From Coprococcus comes ATCC 27758 (GTDB lineage: Bacteria > Bacillota > Clostridia > Lachnospirales > Lachnospiraceae), in contig NZ_CP102277.1 of assembly GCF_025149785.1 (NCBI RefSeq), positions 1,922,001 to 1,986,000 on the forward strand: 64,000 bases of DNA. The letters are read 5' to 3'. The position numbers and the translations under genes are program-made. The notes below the pieces were generated by a model. It was not told the origin of the DNA and did not search any database. It was given only the letters and a program-made list of their open reading frames with translations. Shown here in pieces: positions 1 through 64,000 of the stretch (its first letter is position 1; every line of letters starts with the position of its first letter).

Positions 1-741
1 CTGGATTTTCTTCATACCCTCATCATCAGCAGGTTCTCCGGAGAAGTAGTAGGTGACTTTGCTGGGTTCTCCCGGGGTGGTTTGTTCGGGGAGGACTCTT
101 CTTAATTGACGGAGGGTGCCTTCGTTGCCGTCTACGAAATGGATTTCTCCCGGGAAGATTTTGCGGAAGGATTGTTTGAAATAGTTGAAGTGAGTACAGC
201 CAAGTACGACTGCAGCATACTGGTTGAGTGTATAGCTCTGAAGGCTGTTTTTCAGGTATTTATCTACTTCCGGGTCCTGGAATCTTCCGGCTTCGGCAAA
301 GCGGACCAGTTTTGGAAGTGGCGCAAGGTCTACTTCGTGTTCAGTATCTACTTTTTCCAGAAGGCTGTGTAATTTTTCTCCGGCTATCGTAACCGGTGTT
401 GCTGTTACCAAGATCCGTTTCTGCATATCCTGATAGAGCTTGAGCGCGCGCTTGACTGCCGGTTCCATACCGACGATCGGTACGGCAAATTCGCCTCTGA
501 ATTCTTTCGTTGCCACGCTGGTTGCCGTATTACAGGCGATTACGATTGCATCAACCTCTTTCGCGATCAGGAAATTCAGAACCTCTTCTACATATCCTTT
601 GATCTGTTCCCTCGTCTTTTCTCCGTATGGAACATGCTTTGTATCCGCATAATATATAAATTCTGCTTCCGGCATCTTTTTCAGTGCGCGGTGAAGCACA
701 GAAAGTCCGCCGATACCTGAATCATATATTCCGATTTTCAT
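1..741 (-). CDS. murI: Glutamate racemase, 3' end outside window
   Basis: Interconverts L- and D-glutamate in the cytoplasm to supply D-Glu for peptidoglycan. The N-terminus reads MKIGIYDSGIGGLSVL, with the family DSGxGG motif. The two catalytic cysteines are seen in VIACNTAT and VVLGCTHF. The 247 codons present run off the left edge with no stop, so the gene is 3' partial, probably lacking only a short tail. The ATG is preceded by GAGGTAAC inside the end of the upstream DUF3877 gene. The 20-bp overlap implies translational coupling. Confidence 0.93.
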   Translation of the reverse strand, partial: MKIGIYDSGIGGLSVLHRALKKMPEAEFIYYADTKHVPYGEKTREQIKGYVEEVLNFLIAKEVDAIVIACNTATSVATKEFRGEFAVPIVGMEPAVKRALKLYQDMQKRILVTATPVTIAGEKLHSLLEKVDTEHEVDLAPLPKLVRFAEAGRFQDPEVDKYLKNSLQSYTLNQYAAVVLGCTHFNYFKQSFRKIFPGEIHFVDGNEGTLRQLRRVLPEQTTPGEPSKVTYYFSGEPADDEGMKKIQ

Positions 742-1306
742 TGGTGTTACCTCGATTTCTTATTTTCTTATCTGGTTTAAATCCAAAATCTGCATAATCT
801 TCCGGCAGGAAACGATGATAAATAATATGGCATCCTTCATCTTTAAAGCAATAATAATACTTGTCTTCTCCCTCTTCAAACCGGATCATCCGGTCAAATT
901 CTCCATTGTCCATAGGTTCTGCCACGATCTTGTCTGAATGAGAACGGAACAATACTTCGATATCTTCCATCGTGCAGCCATGCTTTGCGACAAGTTCCAC
1001 CAGCTCTTTGATAAATTCATTCGGTTTCATATTTTCATGTACATATTCCGATGCTTTTTCCGATAAAGCAAAGCAAAAACGGTCCTTTGCATGTGTAATC
1101 CCGACTTCCCCGAAAATATCTTCTGCTGCTTTCGGAAAATCTGCAAGGAGCTCCTGCATTTCTTCCGAATCTGCATTCGTCTCCATAAAATGATTCAGTG
1201 AACTGAGCGGATAATAAAGCCGGATCATCTCTTTCCGATATCCGAGCTTTGCCTGCTCTTCCTTTACCAGATCGATTAAACTCTTTTCCAAACGCTCGTA
1301 TCCCAT
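722..1306 (-). CDS. DUF3877 family protein
   Basis: A 194-residue cytoplasmic protein beginning MGYERLEKSLIDLVKEEQ, which I recognise as a DUF3877-type Lachnospiraceae protein. No catalytic motif is evident. I chose the start at 1306 because it follows ACAGGAG with suitable spacing; an upstream extension of 18 codons has no such site. Its last codons overlap murI by 20 bp, so the two are probably co-transcribed. The function is unknown. Confidence 0.7.
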   Translation of the reverse strand: MGYERLEKSLIDLVKEEQAKLGYRKEMIRLYYPLSSLNHFMETNADSEEMQELLADFPKAAEDIFGEVGITHAKDRFCFALSEKASEYVHENMKPNEFIKELVELVAKHGCTMEDIEVLFRSHSDKIVAEPMDNGEFDRMIRFEEGEDKYYYCFKDEGCHIIYHRFLPEDYADFGFKPDKKIRNRGNTNENRNI

Positions 1307-1541
1307 ATATATTAAAACTCCTGTCTTGATAAAATTATGTAAGTCTGCTGCTGCAAACAAAAATATTTTATCACATTCTTTCCATTTTCGCCACTCACAC
1401 CGTTGAAGAATTCCCTTATTTTCGTTATCATAAAAGAAATATACATTATTTTCAGTATAAAAGACTCTTCAAGAATATAAACACAATTTGGAAAACAGGA
1501 ATCGAAACTTAAATATCCAGATACCTGGGAGGTTAAGACAC

Positions 1542-2921
1542 ATGGATGAACAGACAATCAGACAGCGGATTTCCACACAGCGTGATTTTTTTGCAACCGG
1601 CGCAACACTTCCGCTTTCTTTTCGATTAAAACAATTAGAACAGCTAAAACTTGCACTCAAACGCCATGAACAAGATCTGTACACAGCACTAAAAGCGGAT
1701 CTTGGAAAAAGCCGGATGGAAAGCTATATGTGCGAAATCGGTCTGACGCTTTCCGAGCTTACCTGGATGCAAAAGCATTTACCAAAGCTGATGCGCTGTA
1801 AAACCGTCCCTACTCCGCTGGCACACTTCGCCGCCAAAAGCTTTCAATCGCCATCCCCCTACGGAACCGTACTGATCATGAGTCCCTGGAATTACCCGGT
1901 ACTCCTCACTTTAGAACCGCTGATCGATGCGCTCGCCGCCGGAAATACCGTCATCCTGAAGCCAAGCGCTTACGCTCCACACACCAGTCAGATTCTGAGT
2001 CAGCTTCTCAAGAAATGCTATCCGCCGGAATATGTAACGATGATCACCGGAGGCCGGGAAGAAAATCAGGCGCTCTTAAACCAGCGTTTTGACAAAATCT
2101 TTTTCACCGGAGGAAAAACGGTTGGAAAAGAAGTCCTTCGTCATGCTGCCGAATACCTGACTCCCGTCACTCTGGAGCTTGGTGGGAAAAGCCCGTGCAT
2201 CGTGGATTCCACGGCGAAAATTTCTCTCACCGCAAGACGGATCGTATTCGGAAAATACCTCAACTGCGGACAGACCTGCGTTGCCCCGGATTATATCCTC
2301 TGCGATGCTTCTGTTCGAAACCAGCTGCTTCAGGCACTAGAAAAAGAAATCCACCGGCAGTTTGGCAAACAGCCTCTTCAAAATCCGGATTATGGGAAAA
2401 TCATCAACGAAAAACATTTTCACCGGTTGCAGAACCTGATTGCTGCCGACAAGCTGGTCTGTGGAGGTGAGTCCGATCCGTCTGCCCTGCGCATTGCCCC
2501 GACCATCCTAAAAGATGTCATCTGGGACGATCCGGTCATGGGCGAAGAAATTTTCGGACCGATTCTTCCGGTACTTACCTATTCTGACCTGAATGATGCA
2601 ATCCGGCAGGTCGAATCCCATCCCCACCCGCTTGCACTCTATCTTTTCACCGAAGATCCTGCTGCCAAAAAGAAAGTCCTTGCCAGATGTCATTTTGGCG
2701 GCGGCTGCATCAACGATACCATCATCCACCTCGCCACCAGCCAGATGCCGTTCGGCGGTGTCGGAGAAAGCGGAATGGGATGCTATCATGGGAAAGAAGG
2801 ATTTGAATGCTTCACACATCAGAGAAGCATAGTCGATAAGAAAACCTGGATGGATCTCCCGATCCGGTATCAGAAGTACCGGTTCTGGAAAGAAAAAATG
2901 CTGAGAGTCTTCCTGCGCTAG
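1542..2921 (+). CDS. NAD(P)-dependent aldehyde dehydrogenase, class 3 type
   Basis: Oxidises an aldehyde to the acid, or works in reverse, using NAD(P). It is about 459 residues, the shorter length usual for class 3 ALDHs without an extended N-terminus. Visible motifs are SPWNYPVLL near the nucleotide site, FFTGG, the general-base glutamate in LELGGKSP and the nucleophilic cysteine in NCGQTCVAPDY. The C-terminal PFGGVGESGMG loop is intact. The ATG at 1542 follows GGGAGGTTAAG; an in-frame ATG at 1488 lacks a ribosome site. It stands alone, divergent from DUF3877/murI. The substrate is not predictable. Confidence 0.9.
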   Translation: MDEQTIRQRISTQRDFFATGATLPLSFRLKQLEQLKLALKRHEQDLYTALKADLGKSRMESYMCEIGLTLSELTWMQKHLPKLMRCKTVPTPLAHFAAKSFQSPSPYGTVLIMSPWNYPVLLTLEPLIDALAAGNTVILKPSAYAPHTSQILSQLLKKCYPPEYVTMITGGREENQALLNQRFDKIFFTGGKTVGKEVLRHAAEYLTPVTLELGGKSPCIVDSTAKISLTARRIVFGKYLNCGQTCVAPDYILCDASVRNQLLQALEKEIHRQFGKQPLQNPDYGKIINEKHFHRLQNLIAADKLVCGGESDPSALRIAPTILKDVIWDDPVMGEEIFGPILPVLTYSDLNDAIRQVESHPHPLALYLFTEDPAAKKKVLARCHFGGGCINDTIIHLATSQMPFGGVGESGMGCYHGKEGFECFTHQRSIVDKKTWMDLPIRYQKYRFWKEKMLRVFLR

Positions 2922-3104
2922 GATTAGCGCGGGAAGAGCTTCCCAGCAGATATAACATCAAGAACTTCCCTTCTCAATCAGACACTGATGTTCTATCACA
3001 TCAAAAGGGCTCCTCATCATAAATATCTGCCGCAATTATCCAGAATGCTCTGTACTCCCCGCAAATCGAATATTGAAATTCCAGGAAATTATTTCTGGAT
3101 AATA

Positions 3105-3659
3105 TCAGCACTTTTCACTCAGACATGTTCTGAGGCACTTGCATACGATCTTCCATATCGCCCATCCGATAAACATCCCAACTGTATTTGTTACCACATC
3201 ATCCAATTGTAAATATCCTCTCTGCGTAATATGCTGTGTGATCTCTATACCACAGGAACATAAAAAACCAATCAGCACACATTTCCAACCGCTTCTGACT
3301 TGTTTAAAAACTATTGGTAACAATACACCAAAAGGAATAAACATAATAATATTCTCAATAAACATAGCATGCATATGGAAAGAATGTCCCCATGTTTCAA
3401 ATAACACTAAACTAATTTCTTTCCTGCTCCCCGCTTCTCTTGAAAAAAAGACAGTCTGAAAGGTAACAATAATATAGGCAATAAATAATAACCACGCAAT
3501 TCTATATTTTTTATTAATTCCATTATCCTTTTCCTGCTTTTGAGAACCTTTCTCATACACCCAACTAATAAAAAGTACAAGACAAGCACTAAAAATGATT
3601 GCCGGAATCAGCCACATTACTGGTTGATTAAAATCTTGAATTATTATTTTTTTGTACAA
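3105..3659 (-). CDS. VanZ-like membrane protein
   Basis: A 184-residue integral membrane protein. The VanZ-family core is visible: a helix ending in ENIIMFIPFGVLLP, another ending in GIEITQHITQRG, then LQLDDVVTNTVGMFIGW. VanZ homologues are linked with low-level teicoplanin resistance in some bacteria, but most chromosomal copies have no known role. The probable start is TTG at 3659, preceded by GGAAGGTGATT; the first internal ATG has no site. It appears to be monocistronic. Confidence 0.8.
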   Translation of the reverse strand: MYKKIIIQDFNQPVMWLIPAIIFSACLVLFISWVYEKGSQKQEKDNGINKKYRIAWLLFIAYIIVTFQTVFFSREAGSRKEISLVLFETWGHSFHMHAMFIENIIMFIPFGVLLPIVFKQVRSGWKCVLIGFLCSCGIEITQHITQRGYLQLDDVVTNTVGMFIGWAIWKIVCKCLRTCLSEKC

Positions 3660-3866
3660 CTTGATTTTTAATCACCTTCCTTTTTAGTATCATATCAAAT
3701 CAATTATTTTAGATATTTTTATTCTTTCTTCTTTCAACAGGCTCACTTCAATTACAACAATGGTATCGCATACTTTTTCATTTTGTGCCTCCAAACGATT
3801 TTACCACTTATCCAAGATTGTTTTCAATATTATCTTTTAGTAATAATTATATCCTAAAATAAATTT

Positions 3867-3968
3867 CTAAATTCCACCTCTTCGTCTCGGAATGAATGAC
3901 TCATCCTTGTCCACAGCTTTGTTCTTATATTTTCTGATGCTTCTTCTGTTTTTTATTGCTTCGATCAT
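3867..3968 (-). pseudogene. Nitroreductase-family N-terminal stub
   Basis: Thirty-three codons begin MIEAIKNRRSIRKYKNKAVD, which is the classic start of an FMN-dependent nitroreductase with the phosphate-binding RRSIRKY stretch. The reading frame then turns into an unrelated basic tail and stops. The remaining roughly 130-150 residues of the family are absent, so this is a 3'-deleted remnant. It still has GAGG ahead of its ATG. It lies in a 630-bp zone between VanZ and DUF2752 that holds only gene debris. Confidence 0.6.
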
Positions 3969-4041
3969 TTTTCCTCATATTCTCCTTAACCTCGTCCGGT
4001 ACATCGATCAGACCGAACCGGTAGAACATTCCGTATATGAT
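3925..4041 (-). pseudogene. C-terminal fragment of an unidentified gene
   Basis: An open frame of 38 codons entering at about 4041 and ending in a lysine-rich tail (EVKENMRKNDRSNKKQKKHQ). It partly overlaps the nitroreductase stub in another frame. Just upstream the sequence changes to TTAGGGTGTCAAAATAG, which looks like the end of the insertion-sequence remnant. The fragment may therefore be the tail of a gene cut by that insertion. I do not recognise the family. Confidence 0.3.
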
Positions 4042-4113
4042 TAGGGTGTCAAAATAGTAAAAAAAGTTGCGATATTTTGATAAAGTTTTACAGTTAAAGC
4101 ACCTAAATCCGTT

Positions 4114-4227
4114 ATGCCTAACTTAACGAAATATGTTAAAAATGATAACATTATTTATGTTGTAGAAAAATACTGGGTAAAAAAGAAAGTCACTTATGTG
4201 GAAGATAAGCGACATTTGTTTTTATGA
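4114..4227 (+). pseudogene. Transposase N-terminal remnant (IS1634/IS4-like)
   Basis: A 37-codon frame beginning MPNLTKYVKNDNIIYVVEKY followed by WVKKKVTYVEDKRH. This resembles the N-terminus of IS1634-type transposases, which often start MPxxTKK..G..YVYE..SYWDKEKK. The rest of the transposase, including the DDE domain, is missing. About 70 bp upstream, the AGGGTGTCAAAATAG sequence could be the element end. The family match is from memory and the fragment is short. Confidence 0.35.
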
Positions 4228-4236
4228 TTAATCCAA

Positions 4237-4281
4237 AAAAGTGCCGCTCCATCATCGTTTTGATGACTTCGCGGCACTTTT
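4237..4281. terminator. Bidirectional terminator hairpin
   Basis: An 11-bp perfect stem (AAAAGTGCCGC / GCGGCACTTTT) with a second inner ATCATC/GATGA pairing. T-runs lie on both sides, so it can end the minus-strand DUF2752 transcript and any rightward transcript from the IS remnant. Confidence 0.75.
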
Positions 4282-4291
4282 ATATACTCTA

Positions 4292-4723
4292 CTATAAATA
4301 ATTTCTTCCACTTCTAATTATCTCCCACACCCGGTATCCCACGCTTCCATAGTAATAACTCATCGGAGCATCTCCCGGAAAATACCTTACCATTCGGTAC
4401 ACATAATATAGAATCAGTCCTACACACAGAAGAATCACCCATTTTCCAAGACTCTTCGTTTCTTTTCTCTGTATGTATCTCCGCACGCCAAACCATCCCA
4501 CCAGAATAATCACACCATAAATAAACGGATGCATTTTCCATGCCCCGGCAAAGTCCCCTCGCAGCACCATAAACATCGCTCTTGTAAGCCCGCATCCCGG
4601 ACAAGGAAATCCCGTCATGATCACCATTGGACACAGACTGTATAAAAACTTTCTTCCTATAACAAAATAAATTGCAAATAGAAGAATCGCAATGCGGATA
4701 TTCCATAAGTCCTGTAAAAGCAT
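4292..4723 (-). CDS. DUF2752 membrane protein
   Basis: A 143-residue membrane protein with the DUF2752 signature FPCPGCGLTRA directly after the first hydrophobic segment, then two further hydrophobic helices. The CPxCG motif suggests metal or redox chemistry at the membrane, but no function is established. I prefer the start at 4723 because AGGAATAAAG precedes it closely. A longer frame opening at 4786 overlaps the Rpn gene by 14 bp and has no convincing ribosome site. Confidence 0.75.
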   Translation of the reverse strand: MLLQDLWNIRIAILLFAIYFVIGRKFLYSLCPMVIMTGFPCPGCGLTRAMFMVLRGDFAGAWKMHPFIYGVIILVGWFGVRRYIQRKETKSLGKWVILLCVGLILYYVYRMVRYFPGDAPMSYYYGSVGYRVWEIIRSGRNYL

Positions 4724-4772
4724 CTTTATTCCTGCTATTAATCTATTTTTCACAAAAGTGTTCCCAACTTTC

Positions 4773-5777
4773 TTATTGAGGTGCATCTTTTTTCAAAATA
4801 TCCTGCACATAATCAATCGGTCTTTTTACTGCTTCCGAAATCATATCATCTGTAAAATCCATTTCATGTAAACTCCAGATAAATTTAACAGTTGTCTCCT
4901 CCTGTCCTATCTCTCGCCCTTCTATTCTACCTTCTTCTCTTCCCTCTTTTCTTCCTTCTTCTCTTCCTCGTCTAACCAACACATCACTAAATCCCGTCAT
5001 CGTCATAGCCACATCCTCCTTAAATTCCTCTTCCCATTCAATATGTGAATATGTCTCTATTTCTTCTATATTTCCCACAAATACCTGATTAAGATAATCA
5101 AATATCCCTCTCTCTTCTGATTTTTCTCCCATCCGGATAACAATTACACTCATCAGGTCATAATCTTCTTCCGGTTCGTCCGTCTCTCCCAGAATATCTT
5201 CTTTCCTTATTCGGTATTCTGTCATTGTATTCCTTAATTTTACCGGTACATCCTCCAGACAGATCCAGATTGAATAACACTTCTCCAGATCTGCATAATT
5301 TGTCTTTCCAGTTGTCACTCCAAGCTGACTGCTCAAATCCCTTGCGACATAATAAAGTCCTCTTTTTATAATGGGATAGGTTGGATTCTTCGGCGTATAA
5401 CTTTTCTGTCCTTCAAGATCAATATGAAGATTCACCAAAATATTTTCCTCTGAAAGCTTCGGATTGCGAATCCTAAACTTTGAATCAAACCGAATCAGCT
5501 TATCCGAACCTCCAGAAAGTTCTGTATCTTCGCCCCGTATCCGATATTCATCCGTCTCCGAAACTGGAGCATCACTGACAACCTCATCTGATGTAATCGA
5601 TGCCAGATCCAGACAATTCAAGATCTCTTCCTGAGAACACCCTTCAAATTCCGGAATCACCATCTCCATAATCGGCACAATGATCTCTTTGCTCTTAAAG
5701 AGTTTCTTCACGCCCTTGTCATACTCTGCGCCAATATTTACAGATGATGCAATGTCGTATTTTGTCTCTATTTTCAT
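4773..5777 (-). CDS. Rpn/PD-(D/E)XK nuclease family transposase-like protein
   Basis: A 334-residue protein of the recombination-promoting nuclease (Rpn)/YhgA-like group. The nuclease core includes RFDSKFRIR and NLHIDLEGQK, consistent with a PD-(D/E)XK fold, followed by KRGLYYVARDLSSQ. Near residues 270-292 is a highly charged run of GREEGR-type repeats that is a hallmark of this family. Members nick or cut DNA and are usually scattered as multiple genomic copies. The adjacent gene debris fits a recombination-prone locus. Confidence 0.75.
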   Translation of the reverse strand: MKIETKYDIASSVNIGAEYDKGVKKLFKSKEIIVPIMEMVIPEFEGCSQEEILNCLDLASITSDEVVSDAPVSETDEYRIRGEDTELSGGSDKLIRFDSKFRIRNPKLSEENILVNLHIDLEGQKSYTPKNPTYPIIKRGLYYVARDLSSQLGVTTGKTNYADLEKCYSIWICLEDVPVKLRNTMTEYRIRKEDILGETDEPEEDYDLMSVIVIRMGEKSEERGIFDYLNQVFVGNIEEIETYSHIEWEEEFKEDVAMTMTGFSDVLVRRGREEGRKEGREEGRIEGREIGQEETTVKFIWSLHEMDFTDDMISEAVKRPIDYVQDILKKDAPQ

Positions 5778-5936
5778 TTCTATTTTGGATGATTTTCCAC
5801 CTAACCGTCAACCAATAAATTTTCTTTTCCTTCTCCATTTTTTCTATTATAACATACCCCACGATATTCTAAAAATTAAATTTTCCTAACTTTCTCTTTC
5901 CATCCTTTCATCCTTCCGCAGTCGAATGAACTCAAT

Positions 5937-6018
5937 AAAAAAAAGGATCCGGATGCATTTGCAGAAGCCTAAGAAAAACTTGTTCTTAGCCTCCGAAACA
6001 GCATCCGGATCCTTTTTT
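5937..6018 (-). terminator. Terminator of the rnf operon
   Basis: A long hairpin with a GGATCCGGATGC / GCATCCGGATCC stem flanked by an A8 run and a T6 run, so the helix extends through the A/T tracts. An inner CTAAGAA/TTCTTAG stem sits in the loop. It follows the rnfB stop by about 10 bp. Confidence 0.9.
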
Positions 6019-6028
6019 CATTATTTAT

Positions 6029-6820
6029 TTACTTAATGATCTTCTTCGGACATTTCTCCGCACATTTTCCACAGTTTGTACATTTTTCCGGATCAATGTG
6101 TGCGATGTTATCTACTACATGTACTGCATCAGATTCACATACTTTTTCACACATCTTACATCCGATACATCCTACGGAACATACGCTCATAACGTCTTTT
6201 CCTTTATCTTTTGAGCTGCACTGTACGAGATGCTTCTGTTCATAAGGTACAAGCTCGATCAGATGTTTTGGACAGGTGGCGATACATTTACCACAGGCTT
6301 TACATGCTTCTTTGTCGACTACTGCAATTCCATCTACGATATGGATTGCATCGAACGGACATGCCTTTACGCAGCTTCCGAAACCAAGGCATCCGAAAGA
6401 ACATCCTTTTGGTCCGCCATTCTGCATCATGGCTGCCATCTGGCAATCTGTAATTCCTGTATAATCATATGCCTGTTTTGCTTTTTCGCAGGTTCCTGCA
6501 CATTTTACAAATGCAACTTCGTGTACGCTTTCACCGGCTTCTTCGCCCATGATCGCTGCGATCTTGGCTGCTACCGGAGCACCGCCGACCGGGCACTGTC
6601 CTACCGGAGCTTCTCCTTTTGCGATAGCTGCTGCAAGACCGGAACATCCGGCATATCCACATCCACCACAGTTGTTACCCGGAAGTTCTGCGAGAATCGC
6701 TTCTTCTTTTTCATCTACTTCAACTGCAAATTTCTTGCCTGCAATTCCAAGGAAGACACCGATGAATACGCCGGTACCGCCTACGATAAGTGCAGCAATC
6801 AATACTCCTGTTATACTCAT
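6029..6820 (-). CDS. rnfB: Rnf complex subunit B, ferredoxin-type Fe-S protein
   Basis: Electron-entry subunit of the Rnf ferredoxin:NAD+ oxidoreductase. One N-terminal transmembrane helix (about residues 4-26) is followed by the 4Fe-4S motif NNCGGCGYAGC. Several ferredoxin-like clusters then follow (CVKACPFDA, CKACGKCIATCPK, CIGCKMCEKVC, CTNCGKCAEKCPK). It is the last gene of the operon, starts 18 bp after rnfA with AAGGAGG upstream, and is followed immediately by the terminator. All cluster cysteines appear present. Confidence 0.95.
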   Translation of the reverse strand: MSITGVLIAALIVGGTGVFIGVFLGIAGKKFAVEVDEKEEAILAELPGNNCGGCGYAGCSGLAAAIAKGEAPVGQCPVGGAPVAAKIAAIMGEEAGESVHEVAFVKCAGTCEKAKQAYDYTGITDCQMAAMMQNGGPKGCSFGCLGFGSCVKACPFDAIHIVDGIAVVDKEACKACGKCIATCPKHLIELVPYEQKHLVQCSSKDKGKDVMSVCSVGCIGCKMCEKVCESDAVHVVDNIAHIDPEKCTNCGKCAEKCPKKIIK

Positions 6821-6838
6821 AACACGGTCCTCCTTCTG

Positions 6839-7414
6839 TTAAATGATTCCTGAGAATCCAAAGAACGCGATGGACATCAGTGCTGCTGTAAGCAGTACGA
6901 TCGGAGTTCCCTGGAAAGACTCACTGATATCGTTGTATTCGATCTTCTCACGGATACCAGCCATGATCACGATCGCGATCGTGAATCCGACTGCTGTGGA
7001 GAATCCGTATACAACACCTTCAAGAATGTTATATCCTTTTGTTACACAGTTCAGTGATACACCAAGTACTGCACAGTTTGTTGTGATCAACGGGAGATAT
7101 ACACCAAGTGCATTATAAAGCGGAGGCATAACCTTCTTGAGGAACATTTCTACAAACTGAACGAGTGCTGCGATAACCAGGATAAATACGATGGTCTGCA
7201 GATACTCAAATCCTGTCGGATGTAAGATGAACTGGTAGATCGCACCGGTAATGAAAGATGCGATTGTAATAACGAAAACAACTGCGCCGCCCATGCCGGC
7301 TGCTGTCTCAATTTTCTTAGAAACACCAAGGAAAGGACAGATACCGAGGAACTGGCTGAGTACGACGTTGTTAACAAGCGCCGAACCAACTGCTATAATA
7401 AGTAATTCTTTCAT
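6839..7414 (-). CDS. rnfA: Rnf complex subunit A, membrane protein
   Basis: A 191-residue hydrophobic subunit with about six transmembrane helices, homologous to RnfE and NqrE. NNVVLSQFLGICPFLG and TTNCAVLGVSL carry the paired cysteine segments that hold a membrane-embedded iron centre in this family. It starts after AGGAGGGAG and is tightly packed with rnfE (14 bp) and rnfB (18 bp). Confidence 0.95.
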   Translation of the reverse strand: MKELLIIAVGSALVNNVVLSQFLGICPFLGVSKKIETAAGMGGAVVFVITIASFITGAIYQFILHPTGFEYLQTIVFILVIAALVQFVEMFLKKVMPPLYNALGVYLPLITTNCAVLGVSLNCVTKGYNILEGVVYGFSTAVGFTIAIVIMAGIREKIEYNDISESFQGTPIVLLTAALMSIAFFGFSGII

Positions 7415-7428
7415 CTCTTATCTCCCTC

Positions 7429-8130
7429 CTATTCCTTTTCCTGACCTGTCGGGAACACGTGTCCGTCGCATCCGCCGCATGAAGCGCATCCGCCTTCACA
7501 GCATCCCTGCGCTTTGACAACTTTCTTTCCTTTTGCTTCCAGTTTCTTCATGATCTTGTTACGTGCCGCAACAAGGAATGCAAGGACAAGGAATGCACCA
7601 GGAGCAAGGATGAAAATAGTAACAGGTTCGTAGATATCAGGCATAACCTGAAATCCGAATAATTTTCCGGAACCAATCAGCTCTCTGACGATACCGATGC
7701 AGGTAAGACCAAGTGTGAATCCAAGTCCCATACCAATACCATCAAATACAGATGGAAGGACCGGGTTCTTTGATGCATATGCTTCTGCACGTCCAAGGAT
7801 GATACAGTTAACTACGATCAGAGGAATATATACACCAAGTGATGCATAAAGACTAGGTACAAAACCTTCCAGAAGGAACTGTACCACGGTAACAAGTGTT
7901 GCTACAACTACGATAAATGCCGGCATACGAACCGAATCCGGAATGATCTTACGCAGCATGGAAATCAAAAGGTTTGAGAAAATCAATACCACTGTGGTAG
8001 AAAGTCCCATACCAATACCGTTGATTGCGGATGTTGTAACCGCCAGTGTCGGACACATACCAAGCATCATAACAAAGGTCGGGTTTTCTTTTACAAGACC
8101 GTTATAAAGTCTTTCTGTACATTTATTCAT
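7429..8130 (-). CDS. rnfE: Rnf complex subunit E with Cys-rich tail
   Basis: Polytopic subunit with about six helices. The conserved stretches NPTFVMMLGMCPTLAV and VVNCIILGRAEAYA carry the paired cysteine motifs. The C-terminus carries an extra glycine/cysteine-rich tail (CCEGGCASCGGCDGH) not needed for the core fold. Among the alternative starts, ATG at 8130 has AGGAGG at 8 nt, while GTG at 8136 lies too close. It overlaps rnfG by 8 bp. Confidence 0.95.
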   Translation of the reverse strand: MNKCTERLYNGLVKENPTFVMMLGMCPTLAVTTSAINGIGMGLSTTVVLIFSNLLISMLRKIIPDSVRMPAFIVVVATLVTVVQFLLEGFVPSLYASLGVYIPLIVVNCIILGRAEAYASKNPVLPSVFDGIGMGLGFTLGLTCIGIVRELIGSGKLFGFQVMPDIYEPVTIFILAPGAFLVLAFLVAARNKIMKKLEAKGKKVVKAQGCCEGGCASCGGCDGHVFPTGQEKE

Positions 8131-8725
8131 TTCCACTACCTCCTAACGCTGTCTGGTAATATCCAAGTGCTGTGTTGACAGCTCCTGTGACTGCACGGGA
8201 AGTGATGGTTGCACCACTCAAAGCATCGATCGGCTGTCCGTCTCCGCCATCTTTGGATACATAGAATTTTTCAGCCTGCTGTCCTGCAAACTGATTGTAA
8301 AAGCTTGGTTCTTTCGCACGCATACCAAGACCTGCTGTCTCGCTGATGGAAAGGAAAGAAATGCCATTTACCGTACCGTCACTCATGATACCGACTGTGA
8401 TCTGGATATCTCCGCCGTAACCATCTTTGTCTGTTACTGTTATAACATAACCAGCTTCGCTTCCATCCATAACAGCAGAATAGACTTCATCTACTGTTGC
8501 ATTCGTTCCCATCTTTTTGATTGCTTCTTTGGCTGCTTTCTGATCTACGTCCATTGCCTCAAAGGAATCTGCTTCCGGATAAACGGCCTGACAGGCTTCC
8601 TGTTTCTGCTTTGCCTGTGTCTGTGCGATTGGACCTTTTGTCACTTCGTAAGCAGCTCCAAGTACCAGACCAGATACAACGGTGATTGCTGCAAGGATCA
8701 GTGTATTTTTGATAATCTTATTCAT
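8123..8725 (-). CDS. rnfG: Rnf complex subunit G, covalent FMN protein
   Basis: A 200-residue subunit with one N-terminal membrane helix and an FMN-binding domain. The flavinylation motif DALSGATITSRAV is intact, so FMN should be attached to its second threonine by a flavin transferase encoded elsewhere. Its ATG overlaps the rnfD stop (TAATG), showing translational coupling. Confidence 0.95.
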   Translation of the reverse strand: MNKIIKNTLILAAITVVSGLVLGAAYEVTKGPIAQTQAKQKQEACQAVYPEADSFEAMDVDQKAAKEAIKKMGTNATVDEVYSAVMDGSEAGYVITVTDKDGYGGDIQITVGIMSDGTVNGISFLSISETAGLGMRAKEPSFYNQFAGQQAEKFYVSKDGGDGQPIDALSGATITSRAVTGAVNTALGYYQTALGGSGNE

Positions 8726-9696
8726 TATTTTTCTCCTCCTTTACCGAAAGGCTTTGGAAGAGTAACTCTCTCGATCAGCGGTACAAGAAGGTTACTGAAG
8801 ATGATCGCATAAGATACACCTTCTGCTGAACCACCGAACAGACGGAACAGACCAGTCAGACATCCAAGAAGGATACCATATACGATCTGCCCTTTTTTGG
8901 TGATCGGGGAAGTTACATAATCGGTTGCCATAAACCATGCTCCAAGCATCAGACCACCACCACAGAGTTCTGCTGTCATGTACTGAACGTTGAAGAATCC
9001 AATTCCATCTACAAATCCACCGAAGATTCCGATGAAAAGTGCAAATGTCACAATATATGTACCCGGGATACGAAGATCAATGATTCCTTTGAGGATCAGG
9101 ATGATTGCTCCGATCACGATTGCGATAACGGATGTCTCACCGATGGTTCCGGCAATATTTCCGATCAGCATGTCCATGCTGTTCACACCGTCAAGTGCTG
9201 CATTTCCTGCTTCGATATTAGCACGGATCGTTGCCAGTGGTGTTGCACCGGATACGCCGTCATATACGAAGCTTGTCATTCTTCCTGTGAAGGAAATAAG
9301 AAGGAAACATCTTGCTCCAAGTGCAGGGTTCATGAAGTTCTGTCCCAATCCGCCAAAGAGCTGCTTTACAACCAGGATCGCGAATACACTTCCGATGATT
9401 CCCATCCAGATTGGGGCTGTCGGCGGAAGGTTGAGTGCAAGCAGAAGTCCTGTAACTGCGGCACTGAAATCCTTGATCGTAATCTTTTTATGCATCAGTT
9501 TTTCGTAAATGTACTCCGTAAGAACTGCTGCTGCTGTTGTCACAATAACAAGCAGCCATGCATGTGTGTCACGGAAGTTGTAAATTCCAAAGAAAGTTGC
9601 CGGTAACAGAGCGATGATAACCCACAGCATGATATTGCCGGTTGTCTCTTTAGAACGGATATGTGGTGAAGATGATACTTTTAACTGTTCACTCAC
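8725..9696 (-). CDS. rnfD: Rnf complex subunit D, membrane FMN subunit
   Basis: A 323-residue polytopic subunit, homologous to NqrB, thought to take part in Na+ or H+ translocation. The covalent FMN motif is seen as DGVSGATPLATIR. FMNPALGARCFLLISF and the GGLMLGAWFMATDYVTSP segment are strongly conserved in the family. Translation starts at GTG (9696), 7 nt after GAGGTG. Confidence 0.95.
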   Translation of the reverse strand: MSEQLKVSSSPHIRSKETTGNIMLWVIIALLPATFFGIYNFRDTHAWLLVIVTTAAAVLTEYIYEKLMHKKITIKDFSAAVTGLLLALNLPPTAPIWMGIIGSVFAILVVKQLFGGLGQNFMNPALGARCFLLISFTGRMTSFVYDGVSGATPLATIRANIEAGNAALDGVNSMDMLIGNIAGTIGETSVIAIVIGAIILILKGIIDLRIPGTYIVTFALFIGIFGGFVDGIGFFNVQYMTAELCGGGLMLGAWFMATDYVTSPITKKGQIVYGILLGCLTGLFRLFGGSAEGVSYAIIFSNLLVPLIERVTLPKPFGKGGEK

Positions 9697-9721
9697 TTTT
9701 GTTCACCTCTTCCTCTCTATT

Positions 9722-11041
9722 CTATTTTTTCTTTTTGTTGGCAAGTGCGGTTTTTCTCATCGATCCGATTGCCTGCTTCAGTTGTCTCTTAGCCGGACAT
9801 ACATAACTGCAGGATCCACATTCTACACATTCAAGCCCATTGAATTTGAGGAACGCTTCTTCGTCATGGCGTTCTGCAAAATCAGCCAGTCTTGACGGAA
9901 TAATGCGGCTTGGACAGGCGTCAACGCACCGTCCACAGTTGATACATGCTGTCGGTTCACAGGCTGATACTTCATCTTTTGACATGCAAAGAATAGATGA
10001 AGATGTCTTGGTGATCGGTGTATCTGTCGTATACATCGCAAATCCCATCATCGGTCCACCTGAAATAACTTTTTCACAGCCTTCTTTGAGTCCGCCGGCG
10101 GCTTCGATCAGTTCGTTCTGGTTGGTTCCGAAGAGTACTTTGTAGTTACCAGGATTTACAACTCCATCCCCTGTTACAGTAACGACACGTTCCATAGAAG
10201 GAATGCCTTTTACTACTGCATTGTAAATGCTGATGATGGTCTCTACGTTGTCTACTACACATCCAGCATCTGCCGGAAGCATGGTAGAATTGATCGCACG
10301 TCCTGTATTTGCAAAAATCAGCTGACGTTCTGCGCCCTGTGGGTACTTTGTCATCATCTCTCTGACTTCCATACGAGGCTCGTCCTTGGTTAGCTCTTTT
10401 AATTTTGCGATACAGTCCGGTTTGTTATCTTCGATTGCAAATAAACCTTTCGCATTGTCAAAAAGCTTCAGGATCACACGCATACCTTCTACCAGAAGTT
10501 CCGGATTCTCCAGCATTCTTCTGTAATCGGCAGTAATATACGGCTCACATTCCGCACAGTTTGCAATGATATAATCAATCTTGTCTGGCTCTTTTGGTGA
10601 AAGCTTCACTCTGGTAGGGAAACCTGCTCCACCCATACCTACTACGCCAGCCTCTCCAATGATATTCAGAATCTCTTCTTTTGTCAGTTCAGAAAGAGGT
10701 TTTGGCTGTGGATATTCTACTTCTTCGTACTGACCGTCATTTGCAATGATGATACTGTTCACTTTAGAACCTGTCGGATTCACACGTGGTTCAATCGCTT
10801 TTACAGTACCTGATACGGATGCATAGATCGGTGCAGACACGAAGCCCCCCGCTTCGGCAATTTTCTGCCCTTTAAGCACATGGTCACCTTTTGCTACTAC
10901 TGGCTTAGCCGGTGCTCCGATATGCTGGGATAACGGGTATACAAGATCACCCTGTGGCAGAAGTTCTACGATTGCCTTGTCTTTCGCAAGACTTTTTCCG
11001 TCGTTCGGATGAACTCCGCCTTTAAATGTCAAAAGTCCCAT
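9722..11041 (-). CDS. rnfC: Rnf complex subunit C, NADH-binding Fe-S subunit
   Basis: Peripheral subunit that transfers electrons to NAD+. The N-terminal barrel (FKGGVHPNDGKSLA) is followed by the flavin/NADH domain with GEAGVVGMGGAGFPT and NCAECEPY. Two C-terminal 4Fe-4S clusters are visible in CINCGRCVDACP and CVECGSCSYVCP. At 439 residues it is the standard clostridial length, without the long alanine-rich tail of proteobacterial RnfC. It is the first gene of the operon, preceded by AGGAAGGAAGG. Confidence 0.95.
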   Translation of the reverse strand: MGLLTFKGGVHPNDGKSLAKDKAIVELLPQGDLVYPLSQHIGAPAKPVVAKGDHVLKGQKIAEAGGFVSAPIYASVSGTVKAIEPRVNPTGSKVNSIIIANDGQYEEVEYPQPKPLSELTKEEILNIIGEAGVVGMGGAGFPTRVKLSPKEPDKIDYIIANCAECEPYITADYRRMLENPELLVEGMRVILKLFDNAKGLFAIEDNKPDCIAKLKELTKDEPRMEVREMMTKYPQGAERQLIFANTGRAINSTMLPADAGCVVDNVETIISIYNAVVKGIPSMERVVTVTGDGVVNPGNYKVLFGTNQNELIEAAGGLKEGCEKVISGGPMMGFAMYTTDTPITKTSSSILCMSKDEVSACEPTACINCGRCVDACPSRIIPSRLADFAERHDEEAFLKFNGLECVECGSCSYVCPAKRQLKQAIGSMRKTALANKKKK

Positions 11042-11069
11042 TTTGATATCCTTCCTTCCTGTTTTCTCT

Positions 11070-11099
11070 CTTATAAATATACTAAAATAAATCCTACAA
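11070..11099 (-). promoter_or_regulatory. Candidate rnf promoter
   Basis: On the minus strand, TTGTAG and TATAAG are separated by 18 bp, about 30 bp ahead of the rnfC ribosome site. The match is modest, but it is the best sigma-A-like pair between the upstream terminators and rnfC. Confidence 0.3.
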
Positions 11100-11174
11100 T
11101 TCCAGTAACTTTCGTCATTTTATTGTATATTTTCCAGTACATCTTGTTGTTTTTTTAACACAATAGTCTCCTTA

Positions 11175-11210
11175 CACAAAAAAGAGAGGCTACTACGACC
11201 TCTCTTTGTG
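11175..11210 (-). terminator. Second terminator hairpin upstream of rnfC
   Basis: AAAGAGAGG pairs with CCTCTCTTT and extends through CACAAA. On the minus strand it ends in T6. Together with the hairpin at 11323-11348 it insulates rnf from the rpsA-like gene. It could also act as a leader attenuator if rnf transcription starts upstream. The remainder of the 325-bp gap shows nothing else. Confidence 0.75.
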
Positions 11211-11322
11211 AATCTTCTGACTATTCGGTAAAATTTTTCATCTTACTTATCGAGATCACTTATGGATCCGAAAACTTTTTTCAGCTGTAGTTAGTTATGT
11301 CTACCAGTTTTTTCAAACAAAA

Positions 11323-11348
11323 GATAGAGACTTCAATCAGTCTCTATC
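11323..11348 (-). terminator. Terminator after the S1-like gene
   Basis: A 9-bp stem GATAGAGAC / GTCTCTATC followed on the minus strand by TTTTGTTTG, 19 bp after the stop codon of the S1-domain gene. Confidence 0.8.
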
Positions 11349-11366
11349 CTTGTATATCTTATTTAA

Positions 11367-12446
11367 TTATTCTTCAGTTTCTTCCTGAGCTTCTGCATTT
11401 TCAAGTGCTTTCATGCTAAGGCTGATCTTCTTGTCAGCTTCGTTAAGATCTACGATCTTAGCTGTAATCTCCTGACCTACAGAAAGTACGTCTGAAGGTT
11501 TTTCAACATGTGCTCTTGAGATCTGTGATACATGAAGGAGTGCATCTACTCCAGGAGCAAGTTCTACGAATGCACCAAAGTCTGTCATTCTTGCAACTTT
11601 TCCTGTTACAACTGTACCTACAGCGTACTTCTCAGCTGCGTTAGCCCATGGATTTGTCTCCGGGAATTTTAAGCTGAGTGCAACTTTTGTATCATGGATA
11701 TCTTTAACAAGAACTTTAAGAGTTTCACCAACTGTGAATACTTTCTTCGGATTGTCAACTCTTCCCCATGACATCTCAGAGATATGAAGAAGTCCGTCTA
11801 CTCCGCCGAGATCGATAAATGCGCCGAAATCTGTTACGTTCTTAACTGTTCCTTCGATCACATCACCGACTTTAAGTTTAGCGAAGAGTTCTTTCTGCTT
11901 TTCTGCTCTTTCGGCAACAAGAAGCTGTCTTCTGTCACCGATGATACGGTTTCTTCTTGGATTGAATTCGCTGATAACAAATTCGATTTCCTGATCTTTG
12001 TACTTAGAAAGGTCTTTTTCGTAAGTATCTGATACAAGACTCGCCGGGATGAATACTCTTGCTTCATCTACAACAACGCTTAATCCACCGCCAAGAATCT
12101 GAGTAACCGGTGCTTTCAGGACTTCTTTGTTCTCGAATGCTTCTTTTAATCTTTCGTTACCTTTTTCTGCAACAAGTCTCTTGTATGTAAGAAGAACCTG
12201 TCCTTCTCCATCATTGACTTTCAGCACTTTAACAGTCATCGGATCACCAACAGAAACAACAGTTGTAAGATCTACACTGTTATCATTGGTATATTCACTT
12301 CTGGTGATGATACCGTCTGCTTTGTATCCTATATTTAAGATGATTTCATCTGGCTTAACATCAATTACAGTACCATCTACGACCTCTCCATTATGAATTG
12401 TTTTAAATGACTCGTCTAACATTTGTTCAAAAGTTAATTCTGACAT
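11367..12446 (-). CDS. rpsA: 30S ribosomal protein S1-like, S1-domain protein
   Basis: A 359-residue RNA-binding protein with four consecutive S1 OB-folds, seen as GEVVDGTVIDVK, APVTQILGGGLSV, GDVIEGTVKNVTDFGAFID and GTVVTGKVARMTDFGAFV. It binds mRNA and the ribosome. It is shorter than the six-domain enterobacterial S1 and of the Firmicutes type. ATG at 12446 follows GGAGGTTC and overlaps the ispH stop by 20 bp. In many clostridia the same two proteins are fused. Confidence 0.9.
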   Translation of the reverse strand: MSELTFEQMLDESFKTIHNGEVVDGTVIDVKPDEIILNIGYKADGIITRSEYTNDNSVDLTTVVSVGDPMTVKVLKVNDGEGQVLLTYKRLVAEKGNERLKEAFENKEVLKAPVTQILGGGLSVVVDEARVFIPASLVSDTYEKDLSKYKDQEIEFVISEFNPRRNRIIGDRRQLLVAERAEKQKELFAKLKVGDVIEGTVKNVTDFGAFIDLGGVDGLLHISEMSWGRVDNPKKVFTVGETLKVLVKDIHDTKVALSLKFPETNPWANAAEKYAVGTVVTGKVARMTDFGAFVELAPGVDALLHVSQISRAHVEKPSDVLSVGQEITAKIVDLNEADKKISLSMKALENAEAQEETEE

Positions 12447-13281
12447 TATTTTGAACCTCCTCAATTATATTGTTGGGCGTGGATGCCCCTGCTGTAATAC
12501 CTACTGTTTCCACGGACCTTAATTGATTCATATCAAAATCGTCAAGTGTCTGTATATAGTACGTATTGTGACATTCCCTGCTGCATATTTCATACAGTTT
12601 CTGGGTATTGGAACTATGTTTGTCTCCGATTACAATCATAGCATCCACCTCTTTTGCAATGCTCCTTGCTTCTGTCTGACGCTCTCTGGTTGCATTACAA
12701 ATCGTATTTAAAACACTTATATCATAACCCTTTTCTGAAATAATTTCAACTAAATCTTTGAATTTATTGTAATTAAATGTCGTCTGCGACACAATACAAA
12801 TTCTTTCGGATGTAGTATTTTCAAATTTTTCTGCTTCTTCTGCATTTTTTATAACGGTTACATTTTCTCCTGCCCAGCCCCGGATTCCTTCAACCTCAGG
12901 GTGATCCGGATTACCAATGATAATGATCCGGCTGCCTTTTTTACTTTCTTCGGCAACAATCTTATGGATTCTTTTCACAAACGGACAGGTTGCATCTACA
13001 TATTCGATGCCTTTTTCATCCATTAGGTCACAGATTCTCTTTGGAACACCATGAGAGCGGATAATCACCAGTCCTTCTTCCAGACCTTTCAGTTCTTCCT
13101 CACTGTGCAGGACTTTTACGCCATGTGCTTCCATGTCCTTTACAACCTCTTCATTATGGATGATCGGACCATAAGTATAGATCTGTTTTCCCATCTGTTT
13201 TTCAACCTGCTCATATACTGTATCGACAGCGCGTTTTACACCAAAGCAGAATCCGGCACTTTTTGCGCGTATTACTTCCAT
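12427..13281 (-). CDS. ispH: 4-hydroxy-3-methylbut-2-enyl diphosphate reductase
   Basis: Last enzyme of the MEP isoprenoid pathway, reducing HMBPP to IPP and DMAPP with a 4Fe-4S cluster. The three cluster cysteines are seen in AGFCFGV, DATCPFV and NTICNATRERQ. The substrate histidine motifs GPIIHNEEVV and NPDHPEV and the C-terminal ITAGASTPNN are present. The 284-residue length is normal. ATG follows CAGGAGGAAAC. The gene is complete and is not fused to the S1 gene, which starts in another frame. Confidence 0.95.
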   Translation of the reverse strand: MEVIRAKSAGFCFGVKRAVDTVYEQVEKQMGKQIYTYGPIIHNEEVVKDMEAHGVKVLHSEEELKGLEEGLVIIRSHGVPKRICDLMDEKGIEYVDATCPFVKRIHKIVAEESKKGSRIIIIGNPDHPEVEGIRGWAGENVTVIKNAEEAEKFENTTSERICIVSQTTFNYNKFKDLVEIISEKGYDISVLNTICNATRERQTEARSIAKEVDAMIVIGDKHSSNTQKLYEICSRECHNTYYIQTLDDFDMNQLRSVETVGITAGASTPNNIIEEVQNNVRINF

Positions 13282-13327
13282 TTTTAGTTTCCTCCTGTTG
13301 TTTTATTTTTCTGATAAGTGATTCTTT

Positions 13328-13594
13328 TTACATACCTAGAAATTTGAAACATGCATAGCGCAGATTCATCCGCATCTTCAGATTACATTTTTCGCCCGGA
13401 ACAGTAAGTTTTTTCATGAACCGGTTCAGTGTACGTTTCTCATATTCTTCCAGTTCTTCCTCTCCATAAATCGTTTTTTCAAGGAGCTCGCACACCCGGC
13501 AGTACTCACCTTTCCGGAATGTTCCTATCTGTTCAGCAATCTTTCTGTCTGTTCTTTGATTAAATATTTTACGGGGACTTCTTTTGTTAACCAT
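13328..13594 (-). CDS. Hypothetical protein overlapping the kptA end
   Basis: Up to 88 codons, basic and glutamate-rich, ending NLRYACFKFLGM. I do not recognise the family. The first 24 codons overlap the kptA 3' end in another frame, and no good ribosome site precedes the ATG, so a shorter protein starting downstream is possible. It lies between kptA and ispH in the same orientation. Confidence 0.35.
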   Translation of the reverse strand: MVNKRSPRKIFNQRTDRKIAEQIGTFRKGEYCRVCELLEKTIYGEEELEEYEKRTLNRFMKKLTVPGEKCNLKMRMNLRYACFKFLGM

Positions 13595-14112
13595 GCTCCA
13601 TTTTTTGATAAGAAAAATGAATATCCATCGTCATACATATCTTTTGTTTTTACGATATAAAGCACTGGTTTTCCGTGACGTGATCCGACTTTCGTAGCTG
13701 TAGCTGCGTCTGATGATAAATGCACATATAACCTACCCTTTGGAATCAATCCTTGTTGATCAATGGATGCAACATATTTTTCTCCAGTTCCATGCCAGAG
13801 CGTTTCAGGCGGTATTGCTGCTGGTAATTCTACATCAACAGGAATCGAATGTCCCTGATTTGCCCGAATCTTTGTTTTATCTTCATTAAAAGTAAATCTT
13901 TGTTTGTTATCTGTCCGTACAATTTCTTCCAGTATTTCTCTGTTAAATTCACAGGTTTTTGAAATTCCGGCAATCAGCTCGTCTACATTTGCCCAGCCAT
14001 GTTCATCCAACTGGATTCCAATTGTTTCTGGTTTGTGACGTAAAATTAAACTTACAAATTTGCTTGTGCTTGTTAAACTCATTTTCATTCTCTTTTCTTT
14101 TGGAAAATTCAT
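13525..14112 (-). CDS. kptA: RNA 2'-phosphotransferase (Tpt1/KptA)
   Basis: Removes an internal RNA 2'-phosphate by transfer to NAD+, giving ADP-ribose 1'',2''-cyclic phosphate. The N-terminal winged helix has SKFVSLILRHKPETIG and LDEHGWANVDEL. The C-terminal ART-like domain has LWHGTGEKYV and GRLYVHLSSD, carrying the conserved Arg-His-Arg catalytic set. Starts at 14112, 14088 or 14082 are all possible since none has a strong ribosome site. Bacteria have no known tRNA splicing substrate for this enzyme. It sits beside a mobile-element scar. Confidence 0.9.
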   Translation of the reverse strand: MNFPKEKRMKMSLTSTSKFVSLILRHKPETIGIQLDEHGWANVDELIAGISKTCEFNREILEEIVRTDNKQRFTFNEDKTKIRANQGHSIPVDVELPAAIPPETLWHGTGEKYVASIDQQGLIPKGRLYVHLSSDAATATKVGSRHGKPVLYIVKTKDMYDDGYSFFLSKNGAWLTKEVPVKYLIKEQTERLLNR

Positions 14113-14237
14113 ATCTTTATATTACCATAATCAAATATACTGCACAATAAATGACCCAACTTATCTATACCAATTTTTGTATAAATAAATCAGATCATTT
14201 TCTTATCACTCTTAATCAACGTAAGCCGTGTAATTCG

Positions 14238-14624
14238 TTAACTTAAACTTGATAATGAACGCATAACTAAATCAATATCTTTATTTTCCAATTCCTGAAT
14301 AATATGTAAATATGTTTTCTGTGTTGTTGTCATACTCGAATGTCCCAATCTTCTTGCTACACTAGCAATGGATACACCTGTAAACAGCAGCAAAGACGCA
14401 TGCGTATGCCGCAATCCACGAATTGATATTACTGGTATATTGCATTCTTTACAGTGTCTTGCAAGTATATTGTTTACTGTTGAGTTGTATACTGCCCCAT
14501 CAACAAAAATTGGCTTATCCTCTGGCAAATGCTTAATTAGTTCAGAAAATCTCATTCCTGTTTTTGCAATCAACAAAATAAAATAGTCCCAATTCATCTT
14601 ATCTTTCAGCTCTAGTGATGCCAA
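14238..14624 (-). pseudogene. Truncated and internally deleted tyrosine integrase
   Basis: The C-terminal catalytic part of a phage/ICE-type tyrosine recombinase. TGMRFSEL (Arg I), GLRHTHASLL (HxxR), RRLGHSS and QKTYLHI (Tyr nucleophile) are visible. The N-terminal core-binding domain is absent. Between Arg I and HLPEDKPIFV the usual spacer of roughly 45 residues is missing, as if deleted between two short FSE repeats. It overlaps the start of the oppositely oriented zinc-ribbon fragment by 10 bp. It is unlikely to be active. Confidence 0.8.
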
Positions 14625-14974
14625 TAAATTGTTGTCCTACTTGTCACGGTAATTATCCTGCTCGAATCATCGATGTTATAAATGGTAAAGCAGATTGTCC
14701 TTATTGTTCCGGTCGTAAAGCACTTCCTGGAAAAACATCCTTTGCCGCGCTTCATCCTGATTTAATGGAAGATTGGGATTTTATTGCAAACTATTGCCTT
14801 GTAAATCCCGATGAAATATTAGATACATATTCACAAAAGGTTTGGTGGAATTGTAAAAGAAGTTCTGAACACAAATATCCGTTAAGTCCAGCTGATAAAG
14901 TTTTCTATCAGAAGAGACATCGTGAATCCTGCCCTTATTGTAAAGGACGCCGTAGAAAAAAGAAATTTTTCTAA
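14615..14974 (+). pseudogene. 5'-truncated treble-clef zinc-finger protein
   Basis: About 118 residues with CPTCHG...CPYCSGRK, then HPDLMEDWDF and KVWWNCKRSS..HKYPLS, ending CPYCKGRRRKKK. This is the repeated treble-clef domain (PF14311-like) common in integrative elements and plasmids. The frame begins in the middle of the first finger at the junction with the integrase fragment, so the 5' part is lost. The C-terminus looks natural. Confidence 0.65.
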
Positions 14975-14998
14975 AATTAACAAAATAGTTTCATCAAA

Positions 14999-15041
14999 AA
15001 AGGAATTTTCAAATGGTTGATTACCAAATGAAAATTCCTTT
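14999..15041. terminator. Terminator between the zinc-finger remnant and NlpC gene
   Basis: A 12-bp stem AAAGGAATTTTC / GAAAATTCCTTT with inner TGGT/ACCA pairing. T-rich sequence on both sides makes it usable in either direction. Confidence 0.8.
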
Positions 15042-15118
15042 ATTTTGTACGTTTTTGAGCTTTTTCAGTAAAAAAATTTTTTTACTTGCATCTTTTACTT
15101 TCTATTTAGATCTTATTC

Positions 15119-16306
15119 TTACCAGTATCTTCTATACCAGTGGTATGCATAATCAACACTTGTATAACATACGACCTCACCCGGCTGCGGTGCATGAATC
15201 ATCTGTCCGCCTCCTGCGTAGATTCCCACATGTCCTCCGTAACATACAACATCACCCGGCTGCGGGTCTGACACTGCCTGTCCGCCACTTCCCTGACTGT
15301 ATGAGTTACGTGTAATTGGAATACCACATGCCTGATGTGCCAGGTATACAAGACCTGAACAATCAACACCACTTCCCGAAGTACCGCCCCATACATAAGG
15401 AACTCCAAGGTATGCTGCTGCTGCACTTAAAATAGCGCTTCCGTTGCCATATGTACTTCCACCGTTATCACTACTGCTGTTATTATTACTTGTATCCGGA
15501 GTCACTGTCGGGGTACTTGGCGTACTTGGTGTACTTGGCGTACTTGGTGCACTCGGTGTAACGGTTGTGTTGTTATTACCATTGTTATTTGTTGTATTAC
15601 CTACAGTCTGTGAACCACTGTTGCTTGTCGATGCAACGGTCGAATTTGACTTTGTTGACTCAGCTGCTTTTGCTGCCTTTGCAGCTTCTTCTGCCTGCCT
15701 CTTTGCTTCAGCTGCTGCTACAGCTGCCTGAAGCTGTTGATCCAGATCTGCGACTTCTTCTTTCTTAGATTCCAGCGTATTACTCAGCGTCGTCTGCTCT
15801 GCCTCATAATCAGACTGCATAGACTCCAGATTCGCCTGATCTTCTTCAAGCTGTGCTTTCAGATCTGCAATCTGCTGCTTGGTATCAATATATTCCTGAA
15901 GCTGCTTTCTATCATAACTATGTACGTTCTGAACATACTCTGCTTTGTTAAGCAAGTCTGAGAAATTCTCAGCACTGATCAGAGTCTCAATCGCAGTCGA
16001 GTTGCCTTCTTCATACATATACTTGATACGCTTCTTCATATCTTCGTACTGCTGATGTTCTTTTTCTTTAGCAACAGTAAGATCATCCTGTGCCTGTGTG
16101 ATCTGCTGACCTGTTGACACCAGATCATCTTCCAGCTTACTCATTTTTTCAATTAGTGTCTGCAATTCTGACTGAAGAGAATTCACTTCACTCTGTGCTG
16201 CATTTTTACTATTCTGCAGATTGCTGACATCATCTGCAAATACTGGCGTAACTACCATTGAACTTGCAAGAACAGATGCCAAAAATGCTTGTTTAAATTT
16301 TCTCAT
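15119..16306 (-). CDS. Secreted NlpC/P60 peptidoglycan hydrolase with coiled coil
   Basis: A 395-residue exported cell-wall peptidase. A signal peptide ends near VVTPVFADD. Residues about 30-215 form a long PcsB/CwlO-like coiled coil. A Ser/Thr/Asn/Pro linker with repeated PST units follows. The C-terminal NlpC/P60 domain has the catalytic cysteine in GVDCSGLVYLA and the histidines in GGHVGIYAGG and MIHAP. It probably cleaves stem peptides during division or growth. ATG at 16306 follows AGGATGGG; a GTG two codons upstream is too close to it. Confidence 0.92.
   Translation of the reverse strand: MRKFKQAFLASVLASSMVVTPVFADDVSNLQNSKNAAQSEVNSLQSELQTLIEKMSKLEDDLVSTGQQITQAQDDLTVAKEKEHQQYEDMKKRIKYMYEEGNSTAIETLISAENFSDLLNKAEYVQNVHSYDRKQLQEYIDTKQQIADLKAQLEEDQANLESMQSDYEAEQTTLSNTLESKKEEVADLDQQLQAAVAAAEAKRQAEEAAKAAKAAESTKSNSTVASTSNSGSQTVGNTTNNNGNNNTTVTPSAPSTPSTPSTPSTPTVTPDTSNNNSSSDNGGSTYGNGSAILSAAAAYLGVPYVWGGTSGSGVDCSGLVYLAHQACGIPITRNSYSQGSGGQAVSDPQPGDVVCYGGHVGIYAGGGQMIHAPQPGEVVCYTSVDYAYHWYRRYW
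15513..15557 (-). repeat. 9-bp tandem repeat encoding a Pro-Ser-Thr linker
   Basis: Five near-identical 9-bp units (GTACTTGGC/T on the plus strand) encode the PST repeats of the NlpC/P60 linker. Copy number may vary between strains. Confidence 0.8.
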
Positions 16307-16356
16307 AATCACCCATCCTATATTTTTTACTAATTATTTTCCTAACCCTGTGGTCG

Positions 16357-16385
16357 ATTATATACCATTTTTCTATTTTTTGCAA
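16357..16385 (-). promoter_or_regulatory. Promoter of the NlpC/P60 gene
   Basis: On the minus strand TTGCAA and a perfect TATAAT are separated by 17 bp, about 50 bp ahead of the start codon. Confidence 0.65.
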
Positions 16386-16548
16386 TACAATTTAACATTT
16401 TTGTAATATTCTACTAGGGTATCATAATATACTGATATTTTCGTTATCACTCCTAATAACCATTCCTTGCGTAATCCTTATTATTTATGCTAAACTGACT
16501 TCATAATCAATAAATCTAGAATACTAAATAAGAAAGAAGGATTCCACT

Positions 16549-16917
16549 ATGAATTTCAAATTCAACCATAACAACTTAAATGTACGTGACCTTGAAAAAT
16601 CAATTCAATTCTACAAAGATGCACTCGGACTCACCGTAGTCCGCGAAAAAGATGCTGCTGACGGAAGTTTTAAGCTCGTCTACCTCAGTGATGGAAGCTC
16701 CGTTCATCAGCTCGAGCTCACCTGGCTTCGCGACATGGACCGCCCATACGACCTCGGCGACAACGAAATCCACCTCGCCTTCACCGTAGACGACATGGAT
16801 GCCGCCCTCGCACACCATAAAGAAATGAACTGCGTCTGTTTCGAAAATGAGTCCATGGGCATCTACTTCATCGAAGACCCAGACGGTTACTGGTTAGAAA
16901 TTGTACCTGAAAAATAA
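16549..16917 (+). CDS. VOC/glyoxalase I family protein
   Basis: A 122-residue vicinal-oxygen-chelate protein with two beta-alpha-beta-beta-beta repeats. Candidate metal ligands are the histidine in NHNNLNVRD, the glutamate in HQLELTW, the histidine in NEIHLAF and the glutamate in YWLEIVP. This is the full glyoxalase I set, so a lactoylglutathione-lyase-like activity is possible, though Firmicutes usually lack glutathione. AAGAAGGATTC precedes the ATG. It stands alone and converges on gltD across a long palindrome. Confidence 0.8.
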   Translation: MNFKFNHNNLNVRDLEKSIQFYKDALGLTVVREKDAADGSFKLVYLSDGSSVHQLELTWLRDMDRPYDLGDNEIHLAFTVDDMDAALAHHKEMNCVCFENESMGIYFIEDPDGYWLEIVPEK

Positions 16918-16938
16918 ATCTATTGCACATTTTCATTA

Positions 16939-17000
16939 AAGGCGTAGCCCGCCGCAAGGTGCAGGAACCACTTCCTACACCTTGCGGCGGGCTACGCCTT
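16939..17000. repeat. Long perfect palindrome between convergent genes
   Basis: Arms of 23 bp at 16939-16961 and 16978-17000 pair perfectly (core GGCGTAGCCCGCCGCAAGG), and after one mismatch continue with AGGAA/TTCCT. No strong T-run follows on either strand. It may act as a bidirectional terminator for the glyoxalase-like gene and gltD, or it may be a dispersed palindromic repeat. Confidence 0.85.
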
Positions 17001-17021
17001 CATAAAATCAAACGCCACTAA

Positions 17022-18521
17022 TTACTGTACTGACAGATTCGTATACCCCATCAGATCCAGATCTATCTGCTGTGCCGCTTCTCTTCCTTCCCGGATTGCC
17101 CACACAACCAGTGACTGTCCTCTGTGCATATCTCCTGCCGTAAATATATTCGGCACATTCGTTTTATACTCACCCGGAGCTGTTTTAACATTCGTGCGCT
17201 CATTGACTTCCACACCGAATGCCTTTGTCACATAATCCTCACTTCCGAGGAACCCCGCTGCGATCAGCACCAGTTCTGCATTTACCGTGTACTCACTTCC
17301 TGCGACCTCTGCCATCATCATACGTTCGGTCTTTTCATCCTTCTTGCTTTCCAGTTTCACAAGAACCACCTTGCAAAGATTTCCATTCTTATCTTTGACA
17401 AATTCCTTTACCGTTGTCTGATAAACCCTCGGATCATGTCCCCAGAGAGCAATTGCTTCCTGCTGACCATAGTCTGTCTTGCAGACTCTCGGCCACTCCG
17501 GCCATGGATTCATAGCGCTTCTCTCATCCGGAAGTTTCGGCATCATTTCCAGCTGAAGAACGGATTTTGCACCATGACGGATCGACGTTCCAACACAGTC
17601 ATTTCCCGTATCGCCACCACCGATGACAATTACATTTTTGCCCTTTGCAGAAATATATTCGCCTTCTTTCAGCTGCATCTCATTTTTCCAGAGACATTTC
17701 GTAGTTGATTTCAGAAAATCTACTGCAAAGTAGATTCCTTTTGCATCTCTTCCGGGTACTTTTATATCACGCGGATGGGATGCACCGCAACAAAGCACCA
17801 CCCGGTCAAACGCTTTCAGAAGTTCTGCAGATTTCTTATCTTTTCCAATATTGCATCCAGTTTCAAAACGGATGCCTTCTTCTTCCATTACTGCAAGTTT
17901 CCGGTCGATGAACTGTTTTTCCAGCTTCATATTCGGGATTCCATAGCGGAGAAGTCCACCCGGCTTATCTTCCCGCTCAAATACTGTTACCAGATGTCCT
18001 CGTTTATTTAACTGATCTGCGACTGCGAGACCGGAAGGTCCGGAACCGATTATCGCTATCTTTTTGCCGGTACGCGCTTTCGGCGGACATGCTTTTGCAT
18101 ATCCCTTTTCGTAAGCATTTTCAATAATCCCATATTCATTTGCTTTAGTCGTCACCGGGCTTCCGTGCAGGTTGCAGGTACATGCCGCCTCACAAAGTCC
18201 CGGGCATACCCTGGAAGTAAATTCCGGAAAATTGTTTGTCTTTTTCAGCCGGTAATATGCCTCTTCCCAGTTGCCGTGATAAATCAGGTCATTCCACTCC
18301 GGCACCAGATTATGCAGAGGACAGCCGCTTGCCATCCCTGCGATCATCTGTCCCGCCTGGCAGAACGGGACGCCGCATGCCATACATCTGGCGCCCTGTA
18401 TTTCCTGCTCTTCTTTTGACAGAGGCGTGTGGAATTCCCGGAAATGCTTAATTCTCTCTTTTGGAGATTCGCACTCTGCATCGCGTCTGTCATAATCCAT
18501 AAATCCTGTTGCTTTTCCCAC
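17022..18521 (-). CDS. gltD: Glutamate synthase small subunit
   Basis: The beta subunit passes NAD(P)H electrons to GltB for glutamate formation from glutamine and 2-oxoglutarate. The N-terminal Fe-S region has CMACGVPFC, CPLHNLVPEW, CPGLCEAACT. An FAD motif (IIGSGPSGLAVADQL) is followed by an NAD(P) motif (VIVIGGGDTGNDCVG) and the C-terminal FTAGDMHRGQSLVVWAI. The 499 residues are full length. GTG start follows AGGAGG. It lies 12 bp downstream of gltB. Confidence 0.95.
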   Translation of the reverse strand: MGKATGFMDYDRRDAECESPKERIKHFREFHTPLSKEEQEIQGARCMACGVPFCQAGQMIAGMASGCPLHNLVPEWNDLIYHGNWEEAYYRLKKTNNFPEFTSRVCPGLCEAACTCNLHGSPVTTKANEYGIIENAYEKGYAKACPPKARTGKKIAIIGSGPSGLAVADQLNKRGHLVTVFEREDKPGGLLRYGIPNMKLEKQFIDRKLAVMEEEGIRFETGCNIGKDKKSAELLKAFDRVVLCCGASHPRDIKVPGRDAKGIYFAVDFLKSTTKCLWKNEMQLKEGEYISAKGKNVIVIGGGDTGNDCVGTSIRHGAKSVLQLEMMPKLPDERSAMNPWPEWPRVCKTDYGQQEAIALWGHDPRVYQTTVKEFVKDKNGNLCKVVLVKLESKKDEKTERMMMAEVAGSEYTVNAELVLIAAGFLGSEDYVTKAFGVEVNERTNVKTAPGEYKTNVPNIFTAGDMHRGQSLVVWAIREGREAAQQIDLDLMGYTNLSVQ

Positions 18522-18533
18522 GTTTTTGGCCTC

Positions 18534-21500
18534 CTATCTTCCTTCTTTGATCGCATAAAATGCTTCGGTTTTTGCCTGTTCGCTGCTGAGACCTTTTTCT
18601 TCCAGCTGAAGGATGCGGGTCAGCATTCTCTCGTAATCACGCGGAATGATCTTCTTAAACTTCGGCAGGTATTCTTTGAAATGATCCAGGATTTCTTTTC
18701 CCGTCTCGGAATTGGTTGCTGCTACATGTTCTTCGATCATACCTTTCAATTCAGATACATCGAACTTAGATGTTACTTTTTCGATATTAACCATCTGTTT
18801 GTTGACTTTTGTATAAAGATCACTGTCCATATCCAGAACGTAGGCAACACCGCCACTCATACCTGCTGCAAAGTTCTTTCCGGTCTTGCCAAGAATTGCA
18901 ACCCGTCCACCAGTCATATATTCGCATCCATGATCACCGACCCCTTCTACAACTGCTGTTGCTCCGGAGTTACGGACACAGAAACGTTCGCCTGCCACAC
19001 CATTGATATAGGCTTTTCCGCTTGTTGCACCATAAAGCGCTACGTTACCAATAATAATATTTTCATCAGCTTTAAATTTCACACCAGTCGGCGGATAAAC
19101 GATCAGTTTACCACCGGAAAGTCCTTTCCCAAAATAATCATTGCTGTCACCGGTCAGTTCCAGTGTCAGACCTTTTGGTATAAATGCTCCGAATGACTGT
19201 CCGCCTGCGCCCTTACATTTCAGCACATAGCTGTCTTCTTCCAGTCCGTCCGGATAACGTCTTGTAATCTCAGAACCGAAGATTGTGCCGAATGTACGGT
19301 CTGTATTTTTTACATCCAGCTCCAGGATTCTCTTCTGTTTCTTTTCCAGTGACGGAAGAAGTTCCTTTACCAGAACTCTTTCATCCAGTGTTTTATTTAG
19401 TTCAAAATCAAAGACTTTCTTCGGATTGAAGATCATGCCTTTCTTCTCTTTTGCATACGGATTATTGAGGATTCTAGAAAGATCCAGTGTTGCGGCACGT
19501 TTGGATGTCGGCACATCTCTCACTTTCAGAAGGTCTGTCCTTCCCACCAGTTCATCCACAGTACGAATGCCAAGTTTTGCCATATATTCTCTTAATTCTT
19601 CCGCGATAAAACGCATGAAATTGATGACATATTCTGGTTTTCCGGCAAATCTCTTTCTCAGTTCCGGATTCTGGGTTGCAATTCCGACCGGACAGGTATC
19701 CAGGTTACATACACGCATCATTACGCACCCCATGGTTACAAGCGGTGCCGTCGCAAATCCAAATTCCTCTGCACCGAGAAGTGCTGCGATCGCCACATCA
19801 CGACCACTCATCAGCTTACCGTCTGTCTCGATACGGACTCTTTCTCTCAGTCCGTTCTGGATCAGTGTCTGATGTGTTTCAGAAAGTCCAAGCTCCCACG
19901 GAAGTCCGGTATTATGGATAGAACTTCTCGGTGCTGCTCCTGTACCTCCGTCATAACCGGAGATCAGAACCAGTCCGGCTCCTGCTTTTGCAACACCCGC
20001 TGCAACCGTTCCGACACCGGCTTCAGATACCAGTTTGACAGAAATTCTTGCATCCTTGTTTGCATTTTTACAGTCATAAATCAGTTGTGCCAGATCTTCG
20101 ATCGAGTAAATATCGTGATGCGGCGGCGGTGAGATCAGTCCCACACCCGGCGTAGAATGTCTGGTTTTTGCTACCCAAGGGTAAACCTTTCCCCCAGGCA
20201 GATGTCCACCTTCTCCAGGTTTTGCTCCCTGCGCCATCTTGATCTGGATCTCTTTTGCACTGACAAGATATCTGCTTGTAACACCAAAACGTCCACTGGC
20301 AACCTGTTTGATTGCAGAGCCTCTGTCGGTTCCAAGGCGCTCGATATCCTCTCCGCCTTCACCGGAGTTTGACTTACCGTGCAGTGCATTCATTGCAAGG
20401 GCAAGGGTTTCGTGTGCTTCCTTTGAAATTGATCCGTAAGACATTGCACCGGTCTTGAATCTGGTCACGATCGAATCCACACTCTCTACTTCTGAAAGCG
20501 GAACTCCTTTCTTTGGATAATTGAAGTCCATCTGTCCACGGAGTGTGATTCCTTTGGATTCTTCATCAACCATCTGCGTGTACTGCTTGAACATTTCATA
20601 ATCCCCGCGCCTTGTGGACTGCTGGAGCATATGGATCGTTCTCGGGTTGTACAGATGCTTTTCACCACCGCTCTTCGACTTGTGCTGTCCCACACTGTTC
20701 AACGTCAGATCTACGGAAAGTCCCAGCGGATCAAAGGCCTCGGAATGCCTTGCCATATAATCTTTTGCAATTTCTTCCAGTCCGATACCACCGACACGGC
20801 TGACAGTTCCGGTGAAATATTTTTCAATGAATTCCGGTTTTAATCCAATCGCTTCAAAGATCATGGATCCCTGATAAGACTGGATCGTGGAAATTCCCAT
20901 CTTCGATGCAATTTTGACAATTCCGCTTATAACAGCTTCATTATAGTCATTGACTGCTGCATAATAATCTTTCTGAAGCATATCTGTATCGATCAGCTGT
21001 TTGATCGATTCATGTGCAAGATACGGGTTGATCGCAGATGCACCATATCCCAAAAGCGTTGCGAAATGATGTACTTCTCTTGGTTCTCCGGTCTCAAGGA
21101 TCATGGCAACCTCTGTTCTTCTCTTAGTTCTTACCAGATGCTGATGAACCGCTGAGGTTGCAAGCAGGGACGGGATCGCAATATGATATTCATCCACACC
21201 TCTGTCACTTAAGATCAGGATATTCATGCCTTCACGGATTGCACGGTCTACCTGGATAAACAGATAATCGATCGCTTTTTCCAGGCTGGAGTTTTTATAA
21301 TAAGTAGTAGAAATTTCTGCCACACGGAAACCGTCGACTTTCATGTTACGGATCTTCAGGAGATCGGTATCTGTCAGGATCGGATCATTGATCTTCAGTA
21401 CATGACAATTTTCCTCTTTCTGTTCCAAAAGGTTTCCTTCTTCTCCGACATATACCGTTGTCGAAGTCACGATTTTTTCACGGATCGCGTCGATCGGCGG

Positions 21501-23069
21501 GTTCGTTACCTGTGCAAATAACTGTTTAAAATATCCAAACAAAGACTGATGCTGCTCAGAAAGAACGGCAAGTGGTGCATCGATACCCATGGCTCCGATT
21601 CCTTCGCTTCCATTCATTGCCATATTTAAAATAGAAGTCTTCACTTCTTCGTAAGAATATCCAAATGCTTTCTGCAGTCTCTGGCATTCTTCTCTAGAAT
21701 ACTGCGGTACTTTCTGATTCGGGATCTTTAAATCGCTTAAATTGACCAACTGACTGTTCAACCATTCGCCATAAGGCTGTCTTGCCGCATATTCTTCTTT
21801 CAGTTCCTGGTCGTCAATAACACGCCCCTGAACGGTATCAACAAGAAGCATCTTACCTGGATGGATTCTTTCTTTGACTACGATCTTCTCCGGCGGGATA
21901 TCCAGAACACCAACCTCAGAAGAAAGGATCAGTGTGTCATCATCTGTGATGTAATATCTGGAAGGTCTGAGTCCATTTCGGTCAAGTACAGCTCCTAAAA
22001 TATCTCCATCTGAGAACAGGATGGATGCCGGTCCGTCCCATGGCTCCATCATCGTTGCGTAATACTGATAGAAATCCTTGACCTTCTGTGACATCGTTGC
22101 ATTCTGTGCCCATGGCTCCGGAATAGTGATCATAACTGCCAACGGAAGCGGCATACCACTCATCACCATAAATTCCAGCGTGTTATCCAGCATGGCAGAA
22201 TCGGAACCTGCGGTATTGATTGCCGGAAGGACTTTATAAAGCTCTCCTTCCAGATGCTCGGATTCCATGTTTTCCTCTCTAGCCCGCATCTTATCTGCAT
22301 TGCCACGAATGGTATTGATTTCTCCGTTATGTACGATGAAACGGTTCGGATGTGCTCTTTCCCAGCTGGGATTAGTGTTTGTACTGAATCTGGAATGTAC
22401 AACTGCAATTGCAGATTCATAATCCGGGTTCTGCAGATCTTCAAAGAACATCCGGAGCTGTTTTACAAGGAACATTCCTTTGTACACGATGGTTCTGCTT
22501 GACAGGGATGCTACATAGGTATCATCACTGCTCTGTTCAAAGACTCTTCTTACCACATAAAGTCTGCGGTCAAAATCCAGTCCTTGTTTTACTTTTTTCG
22601 GTCGTTCGATAAATCCCTGCATAATGCACGGCATGCATTCGAGTGCTTTCTTTCCAAGGATCTCTTTACGGATCGGCACTTCCCTCCATCCAAGGAATTT
22701 CAGTCCTTCTTTTTCGACAATGACTTCGAAAATATTTTTTGCCTGATTCCTTTTCAGTTCGTCCTGTGGGAAGAAAAACATTCCCACACCGTAATCTCTC
22801 TCAGAACCTAAAAAGATGCCGAGGGGACGACAGACATTTGTAAAGAACTTGTGCGAAATCTGTAACAGTATTCCTACACCGTCTCCTGTCTTCCCTTCGG
22901 CATCCTTGCCAGCTCTATGTTCAAGATTTTCTACGATTTTCAGCGCATTTGCGACTGTATCATGACTCTTTTGCCCTTTGATGTTCACAACAGCTCCGAT
23001 CCCGCAGTTGTCATGCTCAAAATCAGGGCTGTATAAGCCTTGTTCTGTATTTTGTTGTATTACGCTCAT
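18534..23069 (-). CDS. gltB: Glutamate synthase large subunit
   Basis: A 1511-residue glutamine-hydrolysing synthase. The N-terminal class II amidotransferase should be matured by removing 21 residues to expose the cysteine of NCGIGAVVNIKG. The central and FMN domains include GEGGEDIERLGTDRG and KPGEGGHLPGGKV. The 3Fe-4S cluster is seen in CVMMRVCNLDTCPVG, and the C-terminal GXGXG beta-helix domain is present. It is followed directly by gltD. A sigma-A promoter and a weak CodY-like sequence lie upstream. Confidence 0.96.
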   Translation of the reverse strand: MSVIQQNTEQGLYSPDFEHDNCGIGAVVNIKGQKSHDTVANALKIVENLEHRAGKDAEGKTGDGVGILLQISHKFFTNVCRPLGIFLGSERDYGVGMFFFPQDELKRNQAKNIFEVIVEKEGLKFLGWREVPIRKEILGKKALECMPCIMQGFIERPKKVKQGLDFDRRLYVVRRVFEQSSDDTYVASLSSRTIVYKGMFLVKQLRMFFEDLQNPDYESAIAVVHSRFSTNTNPSWERAHPNRFIVHNGEINTIRGNADKMRAREENMESEHLEGELYKVLPAINTAGSDSAMLDNTLEFMVMSGMPLPLAVMITIPEPWAQNATMSQKVKDFYQYYATMMEPWDGPASILFSDGDILGAVLDRNGLRPSRYYITDDDTLILSSEVGVLDIPPEKIVVKERIHPGKMLLVDTVQGRVIDDQELKEEYAARQPYGEWLNSQLVNLSDLKIPNQKVPQYSREECQRLQKAFGYSYEEVKTSILNMAMNGSEGIGAMGIDAPLAVLSEQHQSLFGYFKQLFAQVTNPPIDAIREKIVTSTTVYVGEEGNLLEQKEENCHVLKINDPILTDTDLLKIRNMKVDGFRVAEISTTYYKNSSLEKAIDYLFIQVDRAIREGMNILILSDRGVDEYHIAIPSLLATSAVHQHLVRTKRRTEVAMILETGEPREVHHFATLLGYGASAINPYLAHESIKQLIDTDMLQKDYYAAVNDYNEAVISGIVKIASKMGISTIQSYQGSMIFEAIGLKPEFIEKYFTGTVSRVGGIGLEEIAKDYMARHSEAFDPLGLSVDLTLNSVGQHKSKSGGEKHLYNPRTIHMLQQSTRRGDYEMFKQYTQMVDEESKGITLRGQMDFNYPKKGVPLSEVESVDSIVTRFKTGAMSYGSISKEAHETLALAMNALHGKSNSGEGGEDIERLGTDRGSAIKQVASGRFGVTSRYLVSAKEIQIKMAQGAKPGEGGHLPGGKVYPWVAKTRHSTPGVGLISPPPHHDIYSIEDLAQLIYDCKNANKDARISVKLVSEAGVGTVAAGVAKAGAGLVLISGYDGGTGAAPRSSIHNTGLPWELGLSETHQTLIQNGLRERVRIETDGKLMSGRDVAIAALLGAEEFGFATAPLVTMGCVMMRVCNLDTCPVGIATQNPELRKRFAGKPEYVINFMRFIAEELREYMAKLGIRTVDELVGRTDLLKVRDVPTSKRAATLDLSRILNNPYAKEKKGMIFNPKKVFDFELNKTLDERVLVKELLPSLEKKQKRILELDVKNTDRTFGTIFGSEITRRYPDGLEEDSYVLKCKGAGGQSFGAFIPKGLTLELTGDSNDYFGKGLSGGKLIVYPPTGVKFKADENIIIGNVALYGATSGKAYINGVAGERFCVRNSGATAVVEGVGDHGCEYMTGGRVAILGKTGKNFAAGMSGGVAYVLDMDSDLYTKVNKQMVNIEKVTSKFDVSELKGMIEEHVAATNSETGKEILDHFKEYLPKFKKIIPRDYERMLTRILQLEEKGLSSEQAKTEAFYAIKEGR

Positions 23070-23120
23070 ATAACCTGCCCTTTCTGTAAAACGGTTTTGT
23101 TGTTGCTTTTATGATTTAAC

Positions 23121-23149
23121 ACTATACAGCATTTGTCCGCAAAAGTAAA
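23121..23149 (-). promoter_or_regulatory. gltBD promoter
   Basis: TTTACT and TATAGT are separated by 17 bp on the minus strand, about 50 bp before the gltB start. An A/T-rich palindrome resembling a CodY box lies 5 bp upstream of the -35 element. Confidence 0.6.
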
Positions 23150-23216
23150 CCCCTAATTTTACAGAAATTGTCAGATATTATTTATTTTGTAAACTTTTTC
23201 AGTATTTTTCAGTTAA

Positions 23217-23996
23217 TTATCGTATTTCTTGTCTTATATTTTTTATTTTTACATAAATTATAACAGTAATCAACGTAGCCAATACAGTAATTCCAACTGC
23301 TTTTCCCTCTGTTCCCAGAATCCATTCAAAGCCCCCATACCACGAAAGCAATAATGACGTAATATTCACAACAATATGGAACAGGATCGGAGCTGCAATA
23401 TTCCGGAATTTCTCATAAATGCAGGCAAGCAGAAGTCCGAGTACCATTGCATAAAGTCCCTGTGGCAGATTTCCATGACCGACACCGAACAAAATGGCTA
23501 CAAACACACCTGCCTGCACAGCGGTAAGACTCTCGCGCATCCGCCGGTAGATCATCCCGCGGTAAACAAGCTCTTCTGCGACCGGAGCCAGAATCCCGGC
23601 TCCCGCCAGCTGAAGCCAACGCGGTGCACTGTAAATGATCTGCTCTGTGCTCTGATAAACCTGGCTGATCCTCTGCATATTCATCAGCATGACGATATCA
23701 TTCATCGCCACACACGCAGTCACTGCACCGACGATCATAACAAGCCACATTCCATATCGGGAAGCCGCTTTATATTTCCACCAGGATTCCTGCTGCTTTT
23801 CATAGCGTCCCTGATCTTTCCGGTAGATCCACACAATCATTGGGATCGTGATGATCGAAGAGACTGCCCCAATTCCCATATTGCTGCGTAGACCGCAGGA
23901 AAGTGCAAATGTCGCTACTGCGATCTCCACACCCCATTTGATCAGAACCGCACTGAACAAATACCAGATAATTCTCCCTGTTTTCCTGTCTCGCAT
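23217..23996 (-). CDS. CPBP family intramembrane metalloprotease
   Basis: A 259-residue membrane protein with about seven helices. The Abi/CPBP motifs are PVAEELVYRGM (EExxxR), FGVGHGNLPQG and a final ILFHIVVNITS histidine. Family members include CAAX prenyl endopeptidases and bacteriocin-immunity proteins. The substrate here is unknown. It starts 20 bp after the alanyl-tRNA editing gene and is probably co-transcribed with it. Confidence 0.85.
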   Translation of the reverse strand: MRDRKTGRIIWYLFSAVLIKWGVEIAVATFALSCGLRSNMGIGAVSSIITIPMIVWIYRKDQGRYEKQQESWWKYKAASRYGMWLVMIVGAVTACVAMNDIVMLMNMQRISQVYQSTEQIIYSAPRWLQLAGAGILAPVAEELVYRGMIYRRMRESLTAVQAGVFVAILFGVGHGNLPQGLYAMVLGLLLACIYEKFRNIAAPILFHIVVNITSLLLSWYGGFEWILGTEGKAVGITVLATLITVIIYVKIKNIRQEIR

Positions 23997-24015
23997 TCTT
24001 CATCTCCGCCTTCTC

Positions 24016-25161
24016 TTACTCAAAAACTTTTCGGATTGCCTCTTCACTTCCATTTACAGAACCCTGTACCATGACCGGTTTTCCACCGCCTCTTCCGTCA
24101 AACTGTTCTTTGAGAATCTTGCTGTACGGGCGCACATCCTCTGTCTCACTGCCGATCACATAACGGTATCCACTCTCTTCGTTTCCTGCAAATACCGCAC
24201 ATACTTCTGTTCCTTTTTTCAGTACAAGGTTCATAAGCTCACGTGGTTCATTCCCACTTAATTTGCTATCAAAAATACAGACCTTTTTCTGTCCCTCCGG
24301 AATTTTTTCTGCCTGTGCTTCAAGAATCTGATATCTTGTCTCTGCAAGTTCACTCTTCAGCTGTGTACATTCCTCTTTTACGCGTTCAACTGCTTCAGCA
24401 ATCAATTCTTCCTTCGCTGAAAGGCTTCCCATGATCGCCTTCACGCTTTCTTCTTTCTGCTGATAATCCTTCAGTGCCCTTCTTCCGCACAGCATAGTGA
24501 TCCGGATACCGCCTTTATAATTCTGACTCTGCACCAGTTTGATAAGACCGATCTCTCCGGTAAAATACACATGCGGTGCACAACAGGCACACACGTCATA
24601 TCCCGGTATCGTCACGATACGCACCTGTCCGTCAATCTCTATCTTACTGCGGTAATCCAACGTCTTCAATTTTTCTTTGGACGGATAACTTATCTGAACC
24701 GGTACATTTGCAAATACCGCTTCATTTGCCGCATTTTCCACCTCGCGAAGCTCCTCCTTCGTGAGCGGACCACTTAAGTCCAGAGTGCACAGCTCATCAT
24801 TCAAATGGAATCCCACATTATCATATCCAAAACGTGCATGAACGATTCCCGATACGATATGTTCTCCGCTGTGCTGCTGCATCCGTGAAAAACGTTTGTC
24901 CCAGTCGATCTGACCGGTCACGGTCTTTCCTTCTTCCAGTTCTCCTTCCAGATAGTGAAAGATCTGTTCTCCTTTTTCCTGTACATCATATACTCTGATC
25001 CCGTCAATCACTCCGGTATCTGCTGCCTGACCGCCGCCTTCTGGAAAAAAGGCAGTTCTTGAAAGAACTGCCTCATATCCGTTATCACACGGGCGGCAGG
25101 ACACAACCTCCGCAGTAAATTCCTGCAGGTGACTGTCTGTGTAAAACAATTTCTCTGTCAT
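24016..25161 (-). CDS. AlaX-type alanyl-tRNA editing protein with DHHA1 domain
   Basis: A 381-residue free-standing editing factor that hydrolyses mischarged Ser- or Gly-tRNA(Ala). Zinc ligands are seen in MQQHSGEHIVSG (HxxxH) and CACCAPHVYF (CxxxH). The middle is coiled coil, and the C-terminal DHHA1 domain contains DGRGGGKPVMVQG. GAGGACAT precedes the ATG. It lies just downstream of argS, so the pair serves translation accuracy. Confidence 0.9.
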   Translation of the reverse strand: MTEKLFYTDSHLQEFTAEVVSCRPCDNGYEAVLSRTAFFPEGGGQAADTGVIDGIRVYDVQEKGEQIFHYLEGELEEGKTVTGQIDWDKRFSRMQQHSGEHIVSGIVHARFGYDNVGFHLNDELCTLDLSGPLTKEELREVENAANEAVFANVPVQISYPSKEKLKTLDYRSKIEIDGQVRIVTIPGYDVCACCAPHVYFTGEIGLIKLVQSQNYKGGIRITMLCGRRALKDYQQKEESVKAIMGSLSAKEELIAEAVERVKEECTQLKSELAETRYQILEAQAEKIPEGQKKVCIFDSKLSGNEPRELMNLVLKKGTEVCAVFAGNEESGYRYVIGSETEDVRPYSKILKEQFDGRGGGKPVMVQGSVNGSEEAIRKVFE

Positions 25162-25212
25162 ATGTCCTCGCCTCTTTATCGTATTGTCATTACTTCTGAT
25201 GCTTCTGCATTT

Positions 25213-26979
25213 TTACATTCTTTCCGGTGCTTCAAATCCAAGCAGATCGATGCAGGTTGTCAAAATGTCTCTTGTCAGTGTAAGAAGGGCAATGTAGCTC
25301 TTCTGCTTCTGTTCATCCTCTTCTGCCAGGATCTTTGTCTCATGGTAGAAACGGTTAAATGCATTTGCAAGATCATAAATATATGCACAGATCTTGTGTG
25401 GTGCAAGTTCTTCGTATACATTCTCCATCACACTGCCAAACTTCGCAGCTTCCAGCATCAGAGCCTTTTCGCTCTCACTTGTAGCCGAAAGGATCTTGAT
25501 ATCGTCCATACTCTTTCCTGATTCTTTGTACTTGTTCAGGATTGATTTGATACGAACGATGGTGTACAGGATGTACGGACCTGTATTTCCTTCAAAAGAA
25601 GTGAATCTGTCTACATCGAATACATAGTCTTTTGCTGCCTGGTTGGAGAGGTCTCCGTATTTGATCGCAGCCATTCCGACCATCTTCGCTGTTGCTTTTG
25701 CCTCTTCTTCCGATACTGTACGGTTCTCTGTGATCTTTTCATACATCTTTTCTGTGATCTCGCGGATCAGGTTCTCAAGACGCATAACGCCGCCTTCTCT
25801 GGTCTTGAACGGTTTTCCGTCTTTTCCGTTCATCGTACCAAATCCAAGGAAAGTAAGTTTTGTATCCTCTTTTACAATGCCGGTCTTCTTCGCGCAGCGG
25901 AATACCTGTACAAAATGCAGTTCCTGACGTTTGTCAACTACATAGATGACTTCGTTCGGCTGGAACAGTTCTTCACGCTCTACCAGCGTTGCAAGGTCTG
26001 TGGTATCATAAAGTGCTGCACCGTCGGACTTCAGGATTATACACGGTGGGATCTCTTTGGTATCGGTCTCTTCTTTGACATCTACCACGAGTGCTCCATT
26101 ATCAATATGCGCATAGCCTTCCTTCTTCAGTCTTTCCACCATATCCGGGATGTATTTCTGTGCGTCAGATTCCCCTTTCCAGAGGTCAAATTCAACATTC
26201 AGGTTCGCATAGTTTTTCTTCAAGTCTGTCACAGACACATTCATAATGTGATCCCAGATTGCACGGTAACCGCGCTTTCCGCTCTGCAGCTGGAAGGTCG
26301 CATCCAGTGCTTCTTCTCTGTAATCATCATGCTCTTTTGCATAAGCGGACGCTGCCGGATAGATTTCCTCCAGGTCACTGATGGTAAATGGTGCTTCTTT
26401 TGGATATTCTCCGGTGAAATTATCATCAAAATACGGAAGATCCGGCTGGCGTTTCTTCAGTTCTGTGATAATCAGTCCCATCTGATATCCCCAGTCTCCA
26501 AGGTGGATATCACCAACCACTTTATTGCCCATAAAACGGGTGATTCTCTTTACGCTTTCTCCGATGATTGCGGAGCGGAGATGTCCGACGTGAAGCGGTT
26601 TTGCCACGTTCGGTCCGCCGTAATCAATGACGATTGTCTTTGGATTCTCTACTTCTTCCACGCCGAGCTTTTCGTCTGCTTCCATCTGGTTCAGATAATC
26701 TGCGACTGCTGCCGGGTTGGTCTTCAGGTTGATGAAACCTGGCTTAACTGCTTCTGCTCCGCTGATATATCCGTTCTCCGGAATCTTTGCCACAACTTCT
26801 TCTGCGATCATGATCGGTGCTTTGTGGTACTTTTTTGCACCTGCCATCGCACCATTGCACTGATATTCACATAAATCCGGGCGGTTAGAAAGTGTAACAC
26901 GCGCCAGTTCTTTCTCGTATCCGGCATCTGCAAATGCCTGTTCCATTTCTTCTGTAATCAGATCCAGGATCTTCTTCAT
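25213..26979 (-). CDS. argS: Arginyl-tRNA synthetase
   Basis: Class I synthetase of 588 residues. The N-terminal Add1 domain is followed by the HIGH-type motif KPLHVGHLRSA and a relaxed KMSKS region (GKPFKTREGG). The C-terminal DALR anticodon domain has GNTGPYILYT and CAYIYDLANAFNRFYHE. I chose ATG at 26979, where AGAGG lies upstream; an in-frame ATG at 27009 has no ribosome site. A strong promoter lies about 70-100 bp upstream. Confidence 0.95.
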   Translation of the reverse strand: MKKILDLITEEMEQAFADAGYEKELARVTLSNRPDLCEYQCNGAMAGAKKYHKAPIMIAEEVVAKIPENGYISGAEAVKPGFINLKTNPAAVADYLNQMEADEKLGVEEVENPKTIVIDYGGPNVAKPLHVGHLRSAIIGESVKRITRFMGNKVVGDIHLGDWGYQMGLIITELKKRQPDLPYFDDNFTGEYPKEAPFTISDLEEIYPAASAYAKEHDDYREEALDATFQLQSGKRGYRAIWDHIMNVSVTDLKKNYANLNVEFDLWKGESDAQKYIPDMVERLKKEGYAHIDNGALVVDVKEETDTKEIPPCIILKSDGAALYDTTDLATLVEREELFQPNEVIYVVDKRQELHFVQVFRCAKKTGIVKEDTKLTFLGFGTMNGKDGKPFKTREGGVMRLENLIREITEKMYEKITENRTVSEEEAKATAKMVGMAAIKYGDLSNQAAKDYVFDVDRFTSFEGNTGPYILYTIVRIKSILNKYKESGKSMDDIKILSATSESEKALMLEAAKFGSVMENVYEELAPHKICAYIYDLANAFNRFYHETKILAEEDEQKQKSYIALLTLTRDILTTCIDLLGFEAPERM

Positions 26980-27048
26980 AGTATCGATCGTTCCTCTCTT
27001 TTTCATCATAAACGTTAGCGCAGACTCTTTGCCTGCGCCGCTTTATTT

Positions 27049-27077
27049 ATTATATCTGAATCCTTATGTAAGCGCAA
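27049..27077 (-). promoter_or_regulatory. argS promoter
   Basis: TTGCGC and a perfect TATAAT are separated by 17 bp on the minus strand. The short leader contains a GCGCAG/CTGCGC hairpin. Confidence 0.65.
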
Positions 27078-27232
27078 TAGAAAATCGTAATCCGGAGACT
27101 GGATGTTGCCTGAAATTCTGCATTCTTTATGAATTTTTGTCAAGACAGCATCCCACTTCTGCTGACGCACAACATTTTTTCATAGACTTTACCGCTTTTT
27201 TCAGACGTTACTGGCTCGCTGTATTTACAGTG

Positions 27233-27856
27233 TTACTGATCCACTGCATTTTTCAGATCTTCCACCGCCTGTGCGAGCATTGCATCTGAACCAAGTGCCT
27301 GTTCATAATCCGCTTCTACCTGTGCAAACAGCTCCTGCACATCTGTCTGTGCGGAAACTTCTTCAATTATCGTCTGAATCTGCTCGTCAGAGATCTCTGC
27401 CTGAATATCGAATTTTCCATCTTTGTCCTTGACCGCATATAAGGTTTCAAGTCCCGGTACTTCAGTGTAAATTCCACGGATCTTCATATTGTACCGTACA
27501 TACAGGATCCTGCTGCCTTTTGCTTTGCCGTCTTTCGTGTAAATCGCAATCCCATCGTATGCTTCGGCATAGGCTTCTTTTCCGGAAAGTTCCTGATAGT
27601 ATGCTTCTACTGCATCCGCAAGCTCTTCGTCCCGGTTCTCCAGAAGTGGATTGGTTTCCATCGCTGCGTACCCGGTATTTACTTTTGGCTCTTCTGTAAC
27701 AACTGCACTTACTTCTTTTACCTCATCTTTTTTCTCTTTCGTAAGAAAAACGGTGACTCCCGCCGTCATAAAGCAGACCAGCAGATACACAAGACCAGTG
27801 TAGAAAATCTGTTTCTTTTGGTCTGTAAGGACGGGCATCCTTTTTTCTTCCGACAT
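27233..27856 (-). CDS. Membrane-anchored hypothetical protein
   Basis: A 207-residue protein with a short cytoplasmic N-terminus, one membrane helix (FYTGLVYLLVCFMTAGVTVF, about residues 18-37) and an acidic extracytoplasmic domain rich in Glu and Gln. I do not recognise the family. The start at 27856 follows AAAGGAGG. It has its own promoter and is monocistronic. It is probably a cell-surface or envelope protein. Confidence 0.65.
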   Translation of the reverse strand: MSEEKRMPVLTDQKKQIFYTGLVYLLVCFMTAGVTVFLTKEKKDEVKEVSAVVTEEPKVNTGYAAMETNPLLENRDEELADAVEAYYQELSGKEAYAEAYDGIAIYTKDGKAKGSRILYVRYNMKIRGIYTEVPGLETLYAVKDKDGKFDIQAEISDEQIQTIIEEVSAQTDVQELFAQVEADYEQALGSDAMLAQAVEDLKNAVDQ

Positions 27857-27878
27857 GGCATTTCCTCCTTTGCCACCT

Positions 27879-27907
27879 ATCATACGCAATGCCCGCTTTT
27901 GCGTCAA
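27879..27907 (-). promoter_or_regulatory. Promoter of the membrane-anchored hypothetical gene
   Basis: TTGACG and TATGAT are separated by 17 bp, immediately upstream of the AAAGGAGG ribosome site. Confidence 0.65.
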
Positions 27908-28078
27908 TAGCGAAGGAAGACTTGTTTTGACTGGTTTTGTCGAAGCGATTATTTATTCTTTTTCTGCATTAAAATTGCTTTATGCTAATGCCCACTCTGT
28001 GTATCAAATCACTTTCAAATGGTATTCCGGCTGCTATTCTGTTCATCCCGTTTTACTTGTCCTGTTCGAAATTTCTTC

Positions 28079-28107
28079 TTGATTTTTTTCTGGGCAAGTG
28101 CTATATT
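28079..28107 (+). promoter_or_regulatory. tRNA-Arg promoter
   Basis: TTGATT and TATATT are separated by 17 bp, and the tRNA starts 8 bp after the -10 element. Confidence 0.75.
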
Positions 28108-28114
28108 AGTAGAT

Positions 28115-28186
28115 GTCCTTGTAGCTCAGTGGATAGAGCACCGCCCTCCGGAGGCGGGTGCGTCAGTTCGATTCTGATCAGGGACG
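28115..28186 (+). tRNA. tRNA-Arg (anticodon CCG)
   Basis: A complete cloverleaf: acceptor GTCCTTG/CAGGGAC, D arm GCTC...GAGC, anticodon stem CCGCC/GGCGG with loop CTCCGGA, and T arm GTCAG/CTGAT with TTCGATT. The anticodon CCG reads CGG. The 3' CCA is not encoded. A promoter and terminator flank it tightly, so it is a single-tRNA transcript. Confidence 0.96.
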
Positions 28187-28188
28187 TG

Positions 28189-28227
28189 AAAAGACTGTGA
28201 AGCTTTTATGGCTTGACAGTCTTTTTT
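28189..28227 (+). terminator. tRNA-Arg terminator
   Basis: Stem AAAAGACTGT / ACAGTCTTTT with an inner AAGC/GCTT, ending in T6, 3 bp after the tRNA. Confidence 0.9.
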
Positions 28228-28325
28228 ATTGCCACTAATCCAATTCCCACCTGAATCCGTTCTTTTGCTTCTATACGCTTTGCCTGAATCAGCAGAACAC
28301 CAATAATGATCAAGAAAAATCCAGC
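28206..28325 (-). pseudogene. Possible membrane-protein remnant
   Basis: A 39-codon open frame with a hydrophobic helix (GFFLIIIGVLLI) followed by a basic segment (QAKRIEAKERIQ). It has no start codon and lies between the broken ABC permease and the tRNA terminator. It could be the tail of a lost gene. This is weak evidence. Confidence 0.2.
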
Positions 28326-28361
28326 CTATATTACAGCCATTTCCGGCTGCTTTCAACTAAT

Positions 28362-30782
28362 TTATTCTTTCTTCAAAGCCTCCTCTATATCAGTCGGCAA
28401 GCCCCCCATAACGTAAGAACTCCAATCACTCCTGCGCATCCCGTCATCCAAAGAACTTCTATCCGATGCATTTTCTTCAGGAACTTTTCTTCCATTCCAA
28501 GTGACTGTAAGATTTCCCCTTCTCTTTTTTCTTCCTGCTTCTCCGCAAGAAACATCTGATACAAAACTATGGAAATCAGAATCATGTAAAACACTGCAAA
28601 AATGCTGTACATTCCTATAAAGGAATATAATTCCTGACGTATTTTCTTATACTCTTCATGGTTATTCTGCACATTTACAGCTGTTCCCTGTTTTAAAATA
28701 CTTAGAATATGCCCTTCCGTATCATACGCATCCGCATCATCCGATACCAGAATTTTTACGATCTGATCATATTCCATAATTCTGCTTTTCCCAAATTTCT
28801 TCCAGAAATTCTTTCCAACAATCATCGATATACCAGATCCACCTATCTGTGGATTCCGCACATCTTCTTCCTTCATGCCACGTAAAATCGCTGTTACTGG
28901 AATCGGATTTTCGTTTCTACTTCCATTCTCATTCAATGTATAAACCGGAAGTTCATCACCAACCTGTACCGTATCTTCTGATATTCCTTGTCCGTCCGGG
29001 CTGACTGCACTCAGATATTTTCCGTCATATTCCTGCAACTCTGTAAGATCCAGAATGCAAAAATCTCCCTGTTCAAATTCTTCTTTTGTCAGGCTGCCTT
29101 CATCCAGATTTCTCAGAAAACGCTGTATATCCTGCCATCTGTCTATTGTAAGCAAAGACAATCTTACTTTCTCAATAGATATCTTTTCCTTTATTGATGT
29201 CTCATTCAGATATGCCACCAATGTTTCGACTACTTTCTGAAAATACTCGCTTTCAGCATATTCTGACAGATCAATCCAGAACTCCTCTTTTTCATTGTTA
29301 TGATATTGTTCTACAGAAGTTACTCCGGCAACCTGTTCCAGTTTATCAACTGTCTGCCTGGAAATTCCCGGAGAATTCGTAATCTCCATTGTACTCAAAT
29401 AGTATCCATTTCCTGTCAGCCTTTGATATACTTTCAGTTCTTCCTGTCTGGTTGATATTTCCATCTTTCCAAATCCCACGATCAGCAAAGCACTTGCCAG
29501 AAGAACAATTTCTACACTCTTACGCACACGATGCATCTGCCATTTATGAAGTAAAACTCTTCCCGGCGTGAATCGGACGATCTTCCTGTACTTTCCCCTT
29601 CTTTTCTGAACTTTCTTCTTTTTTTCTTTCAGAAGTATGCAAAGCTGTACTGCACTGAGTCCATAACTTGCAGCAATACATAAGATACTGAAGCCAGTTT
29701 CAAAAAGGACTCCTTCCCATGCAATCGCCTGTGGTAATGTCTGCTCGGTTATCTTTTCAAAAGCAGGGATAACCAGCTGGTAAATCCCAATCCCTGCAAG
29801 ATTTCCAACAATAACAGCTCCTACACCAAACAGAACTGCTTCCCAGAAAATAATCTGGTACATCTGCCCTCTTCTCATTCCAAGTGCATCCAGGAACCTC
29901 CAGAACTGTTCTCTTGAGATAATCGAACGCGATACCGTAAGAAACAGGATACAGATCGACGCACCACCAATCAGCAAACGGATATTTTCCAGAAAATCCA
30001 TATACGGAAGACTTACATCAGAAAGTTTGTCCTGTTCCACATTGTCATCCATGCCGCAGGTAAATTCTTCGCTGTCTTTCAGATCTTTATAAACACTTTC
30101 ACTGCCTTCTTTCGCTTTTACAAGCATATGCATATCCTGAACAGAGCCGATCCTGTTCCCGCCTTCCTGTGTCACAATTCCAGTTGGAAACCGCTGCCGG
30201 TTGCAGATTTCCCAGTTTATCTGATAATCTTTTAGGATCCCGCATAAAGTATACGAATAGCTTTTTGATTCCCCCTGATCCAGAATGGAAAGCGCCGGTG
30301 TAATATCCAGTGTAATCTCTTTTCCAAGCATCTCCTCATATCCAAGTGAGCGAAGTGTACTGTATTCCATTACGATCTCATGCTCATTTTCCGGCAGGCG
30401 TCCTTCTTTCATTTCCAGTCTGCCAAGCTTCCACGCCGTCTCGTCCATTGTCCCGATATTCATCTGACGGTTTTCCAGATAATCTCCGGCGATCGCCCCA
30501 TAGATACTTATTTTCCCGGTCTGTGCAAGAAATGGATTCTCTTCTGCTACTTTTACCGAGCCTTCATCCATATCCAAAAATACCTGTTCCCACTCCCCAT
30601 ATACTGCTTTACGATTCTCGATATATGCGGCTTTCAGTCCTTCCGACATCTGAAAAACCAATCTGAATCAGTGTGCAGGTAAGAAGCAGGACTGAGACTA
30701 TCAGGATACTGTATTTCTTCTGGCTGCGGATTCTTTTTATACTGAGTTCCCGTTCAATTCCATGTCTTTTCTCTCTTTTCAT
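28362..30782 (-). pseudogene. FtsX-type ABC transporter permease, frameshifted and 3'-deleted
   Basis: Permease partner of the adjacent ATPase. Translation from ATG 30782 gives SQKKYSILIVSVLLLTCTLI, then breaks at an A5 run (plus strand 30653-30657); the next 758 codons continue one frame away from SEGLKAAYIENRK. The body has helices near LLIGGASICILFL and FIGMYSIFAVFYMILISIVL. It ends GACRLI before the last FtsX helix. The usual tail PTDIEEALKKE is found out of frame just after, with stop at 28362. A sequencing error could explain the first break but not the missing last helix. Confidence 0.75.
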
Positions 30783-31444
30783 CGCAATGCACCATCTTCC
30801 ATATACATAATCCTGTCCGCATAATTGGCACTGTCCATATCATGTGTCACCATGACAATTGTCTGACGGTAAAGCTCTCTGGATGCGCAGATCAGTTTCA
30901 TGATCTCCTGTCCGGTCTGATAGTCCAGATTCCCGGTCGGTTCATCCGCAAGGATCACTCCCGGCTTTGCTGCCATTGCACGGGCAATTGCCACTCTCTG
31001 CTGCTCTCCACCAGATAACTGATCCGGATAATCTCCGTTCCTGTCCCATAATCCGACCTTTTCAAGAAGCTGTCGGATATAAGCTTTATCCGGTACCGTA
31101 TGCGCGATATAAAGCGGCATGCATACATTATCCCAGATCGTATACTCCGGCAGTAACTGATACTGTTGGAAAATAAACCCGATTTTCTTCTGCCGGATCT
31201 TGCAGATCTTCTTTTGGGAAAGCCCGTTAATCTGTATTCCATTCAGGAAGACTGCTCCGGTATCTGGCTTTTCCAGTGTTCCTGCAATCTTAAGAAAAGT
31301 AGATTTCCCGGATCCGCTTCGTCCCATCACTGCCACAAATTCACCGCTTTTCACTTCAAAAGAAAACTCCTTTAATGCTGTGATTTTCTTTTCACCAAGA
31401 GTATAGCTTTTGCTTACCTTGTCCAGTCTGATTACGGTTTTCAT
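30779..31444 (-). CDS. ABC transporter ATP-binding protein (MacB/LolD type)
   Basis: A 221-residue ATPase with Walker [11 protein letters not shown]-loop [10 protein letters not shown], signature [15 protein letters not shown], Walker [11 protein letters not shown] and the H-loop VTHDMDSAN. It belongs to the group that drives FtsX-like permeases in peptide or lipoprotein export and bacteriocin defence. The TGA stop overlaps the permease ATG (ATGA), so translation was coupled. It lies downstream of the two-component system, probably in the same operon. Confidence 0.92.
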
Positions 31445-31513
31445 CTTCTGCCACCTCCTTCATTTGTTAGTCTTACTATATCAGATCAGTCTTTCGATTC
31501 ACTTACCCCAATC

Positions 31514-32674
31514 TTACGAAATCGTAAGATTTATTTCTTCCTGTGCATGATCTTTTGCGATCATCTTCGGCAGTATAAACTGGAAGGTTGTCGCCTCCTC
31601 CAAGCCGCTTCGATCCACAACCTTCAGTGTTCCCTGATGGAGCGTGACAATTTCCTTTGCCAGATGCAGACCAATTCCGATTCCACTTCCCTGTTCCATC
31701 TGGTAGAAACGGTCAAAAATCAGCTCTCTTTTCTCTTCTTCAATCCGTTTTCCCCGATTGGTGATATACAGCTTATAATAGTCCGTATCTTCTTTCAGCA
31801 GAATCTGAATCAGGCTTCCTGTATCTGCATATTCTACGGCATTTTTCAGTACATTTTCCATTGCCTCTTTCAGCCAGAATCCGTCGCAGGAAAGCAGGCA
31901 TTCTTTTGGAACATCCATTTCAAATCCAACTCCTTTTTCTTCCGCTAAAGGCTGTGTTCTGTCTATACATTCTTCGATCAGTCCGGTCAGATTTTCTTTT
32001 TTCCGCTTCATCCAGATTTTCCCGGAATCAATCTGCGCAAGCCTAAGAAGCACGATCGTCATATCGGACATCCATTGCACCTTTTTCACACAGTCTTCCA
32101 GCTTCTGATACCGTTTTTCATCCTCTTCTGTCACAAGAAGCACCTCCAGATTCAGAAGTGTTCCCGCAATCGGTGTTTTTAGCTGATGGGAAATATTTTC
32201 CATGTAAGTTCCCATTTTCTGCCGGTCACGATGCAGAAATTCTTTTTCTTCCGCCAGCTTTGCTTCCAGTTCCCTGTCTTTTTCTGCCAATTGATTATCC
32301 AGTGCTTTTTTCCGTCTTTTCTCCATGTGCAATTCTGTCAGCAGACCAACAATGCAGATGATGCCGATCGCAGCCACAAACACACCTATTCCGTAACTTC
32401 GGATTCTCTTTTCCAGCCAGATTTTTCCTGTTTCTTCATATCCTGCCTCTTTCAATGCCTCGCAGCCCTTCTGATATGCTTCTTCATCCGGTTCTGTAAA
32501 GGCAGAAACCGTTCTGTCTTTTTCTGTCTGTCCGATCCAGGAAACAACCTGTCTTTCATAATTTTCTGCAAGAATATTCTGGTATCCATAAAAAGCCAGC
32601 AATATCAAAAGAAAAATCAGAGTCCATTTTCCCGGTATTCTCCATTTCTCCGTCTTTCTCTCAGATCTCATCAT
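31514..32674 (-). CDS. Sensor histidine kinase, VncS-like
   Basis: A 386-residue kinase with two membrane helices (about residues 15-30 and 95-115) bracketing a short extracellular loop, then a coiled linker. The phosphoacceptor region is ENISHQLKTPIAG, and the ATPase has ENVLKNAVEYA and GIGIGLHLAKEIV. It partners the overlapping response regulator. Starts at 32680, 32674 and 32671 are possible; TGAGG spacing favours 32674 or 32671. Confidence 0.9.
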   Translation of the reverse strand: MMRSERKTEKWRIPGKWTLIFLLILLAFYGYQNILAENYERQVVSWIGQTEKDRTVSAFTEPDEEAYQKGCEALKEAGYEETGKIWLEKRIRSYGIGVFVAAIGIICIVGLLTELHMEKRRKKALDNQLAEKDRELEAKLAEEKEFLHRDRQKMGTYMENISHQLKTPIAGTLLNLEVLLVTEEDEKRYQKLEDCVKKVQWMSDMTIVLLRLAQIDSGKIWMKRKKENLTGLIEECIDRTQPLAEEKGVGFEMDVPKECLLSCDGFWLKEAMENVLKNAVEYADTGSLIQILLKEDTDYYKLYITNRGKRIEEEKRELIFDRFYQMEQGSGIGIGLHLAKEIVTLHQGTLKVVDRSGLEEATTFQFILPKMIAKDHAQEEINLTIS

Positions 32675-33374
32675 ACACATCCTCAGCTTTCAGCGTCCAT
32701 GCATAACCAACTCCACGCTTTGTCTCAATCGGATCCTGCTCATTTTCTGCAGTCAGCTTCTTTCTCAGCCGGTTCATATGTACAGACAAGGTATTGTCAT
32801 CGATATAATTTTCATTAAAATCCCAGATAGTGTCCAACAGGAACTCCCTCGCAACAAGATTCGGTGCGTTTGCAAGAAGGCTGCACAGAATCTGATATTC
32901 GGTCCTTGTAAGATCGATTCGGACACCATCCTTCTGCAAAATCTGCTTCTGCAAATCCAGTTCATATTCTCCGCTTTTGATTCCTTTTTTCACTTTCTTG
33001 CCGTTTTGCATACCGGTACGTCGCAGCAAAGCCTTGATTCTCGCAATAAATTCAAATGTGCGGAAAGGCTTGATCACATAGTCATTTGCTCCCGCTTCAA
33101 ATCCTTCTACGATAAATTCTTCACTGTCATAGGCTGATAAGAAAAGAATGGGATTGTCTGTATATCTGCGGATCTCCCTGCAGAGCATGATTCCGTTCCC
33201 GTCTGGCAGCTTCATATCCAGTACATACAGCATATATTCTTCTCCCCGGATCCTTACGAGTGCTTCGCTACAAGACTTCGCTGCAACCGCATTCCATCCC
33301 TTTAGTTCCAGGATGTCTACGATTCCCTGTCTTACCAGGTCGTCATCTTCAATTACTAAAATTTCTGTGTTCAT
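32661..33374 (-). CDS. OmpR-family response regulator, VncR-like
   Basis: A 237-residue DNA-binding regulator. The receiver domain has the acidic pair EDDD, the phosphoacceptor in YVLDMKLPDG, the conserved T/S (FLSAYD) and the lysine in YVIKPF. The C-terminal winged helix ends in ETKRGVGYAW. It is the first gene of a regulator-kinase-ATPase-permease set like VncRS/Vex modules. A roughly 160-bp leader with two hairpins separates it from the upstream small RNA terminator. Confidence 0.92.
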   Translation of the reverse strand: MNTEILVIEDDDLVRQGIVDILELKGWNAVAAKSCSEALVRIRGEEYMLYVLDMKLPDGNGIMLCREIRRYTDNPILFLSAYDSEEFIVEGFEAGANDYVIKPFRTFEFIARIKALLRRTGMQNGKKVKKGIKSGEYELDLQKQILQKDGVRIDLTRTEYQILCSLLANAPNLVAREFLLDTIWDFNENYIDDNTLSVHMNRLRKKLTAENEQDPIETKRGVGYAWTLKAEDVYDEI

Positions 33375-33536
33375 GCTCGGAATTCCTTTCTTTATTTCTA
33401 TTGTATGATTACGTAAGCTGACTCCTACTTGATTCGTATACTTTGTACACCATCTCGCTTAACAGCCAGGTGATGTACATTCGCAAAATACAGATTCTTG
33501 TGCAAGCACAAATCTGCACTTGGCTCATCGTATACA

Positions 33537-33565
33537 CAAAAAGGTGCCGCAAACCTGCGACACCT
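33537..33565 (-). terminator. Terminator of the small RNA
   Basis: A 9-bp stem (AGGTGTCGC / GCGGCACCT, one G-U pair) with a 6-nt loop and T5 on the minus strand. Confidence 0.85.
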
Positions 33566-33703
33566 CTTTAAGTCTTCTTCAAATGATTATCCAGCAGGCG
33601 TGCGCTTCTCCTGCATCTCTCAGGTTTCCCCTGTCTATACCATCGGCGTGTGGATCGCACGAAATCTTCCACCTTAGATAATCATATGAATGAATTTTTC
33701 TCT
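33537..33703 (-). ncRNA. Free-standing structured small RNA, unassigned family
   Basis: A roughly 167-nt transcript defined by a good promoter (33710-33738) and an intrinsic terminator (33537-33565). The body at 33583-33685 is closed by a perfect 9-bp stem (ATGATTATC / GATAATCAT). It encloses three hairpins: GTGG...CCAC with inner GAT/ATC, CAGGGGAAACCTG, and GCAGG...CCTGC. A short GAAT/ATTC hairpin lies 5' of the closing stem. No ribosome site with a good reading frame is evident. I could not match it to a known riboswitch, 6S, SRP or tmRNA consensus. It may be a trans-acting sRNA or a leader of the VncR-like gene. Confidence 0.6.
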
Positions 33704-33709
33704 ACATTC

Positions 33710-33738
33710 AGTATATCAATATTATTCTCTTTTGTAAA
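33710..33738 (-). promoter_or_regulatory. Promoter of the small RNA
   Basis: TTTACA and TATACT, each one base from consensus, are separated by exactly 17 bp. It overlaps the last codons of the upstream PBECR-like gene. Confidence 0.7.
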
Positions 33739-34099
33739 GAATTTTCTTGTTGCGCAGCAGCCTGTTCCATTCCTTATCATCTATTTTCATAAATGTGATA
33801 ATTGAATTTTTGTAGTCCAGATTATCCTTTGATGTAATCAAACGTAAAACCATTTTAAATACTTCTTTAACGTCCTTAATTTCTTTTAGTATCAACGCTG
33901 TATTGGGTTTCTTCGCTTCAATTATATAATCCAGATCCCGTATTATCTCGTCAAAGTATGTAGAAAAAAGTTCATAATCATTGGGATGTCTTTCCCGAAT
34001 ATGCATAATCTGCACAACAGTTATAATAACTTCATCTGTTACTATATCCTCTGCTATACAATGGTATATTTCCCTGTCAATTTTCCCTACTCTATACAC
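33722..34099 (-). CDS. PBECR-type (barnase/EndoU/ColE5-RelE-like) protein
   Basis: A 125-residue protein starting at GTG. The pattern DEVIITVVQIMHIRERHPND, then DYIIEAKKPNTALILKEI, then the KNSIITFMKI and NKKILYKRE ending resembles the phage-barnase-EndoU-colicin-RelE nuclease domains found in phage and element proteins. Histidine, arginine and lysine residues consistent with RNase activity are present, but catalysis is inferred. It begins 15 bp after the DUF5688 gene, so the two are probably one operon. No obvious immunity gene is adjacent. Confidence 0.5.
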   Translation of the reverse strand: MYRVGKIDREIYHCIAEDIVTDEVIITVVQIMHIRERHPNDYELFSTYFDEIIRDLDYIIEAKKPNTALILKEIKDVKEVFKMVLRLITSKDNLDYKNSIITFMKIDDKEWNRLLRNKKILYKRE

Positions 34100-34114
34100 G
34101 TTTATAATCTATCC

Positions 34115-34948
34115 CTACTTCGCCACGATCCGAATCTCCTCCCCATCAAAGTAATACACGGAATCCGAAAGTACTTCCTCCGGTGCCACTCCGGTCTGAT
34201 TGATCTCTTTTACCATTTCCTGCATCCGCTCCGGCTCCAGTCCAAAGCTTTCCGGCACCAGTATCACTTCATGGATACTGCTTGGCAGGATATAGAAATC
34301 CCCTCTGATCATCCCCCTGACCTTTTCCCGGAAATCCGGATACCGCATCACTGCTGCCCCCAGACTGCACTGCTCGTTCGTCGCCACATACATAAAGCGC
34401 ACAATCTGCCGGATCTGCACCGGATAGATCCGCGGTGTATTCTTCTCGGCAAGACGGCGGATTTCTTCCTTTTCCACACGCCAGTACCGCAGATGCTCGT
34501 TGCGGATCTGGATCGCCGCCGAGCCAAAGCGTGTGTTGTCTATCTGGATATAATAGACCACTGCCAGATCCAGGAACGGCTCATAAGGAATCTGCTTTAA
34601 CAGTTCTTCGTTGGCATCCCGCCGGATCAGCTTGTACACGATATGCTCTTTTACATGATTAAAATCAAACAGATTCTGACAATCACAGGTCTTCTTCACC
34701 CGTATCTCCTGATAAATACTGCAAATGGAATCCGCCAGATCCGGTACCTGCTGCCCCTTCAGATACTTCTGGTAAAATTCCTCCAGATAGATCGTCGGTG
34801 CAAGGTTGCTGTCCTCCTGCTTAAAAAGAATCCCTGTTCTTCTGGTTCCATTATTCTTCGTCACGGTGTACAACTCCGTCCTCACCTGCGCATCTACCTG
34901 TCCTCTGATCTCGCATAACATAGCATTCATAAATTCTGTATAATTCAT
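34115..34948 (-). CDS. DUF5688 family protein
   Basis: A 277-residue soluble protein beginning MNYTEFMNAMLCEIRGQV. The central VKEHIVYKLI and FLDLAVVYYI stretches and the C-terminal FYILPSSIHEVILVP are typical of DUF5688 proteins, which are abundant and often multi-copy in Lachnospiraceae. No catalytic motif is obvious and the function is unknown. GGAGAACG precedes the ATG. Confidence 0.75.
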   Translation of the reverse strand: MNYTEFMNAMLCEIRGQVDAQVRTELYTVTKNNGTRRTGILFKQEDSNLAPTIYLEEFYQKYLKGQQVPDLADSICSIYQEIRVKKTCDCQNLFDFNHVKEHIVYKLIRRDANEELLKQIPYEPFLDLAVVYYIQIDNTRFGSAAIQIRNEHLRYWRVEKEEIRRLAEKNTPRIYPVQIRQIVRFMYVATNEQCSLGAAVMRYPDFREKVRGMIRGDFYILPSSIHEVILVPESFGLEPERMQEMVKEINQTGVAPEEVLSDSVYYFDGEEIRIVAK

Positions 34949-35119
34949 CCGTTCTCCTTCCCGAAAGCCATGCGCCGCAAAAAACCTTTTCTGCCATCTT
35001 AAGGCAGCTTATGATTTGAATATCACCTGCATTCAAGCAGGTGTGTACTGCCAATTATATCTGCCCTTTTTTCAGATTACAAGAACATTCTTTTTCCCTC
35101 CAAAATGGCATTGACATGC

Positions 35120-35163
35120 AAAAAAGCCGAAAGCATGAGGACCTGCCTCTGCTTTCGGCTTTT
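35120..35163 (-). terminator. efp terminator
   Basis: Stem AAAAAGCCGAAAGC / GCTTTCGGCTTTT about 40 bp after the efp stop, with a T-run on the minus strand. Confidence 0.85.
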
Positions 35164-35199
35164 ATCTCTGTCTTAATTTTGTGAATTATGACGAAAGGA

Positions 35200-35757
35200 T
35201 TATGCTCTTGAGCTGTACTCTCCTGTACGGGTATCAATTTTGATCTTGTCACCCTGGTTAACGAAAAGCGGTACAAGAACACTTGCTCCTGTTTCAACGA
35301 TAGCCGGTTTAGTAGCACCTGTAGCTGTATCACCTTTTACTCCCGGCTCTGTCTCTGTAACTTCAAGTTCCACACTGATCGGCGGCTCTACTGAGAATAC
35401 GTTACCTTCATGTGAACATACTTTAACCATCTCGTTCTCTTTTACAAACTTGAGGGAATCTCCTACAGTATCTCCATCAACTGCGATCTGGTCGAATGTC
35501 TCAACATCCATGAAGTGATAGAGTTCACCATCAGAATACAGATACTGCATATCTTTTCTGTCGATATGAGCGGTATCGAATTTCTCTGTCGGACGGAAAG
35601 TCTTTTCTACTACACCACCACTGATGATGTTTTTAAGTTTTGTTCTAACGAAAGCTGCTCCCTTTCCCGGTTTTACATGCTGGAATTCCAGAATCTGATA
35701 AATGTTACCTTCGATCAGTACTGTAAGACCATTTCTAAAATCGCCTGCTGAAATCAT
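35200..35757 (-). CDS. efp: Elongation factor P
   Basis: A 185-residue factor that rescues ribosomes stalled at polyproline. It has the KOW-like domain I ([21 protein letters not shown] region) with the tip lysine in KPGKGAAF, and OB domains II and III. Start at 35757 follows AAGGAGG; upstream codons are untranslated leader. It is monocistronic, with its own promoter and terminator. Confidence 0.95.
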
Positions 35758-35820
35758 TGTAATATCCTCCTTATATATGCCCTGGGGCATTCCTTTTACT
35801 TTTTATATACATTACTTATA

Positions 35821-35849
35821 ATTCTATAATAAAAAACTCTATTTTTCAA
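35821..35849 (-). promoter_or_regulatory. efp promoter
   Basis: TTGAAA and TAGAAT are separated by 17 bp on the minus strand. A short ATGCCC/GGGCAT palindrome lies between it and the ribosome site. Confidence 0.6.
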
Positions 35850-35899
35850 CAAAAAATTTCAATCAATTACAGATTTCCCTGATTTTCCGTATTTTTTTG

Positions 35900-36907
35900 C
35901 TATTTCATATAGGCATTATAGAGTTTTTTATCCACATTTTTCTCGATTTCATCGTAAACCGGCTGCACTGCCTCACGGATTTCCGCTCTCAGTTCATCAC
36001 TAAGTGTAACAATCTGTGTTCCACTGTCCTCAATTACTTTGATCTTGTCTGCAATCCGGTCATCCGATGCCTGGCGAGCCTCTTCTTTGGCGATCTCAGC
36101 AGCTTCTACAAGGATTGCCTGCTTATCTTCCGGCAGATCCTGAAAAAATTCATCACTGACGATCAGAGAGATCAGATGCGGCAGGTGATTGGTTTCCACA
36201 ACATAATCCTGCTGTTCATAAAGCTTGTTGGATACGATAACCTCGTATGGATTCTCCTGGGCATCAATGGTTCCCTGCTGCAGCCCGATATACACCTCAC
36301 TGAAACTCATCGGTGTCGGAGATGCTTTCAGTTTTTTCCAGAAATCCATATGGTAGGAATTCTCCATGGTACGGATCTTCTGTCCTTTAAAATCAGCCAA
36401 TGATTCGACCATTTTATTCGTTGACATAACACGGAATCCCTGGTCTGCATAGCCAAGGAGATTATATCCGCCATTCTCATAGACATCCTCCAGAAGTCCA
36501 TAGAACTCCGGATCATCTACCTTTTCACGTACTTCATCAATTGTACTGAATCGGCACGGAATATCAAACACCGCAAGGTCCGGCATGAAAGTTACCTGCG
36601 GTGCGGTATTCTGGATCACAAACGGAATATCCCCATCCTTACAGCTCTCCAGAAGCTCTCTGTCCCCTCCGATCGTACCGTTCGGATAGACCTGGATCTT
36701 CATCTTGCCATCACTTAATTCTTCTACTTCTTCCGCAAATTTTTCTGCATAGATCTGTGTTACGGTATCCTCCGGACTCGCCGTTGCAAGCGGCCATGCA
36801 TATCGCTGTACCTCATCATCCGCAACCGTCTTTTTCTGACACCCCGCACTGAGTGCAAGTGCCGCACACATTCCTGCCGCTACCGCCATTCTTACTGCTT
36901 TCTTCAT
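35900..36907 (-). CDS. dctP: TRAP transporter solute-binding protein (DctP family)
   Basis: A 335-residue extracytoplasmic receptor anchored as a lipoprotein: the lipobox ALSAGC is followed by QKK. The DctP fold shows PNGTIGGDRELLESC, the carboxylate-binding arginine region KGQKIRTMENSYHMDFW, and PMSFSEVYIGLQQGTIDAQENPY (given here as adjoining motifs). It should bind an organic acid. It is the last gene of a QMP operon, 11 bp after dctM, and lies beside the aroD/aroE cluster. Confidence 0.9.
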   Translation of the reverse strand: MKKAVRMAVAAGMCAALALSAGCQKKTVADDEVQRYAWPLATASPEDTVTQIYAEKFAEEVEELSDGKMKIQVYPNGTIGGDRELLESCKDGDIPFVIQNTAPQVTFMPDLAVFDIPCRFSTIDEVREKVDDPEFYGLLEDVYENGGYNLLGYADQGFRVMSTNKMVESLADFKGQKIRTMENSYHMDFWKKLKASPTPMSFSEVYIGLQQGTIDAQENPYEVIVSNKLYEQQDYVVETNHLPHLISLIVSDEFFQDLPEDKQAILVEAAEIAKEEARQASDDRIADKIKVIEDSGTQIVTLSDELRAEIREAVQPVYDEIEKNVDKKLYNAYMK

Positions 36908-36918
36908 GCTGCTACCTC

Positions 36919-38208
36919 CTATATCAGTGCCAGGCTGATCGCCGGGATAAATGTAATTAACAAAAGCGCAACAAGGAAGTAGCCGATCATTGGCATCGCA
37001 TGTTTGGAAATCCGCATGATCGGGATATCTGTAAGCGAGCTTGCCACAAACAGATTGACTCCGATCGGCGGTGTTACAAATCCGATTGCAAGGTTGACAA
37101 CCATCATGATTCCAAAGTGGATCGGATTCATGCCGACTGCTGTTACGATCGGCAGAAGGATCGGTGTCAGGATCAGGATTGCCGGTGTGGTATCCATGAC
37201 CATTCCCACGATCAGAAGGAATACATTGATCACCAGAATCAGGACGATCTTATTGGTAAAGTGCGTCAGGATCCAGGTGCTTACCATCTGTGGGATCTGC
37301 ATCAGAGTCAGAACTCTTGAAAATGCAATCGATGCTGCAAGAATAAACATGATCGGTGCATAGGTGCGCACGCCCTCCACCAGTGCCGGCCAGATATCTT
37401 TAAACGTCATCGTCTTATAAATAAACAGGCTGACGATCAGTGCATAAAATACCGAAATGACTGCCGCTTCTGTCGGCGATGCGATTCCGGAATAGATGCA
37501 TCCCAGAATGATAACCGGACTCAAAAGTGCCCAGAAGCTTTCTTTTAAAACCTTCAGAAGTCCTTTCTCATGAAGTTCCCCGACTACTTTCTGGATCTTT
37601 TCTTTGTCCTCTCCATTCTTTTTACAGTAATAAACTGCATAAACCATCAGAAGTCCGCCGATCAGAAGTCCCGGAATGATCCCTGCGATAAACAGGTCAC
37701 TTACTGATTCACCGGAAGCACTTCCGAACATGATAAACGGAATACTTGGTGGAATAATAACTCCAAGACCACCTGCCACGGCTACGATCGCCGCGGAAAA
37801 ATCCTTATCGTATCCAAGCTCGATCAGAATCGGGATCGTCATACTTCCGACTGCTGCAACCGTTGCCGGTCCGGAGCCTGAGATTGCACCATAAAACAGA
37901 CAGGTTACAATGACCGCGCACGGCAGACCCGCTGTCAGCTTTCCAAGAAAATAGGAAAATACATCAAATAATTTTTTGGAAATGCCGCCTCTTGCCATGA
38001 TGATTCCGGAAAGTACGAACATCGGAACCGCAAGGAGAGGAAAGCTGTCAATTCCTCCCAGCATAGAACGGATCACAAACTGTCCGCTGACTGTGAAGGA
38101 TGGATCAAAAGCACCCGGAAGGACCGATGCGATTGTAAGTGCGATCGATACCGGAATGGCAATGATCAGACAGATTACAAATAAGATAAATACTACTGCT
38201 GCCGGCAT
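36919..38208 (-). CDS. dctM: TRAP transporter large permease (DctM)
   Basis: A 429-residue permease with about 12 helices that imports the substrate with Na+. Family motifs include FYGAISGSGPATVAAVG, PPSIPFIMFGSASGES and VVNLAIGFVTPPIGVN. It overlaps dctQ by 16 bp. TRAP uptake of a carboxylate, plausibly a hydroaromatic acid, would suit the neighbouring genes. Confidence 0.93.
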   Translation of the reverse strand: MPAAVVFILFVICLIIAIPVSIALTIASVLPGAFDPSFTVSGQFVIRSMLGGIDSFPLLAVPMFVLSGIIMARGGISKKLFDVFSYFLGKLTAGLPCAVIVTCLFYGAISGSGPATVAAVGSMTIPILIELGYDKDFSAAIVAVAGGLGVIIPPSIPFIMFGSASGESVSDLFIAGIIPGLLIGGLLMVYAVYYCKKNGEDKEKIQKVVGELHEKGLLKVLKESFWALLSPVIILGCIYSGIASPTEAAVISVFYALIVSLFIYKTMTFKDIWPALVEGVRTYAPIMFILAASIAFSRVLTLMQIPQMVSTWILTHFTNKIVLILVINVFLLIVGMVMDTTPAILILTPILLPIVTAVGMNPIHFGIMMVVNLAIGFVTPPIGVNLFVASSLTDIPIMRISKHAMPMIGYFLVALLLITFIPAISLALI

Positions 38209-38708
38209 GCTTTTTCTCCTTTCTCATCTTTTTCTCTTACTACTTTTAATTCTGCAAACCATCGCTGGATAATACGGATCGCTACCAGGATAAAACTTGC
38301 AAGCGGTGCTGCCTGCACATAATACATCGGGATGTGGCACGCCGGACTTACCTGTCCGCTCTCTACTGCTGACATCATATACTTAAACGCAAACGGTATC
38401 AGGTAAAGAAATACCATCAGTTCAAAGGTATGGTTAACCAGTTTAAAAAGTGCCTTCCCTCTTCGTGGGAAAATTGACACAAACTGTTCGATCTTAATGG
38501 AAATACATTTTTTTGTGCAATAGCTGACGCTCAAAAATCCCGACCATACAAACAGGTAACGGGTAATCTCCTCCGACCAGGACGGCGCTGAGCCGAGTAC
38601 ATATCTGGAAAACACCTGGATCCCCATGATCACTGTCATCAGAATCAGGCTTATCACCATAAAAAATTCTTCCAGATAGTTATCCAGCCAGATTACTGTT
38701 TTCTTCAT
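38193..38708 (-). CDS. dctQ: TRAP transporter small permease (DctQ)
   Basis: A four-helix small subunit with FSRYVLGSAPSWSEEITRYLF, matching the DctQ signature in separate segments (SRYVLG; WSEEITRYLF). It is about 171 residues. ATG at 38708 is 8 nt after GGAGGG; earlier in-frame ATGs are less well placed. First gene of the operon, with a good promoter. Confidence 0.88.
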   Translation of the reverse strand: MKKTVIWLDNYLEEFFMVISLILMTVIMGIQVFSRYVLGSAPSWSEEITRYLFVWSGFLSVSYCTKKCISIKIEQFVSIFPRRGKALFKLVNHTFELMVFLYLIPFAFKYMMSAVESGQVSPACHIPMYYVQAAPLASFILVAIRIIQRWFAELKVVREKDEKGEKACRQQ

Positions 38709-38743
38709 TCGCATTTGCCCTCCATTCATGTAATCATACAAAA

Positions 38744-38772
38744 ATGATATCAATTACCGAAGAATTTGTCTA
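38744..38772 (-). promoter_or_regulatory. TRAP operon promoter
   Basis: TAGACA and TATCAT, each one mismatch from consensus, are separated by 17 bp, about 35 bp before dctQ. Confidence 0.65.
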
Positions 38773-38869
38773 TTTTTTCTATTTGCTTTTCTCTCTTTAA
38801 ATAGCAAAATTTTCTATAATTTTTCACTTTCAGAAATCGGTTAGTTTTTTAACAAAACCAGAATATGAT

Positions 38870-38915
38870 AAAGGCCCGCAATCCACCGGAATCCCCGGTA
38901 TGACTGCGGGTCTTT
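38870..38915 (-). terminator. Terminator of the aroE-MFS-aroD operon
   Basis: AAAG-CCCGCA / TGCGGG-CTTT outer stem with an inner ACCGG/CCGGT helix, about 75 bp after the aroD stop. Confidence 0.75.
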
Positions 38916-38989
38916 ATCCTGCCTTTTTCACTCTTCATTCAGGTTAAACATAACGGATCCGCCACAGGACTTCTCCGGATGTTTCTTCA

Positions 38990-39754
38990 CTAGATGCTCT
39001 TATCGATCAGAGTCAGGATTTCTCTTAAATCTGATGCATTCATCTGTCCAGGTGCAGAAGCTTTTCCTACTGCCCCGAAAGTAAGTGCTGAACCGAATAC
39101 TTCACCGCACAGACGACTGATCAGTCCGGTACCTGCCATAGACATTGTAATGATCGGACGGTCTGCATGTTCTTCTGCCATTTCACGTGTTGCTTCAAGA
39201 AGTGTAAGTACATCCTTTTTGCACTGTGGCATTACTGCAATTTTCGGGATATCTGCGCCGAGTTCCTGCATTTTCACAAGGCGTCCTACGATATCGTCTT
39301 TGTCCGGTGTCTTATCGAAGTCATGGTTGGATGCAACGACTTTTACGCCGTGTGCATGCGCGCCTTCGATGATATCTTTTACAACTTCGTCCCCTGTAAA
39401 TGCTTCTACATCCACAAGGTCAACCAGTCCTGTTGCTGCTGCTTTCTTGTTCAGCTCTGCATATGCGTCAGCTTCGATTGCTTTTTCGCCGCCTTCTTTG
39501 GAAGTACGGAATGTGAAAAGAATCGGAGTTTCGCCAAGTGCCGGACGAAGGTCTTTTAATACATCTTCAACCTGTGCGAAGTCAAATACACCTTCGAACC
39601 AGTCTACACGCCATTCTACAACATCAAGCGCAACATCCTCAAAAGATCTTGCTGCTGCAAGAATTTCTTCTTTTGTCTTTCCGACGATCGGTACACAGAT
39701 TTTCGGTACTCCTTCACCGATCTTAACGCCACGAACTTCTACATATTTACTCAT
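38990..39754 (-). CDS. aroD: 3-dehydroquinate dehydratase, type I
   Basis: A 254-residue TIM-barrel Schiff-base enzyme that interconverts 3-dehydroquinate and 3-dehydroshikimate. The catalytic histidine is in ASNHDFDKTP (about residue 143) and the Schiff-base lysine in PKIAVMPQ (about residue 170). VVEWRVDWF and the C-terminal GQMNASDLREIL are conserved. It is the last gene after the MFS transporter and aroE. Type I enzymes serve biosynthesis or quinate catabolism; the neighbours favour catabolism. Confidence 0.94.
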   Translation of the reverse strand: MSKYVEVRGVKIGEGVPKICVPIVGKTKEEILAAARSFEDVALDVVEWRVDWFEGVFDFAQVEDVLKDLRPALGETPILFTFRTSKEGGEKAIEADAYAELNKKAAATGLVDLVDVEAFTGDEVVKDIIEGAHAHGVKVVASNHDFDKTPDKDDIVGRLVKMQELGADIPKIAVMPQCKKDVLTLLEATREMAEEHADRPIITMSMAGTGLISRLCGEVFGSALTFGAVGKASAPGQMNASDLREILTLIDKSI

Positions 39755-39772
39755 GTCTGTTTTCTCCTTTTT

Positions 39773-40987
39773 CTAGTTGTCAGCCTGAGCCTGTTCTACC
39801 ATCTTAGTATAACGTAAGTTTACAAATAATCCAAGAAGGACTCCAACTGCTGTAAGAACGATATTCATAACCATAACCTGTGACGGCTGCATTTTGGATG
39901 CTGCTGTAAGGATGGTGTAGTTACACAGGGAAGATGCGATCATAACAAGTGCTGTTACAGTTCCTTTGATCTTCGGGAAAAGCATGTTGCATACAGAAGT
40001 TGCGATCTGAAGAAGTCCGCCTGCTCCTGCCCATCCGATCAGGAATGCACCTGCAATCATAAGTGTCTGGCTCTTTCCAACCAGAACAGCGATCATTGTT
40101 ACAAGACAGATTACCGGGTATCCCAGGATAAATCTTACGTCTTTGATCTTTCTTGTTAAAAGTGCAGTTACAACGAGTGCAAGCATTGTTCCTGCTGAAT
40201 AGTATGTCTGCATGATGGACGGATCAGCCCAGCCAACATTCTCTTTTGCAAAGTTCTGTGCACAGTTCAGCCATAACTGGAAAGTACCTGTACATGTGAA
40301 TCCGATCAGGATCATTGCGATGGATTCTACAGAGAAATGTGTATGCTTTAAGCTGTCGATCAGGCCTTCTTTCTTTCCCGCTGCTTTCTGATCTGTATCC
40401 GGGAGTGGAAAGATCATAACCAGTACCAGAAGTACAAGATAAGCGATTCCACATGCATAGAACAGTGTGTTGTAAGAGGTTGCTCCTGTTGCTGTTGTAG
40501 CGACAGTTACACCAAGTACGAACGGTAAAAGCATCTGCGATACAGAAATAAAGAATTTGATCCCCATAGTTGCAACGCCCGGTGCTTTGTAAATGATTTC
40601 TGAAACAGCCGGGTAAATTCCTGTATCCAGGAAAGAGTTTGCGATACCACCAACGATTGCACAGATATATGCGATCTGGTATCCACCATTTGTTCCTGCA
40701 TTAAATGCAAGTGCAAGTCCGATCAGGTAGATTGCATAGGATCCACTACCGATCGCTGTTGAAATACGACGTCCGAGTTTGTCAGAAAGCGGTCCGGCGA
40801 ACGGAAGCGCGATCAGACGTCCAAGTCCGAGTGCTGCTGAAATTGCAGTGATTGCCATAACTTCTACGCCCCAGGAAGCGGCAAGTGCTTCCTTGATGAC
40901 TGCCTGTCCAAGGATGGAACATCCGACACCGTGGATAAAGTAGTTTAAATAAAGGATCAGGGCGCTGGGTATGTATTTCTTATTCAT
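39773..40987 (-). CDS. MFS transporter, probably for a hydroaromatic acid
   Basis: A 404-residue carrier with about 12 helices and the MFS loop motif AGPLSDKLGRRIS between helices 2 and 3. GAGGAAAAG precedes the ATG. It lies between aroE and aroD in one operon, so uptake or exchange of shikimate, quinate or a product is the likely role. This substrate is inferred from context only. Confidence 0.8.
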   Translation of the reverse strand: MNKKYIPSALILYLNYFIHGVGCSILGQAVIKEALAASWGVEVMAITAISAALGLGRLIALPFAGPLSDKLGRRISTAIGSGSYAIYLIGLALAFNAGTNGGYQIAYICAIVGGIANSFLDTGIYPAVSEIIYKAPGVATMGIKFFISVSQMLLPFVLGVTVATTATGATSYNTLFYACGIAYLVLLVLVMIFPLPDTDQKAAGKKEGLIDSLKHTHFSVESIAMILIGFTCTGTFQLWLNCAQNFAKENVGWADPSIMQTYYSAGTMLALVVTALLTRKIKDVRFILGYPVICLVTMIAVLVGKSQTLMIAGAFLIGWAGAGGLLQIATSVCNMLFPKIKGTVTALVMIASSLCNYTILTAASKMQPSQVMVMNIVLTAVGVLLGLFVNLRYTKMVEQAQADN

Positions 40988-41059
40988 CTCTTTTCCTCAC
41001 ATTCCTGTTTTTCAAATTTTTTCGATTTCTTCTTAAATTCAATACAAGCCTGCCGGGTA

Positions 41060-41938
41060 TTAATCATCGTATCTGATGTTTAATACTTCTTTCATGTGTT
41101 CGATCGGCATTTCTTTTCCTGTCCAGAGTTTGAATGCTGCTGCTCCCTGGAATAACATCATTCCAAGACCGTTCATTGTCTTACATCCAACTTCTTTTGC
41201 CATAGAACGCATCTTTGTTTCCAGTGGTGAGTAAGGAACATCAATAACAATAAGTTCCGGACGGAAGAATGATTTATCCGGTACAACTGACATTCCTTCC
41301 AGTGGTTTCATACCAACACCTGTTCCGTTTACGAAGATGTATGAATCGTTCATTTCTTCTCTTAATTTTTCTTTGTCATCCAGATCGTAAAGAGTAGCTT
41401 TGCAGTTTGTCTTTTCATTGATCTTTCTTACTGTTTCTTCAGCGTTTGCCCAGAATTTATCATGAATATTGAAAATAGAGATTTCTTTTACGCCGTCAAG
41501 TGCAGCCTGGATTTCAATTGCTGTAGCAGCTCCGCCTGCGCCTGCGATTGTCATCTTCTTTCCGATCACATCGATATCGTTATCTTTTAACGCCTGCATG
41601 AATCCGATGCCATCTGTGATGTGTCCTGTTAAAACACCATCTTCATTTACGATTGTGTTAACTGCTCCACAAAGCTCTGCTGCCGGAGATAATTTGTCCA
41701 GATACTGTCCAACAACTGTTTTATTTGGCATAGACACGTTAGATCCTACCATTTTCAGAGCACGAAGTCCTTTTACTGCATCTTCCAGTGTGCTGTTGTC
41801 AACTTCAAATGCAAGGTAAGCATAATCCAGTCCAAGGTAAGCAAATGCTTCATTATGCATTGCCGGTGAGCTTGAATGTCTGATTGGATAAGCCATAAGT
41901 CCGATAAGTTCTGTGTGTCCTGTAATTCTCTCTGCCAT
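41060..41938 (-). CDS. aroE: Shikimate/quinate dehydrogenase, YdiB-like
   Basis: A 292-residue oxidoreductase. The substrate site has PIRHSSSPAMHNEAF and the catalytic lysine of VSMPNKTVVG; the partner aspartate is in GHITDGIGF. The nucleotide motif is GAGGAATAIEI. Where NADP-specific AroE has an NRT motif, this protein has FNIHDKFWANA, close to the YdiB pattern (N-x-x-D-x-F), suggesting NAD use and action on quinate as well as shikimate. First gene of the operon with the MFS and aroD genes. Confidence 0.9.
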   Translation of the reverse strand: MAERITGHTELIGLMAYPIRHSSSPAMHNEAFAYLGLDYAYLAFEVDNSTLEDAVKGLRALKMVGSNVSMPNKTVVGQYLDKLSPAAELCGAVNTIVNEDGVLTGHITDGIGFMQALKDNDIDVIGKKMTIAGAGGAATAIEIQAALDGVKEISIFNIHDKFWANAEETVRKINEKTNCKATLYDLDDKEKLREEMNDSYIFVNGTGVGMKPLEGMSVVPDKSFFRPELIVIDVPYSPLETKMRSMAKEVGCKTMNGLGMMLFQGAAAFKLWTGKEMPIEHMKEVLNIRYDD

Positions 41939-42036
41939 GATTTGTTCTCCTTTTCTTCTTCCATCGAAATTTATTTCTTTGTTCTTTGAGAATGTTTTTA
42001 ACGTTTGCCCAATTTTGTTAATTTTTAAACAACCTC

Positions 42037-42104
42037 TTGATAGTTAAATTATAGACGATATCATTTGATAGTTCAAATATATCTTATGTGTGTTTTTGAT
42101 AGCT
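42037..42104. promoter_or_regulatory. Three TTGATAG direct repeats, candidate LysR operator
   Basis: TTGATAGTT at 42037, TTGATAGTT at 42065 and TTGATAGCT at 42096 lie at about three-turn spacing in the divergent region between aroE and a LysR gene. LysR-type regulators usually bind several such sites at shared control regions. Confidence 0.45.
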
Positions 42105-42160
42105 TTTTGGCATCAGTTATGGTATGATTATTTTATATAATATAGAAAGGATTTTTTACC

Positions 42161-43045
42161 ATGACGCTAAATCAGCTTGAATATTTCCAAAAAGTAGCAA
42201 CCCTGCAGCATTTCCGACAGGCTGCAGAATTACTTAAGATCTCCCAGCCAAGCCTCAGCCGGTCCATGTCGCTTCTGGAAGAAGAACTTGGACTGATGCT
42301 TTTTGAACATCAGGGACGCAATGTTGTCCTCACCAAATCCGGCCGCGTCTTCCTGGAACATGTCAACCGGATCCTCGAGGAGGTACATATTGCCGAGCAT
42401 AAGATGAAGCAGCTTGCCGGAAGCGGCGGACATATTGATATCGCCTATGTATTTCCGCTGGCAAACTACTATATTCCGCATACAGTGCGATCCTTCCTAG
42501 ATATAGACCGCAACAAGCATGTAACCTTCAATTTTAACCAAACGCACACTGCAGATATGATCCAGGGGCTCAAATCCGACCGCCACGATGTGATCTTTGG
42601 TTCTTTCGTTGCGGATGAACCGGATATTTCCTTTGTACCCATTCTGAACCAGAATATGGTTGTAATTACTCCAAAAGAACATCCTCTTGTCCAGAAAGAA
42701 TCCGTCTGTTGCAGTGACCTTACTGACTATCCTCTGATCGGGTATGACCGCTATTCCGGACTCGGTGGCTTCACCCGTAACTTCTATAAAGAAAAGAAGC
42801 TGAAGGTAAACATCGTCTGTGAGTGTCCGGATGAAAACGCAATTGCTGCCCTGGTTGCCGAAGATTTCGGAATCGCCCTGGTTGCCAGGGTCGATGCGGT
42901 TGATCAGGCAAATGTAACCGTACTCCCGCTTGCCGATGCAGACCTTACCCACACCGTTTATATGGGATACATCCGCGACAAATACCAGATTCCCGCTGTC
43001 AAACGTTTCATCCAGTTTGTCAAAAGAGATGGGAAGGCCTATTAA
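42161..43045 (+). CDS. LysR-family regulator, divergent from aroE
   Basis: A 294-residue LTTR. The N-terminal helix-turn-helix is seen in FRQAAELLKISQPSLSRSMS, followed by LMLFEHQGRNVVLTKSG and a periplasmic-binding-like effector domain. It is divergent from the aroE operon, the usual arrangement when an LTTR controls it, and a small hydroaromatic acid is a likely effector. GAAAGGA precedes the ATG. Its end overlaps the next LysR gene by 4 bp, tail to tail. Confidence 0.92.
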   Translation: MTLNQLEYFQKVATLQHFRQAAELLKISQPSLSRSMSLLEEELGLMLFEHQGRNVVLTKSGRVFLEHVNRILEEVHIAEHKMKQLAGSGGHIDIAYVFPLANYYIPHTVRSFLDIDRNKHVTFNFNQTHTADMIQGLKSDRHDVIFGSFVADEPDISFVPILNQNMVVITPKEHPLVQKESVCCSDLTDYPLIGYDRYSGLGGFTRNFYKEKKLKVNIVCECPDENAIAALVAEDFGIALVARVDAVDQANVTVLPLADADLTHTVYMGYIRDKYQIPAVKRFIQFVKRDGKAY

Positions 43046-43932
43046 AGTGCCTTCCCATTGCTTTCTTTTACATATTCAATAAATTCTTTTACAACCGGCG
43101 CCAGATATTTTTCCTTCAGCTTCGCCAGATATATATAACGTTCGTATGGTGGATTCTCAATATCCAGTACATCTACATTCAGATTTTTAAGTATAGGAAT
43201 CTCCGGCATTACCGCAATTCCAAAATTTTCTGCCACAAGACCTGCCATCGATGCATCTTCCAGAATCTCATATGCTATCTTCGGTGTCCCTCCGGTCTGT
43301 TCAAACAACTGGTCGATCACCGGTCTGAGCCCGCTGTTCTTGGTGAAATATACCTGGGGATAAGGAAGTGTTTCCTTCAGATCAACAGATCCTCTTCCGG
43401 CAAGCTCATGGTCTCTTGGAACAACAACAACCAATTTTTCCTTAGCGATCGGTACAAAATCAATCCCGGATTCTTTTTCTTTTCGCGAGCAGAGAGCGAT
43501 GTCATACTTCTCCTCTTTCAACCCTTGTATAATCTCTGTCGTATTTCCGACAGAAAAACGGAAATTCACATCCCAGTCTTCGTGTTCCTTCAAAAAACCG
43601 CCTACAAGCTGTGGAACAAATACACTTCCAAGCGTAAAAATATATGCGAGATCGATCACCCCGCCGGTGTCACTTGTCAACGCCCTTGTCTTTTTTACAC
43701 CACTGTCCAGAATCTTTAAAGCTTCTTCTACATATTCCAGAAATACTTTTCCGTACTTTGTCAGTACAACGTTACGCCCTCTTTTTTCAAACAGGTTTGT
43801 CTCAAGCTCCTGCTCCAGCATACTTATGGCATGGCTGAGACTTGGCTGCGTAATGGACAGCATTTCCGCCGCTCTGGTATAGTGTTCTATATGTGCTAGT
43901 GTCACAAAGTAATGCAACTGATTCAGATTCAT
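43042..43932 (-). CDS. LysR-family regulator, divergent from the ene-reductase
   Basis: A 296-residue LTTR, paralogous to its convergent neighbour. The helix-turn-helix is YTRAAEMLSITQPSLSHAIS, followed by LFEKRGRNVVLTKYG. The effector domain is complete. It is divergent from the flavoprotein gene at 44329, so it probably controls that gene. AGAGGGTGATG precedes the ATG. The pair likely arose by local duplication and inversion. Confidence 0.92.
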   Translation of the reverse strand: MNLNQLHYFVTLAHIEHYTRAAEMLSITQPSLSHAISMLEQELETNLFEKRGRNVVLTKYGKVFLEYVEEALKILDSGVKKTRALTSDTGGVIDLAYIFTLGSVFVPQLVGGFLKEHEDWDVNFRFSVGNTTEIIQGLKEEKYDIALCSRKEKESGIDFVPIAKEKLVVVVPRDHELAGRGSVDLKETLPYPQVYFTKNSGLRPVIDQLFEQTGGTPKIAYEILEDASMAGLVAENFGIAVMPEIPILKNLNVDVLDIENPPYERYIYLAKLKEKYLAPVVKEFIEYVKESNGKAL

Positions 43933-44111
43933 AAAACCATCACCCTCTTTCCTGTTCTTATATTAAACATAGCATAAATTATTTAATTATTCTATAGTTT
44001 TGTTTAAATTGTCTATCTTTTTCCACTTCCCGTCTTCCTAGTATAATTTTATTTTTATCTTTTTCGCTGTTTCTATAGTTATATTCTATTATTTTTCTAT
44101 GTATTTTCAAT

Positions 44112-44141
44112 TTGTATTTTTCAGTTTTTTGTAGTTATAAT
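44112..44141 (+). promoter_or_regulatory. Ene-reductase promoter
   Basis: A perfect TATAAT -10 with a weak TTGTAT -35 at 18 bp. TCTATAGTT at 43991 and 44072, similar to the aroE-side repeats, flank it and may bind the LysR protein. The weak -35 fits an activator-dependent promoter. Confidence 0.5.
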
Positions 44142-44147
44142 GGATTT

Positions 44148-44328
44148 AACAAAAACCGGTACGCCCAAGCCGGTATAAGACAACCTCGTGTGACTAAGAT
44201 TTTTTGAGGATTGCAGGAATTGCATAGCAATGGAGCAATCCGATTACATCAGTGAGTGGCAAAATTTACTTTTGACACTCACATCATTTTATTTTGATTA
44301 TTAAGTCATTTTTACGGAGGAATTTCTA
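44148..44328 (+). promoter_or_regulatory. Long structured leader of the ene-reductase mRNA
   Basis: About 180 nt of untranslated leader with successive hairpins: ACCGG/CCGGT, CCTC/GAGG, GGATTGC/GCAATCC and GTGAGTG/CACTCAC. The last is followed by the T-rich ATCATTTTATTTTGATT, so it could act as an attenuator. No coding frame is apparent. The rest of the 395-bp gap upstream is A/T-rich promoter DNA. Confidence 0.45.
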
Positions 44329-46329
44329 ATGAAAAGCAAATACAAACACATTTTCGAGCCATTTACCATCAAACATATGACGGTCAAGAACCGTATCGTC
44401 ATGACTCCAATGGGAACCAACTACGGTGAACAGAATGGTGAAATGAGTTTTCTTCATATCAATTATTACGAGCAGCGTGCAAAAGGCGGTACAGGACTTC
44501 TCATCGTAGAGAACGCCAGCGTTGATTCTCCACAGGGATCTAACGGAACCACACAGCTTCGTATCGATCAGGATAACTACATTCCAAGACTTTTCAAACT
44601 TTGCGAAACAGTACACAAACATGGATCCTGCATTGCAATCCAGATCAATCATGCCGGTGCTTCTGCACAGTCAGCACGTATCAATATGCAGCCGGTTTCT
44701 GCTTCTGATGTTCCTTCAAAAGCAGGCGGTGAAATCCCGCGTCCACTGGAAAAAGATGAAATCATGCATATTGTAAAAAAATACGGTGAAGCCGCAAAAC
44801 GTGCTCAGATCGCAGGGTTTGACGCTGTAGAAATCCACGCAGGACATTCTTACCTTATAAGCCAGTTCCTTTCACCTCTTACAAATAAGAGAACAGACGA
44901 ATTCGGCGGATCTTTGGAAAACCGTGCAAGACTTGCAAAACTTGTTATTGAAGAAGTTAGAAGACAGGTTGGACCATTCTTCCCTATCTTTGTTCGTATC
45001 AGTGCGGATGAATTTATGGAAGGCGGAAATACTTTGGATGACTGTCTTGATTACCTTCAGTACTTCCAGGAAGAAGTTGACGTATTCGACGTATCTGCCG
45101 GTCTGAACGGATCCATTCAGTACCAGATTGATGCCAATTACCTTCCGGATGGATGGCGTTCTTATATGGCAAAAGCTGTAAAAGAACGTTACGGCAAACC
45201 ATGTATGACAATGGGTAACATCCGTAACCCACAGGTTGCCGAAGATATTCTTGCAAGAGGCGATGCTGACCTGATCGGTATGGGACGTGGACTGATCGCT
45301 GATCCGGAATGGGTAAATAAAGTAGAATTCGGTGATGAATGTGATATCCGTAAATGTATTTCTTGTAACATCGGATGTGCAGGACACCGTATCGGAATCA
45401 ACCGTCCGATCCGTTGTACTGTTAACCCGTCTGTAAATGGCGGCGAAAATTACAAAAAGCAGAAAATCAACAAGCCTTGCAACGTTGTTGTGATCGGTGG
45501 TGGTACTGCCGGACTGGAAGCTGCATGTACAGCTGCCGAGGTTGGATGCACTACTTTCCTGATCGAGAAGAAACCGGAACTCGGCGGACTTGCCGCCCTG
45601 ATCTCCAAGATCCCGGATAAGAAGAGACTTGCTGACTTCCCGAACTATCTGATCCATCGCGCAAGCAAGCTGAAAAACCTGTTCATCTTCAAGAACACGG
45701 AAGCTACGATTGAAATGATCAGAAGCATGAACCCGAACATTATTGTAAATGCTACCGGTTCTAATCCGCTCCTTCCACCGATCAAGGGCCTTCATGAGAA
45801 TATTGACAAAGAGGGCGGAAAAGTTTCTTCTATTACAAATATGATCAACCATGTTATGGAATATCCAGAAGATCTGAAAGGCAAAAAAGTCGTTGTTATC
45901 GGTGGCGGTGCCGTAGGTCTTGACGTAGTAGAATTCTTTGCTCCACGTGGTGCTGATGTAAGCATTGTGGAAATGATGCCGGTAATCGGTAACGGAATTG
46001 ATCCGGTATCCAAAGTCGGAACCTTTGCACTGATGGATAAATATGGTGTAAAACAGTGTCCGAATACTGCTCTTCTTGAAGTTAAAGCAGATTCCTTCCT
46101 TGTTAAAACGCCAGAAGGAAATGAAGAAGAAATGCTATTTGATTATGGATTTGTATGTCTTGGTATGAGAGCAAACGCTCCGATCCTCGATGCAGTCCGT
46201 AAAGAATTCGAAGATGAAGATGTTGAAATCATGAACATCGGTGACAGTGTACGTGCCCGCCGTATCATCGAAGGTACAGAAGAAGGACGTAATATCCTGA
46301 ATGTTCTTGCCAAACATGACTACTTATAA
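44329..46329 (+). CDS. 2-enoate reductase-type FMN/FAD/Fe-S oxidoreductase
   Basis: A 666-residue flavoprotein of the old-yellow-enzyme, 2-enoate reductase, BaiCD group. The N-terminal FMN barrel has VMTPMGTNYG, IQINHAGASA and the active-site HAGHSYLISQFLSP. A 4Fe-4S motif, CISCNIGCAG plus a fourth cysteine in IRCTVNP, is near residues 342-365. The C-terminal half has an FAD fold (VVVIGGGTAGLEAAC) and an NADH fold (VVVIGGGAVGLDVVE). Such enzymes reduce C=C bonds conjugated to a carboxylate or carbonyl with NADH. Shikimate and 3-dehydroshikimate contain that bond. GGAGGAAT precedes the ATG. Confidence 0.9.
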   Translation: MKSKYKHIFEPFTIKHMTVKNRIVMTPMGTNYGEQNGEMSFLHINYYEQRAKGGTGLLIVENASVDSPQGSNGTTQLRIDQDNYIPRLFKLCETVHKHGSCIAIQINHAGASAQSARINMQPVSASDVPSKAGGEIPRPLEKDEIMHIVKKYGEAAKRAQIAGFDAVEIHAGHSYLISQFLSPLTNKRTDEFGGSLENRARLAKLVIEEVRRQVGPFFPIFVRISADEFMEGGNTLDDCLDYLQYFQEEVDVFDVSAGLNGSIQYQIDANYLPDGWRSYMAKAVKERYGKPCMTMGNIRNPQVAEDILARGDADLIGMGRGLIADPEWVNKVEFGDECDIRKCISCNIGCAGHRIGINRPIRCTVNPSVNGGENYKKQKINKPCNVVVIGGGTAGLEAACTAAEVGCTTFLIEKKPELGGLAALISKIPDKKRLADFPNYLIHRASKLKNLFIFKNTEATIEMIRSMNPNIIVNATGSNPLLPPIKGLHENIDKEGGKVSSITNMINHVMEYPEDLKGKKVVVIGGGAVGLDVVEFFAPRGADVSIVEMMPVIGNGIDPVSKVGTFALMDKYGVKQCPNTALLEVKADSFLVKTPEGNEEEMLFDYGFVCLGMRANAPILDAVRKEFEDEDVEIMNIGDSVRARRIIEGTEEGRNILNVLAKHDYL

Positions 46330-46359
46330 GATTTTGTAAATATAATATTCCCCCTGATG

Positions 46360-46390
46360 TCCCCCGGTTCTCGTTATGAGAACCGGGGGG
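46360..46390 (+). terminator. Ene-reductase terminator
   Basis: A 12-bp stem CCCCCGGTTCTC / GAGAACCGGGGG with a 5-nt loop, followed by ATTTCTATTT, 31 bp after the stop. Confidence 0.8.
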
Positions 46391-46412
46391 ATTTCTATTT
46401 ACTTTACTAAAA

Positions 46413-46542
46413 AGAATGTGCCAAGGCACATTTTCGCGCCGAGCGCAGTCGCTTGCGACATTCTTCATCTTCGTGCGAGTGCACATCTTTGGCACGCAGT
46501 GCCTTTTATTTGATAGGAAGTTCCTTCGGAATTTCCTATCAA
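46413..46542. repeat. Compact cluster of nested palindromes
   Basis: Successive inverted repeats: TGTGCC/GGCACA at 46417-46430, GTCGC/GCGAC at 46448-46459, AAGAATGT pairing with ACATTCTT across them, and GATAGGAAGTTCC / GGAATTTCCTATC with flanking T and A tracts. It lies between convergent genes. It may be a mobile palindromic repeat or a folded 3' UTR. Confidence 0.55.
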
Positions 46543-46554
46543 AAAATGCCCTGC

Positions 46555-47070
46555 CTACTTGCAGGACATTCTCTTTTCGTTCTCTTTTTTATAGAAATGT
46601 AATACAATCTTCTCCAGATATCTTTTCAGCACAATCTGGATCTCTTCTTTTGGATTGATCGGCTTCACCAGAATACTCTTCATCCCGGTACGCTTCGCTC
46701 CCCACACATCCGTAAAAAGCTGATCTCCGATAAATACAGTGTTTCCTCTGTCCGTTTGCATCAGCTCCATGGCTTTTATATAATTCTTCGTGGAAGGCTT
46801 ATGCGCGTTAAACACATACTTGCTCTGCACCTTTTCGGCAAAAGGCTTTACACGTGGTTCCTGGTTATTGGAAATCAGGCATGTATCAAACCCGATGCTG
46901 CGCAGCCTGTCAAAAAGACAGATTGCTCTCTCATCTGCCGGTGCTCCATGCGGAACCAGCGTATTGTCAATGTCAAATACCAGTCCACGACAGCCTTCCC
47001 GATACATTTTTTCAAAATCCAGTACATAAGTGGACGCTACATATTCGTCCGGATAAAAGGTCTTAAACAT
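46555..47070 (-). CDS. YqeG-family HAD phosphatase
   Basis: A 171-residue HAD hydrolase. Motif I is LVFDIDNTLVPHG, motif II SNN, motif III lysine in HKPSTKNYIKA and motif IV FIGDQLFTDVWGA. The phosphatase residues are complete. Firmicutes homologues (YqeG) usually sit near shikimate-pathway or ribosome-assembly genes; the substrate is uncertain. ATG at 47070 overlaps the end of the upstream kinase gene by 8 bp, so they are coupled. Confidence 0.85.
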   Translation of the reverse strand: MFKTFYPDEYVASTYVLDFEKMYREGCRGLVFDIDNTLVPHGAPADERAICLFDRLRSIGFDTCLISNNQEPRVKPFAEKVQSKYVFNAHKPSTKNYIKAMELMQTDRGNTVFIGDQLFTDVWGAKRTGMKSILVKPINPKEEIQIVLKRYLEKIVLHFYKKENEKRMSCK

Positions 47071-47854
47071 GATTCTCATCCATTTCCAGAAGCTTCTGAA
47101 TCAGATCTTCACAGATCTGCAGAACCGTCTTGTTATCTGTATCTACAACGATATCTGCAGCCGCCTCGTATTTTTCTCTTCTTGCTTCCATCAGCTGCTC
47201 GATATATTCTACATTCTTGTGTCCATTGAGCAGCGGTCTGTCGTCACTGTCTTTTACACGGTCAAGAATGGTCTGTGGATGTGCAGTAAGGAGTACTACA
47301 CGACCATTTTTCTTCATCTCTGCGACATTGCGTTCACGCATTGCCACACCACCACCACAGGAAATGATCACATTCTTCTTCTCCTGCATCTCGATCAGAA
47401 GATTGGTTTCCATATTACGGAAGTATTCCTCCCCATAGGTTTCAAAAATATCGGAAATACTCATGCCTTCGCGTTCTGCAATCAGCTGGTCCATCTCAAC
47501 CACTTCCATGGCAAACATGGTGCTAAGATAATCAGAGATCGTACTTTTTCCAGCTCCCATAAACCCGATCAGGACAATGTTGTAATCAAAAAGCTTTCTA
47601 GCCTGGATCTTCTTACTGTTGCGCTGGATACGCTCAAATACATCATAAATCTCGTCTCTGTGCTTATCATTGTGAAGGCTGAACATCAGTCTCTTCTTCT
47701 GCTTTTCTTCCTGTTCCGGCTGCAGGATCGGCATACCATACTCTTCTTTGTATGCCATGATCTTTTCAATGATCGCATATCTTTCTTTTAATGCCTCTGT
47801 GATCTTCGCATCACAGTTTGCAAGCTCTTCACGGTATAATTCCAAATCGTTCAT
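47063..47854 (-). CDS. aroK: Chorismate mutase-shikimate kinase fusion
   Basis: A 263-residue bifunctional-looking protein. Residues 1-85 form an all-helical chorismate mutase type II (AroQ) domain: LYREELANCDAKITEALKER then IIEKIMAYKEEYG. Residues about 92-260 form shikimate kinase with P-loop LIGFMGAGKST, MDQLIAEREGMSISDIF, SCGGGVAMR and RPLLNGH. It phosphorylates shikimate and may rearrange chorismate to prephenate. It shares an operon with YqeG. Confidence 0.9.
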   Translation of the reverse strand: MNDLELYREELANCDAKITEALKERYAIIEKIMAYKEEYGMPILQPEQEEKQKKRLMFSLHNDKHRDEIYDVFERIQRNSKKIQARKLFDYNIVLIGFMGAGKSTISDYLSTMFAMEVVEMDQLIAEREGMSISDIFETYGEEYFRNMETNLLIEMQEKKNVIISCGGGVAMRERNVAEMKKNGRVVLLTAHPQTILDRVKDSDDRPLLNGHKNVEYIEQLMEARREKYEAAADIVVDTDNKTVLQICEDLIQKLLEMDENHV

Positions 47855-47920
47855 CTATCAATTCCTCGTTTCTCACTCTACTGCTTTCCGGGTGCCTTCA
47901 ATTGCCCGTTGTATTAAAAC

Positions 47921-47950
47921 ATTATAGCAGACACTTTGGAAGTGAATCAA
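47921..47950 (-). promoter_or_regulatory. Promoter of the aroK fusion gene
   Basis: TTGATT and a perfect TATAAT are separated by 18 bp. It overlaps the 3' region of the amidase gene upstream by a few bases only outside its stop. Confidence 0.6.
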
Positions 47951-47960
47951 TAGATATTTT

Positions 47961-48689
47961 TTATTTTGCGTTATCCAGGACCGCTTTTACATCACTTTTA
48001 AACTGCTTCCAGGCATCTTCATTTTCGACAAAGTATTTCGGACAGATTTTCCCTGTAATATCATAATGTCGGATCACATCTTCTTCTGTCAGCGAAAACT
48101 TTTCACACAGCCATGCTGTAAGTTGTACCATGCTCTTATAAGTTGCCTCGTTGAACTTTCCGGTCTCATCCGGATGACAGCACTCAATGGACACCGTATC
48201 AAAATTCCGTGTATTGGACGCATATGCAACCTCCCAGGTTGGTACGCACTGTACGATTTCCCCGTCCAGTCCTACTACAAAATTACTGCTTGCCTGCGTA
48301 ATGTGACTGTCCTTCAGTCCCTCAAAATAGTCTCTGTTCTCCATCGCTGTCGAACCAGGATTGGCAGTGTAATGAATGACTATTCCGGTAATCTCATTGG
48401 TTGAAAGTCCCGGTCTTGAATATTCATTCACAGTTAACAGTTCTACATCAATATCCGGCTTTTGGGCACTGATCACTTCATCAGAAAGCTCACTGTATGC
48501 TCTCTGTGCAAAGATTCCTCTTCCACTGATCTTCATAATAGAAAGTGCAAGAAGCAGTGTGATCAGGATCGTACTTCCCACCTTTATATAACGGCTCATT
48601 CTGCGCCTCTTATTCGCCTCATAATAGCTTTTTCCATCGCCACCCCTGTACAGGTTGGCTCTGGTGTTTTTCTTCTTTCTTCGGTTCAT
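47961..48689 (-). CDS. N-acetylmuramoyl-L-alanine amidase, membrane-anchored
   Basis: A 242-residue peptidoglycan amidase. A basic N-terminus and one signal-anchor helix (about residues 36-52) are followed by an Amidase_2 domain. Zinc ligands are seen in GIVIHYTANPG, VIRHYDITGKICPKYF with its histidine and cysteine, and the catalytic VSIECCHPDE. It cleaves the MurNAc-L-Ala bond outside the membrane. Confidence 0.9.
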   Translation of the reverse strand: MNRRKKKNTRANLYRGGDGKSYYEANKRRRMSRYIKVGSTILITLLLALSIMKISGRGIFAQRAYSELSDEVISAQKPDIDVELLTVNEYSRPGLSTNEITGIVIHYTANPGSTAMENRDYFEGLKDSHITQASSNFVVGLDGEIVQCVPTWEVAYASNTRNFDTVSIECCHPDETGKFNEATYKSMVQLTAWLCEKFSLTEEDVIRHYDITGKICPKYFVENEDAWKQFKSDVKAVLDNAK

Positions 48690-48905
48690 TTCGTCATCTC
48701 AATCTTTTGTGTTTTTTGCAAATTTTCTGTTGGAATCCCAACTATATCCAGACTATCATAAAATGGTGAGAAATTGTTGAAAAAATTATTATTTTTTTAT
48801 TAAGGTAGTCGGAAGGGGACGTGTACCCCTCCGAAAAAACAATTGCCGCTGGATTCAGTTGACTGTTGAAGGTTTGGGTGAAGTTTGAAAATAGTTGGAT
48901 AATGT

Positions 48906-48950
48906 AAGAGAGAAGAATCGTCTCTCTTACGGAAATGATTCTTCTCTCTT
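48906..48950 (-). terminator. guaB terminator with competing hairpins
   Basis: A perfect 14-bp stem AAGAGAGAAGAATC / GATTCTTCTCTCTT sits 16 bp after guaB. Its loop holds CTCTCTTAC, which could instead pair with GTAAGAGAG at 48904. The two pairings exclude each other. Confidence 0.75.
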
Positions 48951-48965
48951 GATTAATTTTATATC

Positions 48966-50456
<1,491 letters not shown>

Positions 50457-50465
50457 TTATCTGCT

Positions 50466-50495
50466 ATGATAACGCATAAATCTATGCTATGTCAA
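50466..50495 (-). promoter_or_regulatory. guaB promoter
   Basis: A perfect TTGACA and TATCAT are separated by 18 bp, about 45 bp ahead of the start. The spacer contains the palindromic GCATAGATTTATGC. Confidence 0.7.
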
Positions 50496-50627
50496 GTCCT
50501 TTATCGAGTACATTCGTCCGTCCGTGACAATCACATTTCTACAGATCACTGATAATTTTACGTAACCGTCTTTCTGGATGCAATTGTACCCCGGAACCTG
50601 CAAGCTTTTCTGCACGTCTTTCGGGAA

Positions 50628-51119
50628 TTATTTGCAAAATACTTTTCTTGGTGCCAGCATCTTCAGTCCTTCACAAACTGCCTTATTTGGCTCAAAAATA
50701 ATTTTTTTCTTTTCCCCGTTATTTACAACGATCAGCTCATATGTATCTGCCCCCGGCATACCTGAACTGTAATCGGTTCCTTTCAGCCCTTGATAAGGTC
50801 TGAGTTCCGGCGAACCGGAAGGTGCCATCATCTCAAGATCCGTCATCTCCATGGAAAACATATTTTTCCGACGGGATTTTGCCATAATCTTATCAATATC
50901 AAGACTCCCATTCACAAATAAATACTCATATTCAACATCCATACTCCGGAACAAAAAAACATCCAGTGCGATCATGATCACCGGACCAATTATTCCGAAT
51001 GGGATCATAAATATAAGTACGACCGACAGAACAGTAAGTATGATAAGTATTGCTTTGATCAGCGTCGTCGAAGATGCTTTCTGCCTCTTCACCAGCTGTT
51101 CTGTGTAAAAATCACCCAT
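50628..51119 (-). CDS. DUF6106 family membrane protein
   Basis: A 163-residue protein beginning MGDFYTEQLVKRQ. Two adjacent membrane helices (about residues 21-55) are followed by a cytoplasmic domain with EYEYLFVNGSLDIDKIM and RKNMFSMEMTDLEMMAP. This matches the DUF6106 pattern found throughout Lachnospiraceae. The function is unknown. TTGGAGG precedes the ATG. Confidence 0.8.
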   Translation of the reverse strand: MGDFYTEQLVKRQKASSTTLIKAILIILTVLSVVLIFMIPFGIIGPVIMIALDVFLFRSMDVEYEYLFVNGSLDIDKIMAKSRRKNMFSMEMTDLEMMAPSGSPELRPYQGLKGTDYSSGMPGADTYELIVVNNGEKKKIIFEPNKAVCEGLKMLAPRKVFCK

Positions 51120-51173
51120 ATCCTAACCTCCAAATTTATATATTAGAACTATTGTAACACTTTTATAATAAAA

Positions 51174-51201
51174 AGAAAACTCCTCTTCTGAGGAGTTTTC
51201 T
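51174..51201 (-). terminator. groESL terminator
   Basis: A 12-bp stem AGAAAACTCCTC / GAGGAGTTTTCT with a TTCT loop, followed by TTTTATT on the minus strand, 19 bp after groEL. Confidence 0.9.
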
Positions 51202-51219
51202 AAAAATCATATTTTTAGC

Positions 51220-52864
<1,645 letters not shown>

Positions 52865-52928
52865 TAAAAATAAAATTCTGTTCTGATCTGAAAATCTGAT
52901 TTTTATCTGTATATGATATCCTGCCGGA

Positions 52929-53213
52929 TTATCTGATCACTGCAAGAATATCATTCTGTTTTACAATGATGTATTCTTCATCATCGAGTTCTACTTCTGT
53001 ACCTGCATATTTGGAATAGATAACTTTATCACCTACTGAAACATTCATCGTAACTTCTTTTCCATCAACAACTCCGCCAGGTCCTACAGCAACAACTTCT
53101 GCCTGCTGTGGTTTTTCCTTTGACTGTCCAGGAAGTACGATTCCTGATTTGGTAGTCTCCTCTGCAACTAACTGTTTTAATACAACTCTGTCAGCTAATG
53201 GTTCTAATTTCAT
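52929..53213 (-). CDS. groES: Co-chaperonin GroES
   Basis: A 94-residue lid of the GroEL chamber. It begins MKLEPLADRVVLKQL and has the mobile-loop segment ETTKSGIVLPG. ATG at 53213 follows GGAGGAATT; upstream in-frame codons cover the CIRCE leader and are not coding. Confidence 0.96.
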   Translation of the reverse strand: MKLEPLADRVVLKQLVAEETTKSGIVLPGQSKEKPQQAEVVAVGPGGVVDGKEVTMNVSVGDKVIYSKYAGTEVELDDEEYIIVKQNDILAVIR

Positions 53214-53238
53214 TATAATTCCTCCTAACTCTATCTTG

Positions 53239-53265
53239 TTAGCACTCAATAAAATCGAGTGCTAA
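53239..53265 (-). promoter_or_regulatory. CIRCE operator (HrcA site)
   Basis: A perfect CIRCE inverted repeat, TTAGCACTC-N9-GAGTGCTAA, lies in the leader between the promoter and groES. It is bound by the heat-shock repressor HrcA, which is encoded outside this window. Confidence 0.97.
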
Positions 53266-53280
53266 AAACTTTCTAGGTAT

Positions 53281-53309
53281 AAGATAGCACTCTCTTTCTT
53301 TTTTGTCAA
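53281..53309 (-). promoter_or_regulatory. groESL promoter
   Basis: A perfect TTGACA and TATCTT are separated by 17 bp, with the CIRCE element at about +10 to +35. Confidence 0.8.
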
Positions 53310-53331
53310 CATTCGATTTTGAATTTTATAA

Positions 53332-53637
53332 TTACTTTAGATTTATTTCATAAAATCCATTCGTCACCTGCAGGACCAGAATCATACCTGCACGGTTCTC
53401 ATAACGCTCCTTTATCATCCCTGTACACACAGTCTCACAAGTGATCGTCCGGATCCGGCATTCATATACTGCATCCAGTGAAATATCAGAAAGACTGCCT
53501 GATCGCAGGATCAGATGTACCTGCTCCATCTCCTTCTGATATTCTATGACTGTTGCCTCATAAATATTCTCATCTTTTTCCTTATCTTCTTTCAGATACT
53601 GTACCATCGTAAGTACAGCTTTATCTCCATCATACAT
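53332..53637 (-). CDS. Hypothetical protein, possible PilZ-like fold
   Basis: A 101-residue protein with a beta-rich pattern (ENIYEATVIEYQ, VHLILRSGSLSDISLDAVYEC, MILVLQVTNGFYEI, read as separate segments). The layout resembles a short PilZ or flagellar-brake barrel, but the RxxxR and D/NxSxxG motifs of c-di-GMP binders are not clear. GGAGAG precedes the ATG. It lies between codY and groES in the same direction. Confidence 0.55.
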   Translation of the reverse strand: MYDGDKAVLTMVQYLKEDKEKDENIYEATVIEYQKEMEQVHLILRSGSLSDISLDAVYECRIRTITCETVCTGMIKERYENRAGMILVLQVTNGFYEINLK

Positions 53638-53683
53638 GCTCTCTTCTCTCCTTTTTACAAATATAATTCCCCGTTAAAGAAAA

Positions 53684-53707
53684 GGGCATCAGATTTGTCT
53701 GATACCC
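53684..53707 (-). terminator. codY terminator
   Basis: GGG-ATCAGA / TCTGAT-CCC with one internal mismatch, followed by TTTTCTTT on the minus strand, 18 bp after codY. Confidence 0.7.
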
Positions 53708-53724
53708 CTCTTTTACTTTTATCC

Positions 53725-54507
53725 TTAATTCATTTTTTCTTTTTTGATCTTATCCAGTTCTTTGAACACGTAATCATTCACAACCTTGATGTAAGTTCCT
53801 TTCATACCGGATGAACGGGATTCGATCACACCCGCACTCTCAAATTTGCGGAGTGCATTGACAATTACAGAACGGGTGATTCCCACACGGTCTGCAATCT
53901 TGCTTGCCACCAGAATCCCTTCCATTCCGTTAAGTTCATCAAAAATATGGATGATTGCTTCCAGCTCAGAGAAAGAAAGGGTGCTGATCGCAGATTGTAC
54001 GATCTGTTCTTTTCTGGTCTCTTCTGCACTCTCTTCATTAACAGAGCGGAGCATCTCAAGTCCCACGACAGTGGTTCCGTACTCACTCAAAATGATGTCA
54101 TCAATTTCGTACATGGACTCTTTTCTGTATAAAAACAAAGTTCCAAGTCTCTCTCCTGCAATGTTGATCGGAGTAATGATCGCCTGATATCCCTGGGATA
54201 CATCAGCTGTAAATCCAAGTGTCTGCAGATTAACATTCTCTTTTGTGGAAAGAATACTTAGAAGACGTTCATTTAACATCGGATCAATATGTTCTCCCAC
54301 TTCGTCCTGCAAAAGCTCATGGATCTCCGGGACTCCTTCGCATGTGCTGACACCGAGTACCTTTCCTTTCTTACTGACTACCAGTACATTCGATGCCAGA
54401 ATCTCTGTCAGAACTTCACAGATATCTGTAAACACAACTTTGCTTGAATTATTATTGTGCAACAGTTTGTTAATTTTTCTTGTTTTATCCAATAGTTGTA
54501 CGCTCAT
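53725..54507 (-). CDS. codY: GTP- and BCAA-sensing transcriptional repressor CodY
   Basis: A 260-residue global nutrient regulator. The N-terminal GAF domain binds branched-chain amino acids; VSQGYQAIITPI and ERLGTLFLYR are visible. The C-terminal winged helix has the very conserved ASKIADRVGITRSVIVNALR, then SSGMKGTYIKV. The start at 54507 has GGAGG at 5 nt. It lies next to topA, dprA and comM, an arrangement conserved in Firmicutes. Confidence 0.96.
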   Translation of the reverse strand: MSVQLLDKTRKINKLLHNNNSSKVVFTDICEVLTEILASNVLVVSKKGKVLGVSTCEGVPEIHELLQDEVGEHIDPMLNERLLSILSTKENVNLQTLGFTADVSQGYQAIITPINIAGERLGTLFLYRKESMYEIDDIILSEYGTTVVGLEMLRSVNEESAEETRKEQIVQSAISTLSFSELEAIIHIFDELNGMEGILVASKIADRVGITRSVIVNALRKFESAGVIESRSSGMKGTYIKVVNDYVFKELDKIKKEKMN

Positions 54508-54661
54508 ATCTGCCTCCATATATTTTTATTAAAAATGTGCGTTTCCGGTCGCATTTTTCATGAATATGAAATATTGTTGAAATTATGCACACAAATTAGT
54601 CAAAAAAATGTGTACACAAATATATTATCATACAATTCTGAATAGTTCAATGAAATTTGAT

Positions 54662-56749
54662 TTATTTTTCATCTTTCTCTTTATTTTTAACAAACCCACA
54701 CTGTTCATTACCGCAGACAAGTTTATTTCCCTTTTCTACCATATAACTTCCGCATTTCGGACATTTTTCTTCTGACGGCTTCTGCCATGACATAAAATCA
54801 CATTCCGGATTATCCTCACATCCATAATAACGTCTGCCTTTCTTTGTCTTGCGCAATACAATGTCTTTTCCACATTTCGGGCAGGCAACTCCGATTTTCT
54901 CCAGATACGGTTTGGTGTTGCGGCATTCCGGGAATCCGGGACATGCAAGGAACTTTCCATGGGGACCGTATTTGATAACCATATTTCTTCCACATTCTTC
55001 GCAGACTACATCGGTTACCTCATCCTCGATTTTAACTGTTTCCAGCTCTTTTTCTGCTTTTTCAACCGCTTCTTTCAGATCCGGATAGAAATTGCTGATA
55101 ACCGATTTCCACTCTACCTTTCCTTCTGCGATCATATCCAGAAGTCCTTCCATATAAGCGGTAAAGTTGACATCAACAATGCTTGCGAAAGACTGCTTCA
55201 TAATATTATTGACCACTTCACCAAGCTCTGTCATATAAAGATTCTTGTTCTCTTTTGCAACGTATCTTCTTGTAATGATCGTAGAGATTGTTGGTGCATA
55301 GGTACTCGGACGTCCGATTCCAAGTTCTTCCAGTGTCTTTACAAGAGATGCCTCGGTGTAATGTGCAGGTGGCTGTGTGAAATGCTGCTTATAGTCAAAG
55401 GATTCTTTCGTCAGTTCTGAATCTTTATCGATACTATTGACCATTACATTTCCACTCTGTTTTTCCTCATCGCTTTCCACATATGCCAGACGGAAACCTT
55501 CAAATATAATCTTAGATGCCGATACCGTAAAACGGTAATCATCTGCTCCAATTTTAACAGAAGTTGTCTCATATTTTGCCGGCTGCATTCTGCTCGCCAC
55601 AAAACGCTTCCAGATCAGCTGATACAGACGGAACTGGTCTCTTGTAAGAGATTCTTTGATTTCTGCCGGAACACGGGTAACATCTGACGGGCGGATGGCT
55701 TCGTGTGCATCCTGAATATTTTTCCCGTCATTTTTCTGCTTCTGTTCCGATGTAGTCTCTGCCACATACTCTTCTCCGTAGGCTTTTCCAACATAGGCTC
55801 TTGCATTTGCATCCGCCTCCTCAGAAATACGGGTCGAATCCGTACGCAGGTAAGTGATCAGACCAACCGTTCCACTTCCTTTAATATCCACACCTTCATA
55901 AAGCTGCTGTGCGATACGCATCGTCTTTGAAGTTGCAAAATTCAGTGCTTTGGATGCCTCCTGCTGAAGGGTACTAGTCGTAAACGGAAGCGGTGCTTTT
56001 TTACTTCTCTCTCCGCGTTTTACATCGACCACTTCATATTCTGCTTCTTCCAGATCTGCAAGAATCTTATGCAGTTCTTCTTCGTTATGGATGGTGATCT
56101 TCTCATCCTTTGTTCCATAGAATTTTGCTGTAAGAGGCTTCTTTTCTCCCTTTACCTTGAAATTGGCGTCCAGTGACCAGTATTCTTCCGGAATAAACGC
56201 TGCGATCTCATCTTCCCGGTCTGCAATGATGCGAAGTGCCACAGACTGCACACGACCGGCACTAAGTCCTCTTTTTACTTTTGCCCAGAGAACCGGACTG
56301 ATCTTATATCCCACGATACGATCCAGCACACGACGCGCCTGCTGCGCATCTACCAGATCCATGTCGATATCACGTGCATTTTTCAGGGATGCCTTTACCG
56401 CACTTTTAGTGATCTCGTTAAAGCTGATCCGGTATACTTTCTTTCCTTCCAGTTTAAGTGCTTTCATCAAGTGCCAGGAAATTGCTTCTCCTTCGCGGTC
56501 CGGGTCAGTTGCAAGATAAATCTTATCTGCTTTTTTTACTTCTTTTCTAAGTCCTGCAAGGATCTCACCTTTTCCTCTGATTGTAATGTATTTCGGCTCA
56601 AAGTCATGCTCCAGGTCTACTCCCATCTGACTTTTCGGCAAATCTCTTACATGTCCGTTTGATGCCATTACCACGTAATTGCTGCCGAGAAATTTCTTTA
56701 TGGTCTTCACTTTTGTCGGTGACTCTACAATCACAAGATAACGTGCCAT
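54662..56749 (-). CDS. topA: DNA topoisomerase I
   Basis: A 695-residue type IA enzyme that relaxes negative supercoils. TOPRIM motifs are VIVESPTKVKTIKKFLG and ATDPDREGEAISWHL; the active-site tyrosine is in LITYLRTDSTRIS. The C-terminus has three Cys4 zinc ribbons (starting CEECGRNM, CPKCGKDI and CPKCGSYM). GGAGGAATATA precedes the ATG. Confidence 0.97.
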   Translation of the reverse strand: MARYLVIVESPTKVKTIKKFLGSNYVVMASNGHVRDLPKSQMGVDLEHDFEPKYITIRGKGEILAGLRKEVKKADKIYLATDPDREGEAISWHLMKALKLEGKKVYRISFNEITKSAVKASLKNARDIDMDLVDAQQARRVLDRIVGYKISPVLWAKVKRGLSAGRVQSVALRIIADREDEIAAFIPEEYWSLDANFKVKGEKKPLTAKFYGTKDEKITIHNEEELHKILADLEEAEYEVVDVKRGERSKKAPLPFTTSTLQQEASKALNFATSKTMRIAQQLYEGVDIKGSGTVGLITYLRTDSTRISEEADANARAYVGKAYGEEYVAETTSEQKQKNDGKNIQDAHEAIRPSDVTRVPAEIKESLTRDQFRLYQLIWKRFVASRMQPAKYETTSVKIGADDYRFTVSASKIIFEGFRLAYVESDEEKQSGNVMVNSIDKDSELTKESFDYKQHFTQPPAHYTEASLVKTLEELGIGRPSTYAPTISTIITRRYVAKENKNLYMTELGEVVNNIMKQSFASIVDVNFTAYMEGLLDMIAEGKVEWKSVISNFYPDLKEAVEKAEKELETVKIEDEVTDVVCEECGRNMVIKYGPHGKFLACPGFPECRNTKPYLEKIGVACPKCGKDIVLRKTKKGRRYYGCEDNPECDFMSWQKPSEEKCPKCGSYMVEKGNKLVCGNEQCGFVKNKEKDEK

Positions 56750-56781
56750 ATATTATATTCCTCCATATTAACAGTGTCAGA

Positions 56782-57879
56782 TCATTTAGCTCTGACATAA
56801 TAATTTTTTGATCTTTCCTGAATGCATCCTTTCAACTGAAGAGATACACAGATTCCCATCACCTCCTGTGGAGTAAGTCCGGTTTCTCTCTGTAAATCAT
56901 CCAGCCCCCGCGGATACAAACCGAGCTTACTATACACCAAATTTTCTTTCGTTTCAAGCTTTATTTTATTTTTCGTGTCTGATATAATTGCGATTTTCTT
57001 CTTTAGCAGCCCTTTTATAACCAGTTCTTCCAGCAAATCTTCTTCATTCAAAAGAATCCCTGCTCCCTGCCGGATCAGGCGGTTACAACCACAGCTCAGC
57101 GGCTCTGTCACCATCCCCGGGAGAGCATAAATGTCTCTTCCTTGTTCAAGAGCCATGTCTGCTGTAATCAGGGATCCGCTCTTTTCTTTTGCCTCCATAA
57201 CAAGTACCACATCGGCAAGTCCGCTGATCAGACGGTTTCTTGCCGGAAAATGCCAGGCAACCGGTGGAGTTCCCGGTGGCTGTTCAGACAGTATGCCTCC
57301 CCGCTTTATTAAATCTTTATAGAGTCCTTTATGTGCCGCAGGATAACATACATCTGCTCCGCCTCCCAAAACCGCAAATGTTTTCCCTCCGACATTTAAT
57401 GCAGCCCGGTGTGCCATTCCGTCAATTCCTAGTGCCATTCCACTGATGATCTGGATTCCGCTCTCCGCAAGTCTTTCAACAAAGCGAAGCGTCATTTTCT
57501 CACCATAGCTGCTACATCTTCTGGCACCCACCACTGCCACCGACGGCATTCCCTCCCGTGGCATCTCCCCGATAAAAAAGAGTGCATACGGCATTCCCGC
57601 AAGTTCTTCAAACCGTTTCGGATAATTGTTCTGTCCCCGGACTGCCATCTGAATTCCCCGGTCCACCACTTTTTGATACGCTTCCCTCCAATTCCTTTTT
57701 TTCTTACTTTCTTTCAGAATCCCCCACTCTTTTTCTGTAATTATCTGTTCTCTGATCCCTTTTTCTTCTATATAATATACTGCTTCCGCAGATCCGTTCT
57801 TTCTGCATAATTCACACTTTCTGTCACCTGTGATTCCTTCCACACACGCCAGCCAGTATGTATACCACATTTCACTCAT
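56782..57879 (-). CDS. dprA: DNA processing protein DprA
   Basis: Binds incoming single-stranded DNA and loads RecA in transformation. The 365-residue protein has an N-terminal helical/SAM-like domain, the Rossmann core (VVGARRCSSYG, SGMALGIDGMAHRAAL, PLSCGCNRLIRQGAG) and a C-terminal winged helix. ATG at 57879 lies 5 nt after the comM stop. A cysteine pair (CELCRKNGSAEAV) adds a small zinc-like N-terminal insert. Confidence 0.93.
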   Translation of the reverse strand: MSEMWYTYWLACVEGITGDRKCELCRKNGSAEAVYYIEEKGIREQIITEKEWGILKESKKKRNWREAYQKVVDRGIQMAVRGQNNYPKRFEELAGMPYALFFIGEMPREGMPSVAVVGARRCSSYGEKMTLRFVERLAESGIQIISGMALGIDGMAHRAALNVGGKTFAVLGGGADVCYPAAHKGLYKDLIKRGGILSEQPPGTPPVAWHFPARNRLISGLADVVLVMEAKEKSGSLITADMALEQGRDIYALPGMVTEPLSCGCNRLIRQGAGILLNEEDLLEELVIKGLLKKKIAIISDTKNKIKLETKENLVYSKLGLYPRGLDDLQRETGLTPQEVMGICVSLQLKGCIQERSKNYYVRAK

Positions 57880-57884
57880 TTCTC

Positions 57885-59411
57885 TTATCCCCAATATTCT
57901 TTATCCATAACCCGATAACCCAGTGCCTCTCGGAGTGTCACAATATCGATCTCCTCTTTTTCCTCCATATCTGCGATCGTCCGTGCCACCTTCAACACTT
58001 TATGATAGCTTCTCACCGTCAGCTTCATCACTTCATAAGCCTGGCGCATCATCCGTTCTTCTTCTTTCCCAAGACGGCAGTATTTTTCAATTTCATTTTG
58101 CCCCATCTGTGCATTTTTTGTCAGCTTTTCTTCTCGAAAACGATCCATCTGACGCATTCTTGCAAGCATCACTTTTCCTCGCATGGTTCTGGAATCCATC
58201 CCTGTTCCCTTTCCGGTCAGTTCTTCATATTCGACCTTTGGTGCCTCCATGCAGATATCAATCCGATCCAGAAACGGCTGGCTCAACTTTCCCTGATAAT
58301 TCCGGATCTGCCCGGGCGTACAGGTACATTGGGGACCAGGAGCCATTCCGCAGGGACATGGATTCGTTGCAGCAACCAACATAAAGTCTGCCGGAAAAAT
58401 ATAAGCTCCCTGCTGCCTTGCCAGATGAATGCATTTTTCTTCCAACGGCTGCCTGAGCACTTCCAGAACACCTCTCGGAAACTCCGCCAGCTCATCCAGA
58501 AAAAGGACACCTCCATGCGCAAGTGTTGCTTCTCCCGGCGATGGGATTCGTCCGCCTCCGATGAGCGCTGCCCGTGTCACAGTATGATGGACCTCCCGGA
58601 ACGGTCTCTGCCAGATCAGCGGATTCTTTCTTTTAAGCAGTCCAGCCGTACTGTAAATCCCCGTGATCTCCAGACTTTCTTCCCGGTCAAGCGGTGGTAG
58701 GATTGTCGGGATCCGTTTGGCAAGCATCGTCTTTCCGGAACCAGGCGGACCGACATAAAGCAGGTTATGTCCTCCTGCCACCGCCACCATCGTTGCTCTT
58801 TTTACTGCTTCCTGTCCCTGAATATCACTATAATCTATGTCCCATTCTTCCGTTCCATGAGCCTCTTCCCGGTCAGTTTTCTCCATCTGAGGCATATACT
58901 CACCCTTCAGCCATCTGCATACCTCCTCCAGAGTCTCTGCCCCAAAAATCTGTATTCCCTGCGCCAGCCTTCCCTCATCCTCATTTGACTTCGGAATCAC
59001 ACAATATCTAAAACCAGCCTTCTTTGCTTCCAGAACAATCGGAAGGATTCCCTCTACCGGCTGCAGCTTTCCATCCAGTCCGAGCTCTCCTGCAAGTAAA
59101 ATATCCTCCACTGCTTTTTCCGGGAAAATCCCCATTGCCCCAAGTACTGCAACTGCAATTGGAAGGTCAAATACCGATCCCTTCTTGCGGACACATGCCG
59201 GCGACAGATTGATCACAATCTTTTTCGCCGGCATGGTATAACCGGCATTACGCATGGCAGTTCTTACCCGTTCTGCTGCTTCCTTTACCTCAGAAGACAG
59301 ATATCCCACCATATGAAACATTGGAAGTCCGTTCCCTGCATCTGCCTCTACCTGCACAAATTCTACTTTCAGCCCCAGAATCGTTGCCGAATGTACCTTA
59401 TAAAATCCCAT
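57885..59411 (-). CDS. comM: ComM/YifB family AAA+ ATPase
   Basis: A 508-residue Mg-chelatase-like hexameric helicase that aids branch migration in transformation in studied species. An N-terminal Lon-like domain is followed by Walker A GPPGSGKTMLAKRI, Walker B GGVLFLDELAEF, and the zinc-like CPCGMAPGPQCTC. The C-terminal RSYHKVLKVARTIAD is typical. ATG at 59411 follows AAGGGTGA. Translation continues closely into dprA. Confidence 0.94.
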   Translation of the reverse strand: MGFYKVHSATILGLKVEFVQVEADAGNGLPMFHMVGYLSSEVKEAAERVRTAMRNAGYTMPAKKIVINLSPACVRKKGSVFDLPIAVAVLGAMGIFPEKAVEDILLAGELGLDGKLQPVEGILPIVLEAKKAGFRYCVIPKSNEDEGRLAQGIQIFGAETLEEVCRWLKGEYMPQMEKTDREEAHGTEEWDIDYSDIQGQEAVKRATMVAVAGGHNLLYVGPPGSGKTMLAKRIPTILPPLDREESLEITGIYSTAGLLKRKNPLIWQRPFREVHHTVTRAALIGGGRIPSPGEATLAHGGVLFLDELAEFPRGVLEVLRQPLEEKCIHLARQQGAYIFPADFMLVAATNPCPCGMAPGPQCTCTPGQIRNYQGKLSQPFLDRIDICMEAPKVEYEELTGKGTGMDSRTMRGKVMLARMRQMDRFREEKLTKNAQMGQNEIEKYCRLGKEEERMMRQAYEVMKLTVRSYHKVLKVARTIADMEEKEEIDIVTLREALGYRVMDKEYWG

Positions 59412-59533
59412 ATTAAATTCACCCTTGCCTTTCCCCGGCAAAAGTTCAGAAGTTTTATTTCAGAAAATGTATGGCGAAATGCCATGAGTGATTTGCTAAA
59501 AGAAAACCGATATCTTTTAGAAAATGTATCCTT

Positions 59534-59562
59534 ATGATAGTATGGGTAGGGGATTTTGTCAA
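59534..59562 (-). promoter_or_regulatory. comM-dprA promoter
   Basis: A perfect TTGACA and TATCAT are separated by 17 bp. The roughly 120-nt leader holds CTAAAAG/CTTTTAG and ATGGC/GCCAT hairpins. The rest of the 342-bp gap contains the palindrome and terminator listed separately. Confidence 0.7.
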
Positions 59563-59602
59563 GATGATTGGGAGGGGAAATTTGTGGGAGTAGGTTGTGA
59601 AG

Positions 59603-59643
59603 TCATCGTGGGAGAATCATCTCTTTTGATTCTCCCACGATGA
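59603..59643. repeat. 17-bp perfect palindrome
   Basis: Arms TCATCGTGGGAGAATCA and TGATTCTCCCACGATGA surround a 7-nt loop. No T-run follows on either strand, so it is not a standard terminator. It lies between the comM promoter and the gatD terminator. Confidence 0.85.
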
Positions 59644-59693
59644 CCGCCGTACTTTACTGGCAAAGTTTTGCCTTGCTGTATCATAGATGGGAC

Positions 59694-59742
59694 AAAATGC
59701 CACTGCACAGGTGGGATGGAACCCTGTGTGCAGTGGCATTTT
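59694..59742 (-). terminator. murT-gatD terminator
   Basis: A 16-bp stem AAAATGCCACTGCACA / TGTGCAGTGGCATTTT, continued by CAGG/CCTG pairing, with TTTTG on the minus strand, 12 bp after gatD. Confidence 0.85.
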
Positions 59743-59753
59743 CTAAATAAGCA

Positions 59754-60488
59754 TTATTTGCTTAATCTTTGTTTCATGTATTCGTTGGCGTTTAATTCCA
59801 GGGTGTCTTCCAGTGGCGCAAGTGGTTCTATTTGACCGTATTTGCGTTCTAGGGCAGTTTGTAATATAAAATCGCAGAGTACCGGGTTCTTTGGTAAAAG
59901 GGAGCCGTGCGAATAGGTTCCGAAGACATTTTTGTAGCGGGCTCCTTCGGTTTGGTCTTCTCCGTTGTTGCCGTAGCCTTTGAGCATTTTGCCGAGTGGT
60001 GATACGCCTTCACCCAGGTAGGTCTTGCCAGAATGATTTTCAAAGCCGACTACGACAGCTCCACTGCTCTCCGGGAGGGTCTCAAACATATAATTGCCAA
60101 TCATACGCTCTTTTGATCCAACGGTATGAATGTTGATCGCGCCGGTAAAATCGAGCTGGACACCATCCCAGGTCTTATAATACTGGCCAAGCATCTGATA
60201 GCCTCCGCAGATTGCGAGGAAGGTCTTTTCATCTTCCACAGCCGCGCGGATCTCTGCTGCTTTTCCGGTCCCCAGGTCTTTCAGAAGGACTTCCTGTTCA
60301 AAATCCTGACCTCCGCCAATGAAGAAGATATCATAGCGGTTTGCATCCAGCGTTTCTCCGATCGAGCAGCCTTCTACATTGACCTTGATTCCCCGATCCT
60401 CCATACGACGTTTCATTGTGATGATATTGCCCCGGTCTCCATACAGATTAAGGATGTCCGGATAGAGATGACAGATATTCAGTTCCAT
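59754..60488 (-). CDS. gatD: Lipid II isoglutaminyl synthase, glutaminase subunit GatD
   Basis: A 244-residue class I glutamine amidotransferase (CobB/CobQ-like) that feeds ammonia to MurT for amidation of the D-Glu in lipid II. The nucleophile is in FLAICGGYQMLG and the catalytic histidine in VFGTYSHGSLLP. The ATG at 60488 follows AAGGAGGGAA; a longer upstream frame lies inside murT and is not real. It is 10 bp after murT. Confidence 0.93.
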   Translation of the reverse strand: MELNICHLYPDILNLYGDRGNIITMKRRMEDRGIKVNVEGCSIGETLDANRYDIFFIGGGQDFEQEVLLKDLGTGKAAEIRAAVEDEKTFLAICGGYQMLGQYYKTWDGVQLDFTGAINIHTVGSKERMIGNYMFETLPESSGAVVVGFENHSGKTYLGEGVSPLGKMLKGYGNNGEDQTEGARYKNVFGTYSHGSLLPKNPVLCDFILQTALERKYGQIEPLAPLEDTLELNANEYMKQRLSK

Positions 60489-60498
60489 AATTCCCTCC

Positions 60499-61869
60499 TT
60501 ATTCGTAAAATGCCTTGATATCGGTATGCTTGCTGATCTCGCCGCGCAGATCAAACATAGCGGTATAAGTTGGCATAATAAATGTCGGTGTCTCATCCGC
60601 TCCGATTGCTTCTAAAAGGTTCTCATAGTCGCGGATCACTTCAATCCGTCCAGTGTCAAATCCTGCATATTTCAGGCGGAGCGCCATATCATCTGCACGG
60701 ACTCCGGATACCAGAATACGGGTAAAGCGTGCGCTCTGGCGGGCAAGTGCTTCAAAATCCACATCCCAGATCCAACTGATATCGGTTCCATCTGCATAAC
60801 GGTCGTTCAGAAGGAACGCAATCTTGCACTCTTCCTCATCATTAGAGATCTGGTTGATGACCTGATTGTACCCTGCCGGGTTCTTGACAAGCATCATACG
60901 TGCTTTAGACTTGCCAAGTTCAAACTGTTCCGCACGTCCGAAACCACACTCAAATCTGCTGAGTGCATCAACTGCTGTGTCTTCATCGATTCCAACAATC
61001 TCCGCAGCCGCAACACAGGCTGCCGCATTGTAAATATTGTAACCTCCCGGAAGATTAATGTGCACATCATGGTTATGCCCGAATGCATTTAACACGATAT
61101 CCGAAGAATCTGCTCCGGTACGCACTACCTGCGTCACGCCAACCTGCGGTGTCTGCCGGTGATATCCACATTTCGGACAGCGGAAACCGCCAAGATGGCT
61201 GTAAGTTCTGTAATCGTATTCATATTCTGTCTTACAATGAATACAGTACACTGCATCAGACAATTCAAACGCTGTCTCTTTGTAAATCGGCACATCCACC
61301 CCGAACCATACAACCTTATTCGGTACATCATCTGCAAGAGATGACGTCAATGAACAGTCCGCGTTCAGGCACAGGGTTGCATCCGGTACGTGGGTAATTC
61401 CTTCGCGGATTGCATTCAACGTGTGAGTGATCTCCCCATATCTGTCCAGCTGGTCACGGAAAATATTGTTGACTACCAGACACTCTACCGGCAGCATCTC
61501 ACTGGTCTTGCGGAACGCTGCCTCATCGCACTCGATCAGTGCGTGTGTGTAGGAACACTTGCCAGAAAGACTGCAGTGCTGTGCAAACACCGTAATGATC
61601 CCAGTCAGAAGATTGGCACCGGATTTATTTGCGAAGTACTTATATCCGGCTTCTTCAAATGCCTGCTCGATCATACGGGACGTGGTCGTCTTTCCATTGG
61701 TTCCGGTCACTACCGTAACCTTCACCCCACGTGATAATTCCTTTAAAATATCTTTGTCAATTTTTAATGCGATCTTGCCCGGCAGGTTCGTTCCGCCTCG
61801 TCCCATCCGCCGCAGGACTGCATTGGATGTCTTACAGGCAAGTACCGCTAATCTTGTCCTTATTCCCAT
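60499..61869 (-). CDS. murT: Lipid II isoglutaminyl synthase, ligase subunit MurT
   Basis: A 456-residue Mur-ligase-like enzyme. The ATP motif is VVTGTNGKTTTSRM. A zinc-ribbon insert (CIHCKTEYEYDYR then FRCPKCGYHR) and the C-terminal DUF1727 domain are present. With GatD it converts the stem-peptide D-glutamate to D-isoglutamine. The start at 61869 follows AAAAGGAAA; upstream in-frame codons have no ribosome site. Confidence 0.94.
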   Translation of the reverse strand: MGIRTRLAVLACKTSNAVLRRMGRGGTNLPGKIALKIDKDILKELSRGVKVTVVTGTNGKTTTSRMIEQAFEEAGYKYFANKSGANLLTGIITVFAQHCSLSGKCSYTHALIECDEAAFRKTSEMLPVECLVVNNIFRDQLDRYGEITHTLNAIREGITHVPDATLCLNADCSLTSSLADDVPNKVVWFGVDVPIYKETAFELSDAVYCIHCKTEYEYDYRTYSHLGGFRCPKCGYHRQTPQVGVTQVVRTGADSSDIVLNAFGHNHDVHINLPGGYNIYNAAACVAAAEIVGIDEDTAVDALSRFECGFGRAEQFELGKSKARMMLVKNPAGYNQVINQISNDEEECKIAFLLNDRYADGTDISWIWDVDFEALARQSARFTRILVSGVRADDMALRLKYAGFDTGRIEVIRDYENLLEAIGADETPTFIMPTYTAMFDLRGEISKHTDIKAFYE

Positions 61870-61940
61870 AATTTTTTCCTTTTCTCTCGTAATCTCATTT
61901 CTTTTGTAAAACATATCTGCTACTACATGATTCAACGCTC

Positions 61941-61969
61941 ATTATAACGCATTTTCAGACGTACCACAA
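61941..61969 (-). promoter_or_regulatory. murT-gatD promoter
   Basis: TTGTGG and a perfect TATAAT are separated by 17 bp, about 70 bp ahead of murT. Confidence 0.65.
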
Positions 61970-62051
61970 GCGCAAAATAACCCGAATGGAAAAGCACAGA
62001 ACATTTCACTTTTACATACAATGTTAGTAACTCTATTTTGAGGTAATCGTA

Positions 62052-62684
62052 TTGAAATCCTTTCCTCCGCCTCTTACTCCAAAAGAGGAATCCGAGCTTC
62101 TGAGACGCAGTGCAGACAGTGACAATGAGGCCCGTCATATTCTGATCGAGCGCAATCTCCGTCTGGTCGCTCATGTCATAAAAAAATATCAGCATCTGGA
62201 GGACGATACAGAAGATCTTCTGTCCATCGGAACCATCGGACTTATCAAAGCAGTTTCCACCTTTAACCCGGACAAAAAAGCCCGGCTTGCCACCTACGCC
62301 TGCCGTTGCATCGAAAATGAACTTCTGATGATGCTGCGCACCAAGCGGAAGAGTAACCGGGAAACCTCCCTATACGAACCAATCGGTACAGACCGTGAAG
62401 GGAATGAGATCCGCCTGTATGATGTCATCGAATCTGATGAAGAAGATGCCTGTATGCAGCTTGCTCTGAAAAATGATATTTCTCTTCTCTATGAAAAACT
62501 GGAATCCGTTCTCACCGACCGTGAACAGCTGGTACTGAAAAAACGCTACGGTCTTTATGGTGAAAAAGAATATACCCAGAAAGAAGTTGCAGCTTCTCTT
62601 GGCATCTCACGTTCCTACGTTTCGCGAATTGAAAAAGGGGCGATCCAAAAACTCCGCCCCTGCTTTCTTCCTTCTCATTTTTAA
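62052..62684 (+). CDS. sigK: Sporulation sigma factor SigK, no pro-sequence
   Basis: A 210-residue late mother-cell sigma factor. Region 2 shows IERNLRLVAHVIKKY, DLLSIGTIGLIKAVSTF and ATYACRCIENELLM; region 4 shows TDREQLVLKKRYGL and the helix-turn-helix ASLGISRSYVSRIEKGA. Translation starts at TTG 62052 with GAGG 8 nt upstream. An in-frame stop lies eight codons before, so there is no room for the membrane-inserting pro-sequence of Bacillus. No skin-element interruption is seen. CATACAAT upstream resembles a sigma-E -10. Confidence 0.92.
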   Translation: MKSFPPPLTPKEESELLRRSADSDNEARHILIERNLRLVAHVIKKYQHLEDDTEDLLSIGTIGLIKAVSTFNPDKKARLATYACRCIENELLMMLRTKRKSNRETSLYEPIGTDREGNEIRLYDVIESDEEDACMQLALKNDISLLYEKLESVLTDREQLVLKKRYGLYGEKEYTQKEVAASLGISRSYVSRIEKGAIQKLRPCFLPSHF

Positions 62685-62758
62685 TTTTTGCCGGTCTAGA
62701 TCCTGTCTGTCTATTTTTTAATTCATGATGCTTCTTTCACACCGGCAGACAGGACACT

Positions 62759-63670
62759 CTACTCAAACATTCCTATACCAAAAAGCAGAATGCCAAGTCC
62801 CAGAAAGACGCTACTTACAATCACAAGCCCCAGCAGAGTTTTCTTTTTCTCTCTTGGCAGAAGTCCCCTGTCGTATCCCGGCTGCCCTTTATGGATCAGG
62901 TAATTCCCCGCATAAATCAGAAACGGTCCTGCCGAAGCATACATAAAATACACCGCCACCGTCACAAGCAAAATGCCTGTCGATGCCATAGCTTCTGCAC
63001 TTTCCATCTGCTCTGAAGCCACACTGGAAGTAAGCTGTAAAAGCAATGTCGGCAACGCATTATTGATCAGATGGAATAGCATGTTATAAAACATGTTATC
63101 CGTCTCGGCAAGCAGATATCCCATGGCGATTCCAAGCATCGCTGTCGGCACAAACCGCCAGAAGCTTCCGTGAAATGCACCGAACACTGCTGCACTGATC
63201 AGAATTGCCGGCCATGGACTCCTAAAGCCACGAAAACAGCTGAAAAGCCCGCCTCTGAATGCTATTTCCTCAAAAATCGCCGGCGTGACACAGATCAGAA
63301 GAAATGCAAGTCCAAACGGCAGTCCGCCGGATAATTCACTCACACTTTCTGTAGCCCCACTCATCTGCTCCGGAAATACATAAAGCAGGATCGATGTCGG
63401 AATCATCGTGATCAGAAGGGTTCCGATCCACATCAGCAATGTTCCGACAGTCTTTGCGATCGTCGGTCTGTGAAATGGAAATGCACGCTTTACGTCTTCC
63501 CTGAAAAGCACTACTATTCCAAGTGCCAGCACCGCAAGAAGACCCTCATACATTGGAATTCCCCACTCACCAAAATAATAGACACAAAATCCGGAAAGCC
63601 AGAATATATCCACGCCGTACAGAAGGATCAGTACGATCGCCGCATATGGCTTCCACGTTTTTTTATTCAT
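62759..63670 (-). CDS. CPBP family intramembrane metalloprotease
   Basis: A 303-residue protein with about eight helices. The Abi/CPBP motifs are TPAIFEEIAFRGGLF, FGAFHGSFWRFVPT and NMLFHLINNALPTLL. It is unrelated in sequence detail to the shorter CPBP protein at 23217. Its start overlaps the U32 peptidase stop by 8 bp. GAGGAAG precedes the ATG. The substrate is unknown. Confidence 0.87.
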   Translation of the reverse strand: MNKKTWKPYAAIVLILLYGVDIFWLSGFCVYYFGEWGIPMYEGLLAVLALGIVVLFREDVKRAFPFHRPTIAKTVGTLLMWIGTLLITMIPTSILLYVFPEQMSGATESVSELSGGLPFGLAFLLICVTPAIFEEIAFRGGLFSCFRGFRSPWPAILISAAVFGAFHGSFWRFVPTAMLGIAMGYLLAETDNMFYNMLFHLINNALPTLLLQLTSSVASEQMESAEAMASTGILLVTVAVYFMYASAGPFLIYAGNYLIHKGQPGYDRGLLPREKKKTLLGLVIVSSVFLGLGILLFGIGMFE

Positions 63671-64000
63671 CTGCTTCCTCTTTTCTTCTGAGAATATCGT
63701 ACTTGTCAGCCCTACCGGAAAGTTCTACATACAGTACCTGCTTCGGATGTGGTGCACTCTCCTGTTCTTCTCCTTCTTCATTTACGATCCGTTTTACCTG
63801 AACCTCCACGTTATCTCCGTTCGGTTTCATGATCTCAATCGTCTCGCCCACCGAAAATTTATTTCTCTGTTCGATCTTCACCATACCGTCTTTAATCTCT
63901 TCTGTGATTCCAAGATATGTGTACTCCCGGATATAGGTGTTGCTGTCATAAATCTGTGCCTCTTCCGATGGTTTTCCAAAGAAAAATCCAGTTGTAAACT
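63663..64000 (-). CDS. U32 family peptidase, C-terminal part
   Basis: The last 112 codons of a U32 (collagenase-like/RlhA-type) protein entering from the right edge. The C-terminal small beta domain has GFFFGKPSEEAQIYD, YTYLGITEEIKDG and VGETIEIMKPNGD. The catalytic region lies outside the window. It is probably the first of a two-gene operon with the CPBP protease. Confidence 0.8.
   Translation of the reverse strand, partial: FTTGFFFGKPSEEAQIYDSNTYIREYTYLGITEEIKDGMVKIEQRNKFSVGETIEIMKPNGDNVEVQVKRIVNEEGEEQESAPHPKQVLYVELSGRADKYDILRRKEEADE

Follow-up and report, generated by a model that had tools for sequence, protein, structure and literature searches.

The window (the whole stretch of 64,000 nucleotides of Coprococcus comes ATCC 27758 DNA that was analyzed) carries at positions 35900-46329 the genes for a TRAP transporter (dctQMP), an aroD-MFS-aroE group, two LysR regulators, and a 666-amino-acid FMN/4Fe-4S/FAD ene-reductase, for which the short name ENR is used. 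Matches to Pfam models place every one of these genes, including the divergent arrangement of both LysR genes, where the initial annotation had put them. The features are as follows:

35900-36907, minus strand: dctP, TRAP solute-binding protein (PF03480, 260.6 bits)
36919-38208, minus strand: dctM, TRAP large permease (PF06808, 377.5 bits)
38193-38753, minus strand: dctQ, TRAP small permease (PF04290, 109.2 bits)
38990-39754, minus strand: aroD, type I 3-dehydroquinate dehydratase (DHquinase_I, 276.1 bits; TIGR01093, 255.4 bits versus a cut-off of 139.3)
39773-40987, minus strand: MFS transporter (MFS_1, PF07690, 78.5 bits)
41060-41938, minus strand: aroE, cluster-type shikimate/quinate dehydrogenase (Shikimate_dh_N, 99.9 bits; NF001313, 538.7 bits versus a cut-off of 431)
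42161-43045, plus strand: LysR1, QuiR-related, divergent from aroE (Pfam match above cut-off; best PDB match 5ted)
43042-43932, minus strand: LysR2, QuiR-like, divergent from ENR (Pfam match above cut-off; best PDB match 5ted)
44075-44089, no strand: ATAG-N7-CTAT, a predicted LysR operator that precedes ENR; the window holds no other exact copy
44329-46329, plus strand: ENR, 666 amino acids (Oxidored_FMN, PF00724, 272 bits; Pyr_redox_2, PF07992, 93.3 bits)
46360-46390, plus strand: predicted terminator after ENR, with a 14-pair stem that includes 9 G-C pairs (pattern scan)

Terminator-like sites number 16 in the region, versus 9.0 expected from shuffled sequences. A scan of positions 35000-48000 against Rfam gave no RNA element at gathering scores. 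The TRAP transporter is complete, with DctP, DctQ, and DctM all recognized by Pfam. Its PDB relatives are uninformative about the transported substrate, which is not readable from the best dctP matches (sialic-acid SiaP and other DctP proteins). The initial annotation had also considered a role in respiration. However, no cytochrome or other membrane redox protein is present among the cluster genes as judged by family, and nothing among these genes favors membrane respiration.

Judged from its sequence, the fold of ENR is clear. His170, His173, and Tyr175 align with the HAAHGY segment of YqjM and are presumably the catalytic residues of YqjM-type OYEs. These three residues and the four cysteines of the Fe-S site (Cys343/346/350/363, pattern CX2CX3CX12C) are invariant in 77 of 77 aligned ENR relatives. 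Gly29 occupies the position of YqjM Cys26 and a gap lies opposite YqjM Tyr28, both of which we take to be pocket residues. The ENR pocket thus appears unlike that of a textbook OYE, and this difference is counted against the explanation favored below. Arg78, Asn107, Arg117, and Arg277 are specific to ENR and may line its pocket. ENR has the OYE barrel, the cysteine motif, and the FAD/NAD(P) domain that characterize the DCR/BaiCD superfamily, whose OYE-type two-domain Fe-S flavoenzymes are defined by a CX2CX3CX11-13C motif according to a passage of PMC11574389.

Curated cut-offs rule out that ENR is BaiCD (NF041087, 474.4 bits versus a cut-off of 825), a long-form bilirubin reductase (NF045599, 357 versus 750), or mycofactocin OYE 2 (TIGR03997, 426 versus 793.15). 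No model named 2-enoate reductase (EC 1.3.1.31) is among the best 25 of 91 NCBIfam matches. ENR is the single PF00724 gene found in the window genome. It forms its own clade in an OYE tree made by a quick method without bootstrap, which held 24 of the 78 ENR sequences, all 14 ENR2 sequences, and 42 other OYE sequences (two of these fall among ENR2).

AroE and AroD (best PDB matches 3tnl, 1.1e-127, and 3js3, 4.4e-97, respectively) could be ordinary enzymes of aromatic amino acid biosynthesis whose genes lie beside that of a flavoprotein by chance. AroD is the only 3-dehydroquinate dehydratase (DHQase) found in the window genome, so a working biosynthetic pathway would have to rely on it as well; its position in the operon could partly reflect this duty. 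A chorismate mutase-shikimate kinase fusion is also encoded close by, at 47063-47854. However, a second AroE is encoded in a separate region near aroB, and the cluster AroE is only 55.7% identical to it, versus 67.2% to the Listeria and 66.9% to the Klebsiella cluster AroE. The transporters, the QuiR-like regulators, the shared upstream dyad, and the cross-phylum linkage described below likewise disfavor this biosynthetic role already, and we consider it extremely improbable as an account of the cluster.

Two arguments for catabolism that had been drawn from these enzymes are not supported. A plainly YdiB-like nature of the cluster AroE is not borne out, since its score of 340.9 bits is slightly below the cut-off of 349 for the YdiB model NF009390, whereas it passes that for NF001313. 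Nor does a type I AroD point to catabolism in the window genome, where no other DHQase was found and whose family has this type more commonly than type II: among 100 genomes, 59 have type I, 39 have type II, and 2 have both.

Genes for AroE and/or a DHQase lie within 8 kb of ENR in 47 of the 48 loci with full flanks and in 65 of all 74 loci, which contain close relatives, so that these counts are not independent. The 48 loci are those left after setting aside 26 whose flank is shorter than 5.5 kb on one side or both. Among 100 genomes of the family, the same gene types lie within 10 kb of only 3 of 127 other OYE-family places, in a control that differs from the ENR set in its sample, its 10-kb limit, and its mostly draft contigs. 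Two of the three positive places belong to the ENR2 clade. This control took 135 of 144 PF00724 places (six second gene pieces and three places below the cut-off were omitted) and 62 of 66 AroD places (second pieces omitted). ENR itself is near AroE or a DHQase in four of six intact places of the control sample, or in three of five if the window's own is excluded. The difference between 47/48 and 3/127 rules out a chance neighborhood. It also bears out the earlier view that ENR is part of this gene set, as its homologs do not consistently lie apart from aroD and aroE.

Nine of the 74 loci have neither gene type nearby. Eight of these are short-flanked, and at the ninth (L049) TRAP genes are the sole cluster gene type within 8 kb of ENR. 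Locus L077, which holds only a 34% paralog, was entered as a miss. In genome G085, ENR adjoins LysR2, but AroD lies at a distance of 187 kb and no AroE is closer than 823 kb, and a 58-kb contig of another genome (G036:C25) carries ENR without AroE or a DHQase. These two cases and L049 are counted against the best explanation. Elsewhere, maps of 30 of the 74 loci show that the linkage persists across several gene orders, and an MFS homolog lies within 8 kb of ENR in 49 of 74 loci. At each of the six Clostridium loci (L061-L066), ENR is accompanied by the type II DHQase AroQ, which is unrelated to AroD. This replacement indicates that what is conserved is the function and not a particular gene family.

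Both LysR proteins have Listeria Lmo0488 (5ted) as their best PDB match, with LysR1 at 7.6e-34 (35.4% identity to Listeria QuiR) and LysR2 at 3.9e-52 (48.6%). Passages in PMC11602165, PMC7837296, and PMC9973260 describe 5TED as Listeria QuiR with a shikimate ligand, and the match of both regulators to this structure points to a shikimate-type function. Moreover, the divergent orientation of the QuiR-like LysR2 and ENR is a feature of the QuiR-type operon.

The 69 ENR and 33 aroE upstream regions from the 74 loci were scanned for 256 x 7 dyads. The dyad ATAG-N7-CTAT is upstream of ENR in 32 of 69 regions and of aroE in 16 of 33, versus means of 0.7 and 0.2 in 20 first-order Markov-resampled sets, although these counts come from related sequences and are not independent events. 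It is present in 14 of 493 regions upstream of unassigned ORFs. Among seven loci outside the discovery set, five have the dyad before ENR (L081, L083, L087, L088, and L089). These seven do not include L082 (the L052 stretch, G036 being the L052 genome), L090 (Listeria innocua, at the same position as L087), or L086 (broken gene). The exact dyad is lacking before the window aroE, before ENR in L084 and L085, and in 37 of 69 ENR and 17 of 33 aroE upstream regions, all of which is counted against the best explanation.

Very probably, the cluster forms a quinate/shikimate module of the QuiR type that is kin to the Listeria operon, as argued by the linkage, the kinship of the regulators to QuiR, and the orthologous gene sets. 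This part of the initial annotation therefore stands, as do the membership of ENR and the plausibility of C=C reduction with NADH, whereas respiration and the argument from AroD are unsupported. Quinate is a common plant acid in the diet, and so is its ester chlorogenate. The cluster probably takes up quinate or shikimate, and its NADH-driven flavin enzyme probably removes the ring double bond.

In the pathway that we propose, the TRAP carrier, the MFS carrier, or both would import quinate or shikimate. Oxidation by AroE would give 3-dehydroquinate from quinate or 3-dehydroshikimate from shikimate, and AroD would dehydrate 3-dehydroquinate to 3-dehydroshikimate. ENR would pass hydride from NADH through FAD, 4Fe-4S, and FMN to C1=C2 of 3-dehydroshikimate, and the ketone would then be reduced by a dehydrogenase, possibly AroE. 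The product would be a dihydroshikimate-like 3,4,5-trihydroxycyclohexane carboxylate. The net reactions would be quinate + NADH to dihydroshikimate + water, and shikimate + NADH to dihydroshikimate, and the module may serve as a soluble sink for NADH electrons. We infer that 3-dehydroshikimate is the substrate of ENR because this metabolite is common to AroE and either DHQase. It is an enone, the substrate type preferred by OYE enzymes. With somewhat better than even confidence, we favor the explanation that this QuiR-type, probably shikimate-responsive module imports and reduces quinate and shikimate, with ENR acting on 3-dehydroshikimate.

ENR might instead act as a 2-enoate reductase on shikimate itself, with AroE and AroD only feeding quinate to shikimate. 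Some members of its family reduce unactivated enoates, the linkage of ENR to AroE and DHQase genes is shared by this scheme, and shikimate is the QuiR ligand in the papers cited above. However, a free carboxylate is a weak activator, the enone 3-dehydroshikimate is the compound common to all partner enzymes, and six loci (L047, L048, L051, L052, L055, and L056) keep AroD near ENR with no AroE near. Shikimate is therefore the less likely substrate, and we regard this scheme as unlikely.

The initial annotation knew of no characterized pathway with exactly this gene set, but its LysR/ENR/AroE/AroD core is that of the Listeria operon beside QuiR. The title of the QuiR study, as cited in PMC11602165, PMC7837296, and PMC9973260, names "protocatechuate biosynthesis genes," not reduction. 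The cluster could accordingly belong to a protocatechuate-forming pathway, in which ENR would re-oxidize NADH or handle a side product. Blautia and Listeria have a second cluster, LysR/QuiC-like/ENR2/AroE, that can be read in the same way. However, no protein of the type of Lmo2234, which we take to be a 3-dehydroshikimate dehydratase, was found in the window genome or in those of C. comes L005 and R. inulinivorans L012, whereas three of three positive-control genomes gave one. The absence says little, since the QuiC model gives Lmo2234-type proteins only 35 of the 1200 bits required. An oxygen-reducing NADH oxidase would also be ill-suited to the anoxic gut. A protocatechuate route is thus less likely in the window strain, judged by a search that covered the Lmo2234-type dehydratase, and quite improbable as the explanation for the cluster.

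Chlorogenate offers another possible role, in which ENR would reduce its caffeate (cinnamate) side chain, with the quinate half left to AroE and AroD. ENR-like flavoenzymes reduce enoates, and a single dietary ester would supply both halves. Against this, no esterase family is found by Pfam among the cluster genes, in Clostridium, Listeria, and Klebsiella ENR likewise stays together with AroE and a DHQase, and the kinship of the LysR proteins indicates shikimate. We judge this role very improbable. In Listeria innocua, an SGNH/GDSL hydrolase gene follows aroD, which does not speak against a use of chlorogenate.

According to a report by Brewster et al. (1978), related in a passage of PMC7558350, gut microbes convert shikimate to cyclohexanecarboxylate; the host then aromatizes this acid, and hippurate is excreted. 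Among the matches listed in the open-licence literature, no paper gave genes for microbial shikimate reduction and none dealt with the window gene set or ENR, although such absences are weak evidence. The cluster offers candidate genes for this old observation, along with a candidate operator and a candidate regulator whose class of ligand is known. More tentatively, and short of even confidence, we propose that ENR serves specifically as an ene-reductase for 3-dehydroshikimate (or shikimate) and defines a reductive quinate/shikimate branch common to gut Clostridia, Listeria, and Klebsiella. Reductive dehydroxylation of quinate would then act as an NADH sink, and ENR would provide the ring-saturating step needed on the way from shikimate to cyclohexanecarboxylate and host hippurate.

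The gene set very probably has precedent in the Listeria operon and in other gut bacteria. The Listeria operon beside QuiR (Lmo0488) has the order LysR/ENR-AroE-AroD and shares with the window a divergent QuiR-type LysR, orthologs of ENR (60.7%) and AroE (67.2%), a type I AroD, and the dyad upstream of ENR. The window differs in also having dctQMP, an MFS gene, and a further LysR gene, and its genome gave no Lmo2234-type protein. A Klebsiella pneumoniae cluster (L089, ENR-AroE-MFS-AroD/LysR), annotated by family only, has the same five gene kinds, with ENR at 56.6% and AroE at 66.9% identity and the dyad upstream of ENR, but it has one LysR and no TRAP genes in its 9-kb flanks. The ydiN-ydiB-aroD genes of Escherichia coli resemble the window in that MFS, quinate/shikimate dehydrogenase, and AroD genes adjoin. 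They differ in that ENR is absent and the next genes encode a CoA transferase, an acyl-CoA dehydrogenase, and an ETF-like protein. A blastn search of E. coli genomes with the Klebsiella ENR gave no match, although distant relatives would escape such a search.

The gut Fe-S flavoenzymes that reduce bile acids, bilirubin, and daidzein carry out NAD(P)H-driven C=C reduction, as described in part of PMC11574389, and ENR shares their two-domain FMN/4Fe-4S/FAD architecture. ENR differs from BaiCD and the bilirubin reductases in falling far below their cut-offs and in forming its own clade. Bile-acid dehydroxylation follows the same oxidize-dehydrate-reduce logic as the proposed pathway. Lactobacilli reportedly reduce quinate and shikimate to hydroaromatic acids, as Whiting and Coggins are said to have found, and we know of no genes for this conversion. 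The lactobacillar reduction resembles our proposal for the window in both its type of product and its role as an electron sink.

The cluster at positions 35900-46329 of the window is very probably a quinate/shikimate module in which ENR, a 666-residue FMN/4Fe-4S/FAD ene-reductase, is a functional part. The initial annotation listed the genes and coordinates of this region correctly, and family models match them clearly. The genome is a single contig of 3.37 Mb, and the cluster DNA is 94–97% identical to that of Coprococcus comes MSK.16.63 (99% for the ENR protein). On the minus strand, aroE, MFS and aroD are tightly packed and are followed after 236 bases by dctQ, dctM and dctP. LysR1 is divergent from aroE and LysR2 from ENR; the LysR pair itself is convergent, with an overlap of 4 bases. 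The following features lie in or beside the cluster:

44329-46329, plus strand: ENR; a PF00724 search of the genome found no other gene of this family; a pattern scan places a strong terminator-like hairpin 3′ of it
44075-44089: exact ATAG-N7-CTAT dyad (predicted LysR operator), in the window 5′ of ENR only
44140-44328: ENR leader, folding z-score −4.2; no second copy of its two hairpins was found within the window
44208-44285: hairpin-rich part of this leader (∼78 bases), not present in C. comes L005; possibly a small mobile insertion separating promoter from gene
47063-47854, minus strand: chorismate mutase–shikimate kinase fusion adjoining the cluster; 18 of 74 ENR loci have one no more than 8 kb from ENR
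33722-34948, minus strand: PBECR2-type nuclease-domain protein, neighbor of a DUF5688 protein

A protein-pattern scan yielded 74 loci with ENR relatives, 48 of which have at least 5.5 kb on both sides. Within 8 kb of ENR, AroE and/or a dehydroquinase is encoded at 47 of these 48 full-flank loci and at 65 of all 74; the sole full-flank locus without either is L049. MFS, TRAP and LysR genes are equally close at 36, 25 and 31 of the full-flank loci, respectively. The control was a search of 100 Lachnospiraceae genomes, the family of the window's genome, for ENR, the OYE family, AroE and both dehydroquinase families. With a 10-kb limit, AroE or a dehydroquinase is near 3 of 127 other OYE places, and two of these three belong to ENR2, a separate OYE clade. 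In this sample, which is less biased than the 74 loci, ENR is present in six genomes, including the window's own. Four of the six intact ENR places (three of five without the window's own) are near AroE or a dehydroquinase. The exceptions are G036:C25, in a genome with two ENR places, and G085, where ENR adjoins LysR2, the mutase-kinase fusion and efp, and where AroD and AroE are 187 kb and 823 kb away. Genome G005 carries only a broken copy (L086, G005:C40:1-6608), with stops and with fragments on both strands.

Gene order was compared on maps of 30 of the 74 loci, plus locus L013. Order varies and content is constant among Coprococcus, Sarcina (L035), Blautia (L042), L013 and L060. At six Clostridium loci (L061–L066), the dehydroquinase near ENR is AroQ, whose fold is unrelated to that of AroD. 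At L061 and L064 the genes run AroE-AroQ-ENR, and family models identified the AroQ gene of L061. Faecalicatena faecalis, Faecalicatena orotica, Hespellia and L056 have no AroE near ENR and keep AroD, MFS and TRAP. Common to nearly all ENR loci is a route to or from 3-dehydroshikimate, which is made by AroD or AroQ, and also by AroE from shikimate.

Upstream of ENR, the mapped loci L047 and L051 encode a pair of zinc dehydrogenases along with a TIM-barrel isomerase. The L047 operon (L047:4045-17000) comprises GntR, an HMGL-like lyase, a creatininase-like protein, the zinc dehydrogenases and the isomerase, then ENR-AroD-MFS-TRAP, with no AroE near. Similar operons occur in L048, L051, L052 (= L082) and L055, and one is partly seen in L056. 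This variant may serve a different or longer substrate route.

His170, His173 and Tyr175 of ENR align to the HAAHGY motif of YqjM and are invariant across 77 aligned ENR relatives, as are the four cluster cysteines (77 of 77). Because the catalytic and cluster residues are invariant, reduction by NAD(P)H via FAD, 4Fe-4S and FMN is expected, and electrons would pass through these cofactors in that order. Enzymes of the OYE family deliver hydride to the β carbon of an enone, and 3-dehydroshikimate is an enone with a carboxylate on the same double bond. We lean slightly toward the full mechanism, with 3-dehydroshikimate as the ENR substrate. Conversion of quinate to dihydroshikimate would then use one NADH net, with loss of the C1 hydroxyl, an oxidize-dehydrate-reduce sequence that would resemble bile-acid dehydroxylation. 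The top full-length PDB match of ENR is 6qkg, "NCR", which we take to be 2-naphthoyl-CoA reductase. A set of polar barrel residues that includes Arg78, Asn107, Arg117 and Arg277 shows at least 97% conservation among ENR proteins; 40 other OYEs seldom share these residues, and ENR2 has others in their place.

The protocatechuate route requires a dehydroshikimate dehydratase. A protein of the second cluster in Blautia matches Lmo2234 (2g0w, E 1.8e-96), presumably such a dehydratase. Proteins of the Lmo2234 type, the only type sought, were detected in three of three control genomes and not found in the window's genome or in those of C. comes L005 and R. inulinivorans L012. The argument from this absence is weak because the dehydratase role is presumed, the QuiC model gives the Listeria member only 35 bits of 1200, and the search covered one dehydratase type.

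For both LysR1 (7.6e-34) and LysR2 (3.9e-52), the top PDB match is 5ted, "Lmo0488 protein". Those parts of PMC11602165, PMC7837296 and PMC9973260 that treat 5TED describe it as the effector domain of QuiR from Listeria monocytogenes, with shikimate. The LysR divergent from ENR at the Listeria locus L087 is nearly identical, letter by letter, to the 5ted chain, and thus is QuiR; LysR2 and LysR1 are 48.6% and 35.4% identical to it. Upstream regions were scanned for dyads with 4-base half-sites and spacers of 3–9, against 20 Markov-resampled sets. The top dyad common to ENR and aroE regions is ATAG-N7-CTAT, present 5′ of ENR in 32 of 69 regions (resampled mean 0.7) and 5′ of aroE in 16 of 33 (mean 0.2). 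Where both regions are available (33 loci), it precedes ENR in 17, aroE in 16 and both in 10. LysR boxes have the form T-N11-A, with which this predicted operator agrees. It occurs upstream of 14 of 493 unassigned ORFs and of none of 15 ENR2 genes. Outside the discovery set, it lies 5′ of ENR in five of seven loci (L081, L083, Listeria L087, Paenibacillus L088 and Klebsiella L089); the exact dyad was not found there in L084 and L085.

AroD had been read as a marker of catabolism, which does not hold in this family, since type I dehydroquinase occurs in 59 of the 100 Lachnospiraceae genomes. Type II occurs in 39, both in 2 and neither in 4; the two types are nearly mutually exclusive in this sample. 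Elsewhere in the window's genome, aroB and a second aroE lie close together without a dehydroquinase there, so the cluster AroD must serve both purposes, provided that biosynthesis operates.

Beyond Clostridia, ENR orthologs occur in Listeria (60.7%), on Paenibacillus plasmids (60%) and in Klebsiella (56.6%). The Listeria arrangement is LysR/ENR-AroE-AroD and that of Klebsiella is ENR-AroE-MFS-AroD/LysR; at the one Paenibacillus locus examined, other cluster genes were not found. The 2.9-Mb Listeria record NZ_CP030101.1 is labeled a plasmid and is of chromosomal size. The tree groups its 24 ENR rows into a single clade (SH-aLRT 100), separate from 14 ENR2 rows and 42 other OYE rows.

A second cluster, LysR/QuiC-like (Lmo2234 family)-ENR2-AroE-MFS, often adjoins the ENR cluster (L042:15749-21995, L091:3938-10134). 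Further ENR2 loci are L022, L028, L030, L038, L039, L044, L045, L050, L053, L059, L070 and L072. A genome with both clusters could reduce one part of the acid and oxidize another.

In E. coli K-12 (L134, 1772512-1780381), genes for a CoA transferase, an acyl-CoA dehydrogenase and an ETF-like protein come after an MFS-YdiB-AroD core and perhaps encode a nonhomologous reductase in place of ENR. The initial annotation regarded the gene set as uncharacterized. This stands for the reaction of ENR, and hence the reductive branch, which seems to be without a published assignment; among the open-licence papers listed by literature searches, none was found for ENR or for ENR2. For the genes themselves, that impression was partly wrong because the core gene set of the window's cluster is the same as that of the Listeria operon beside QuiR.
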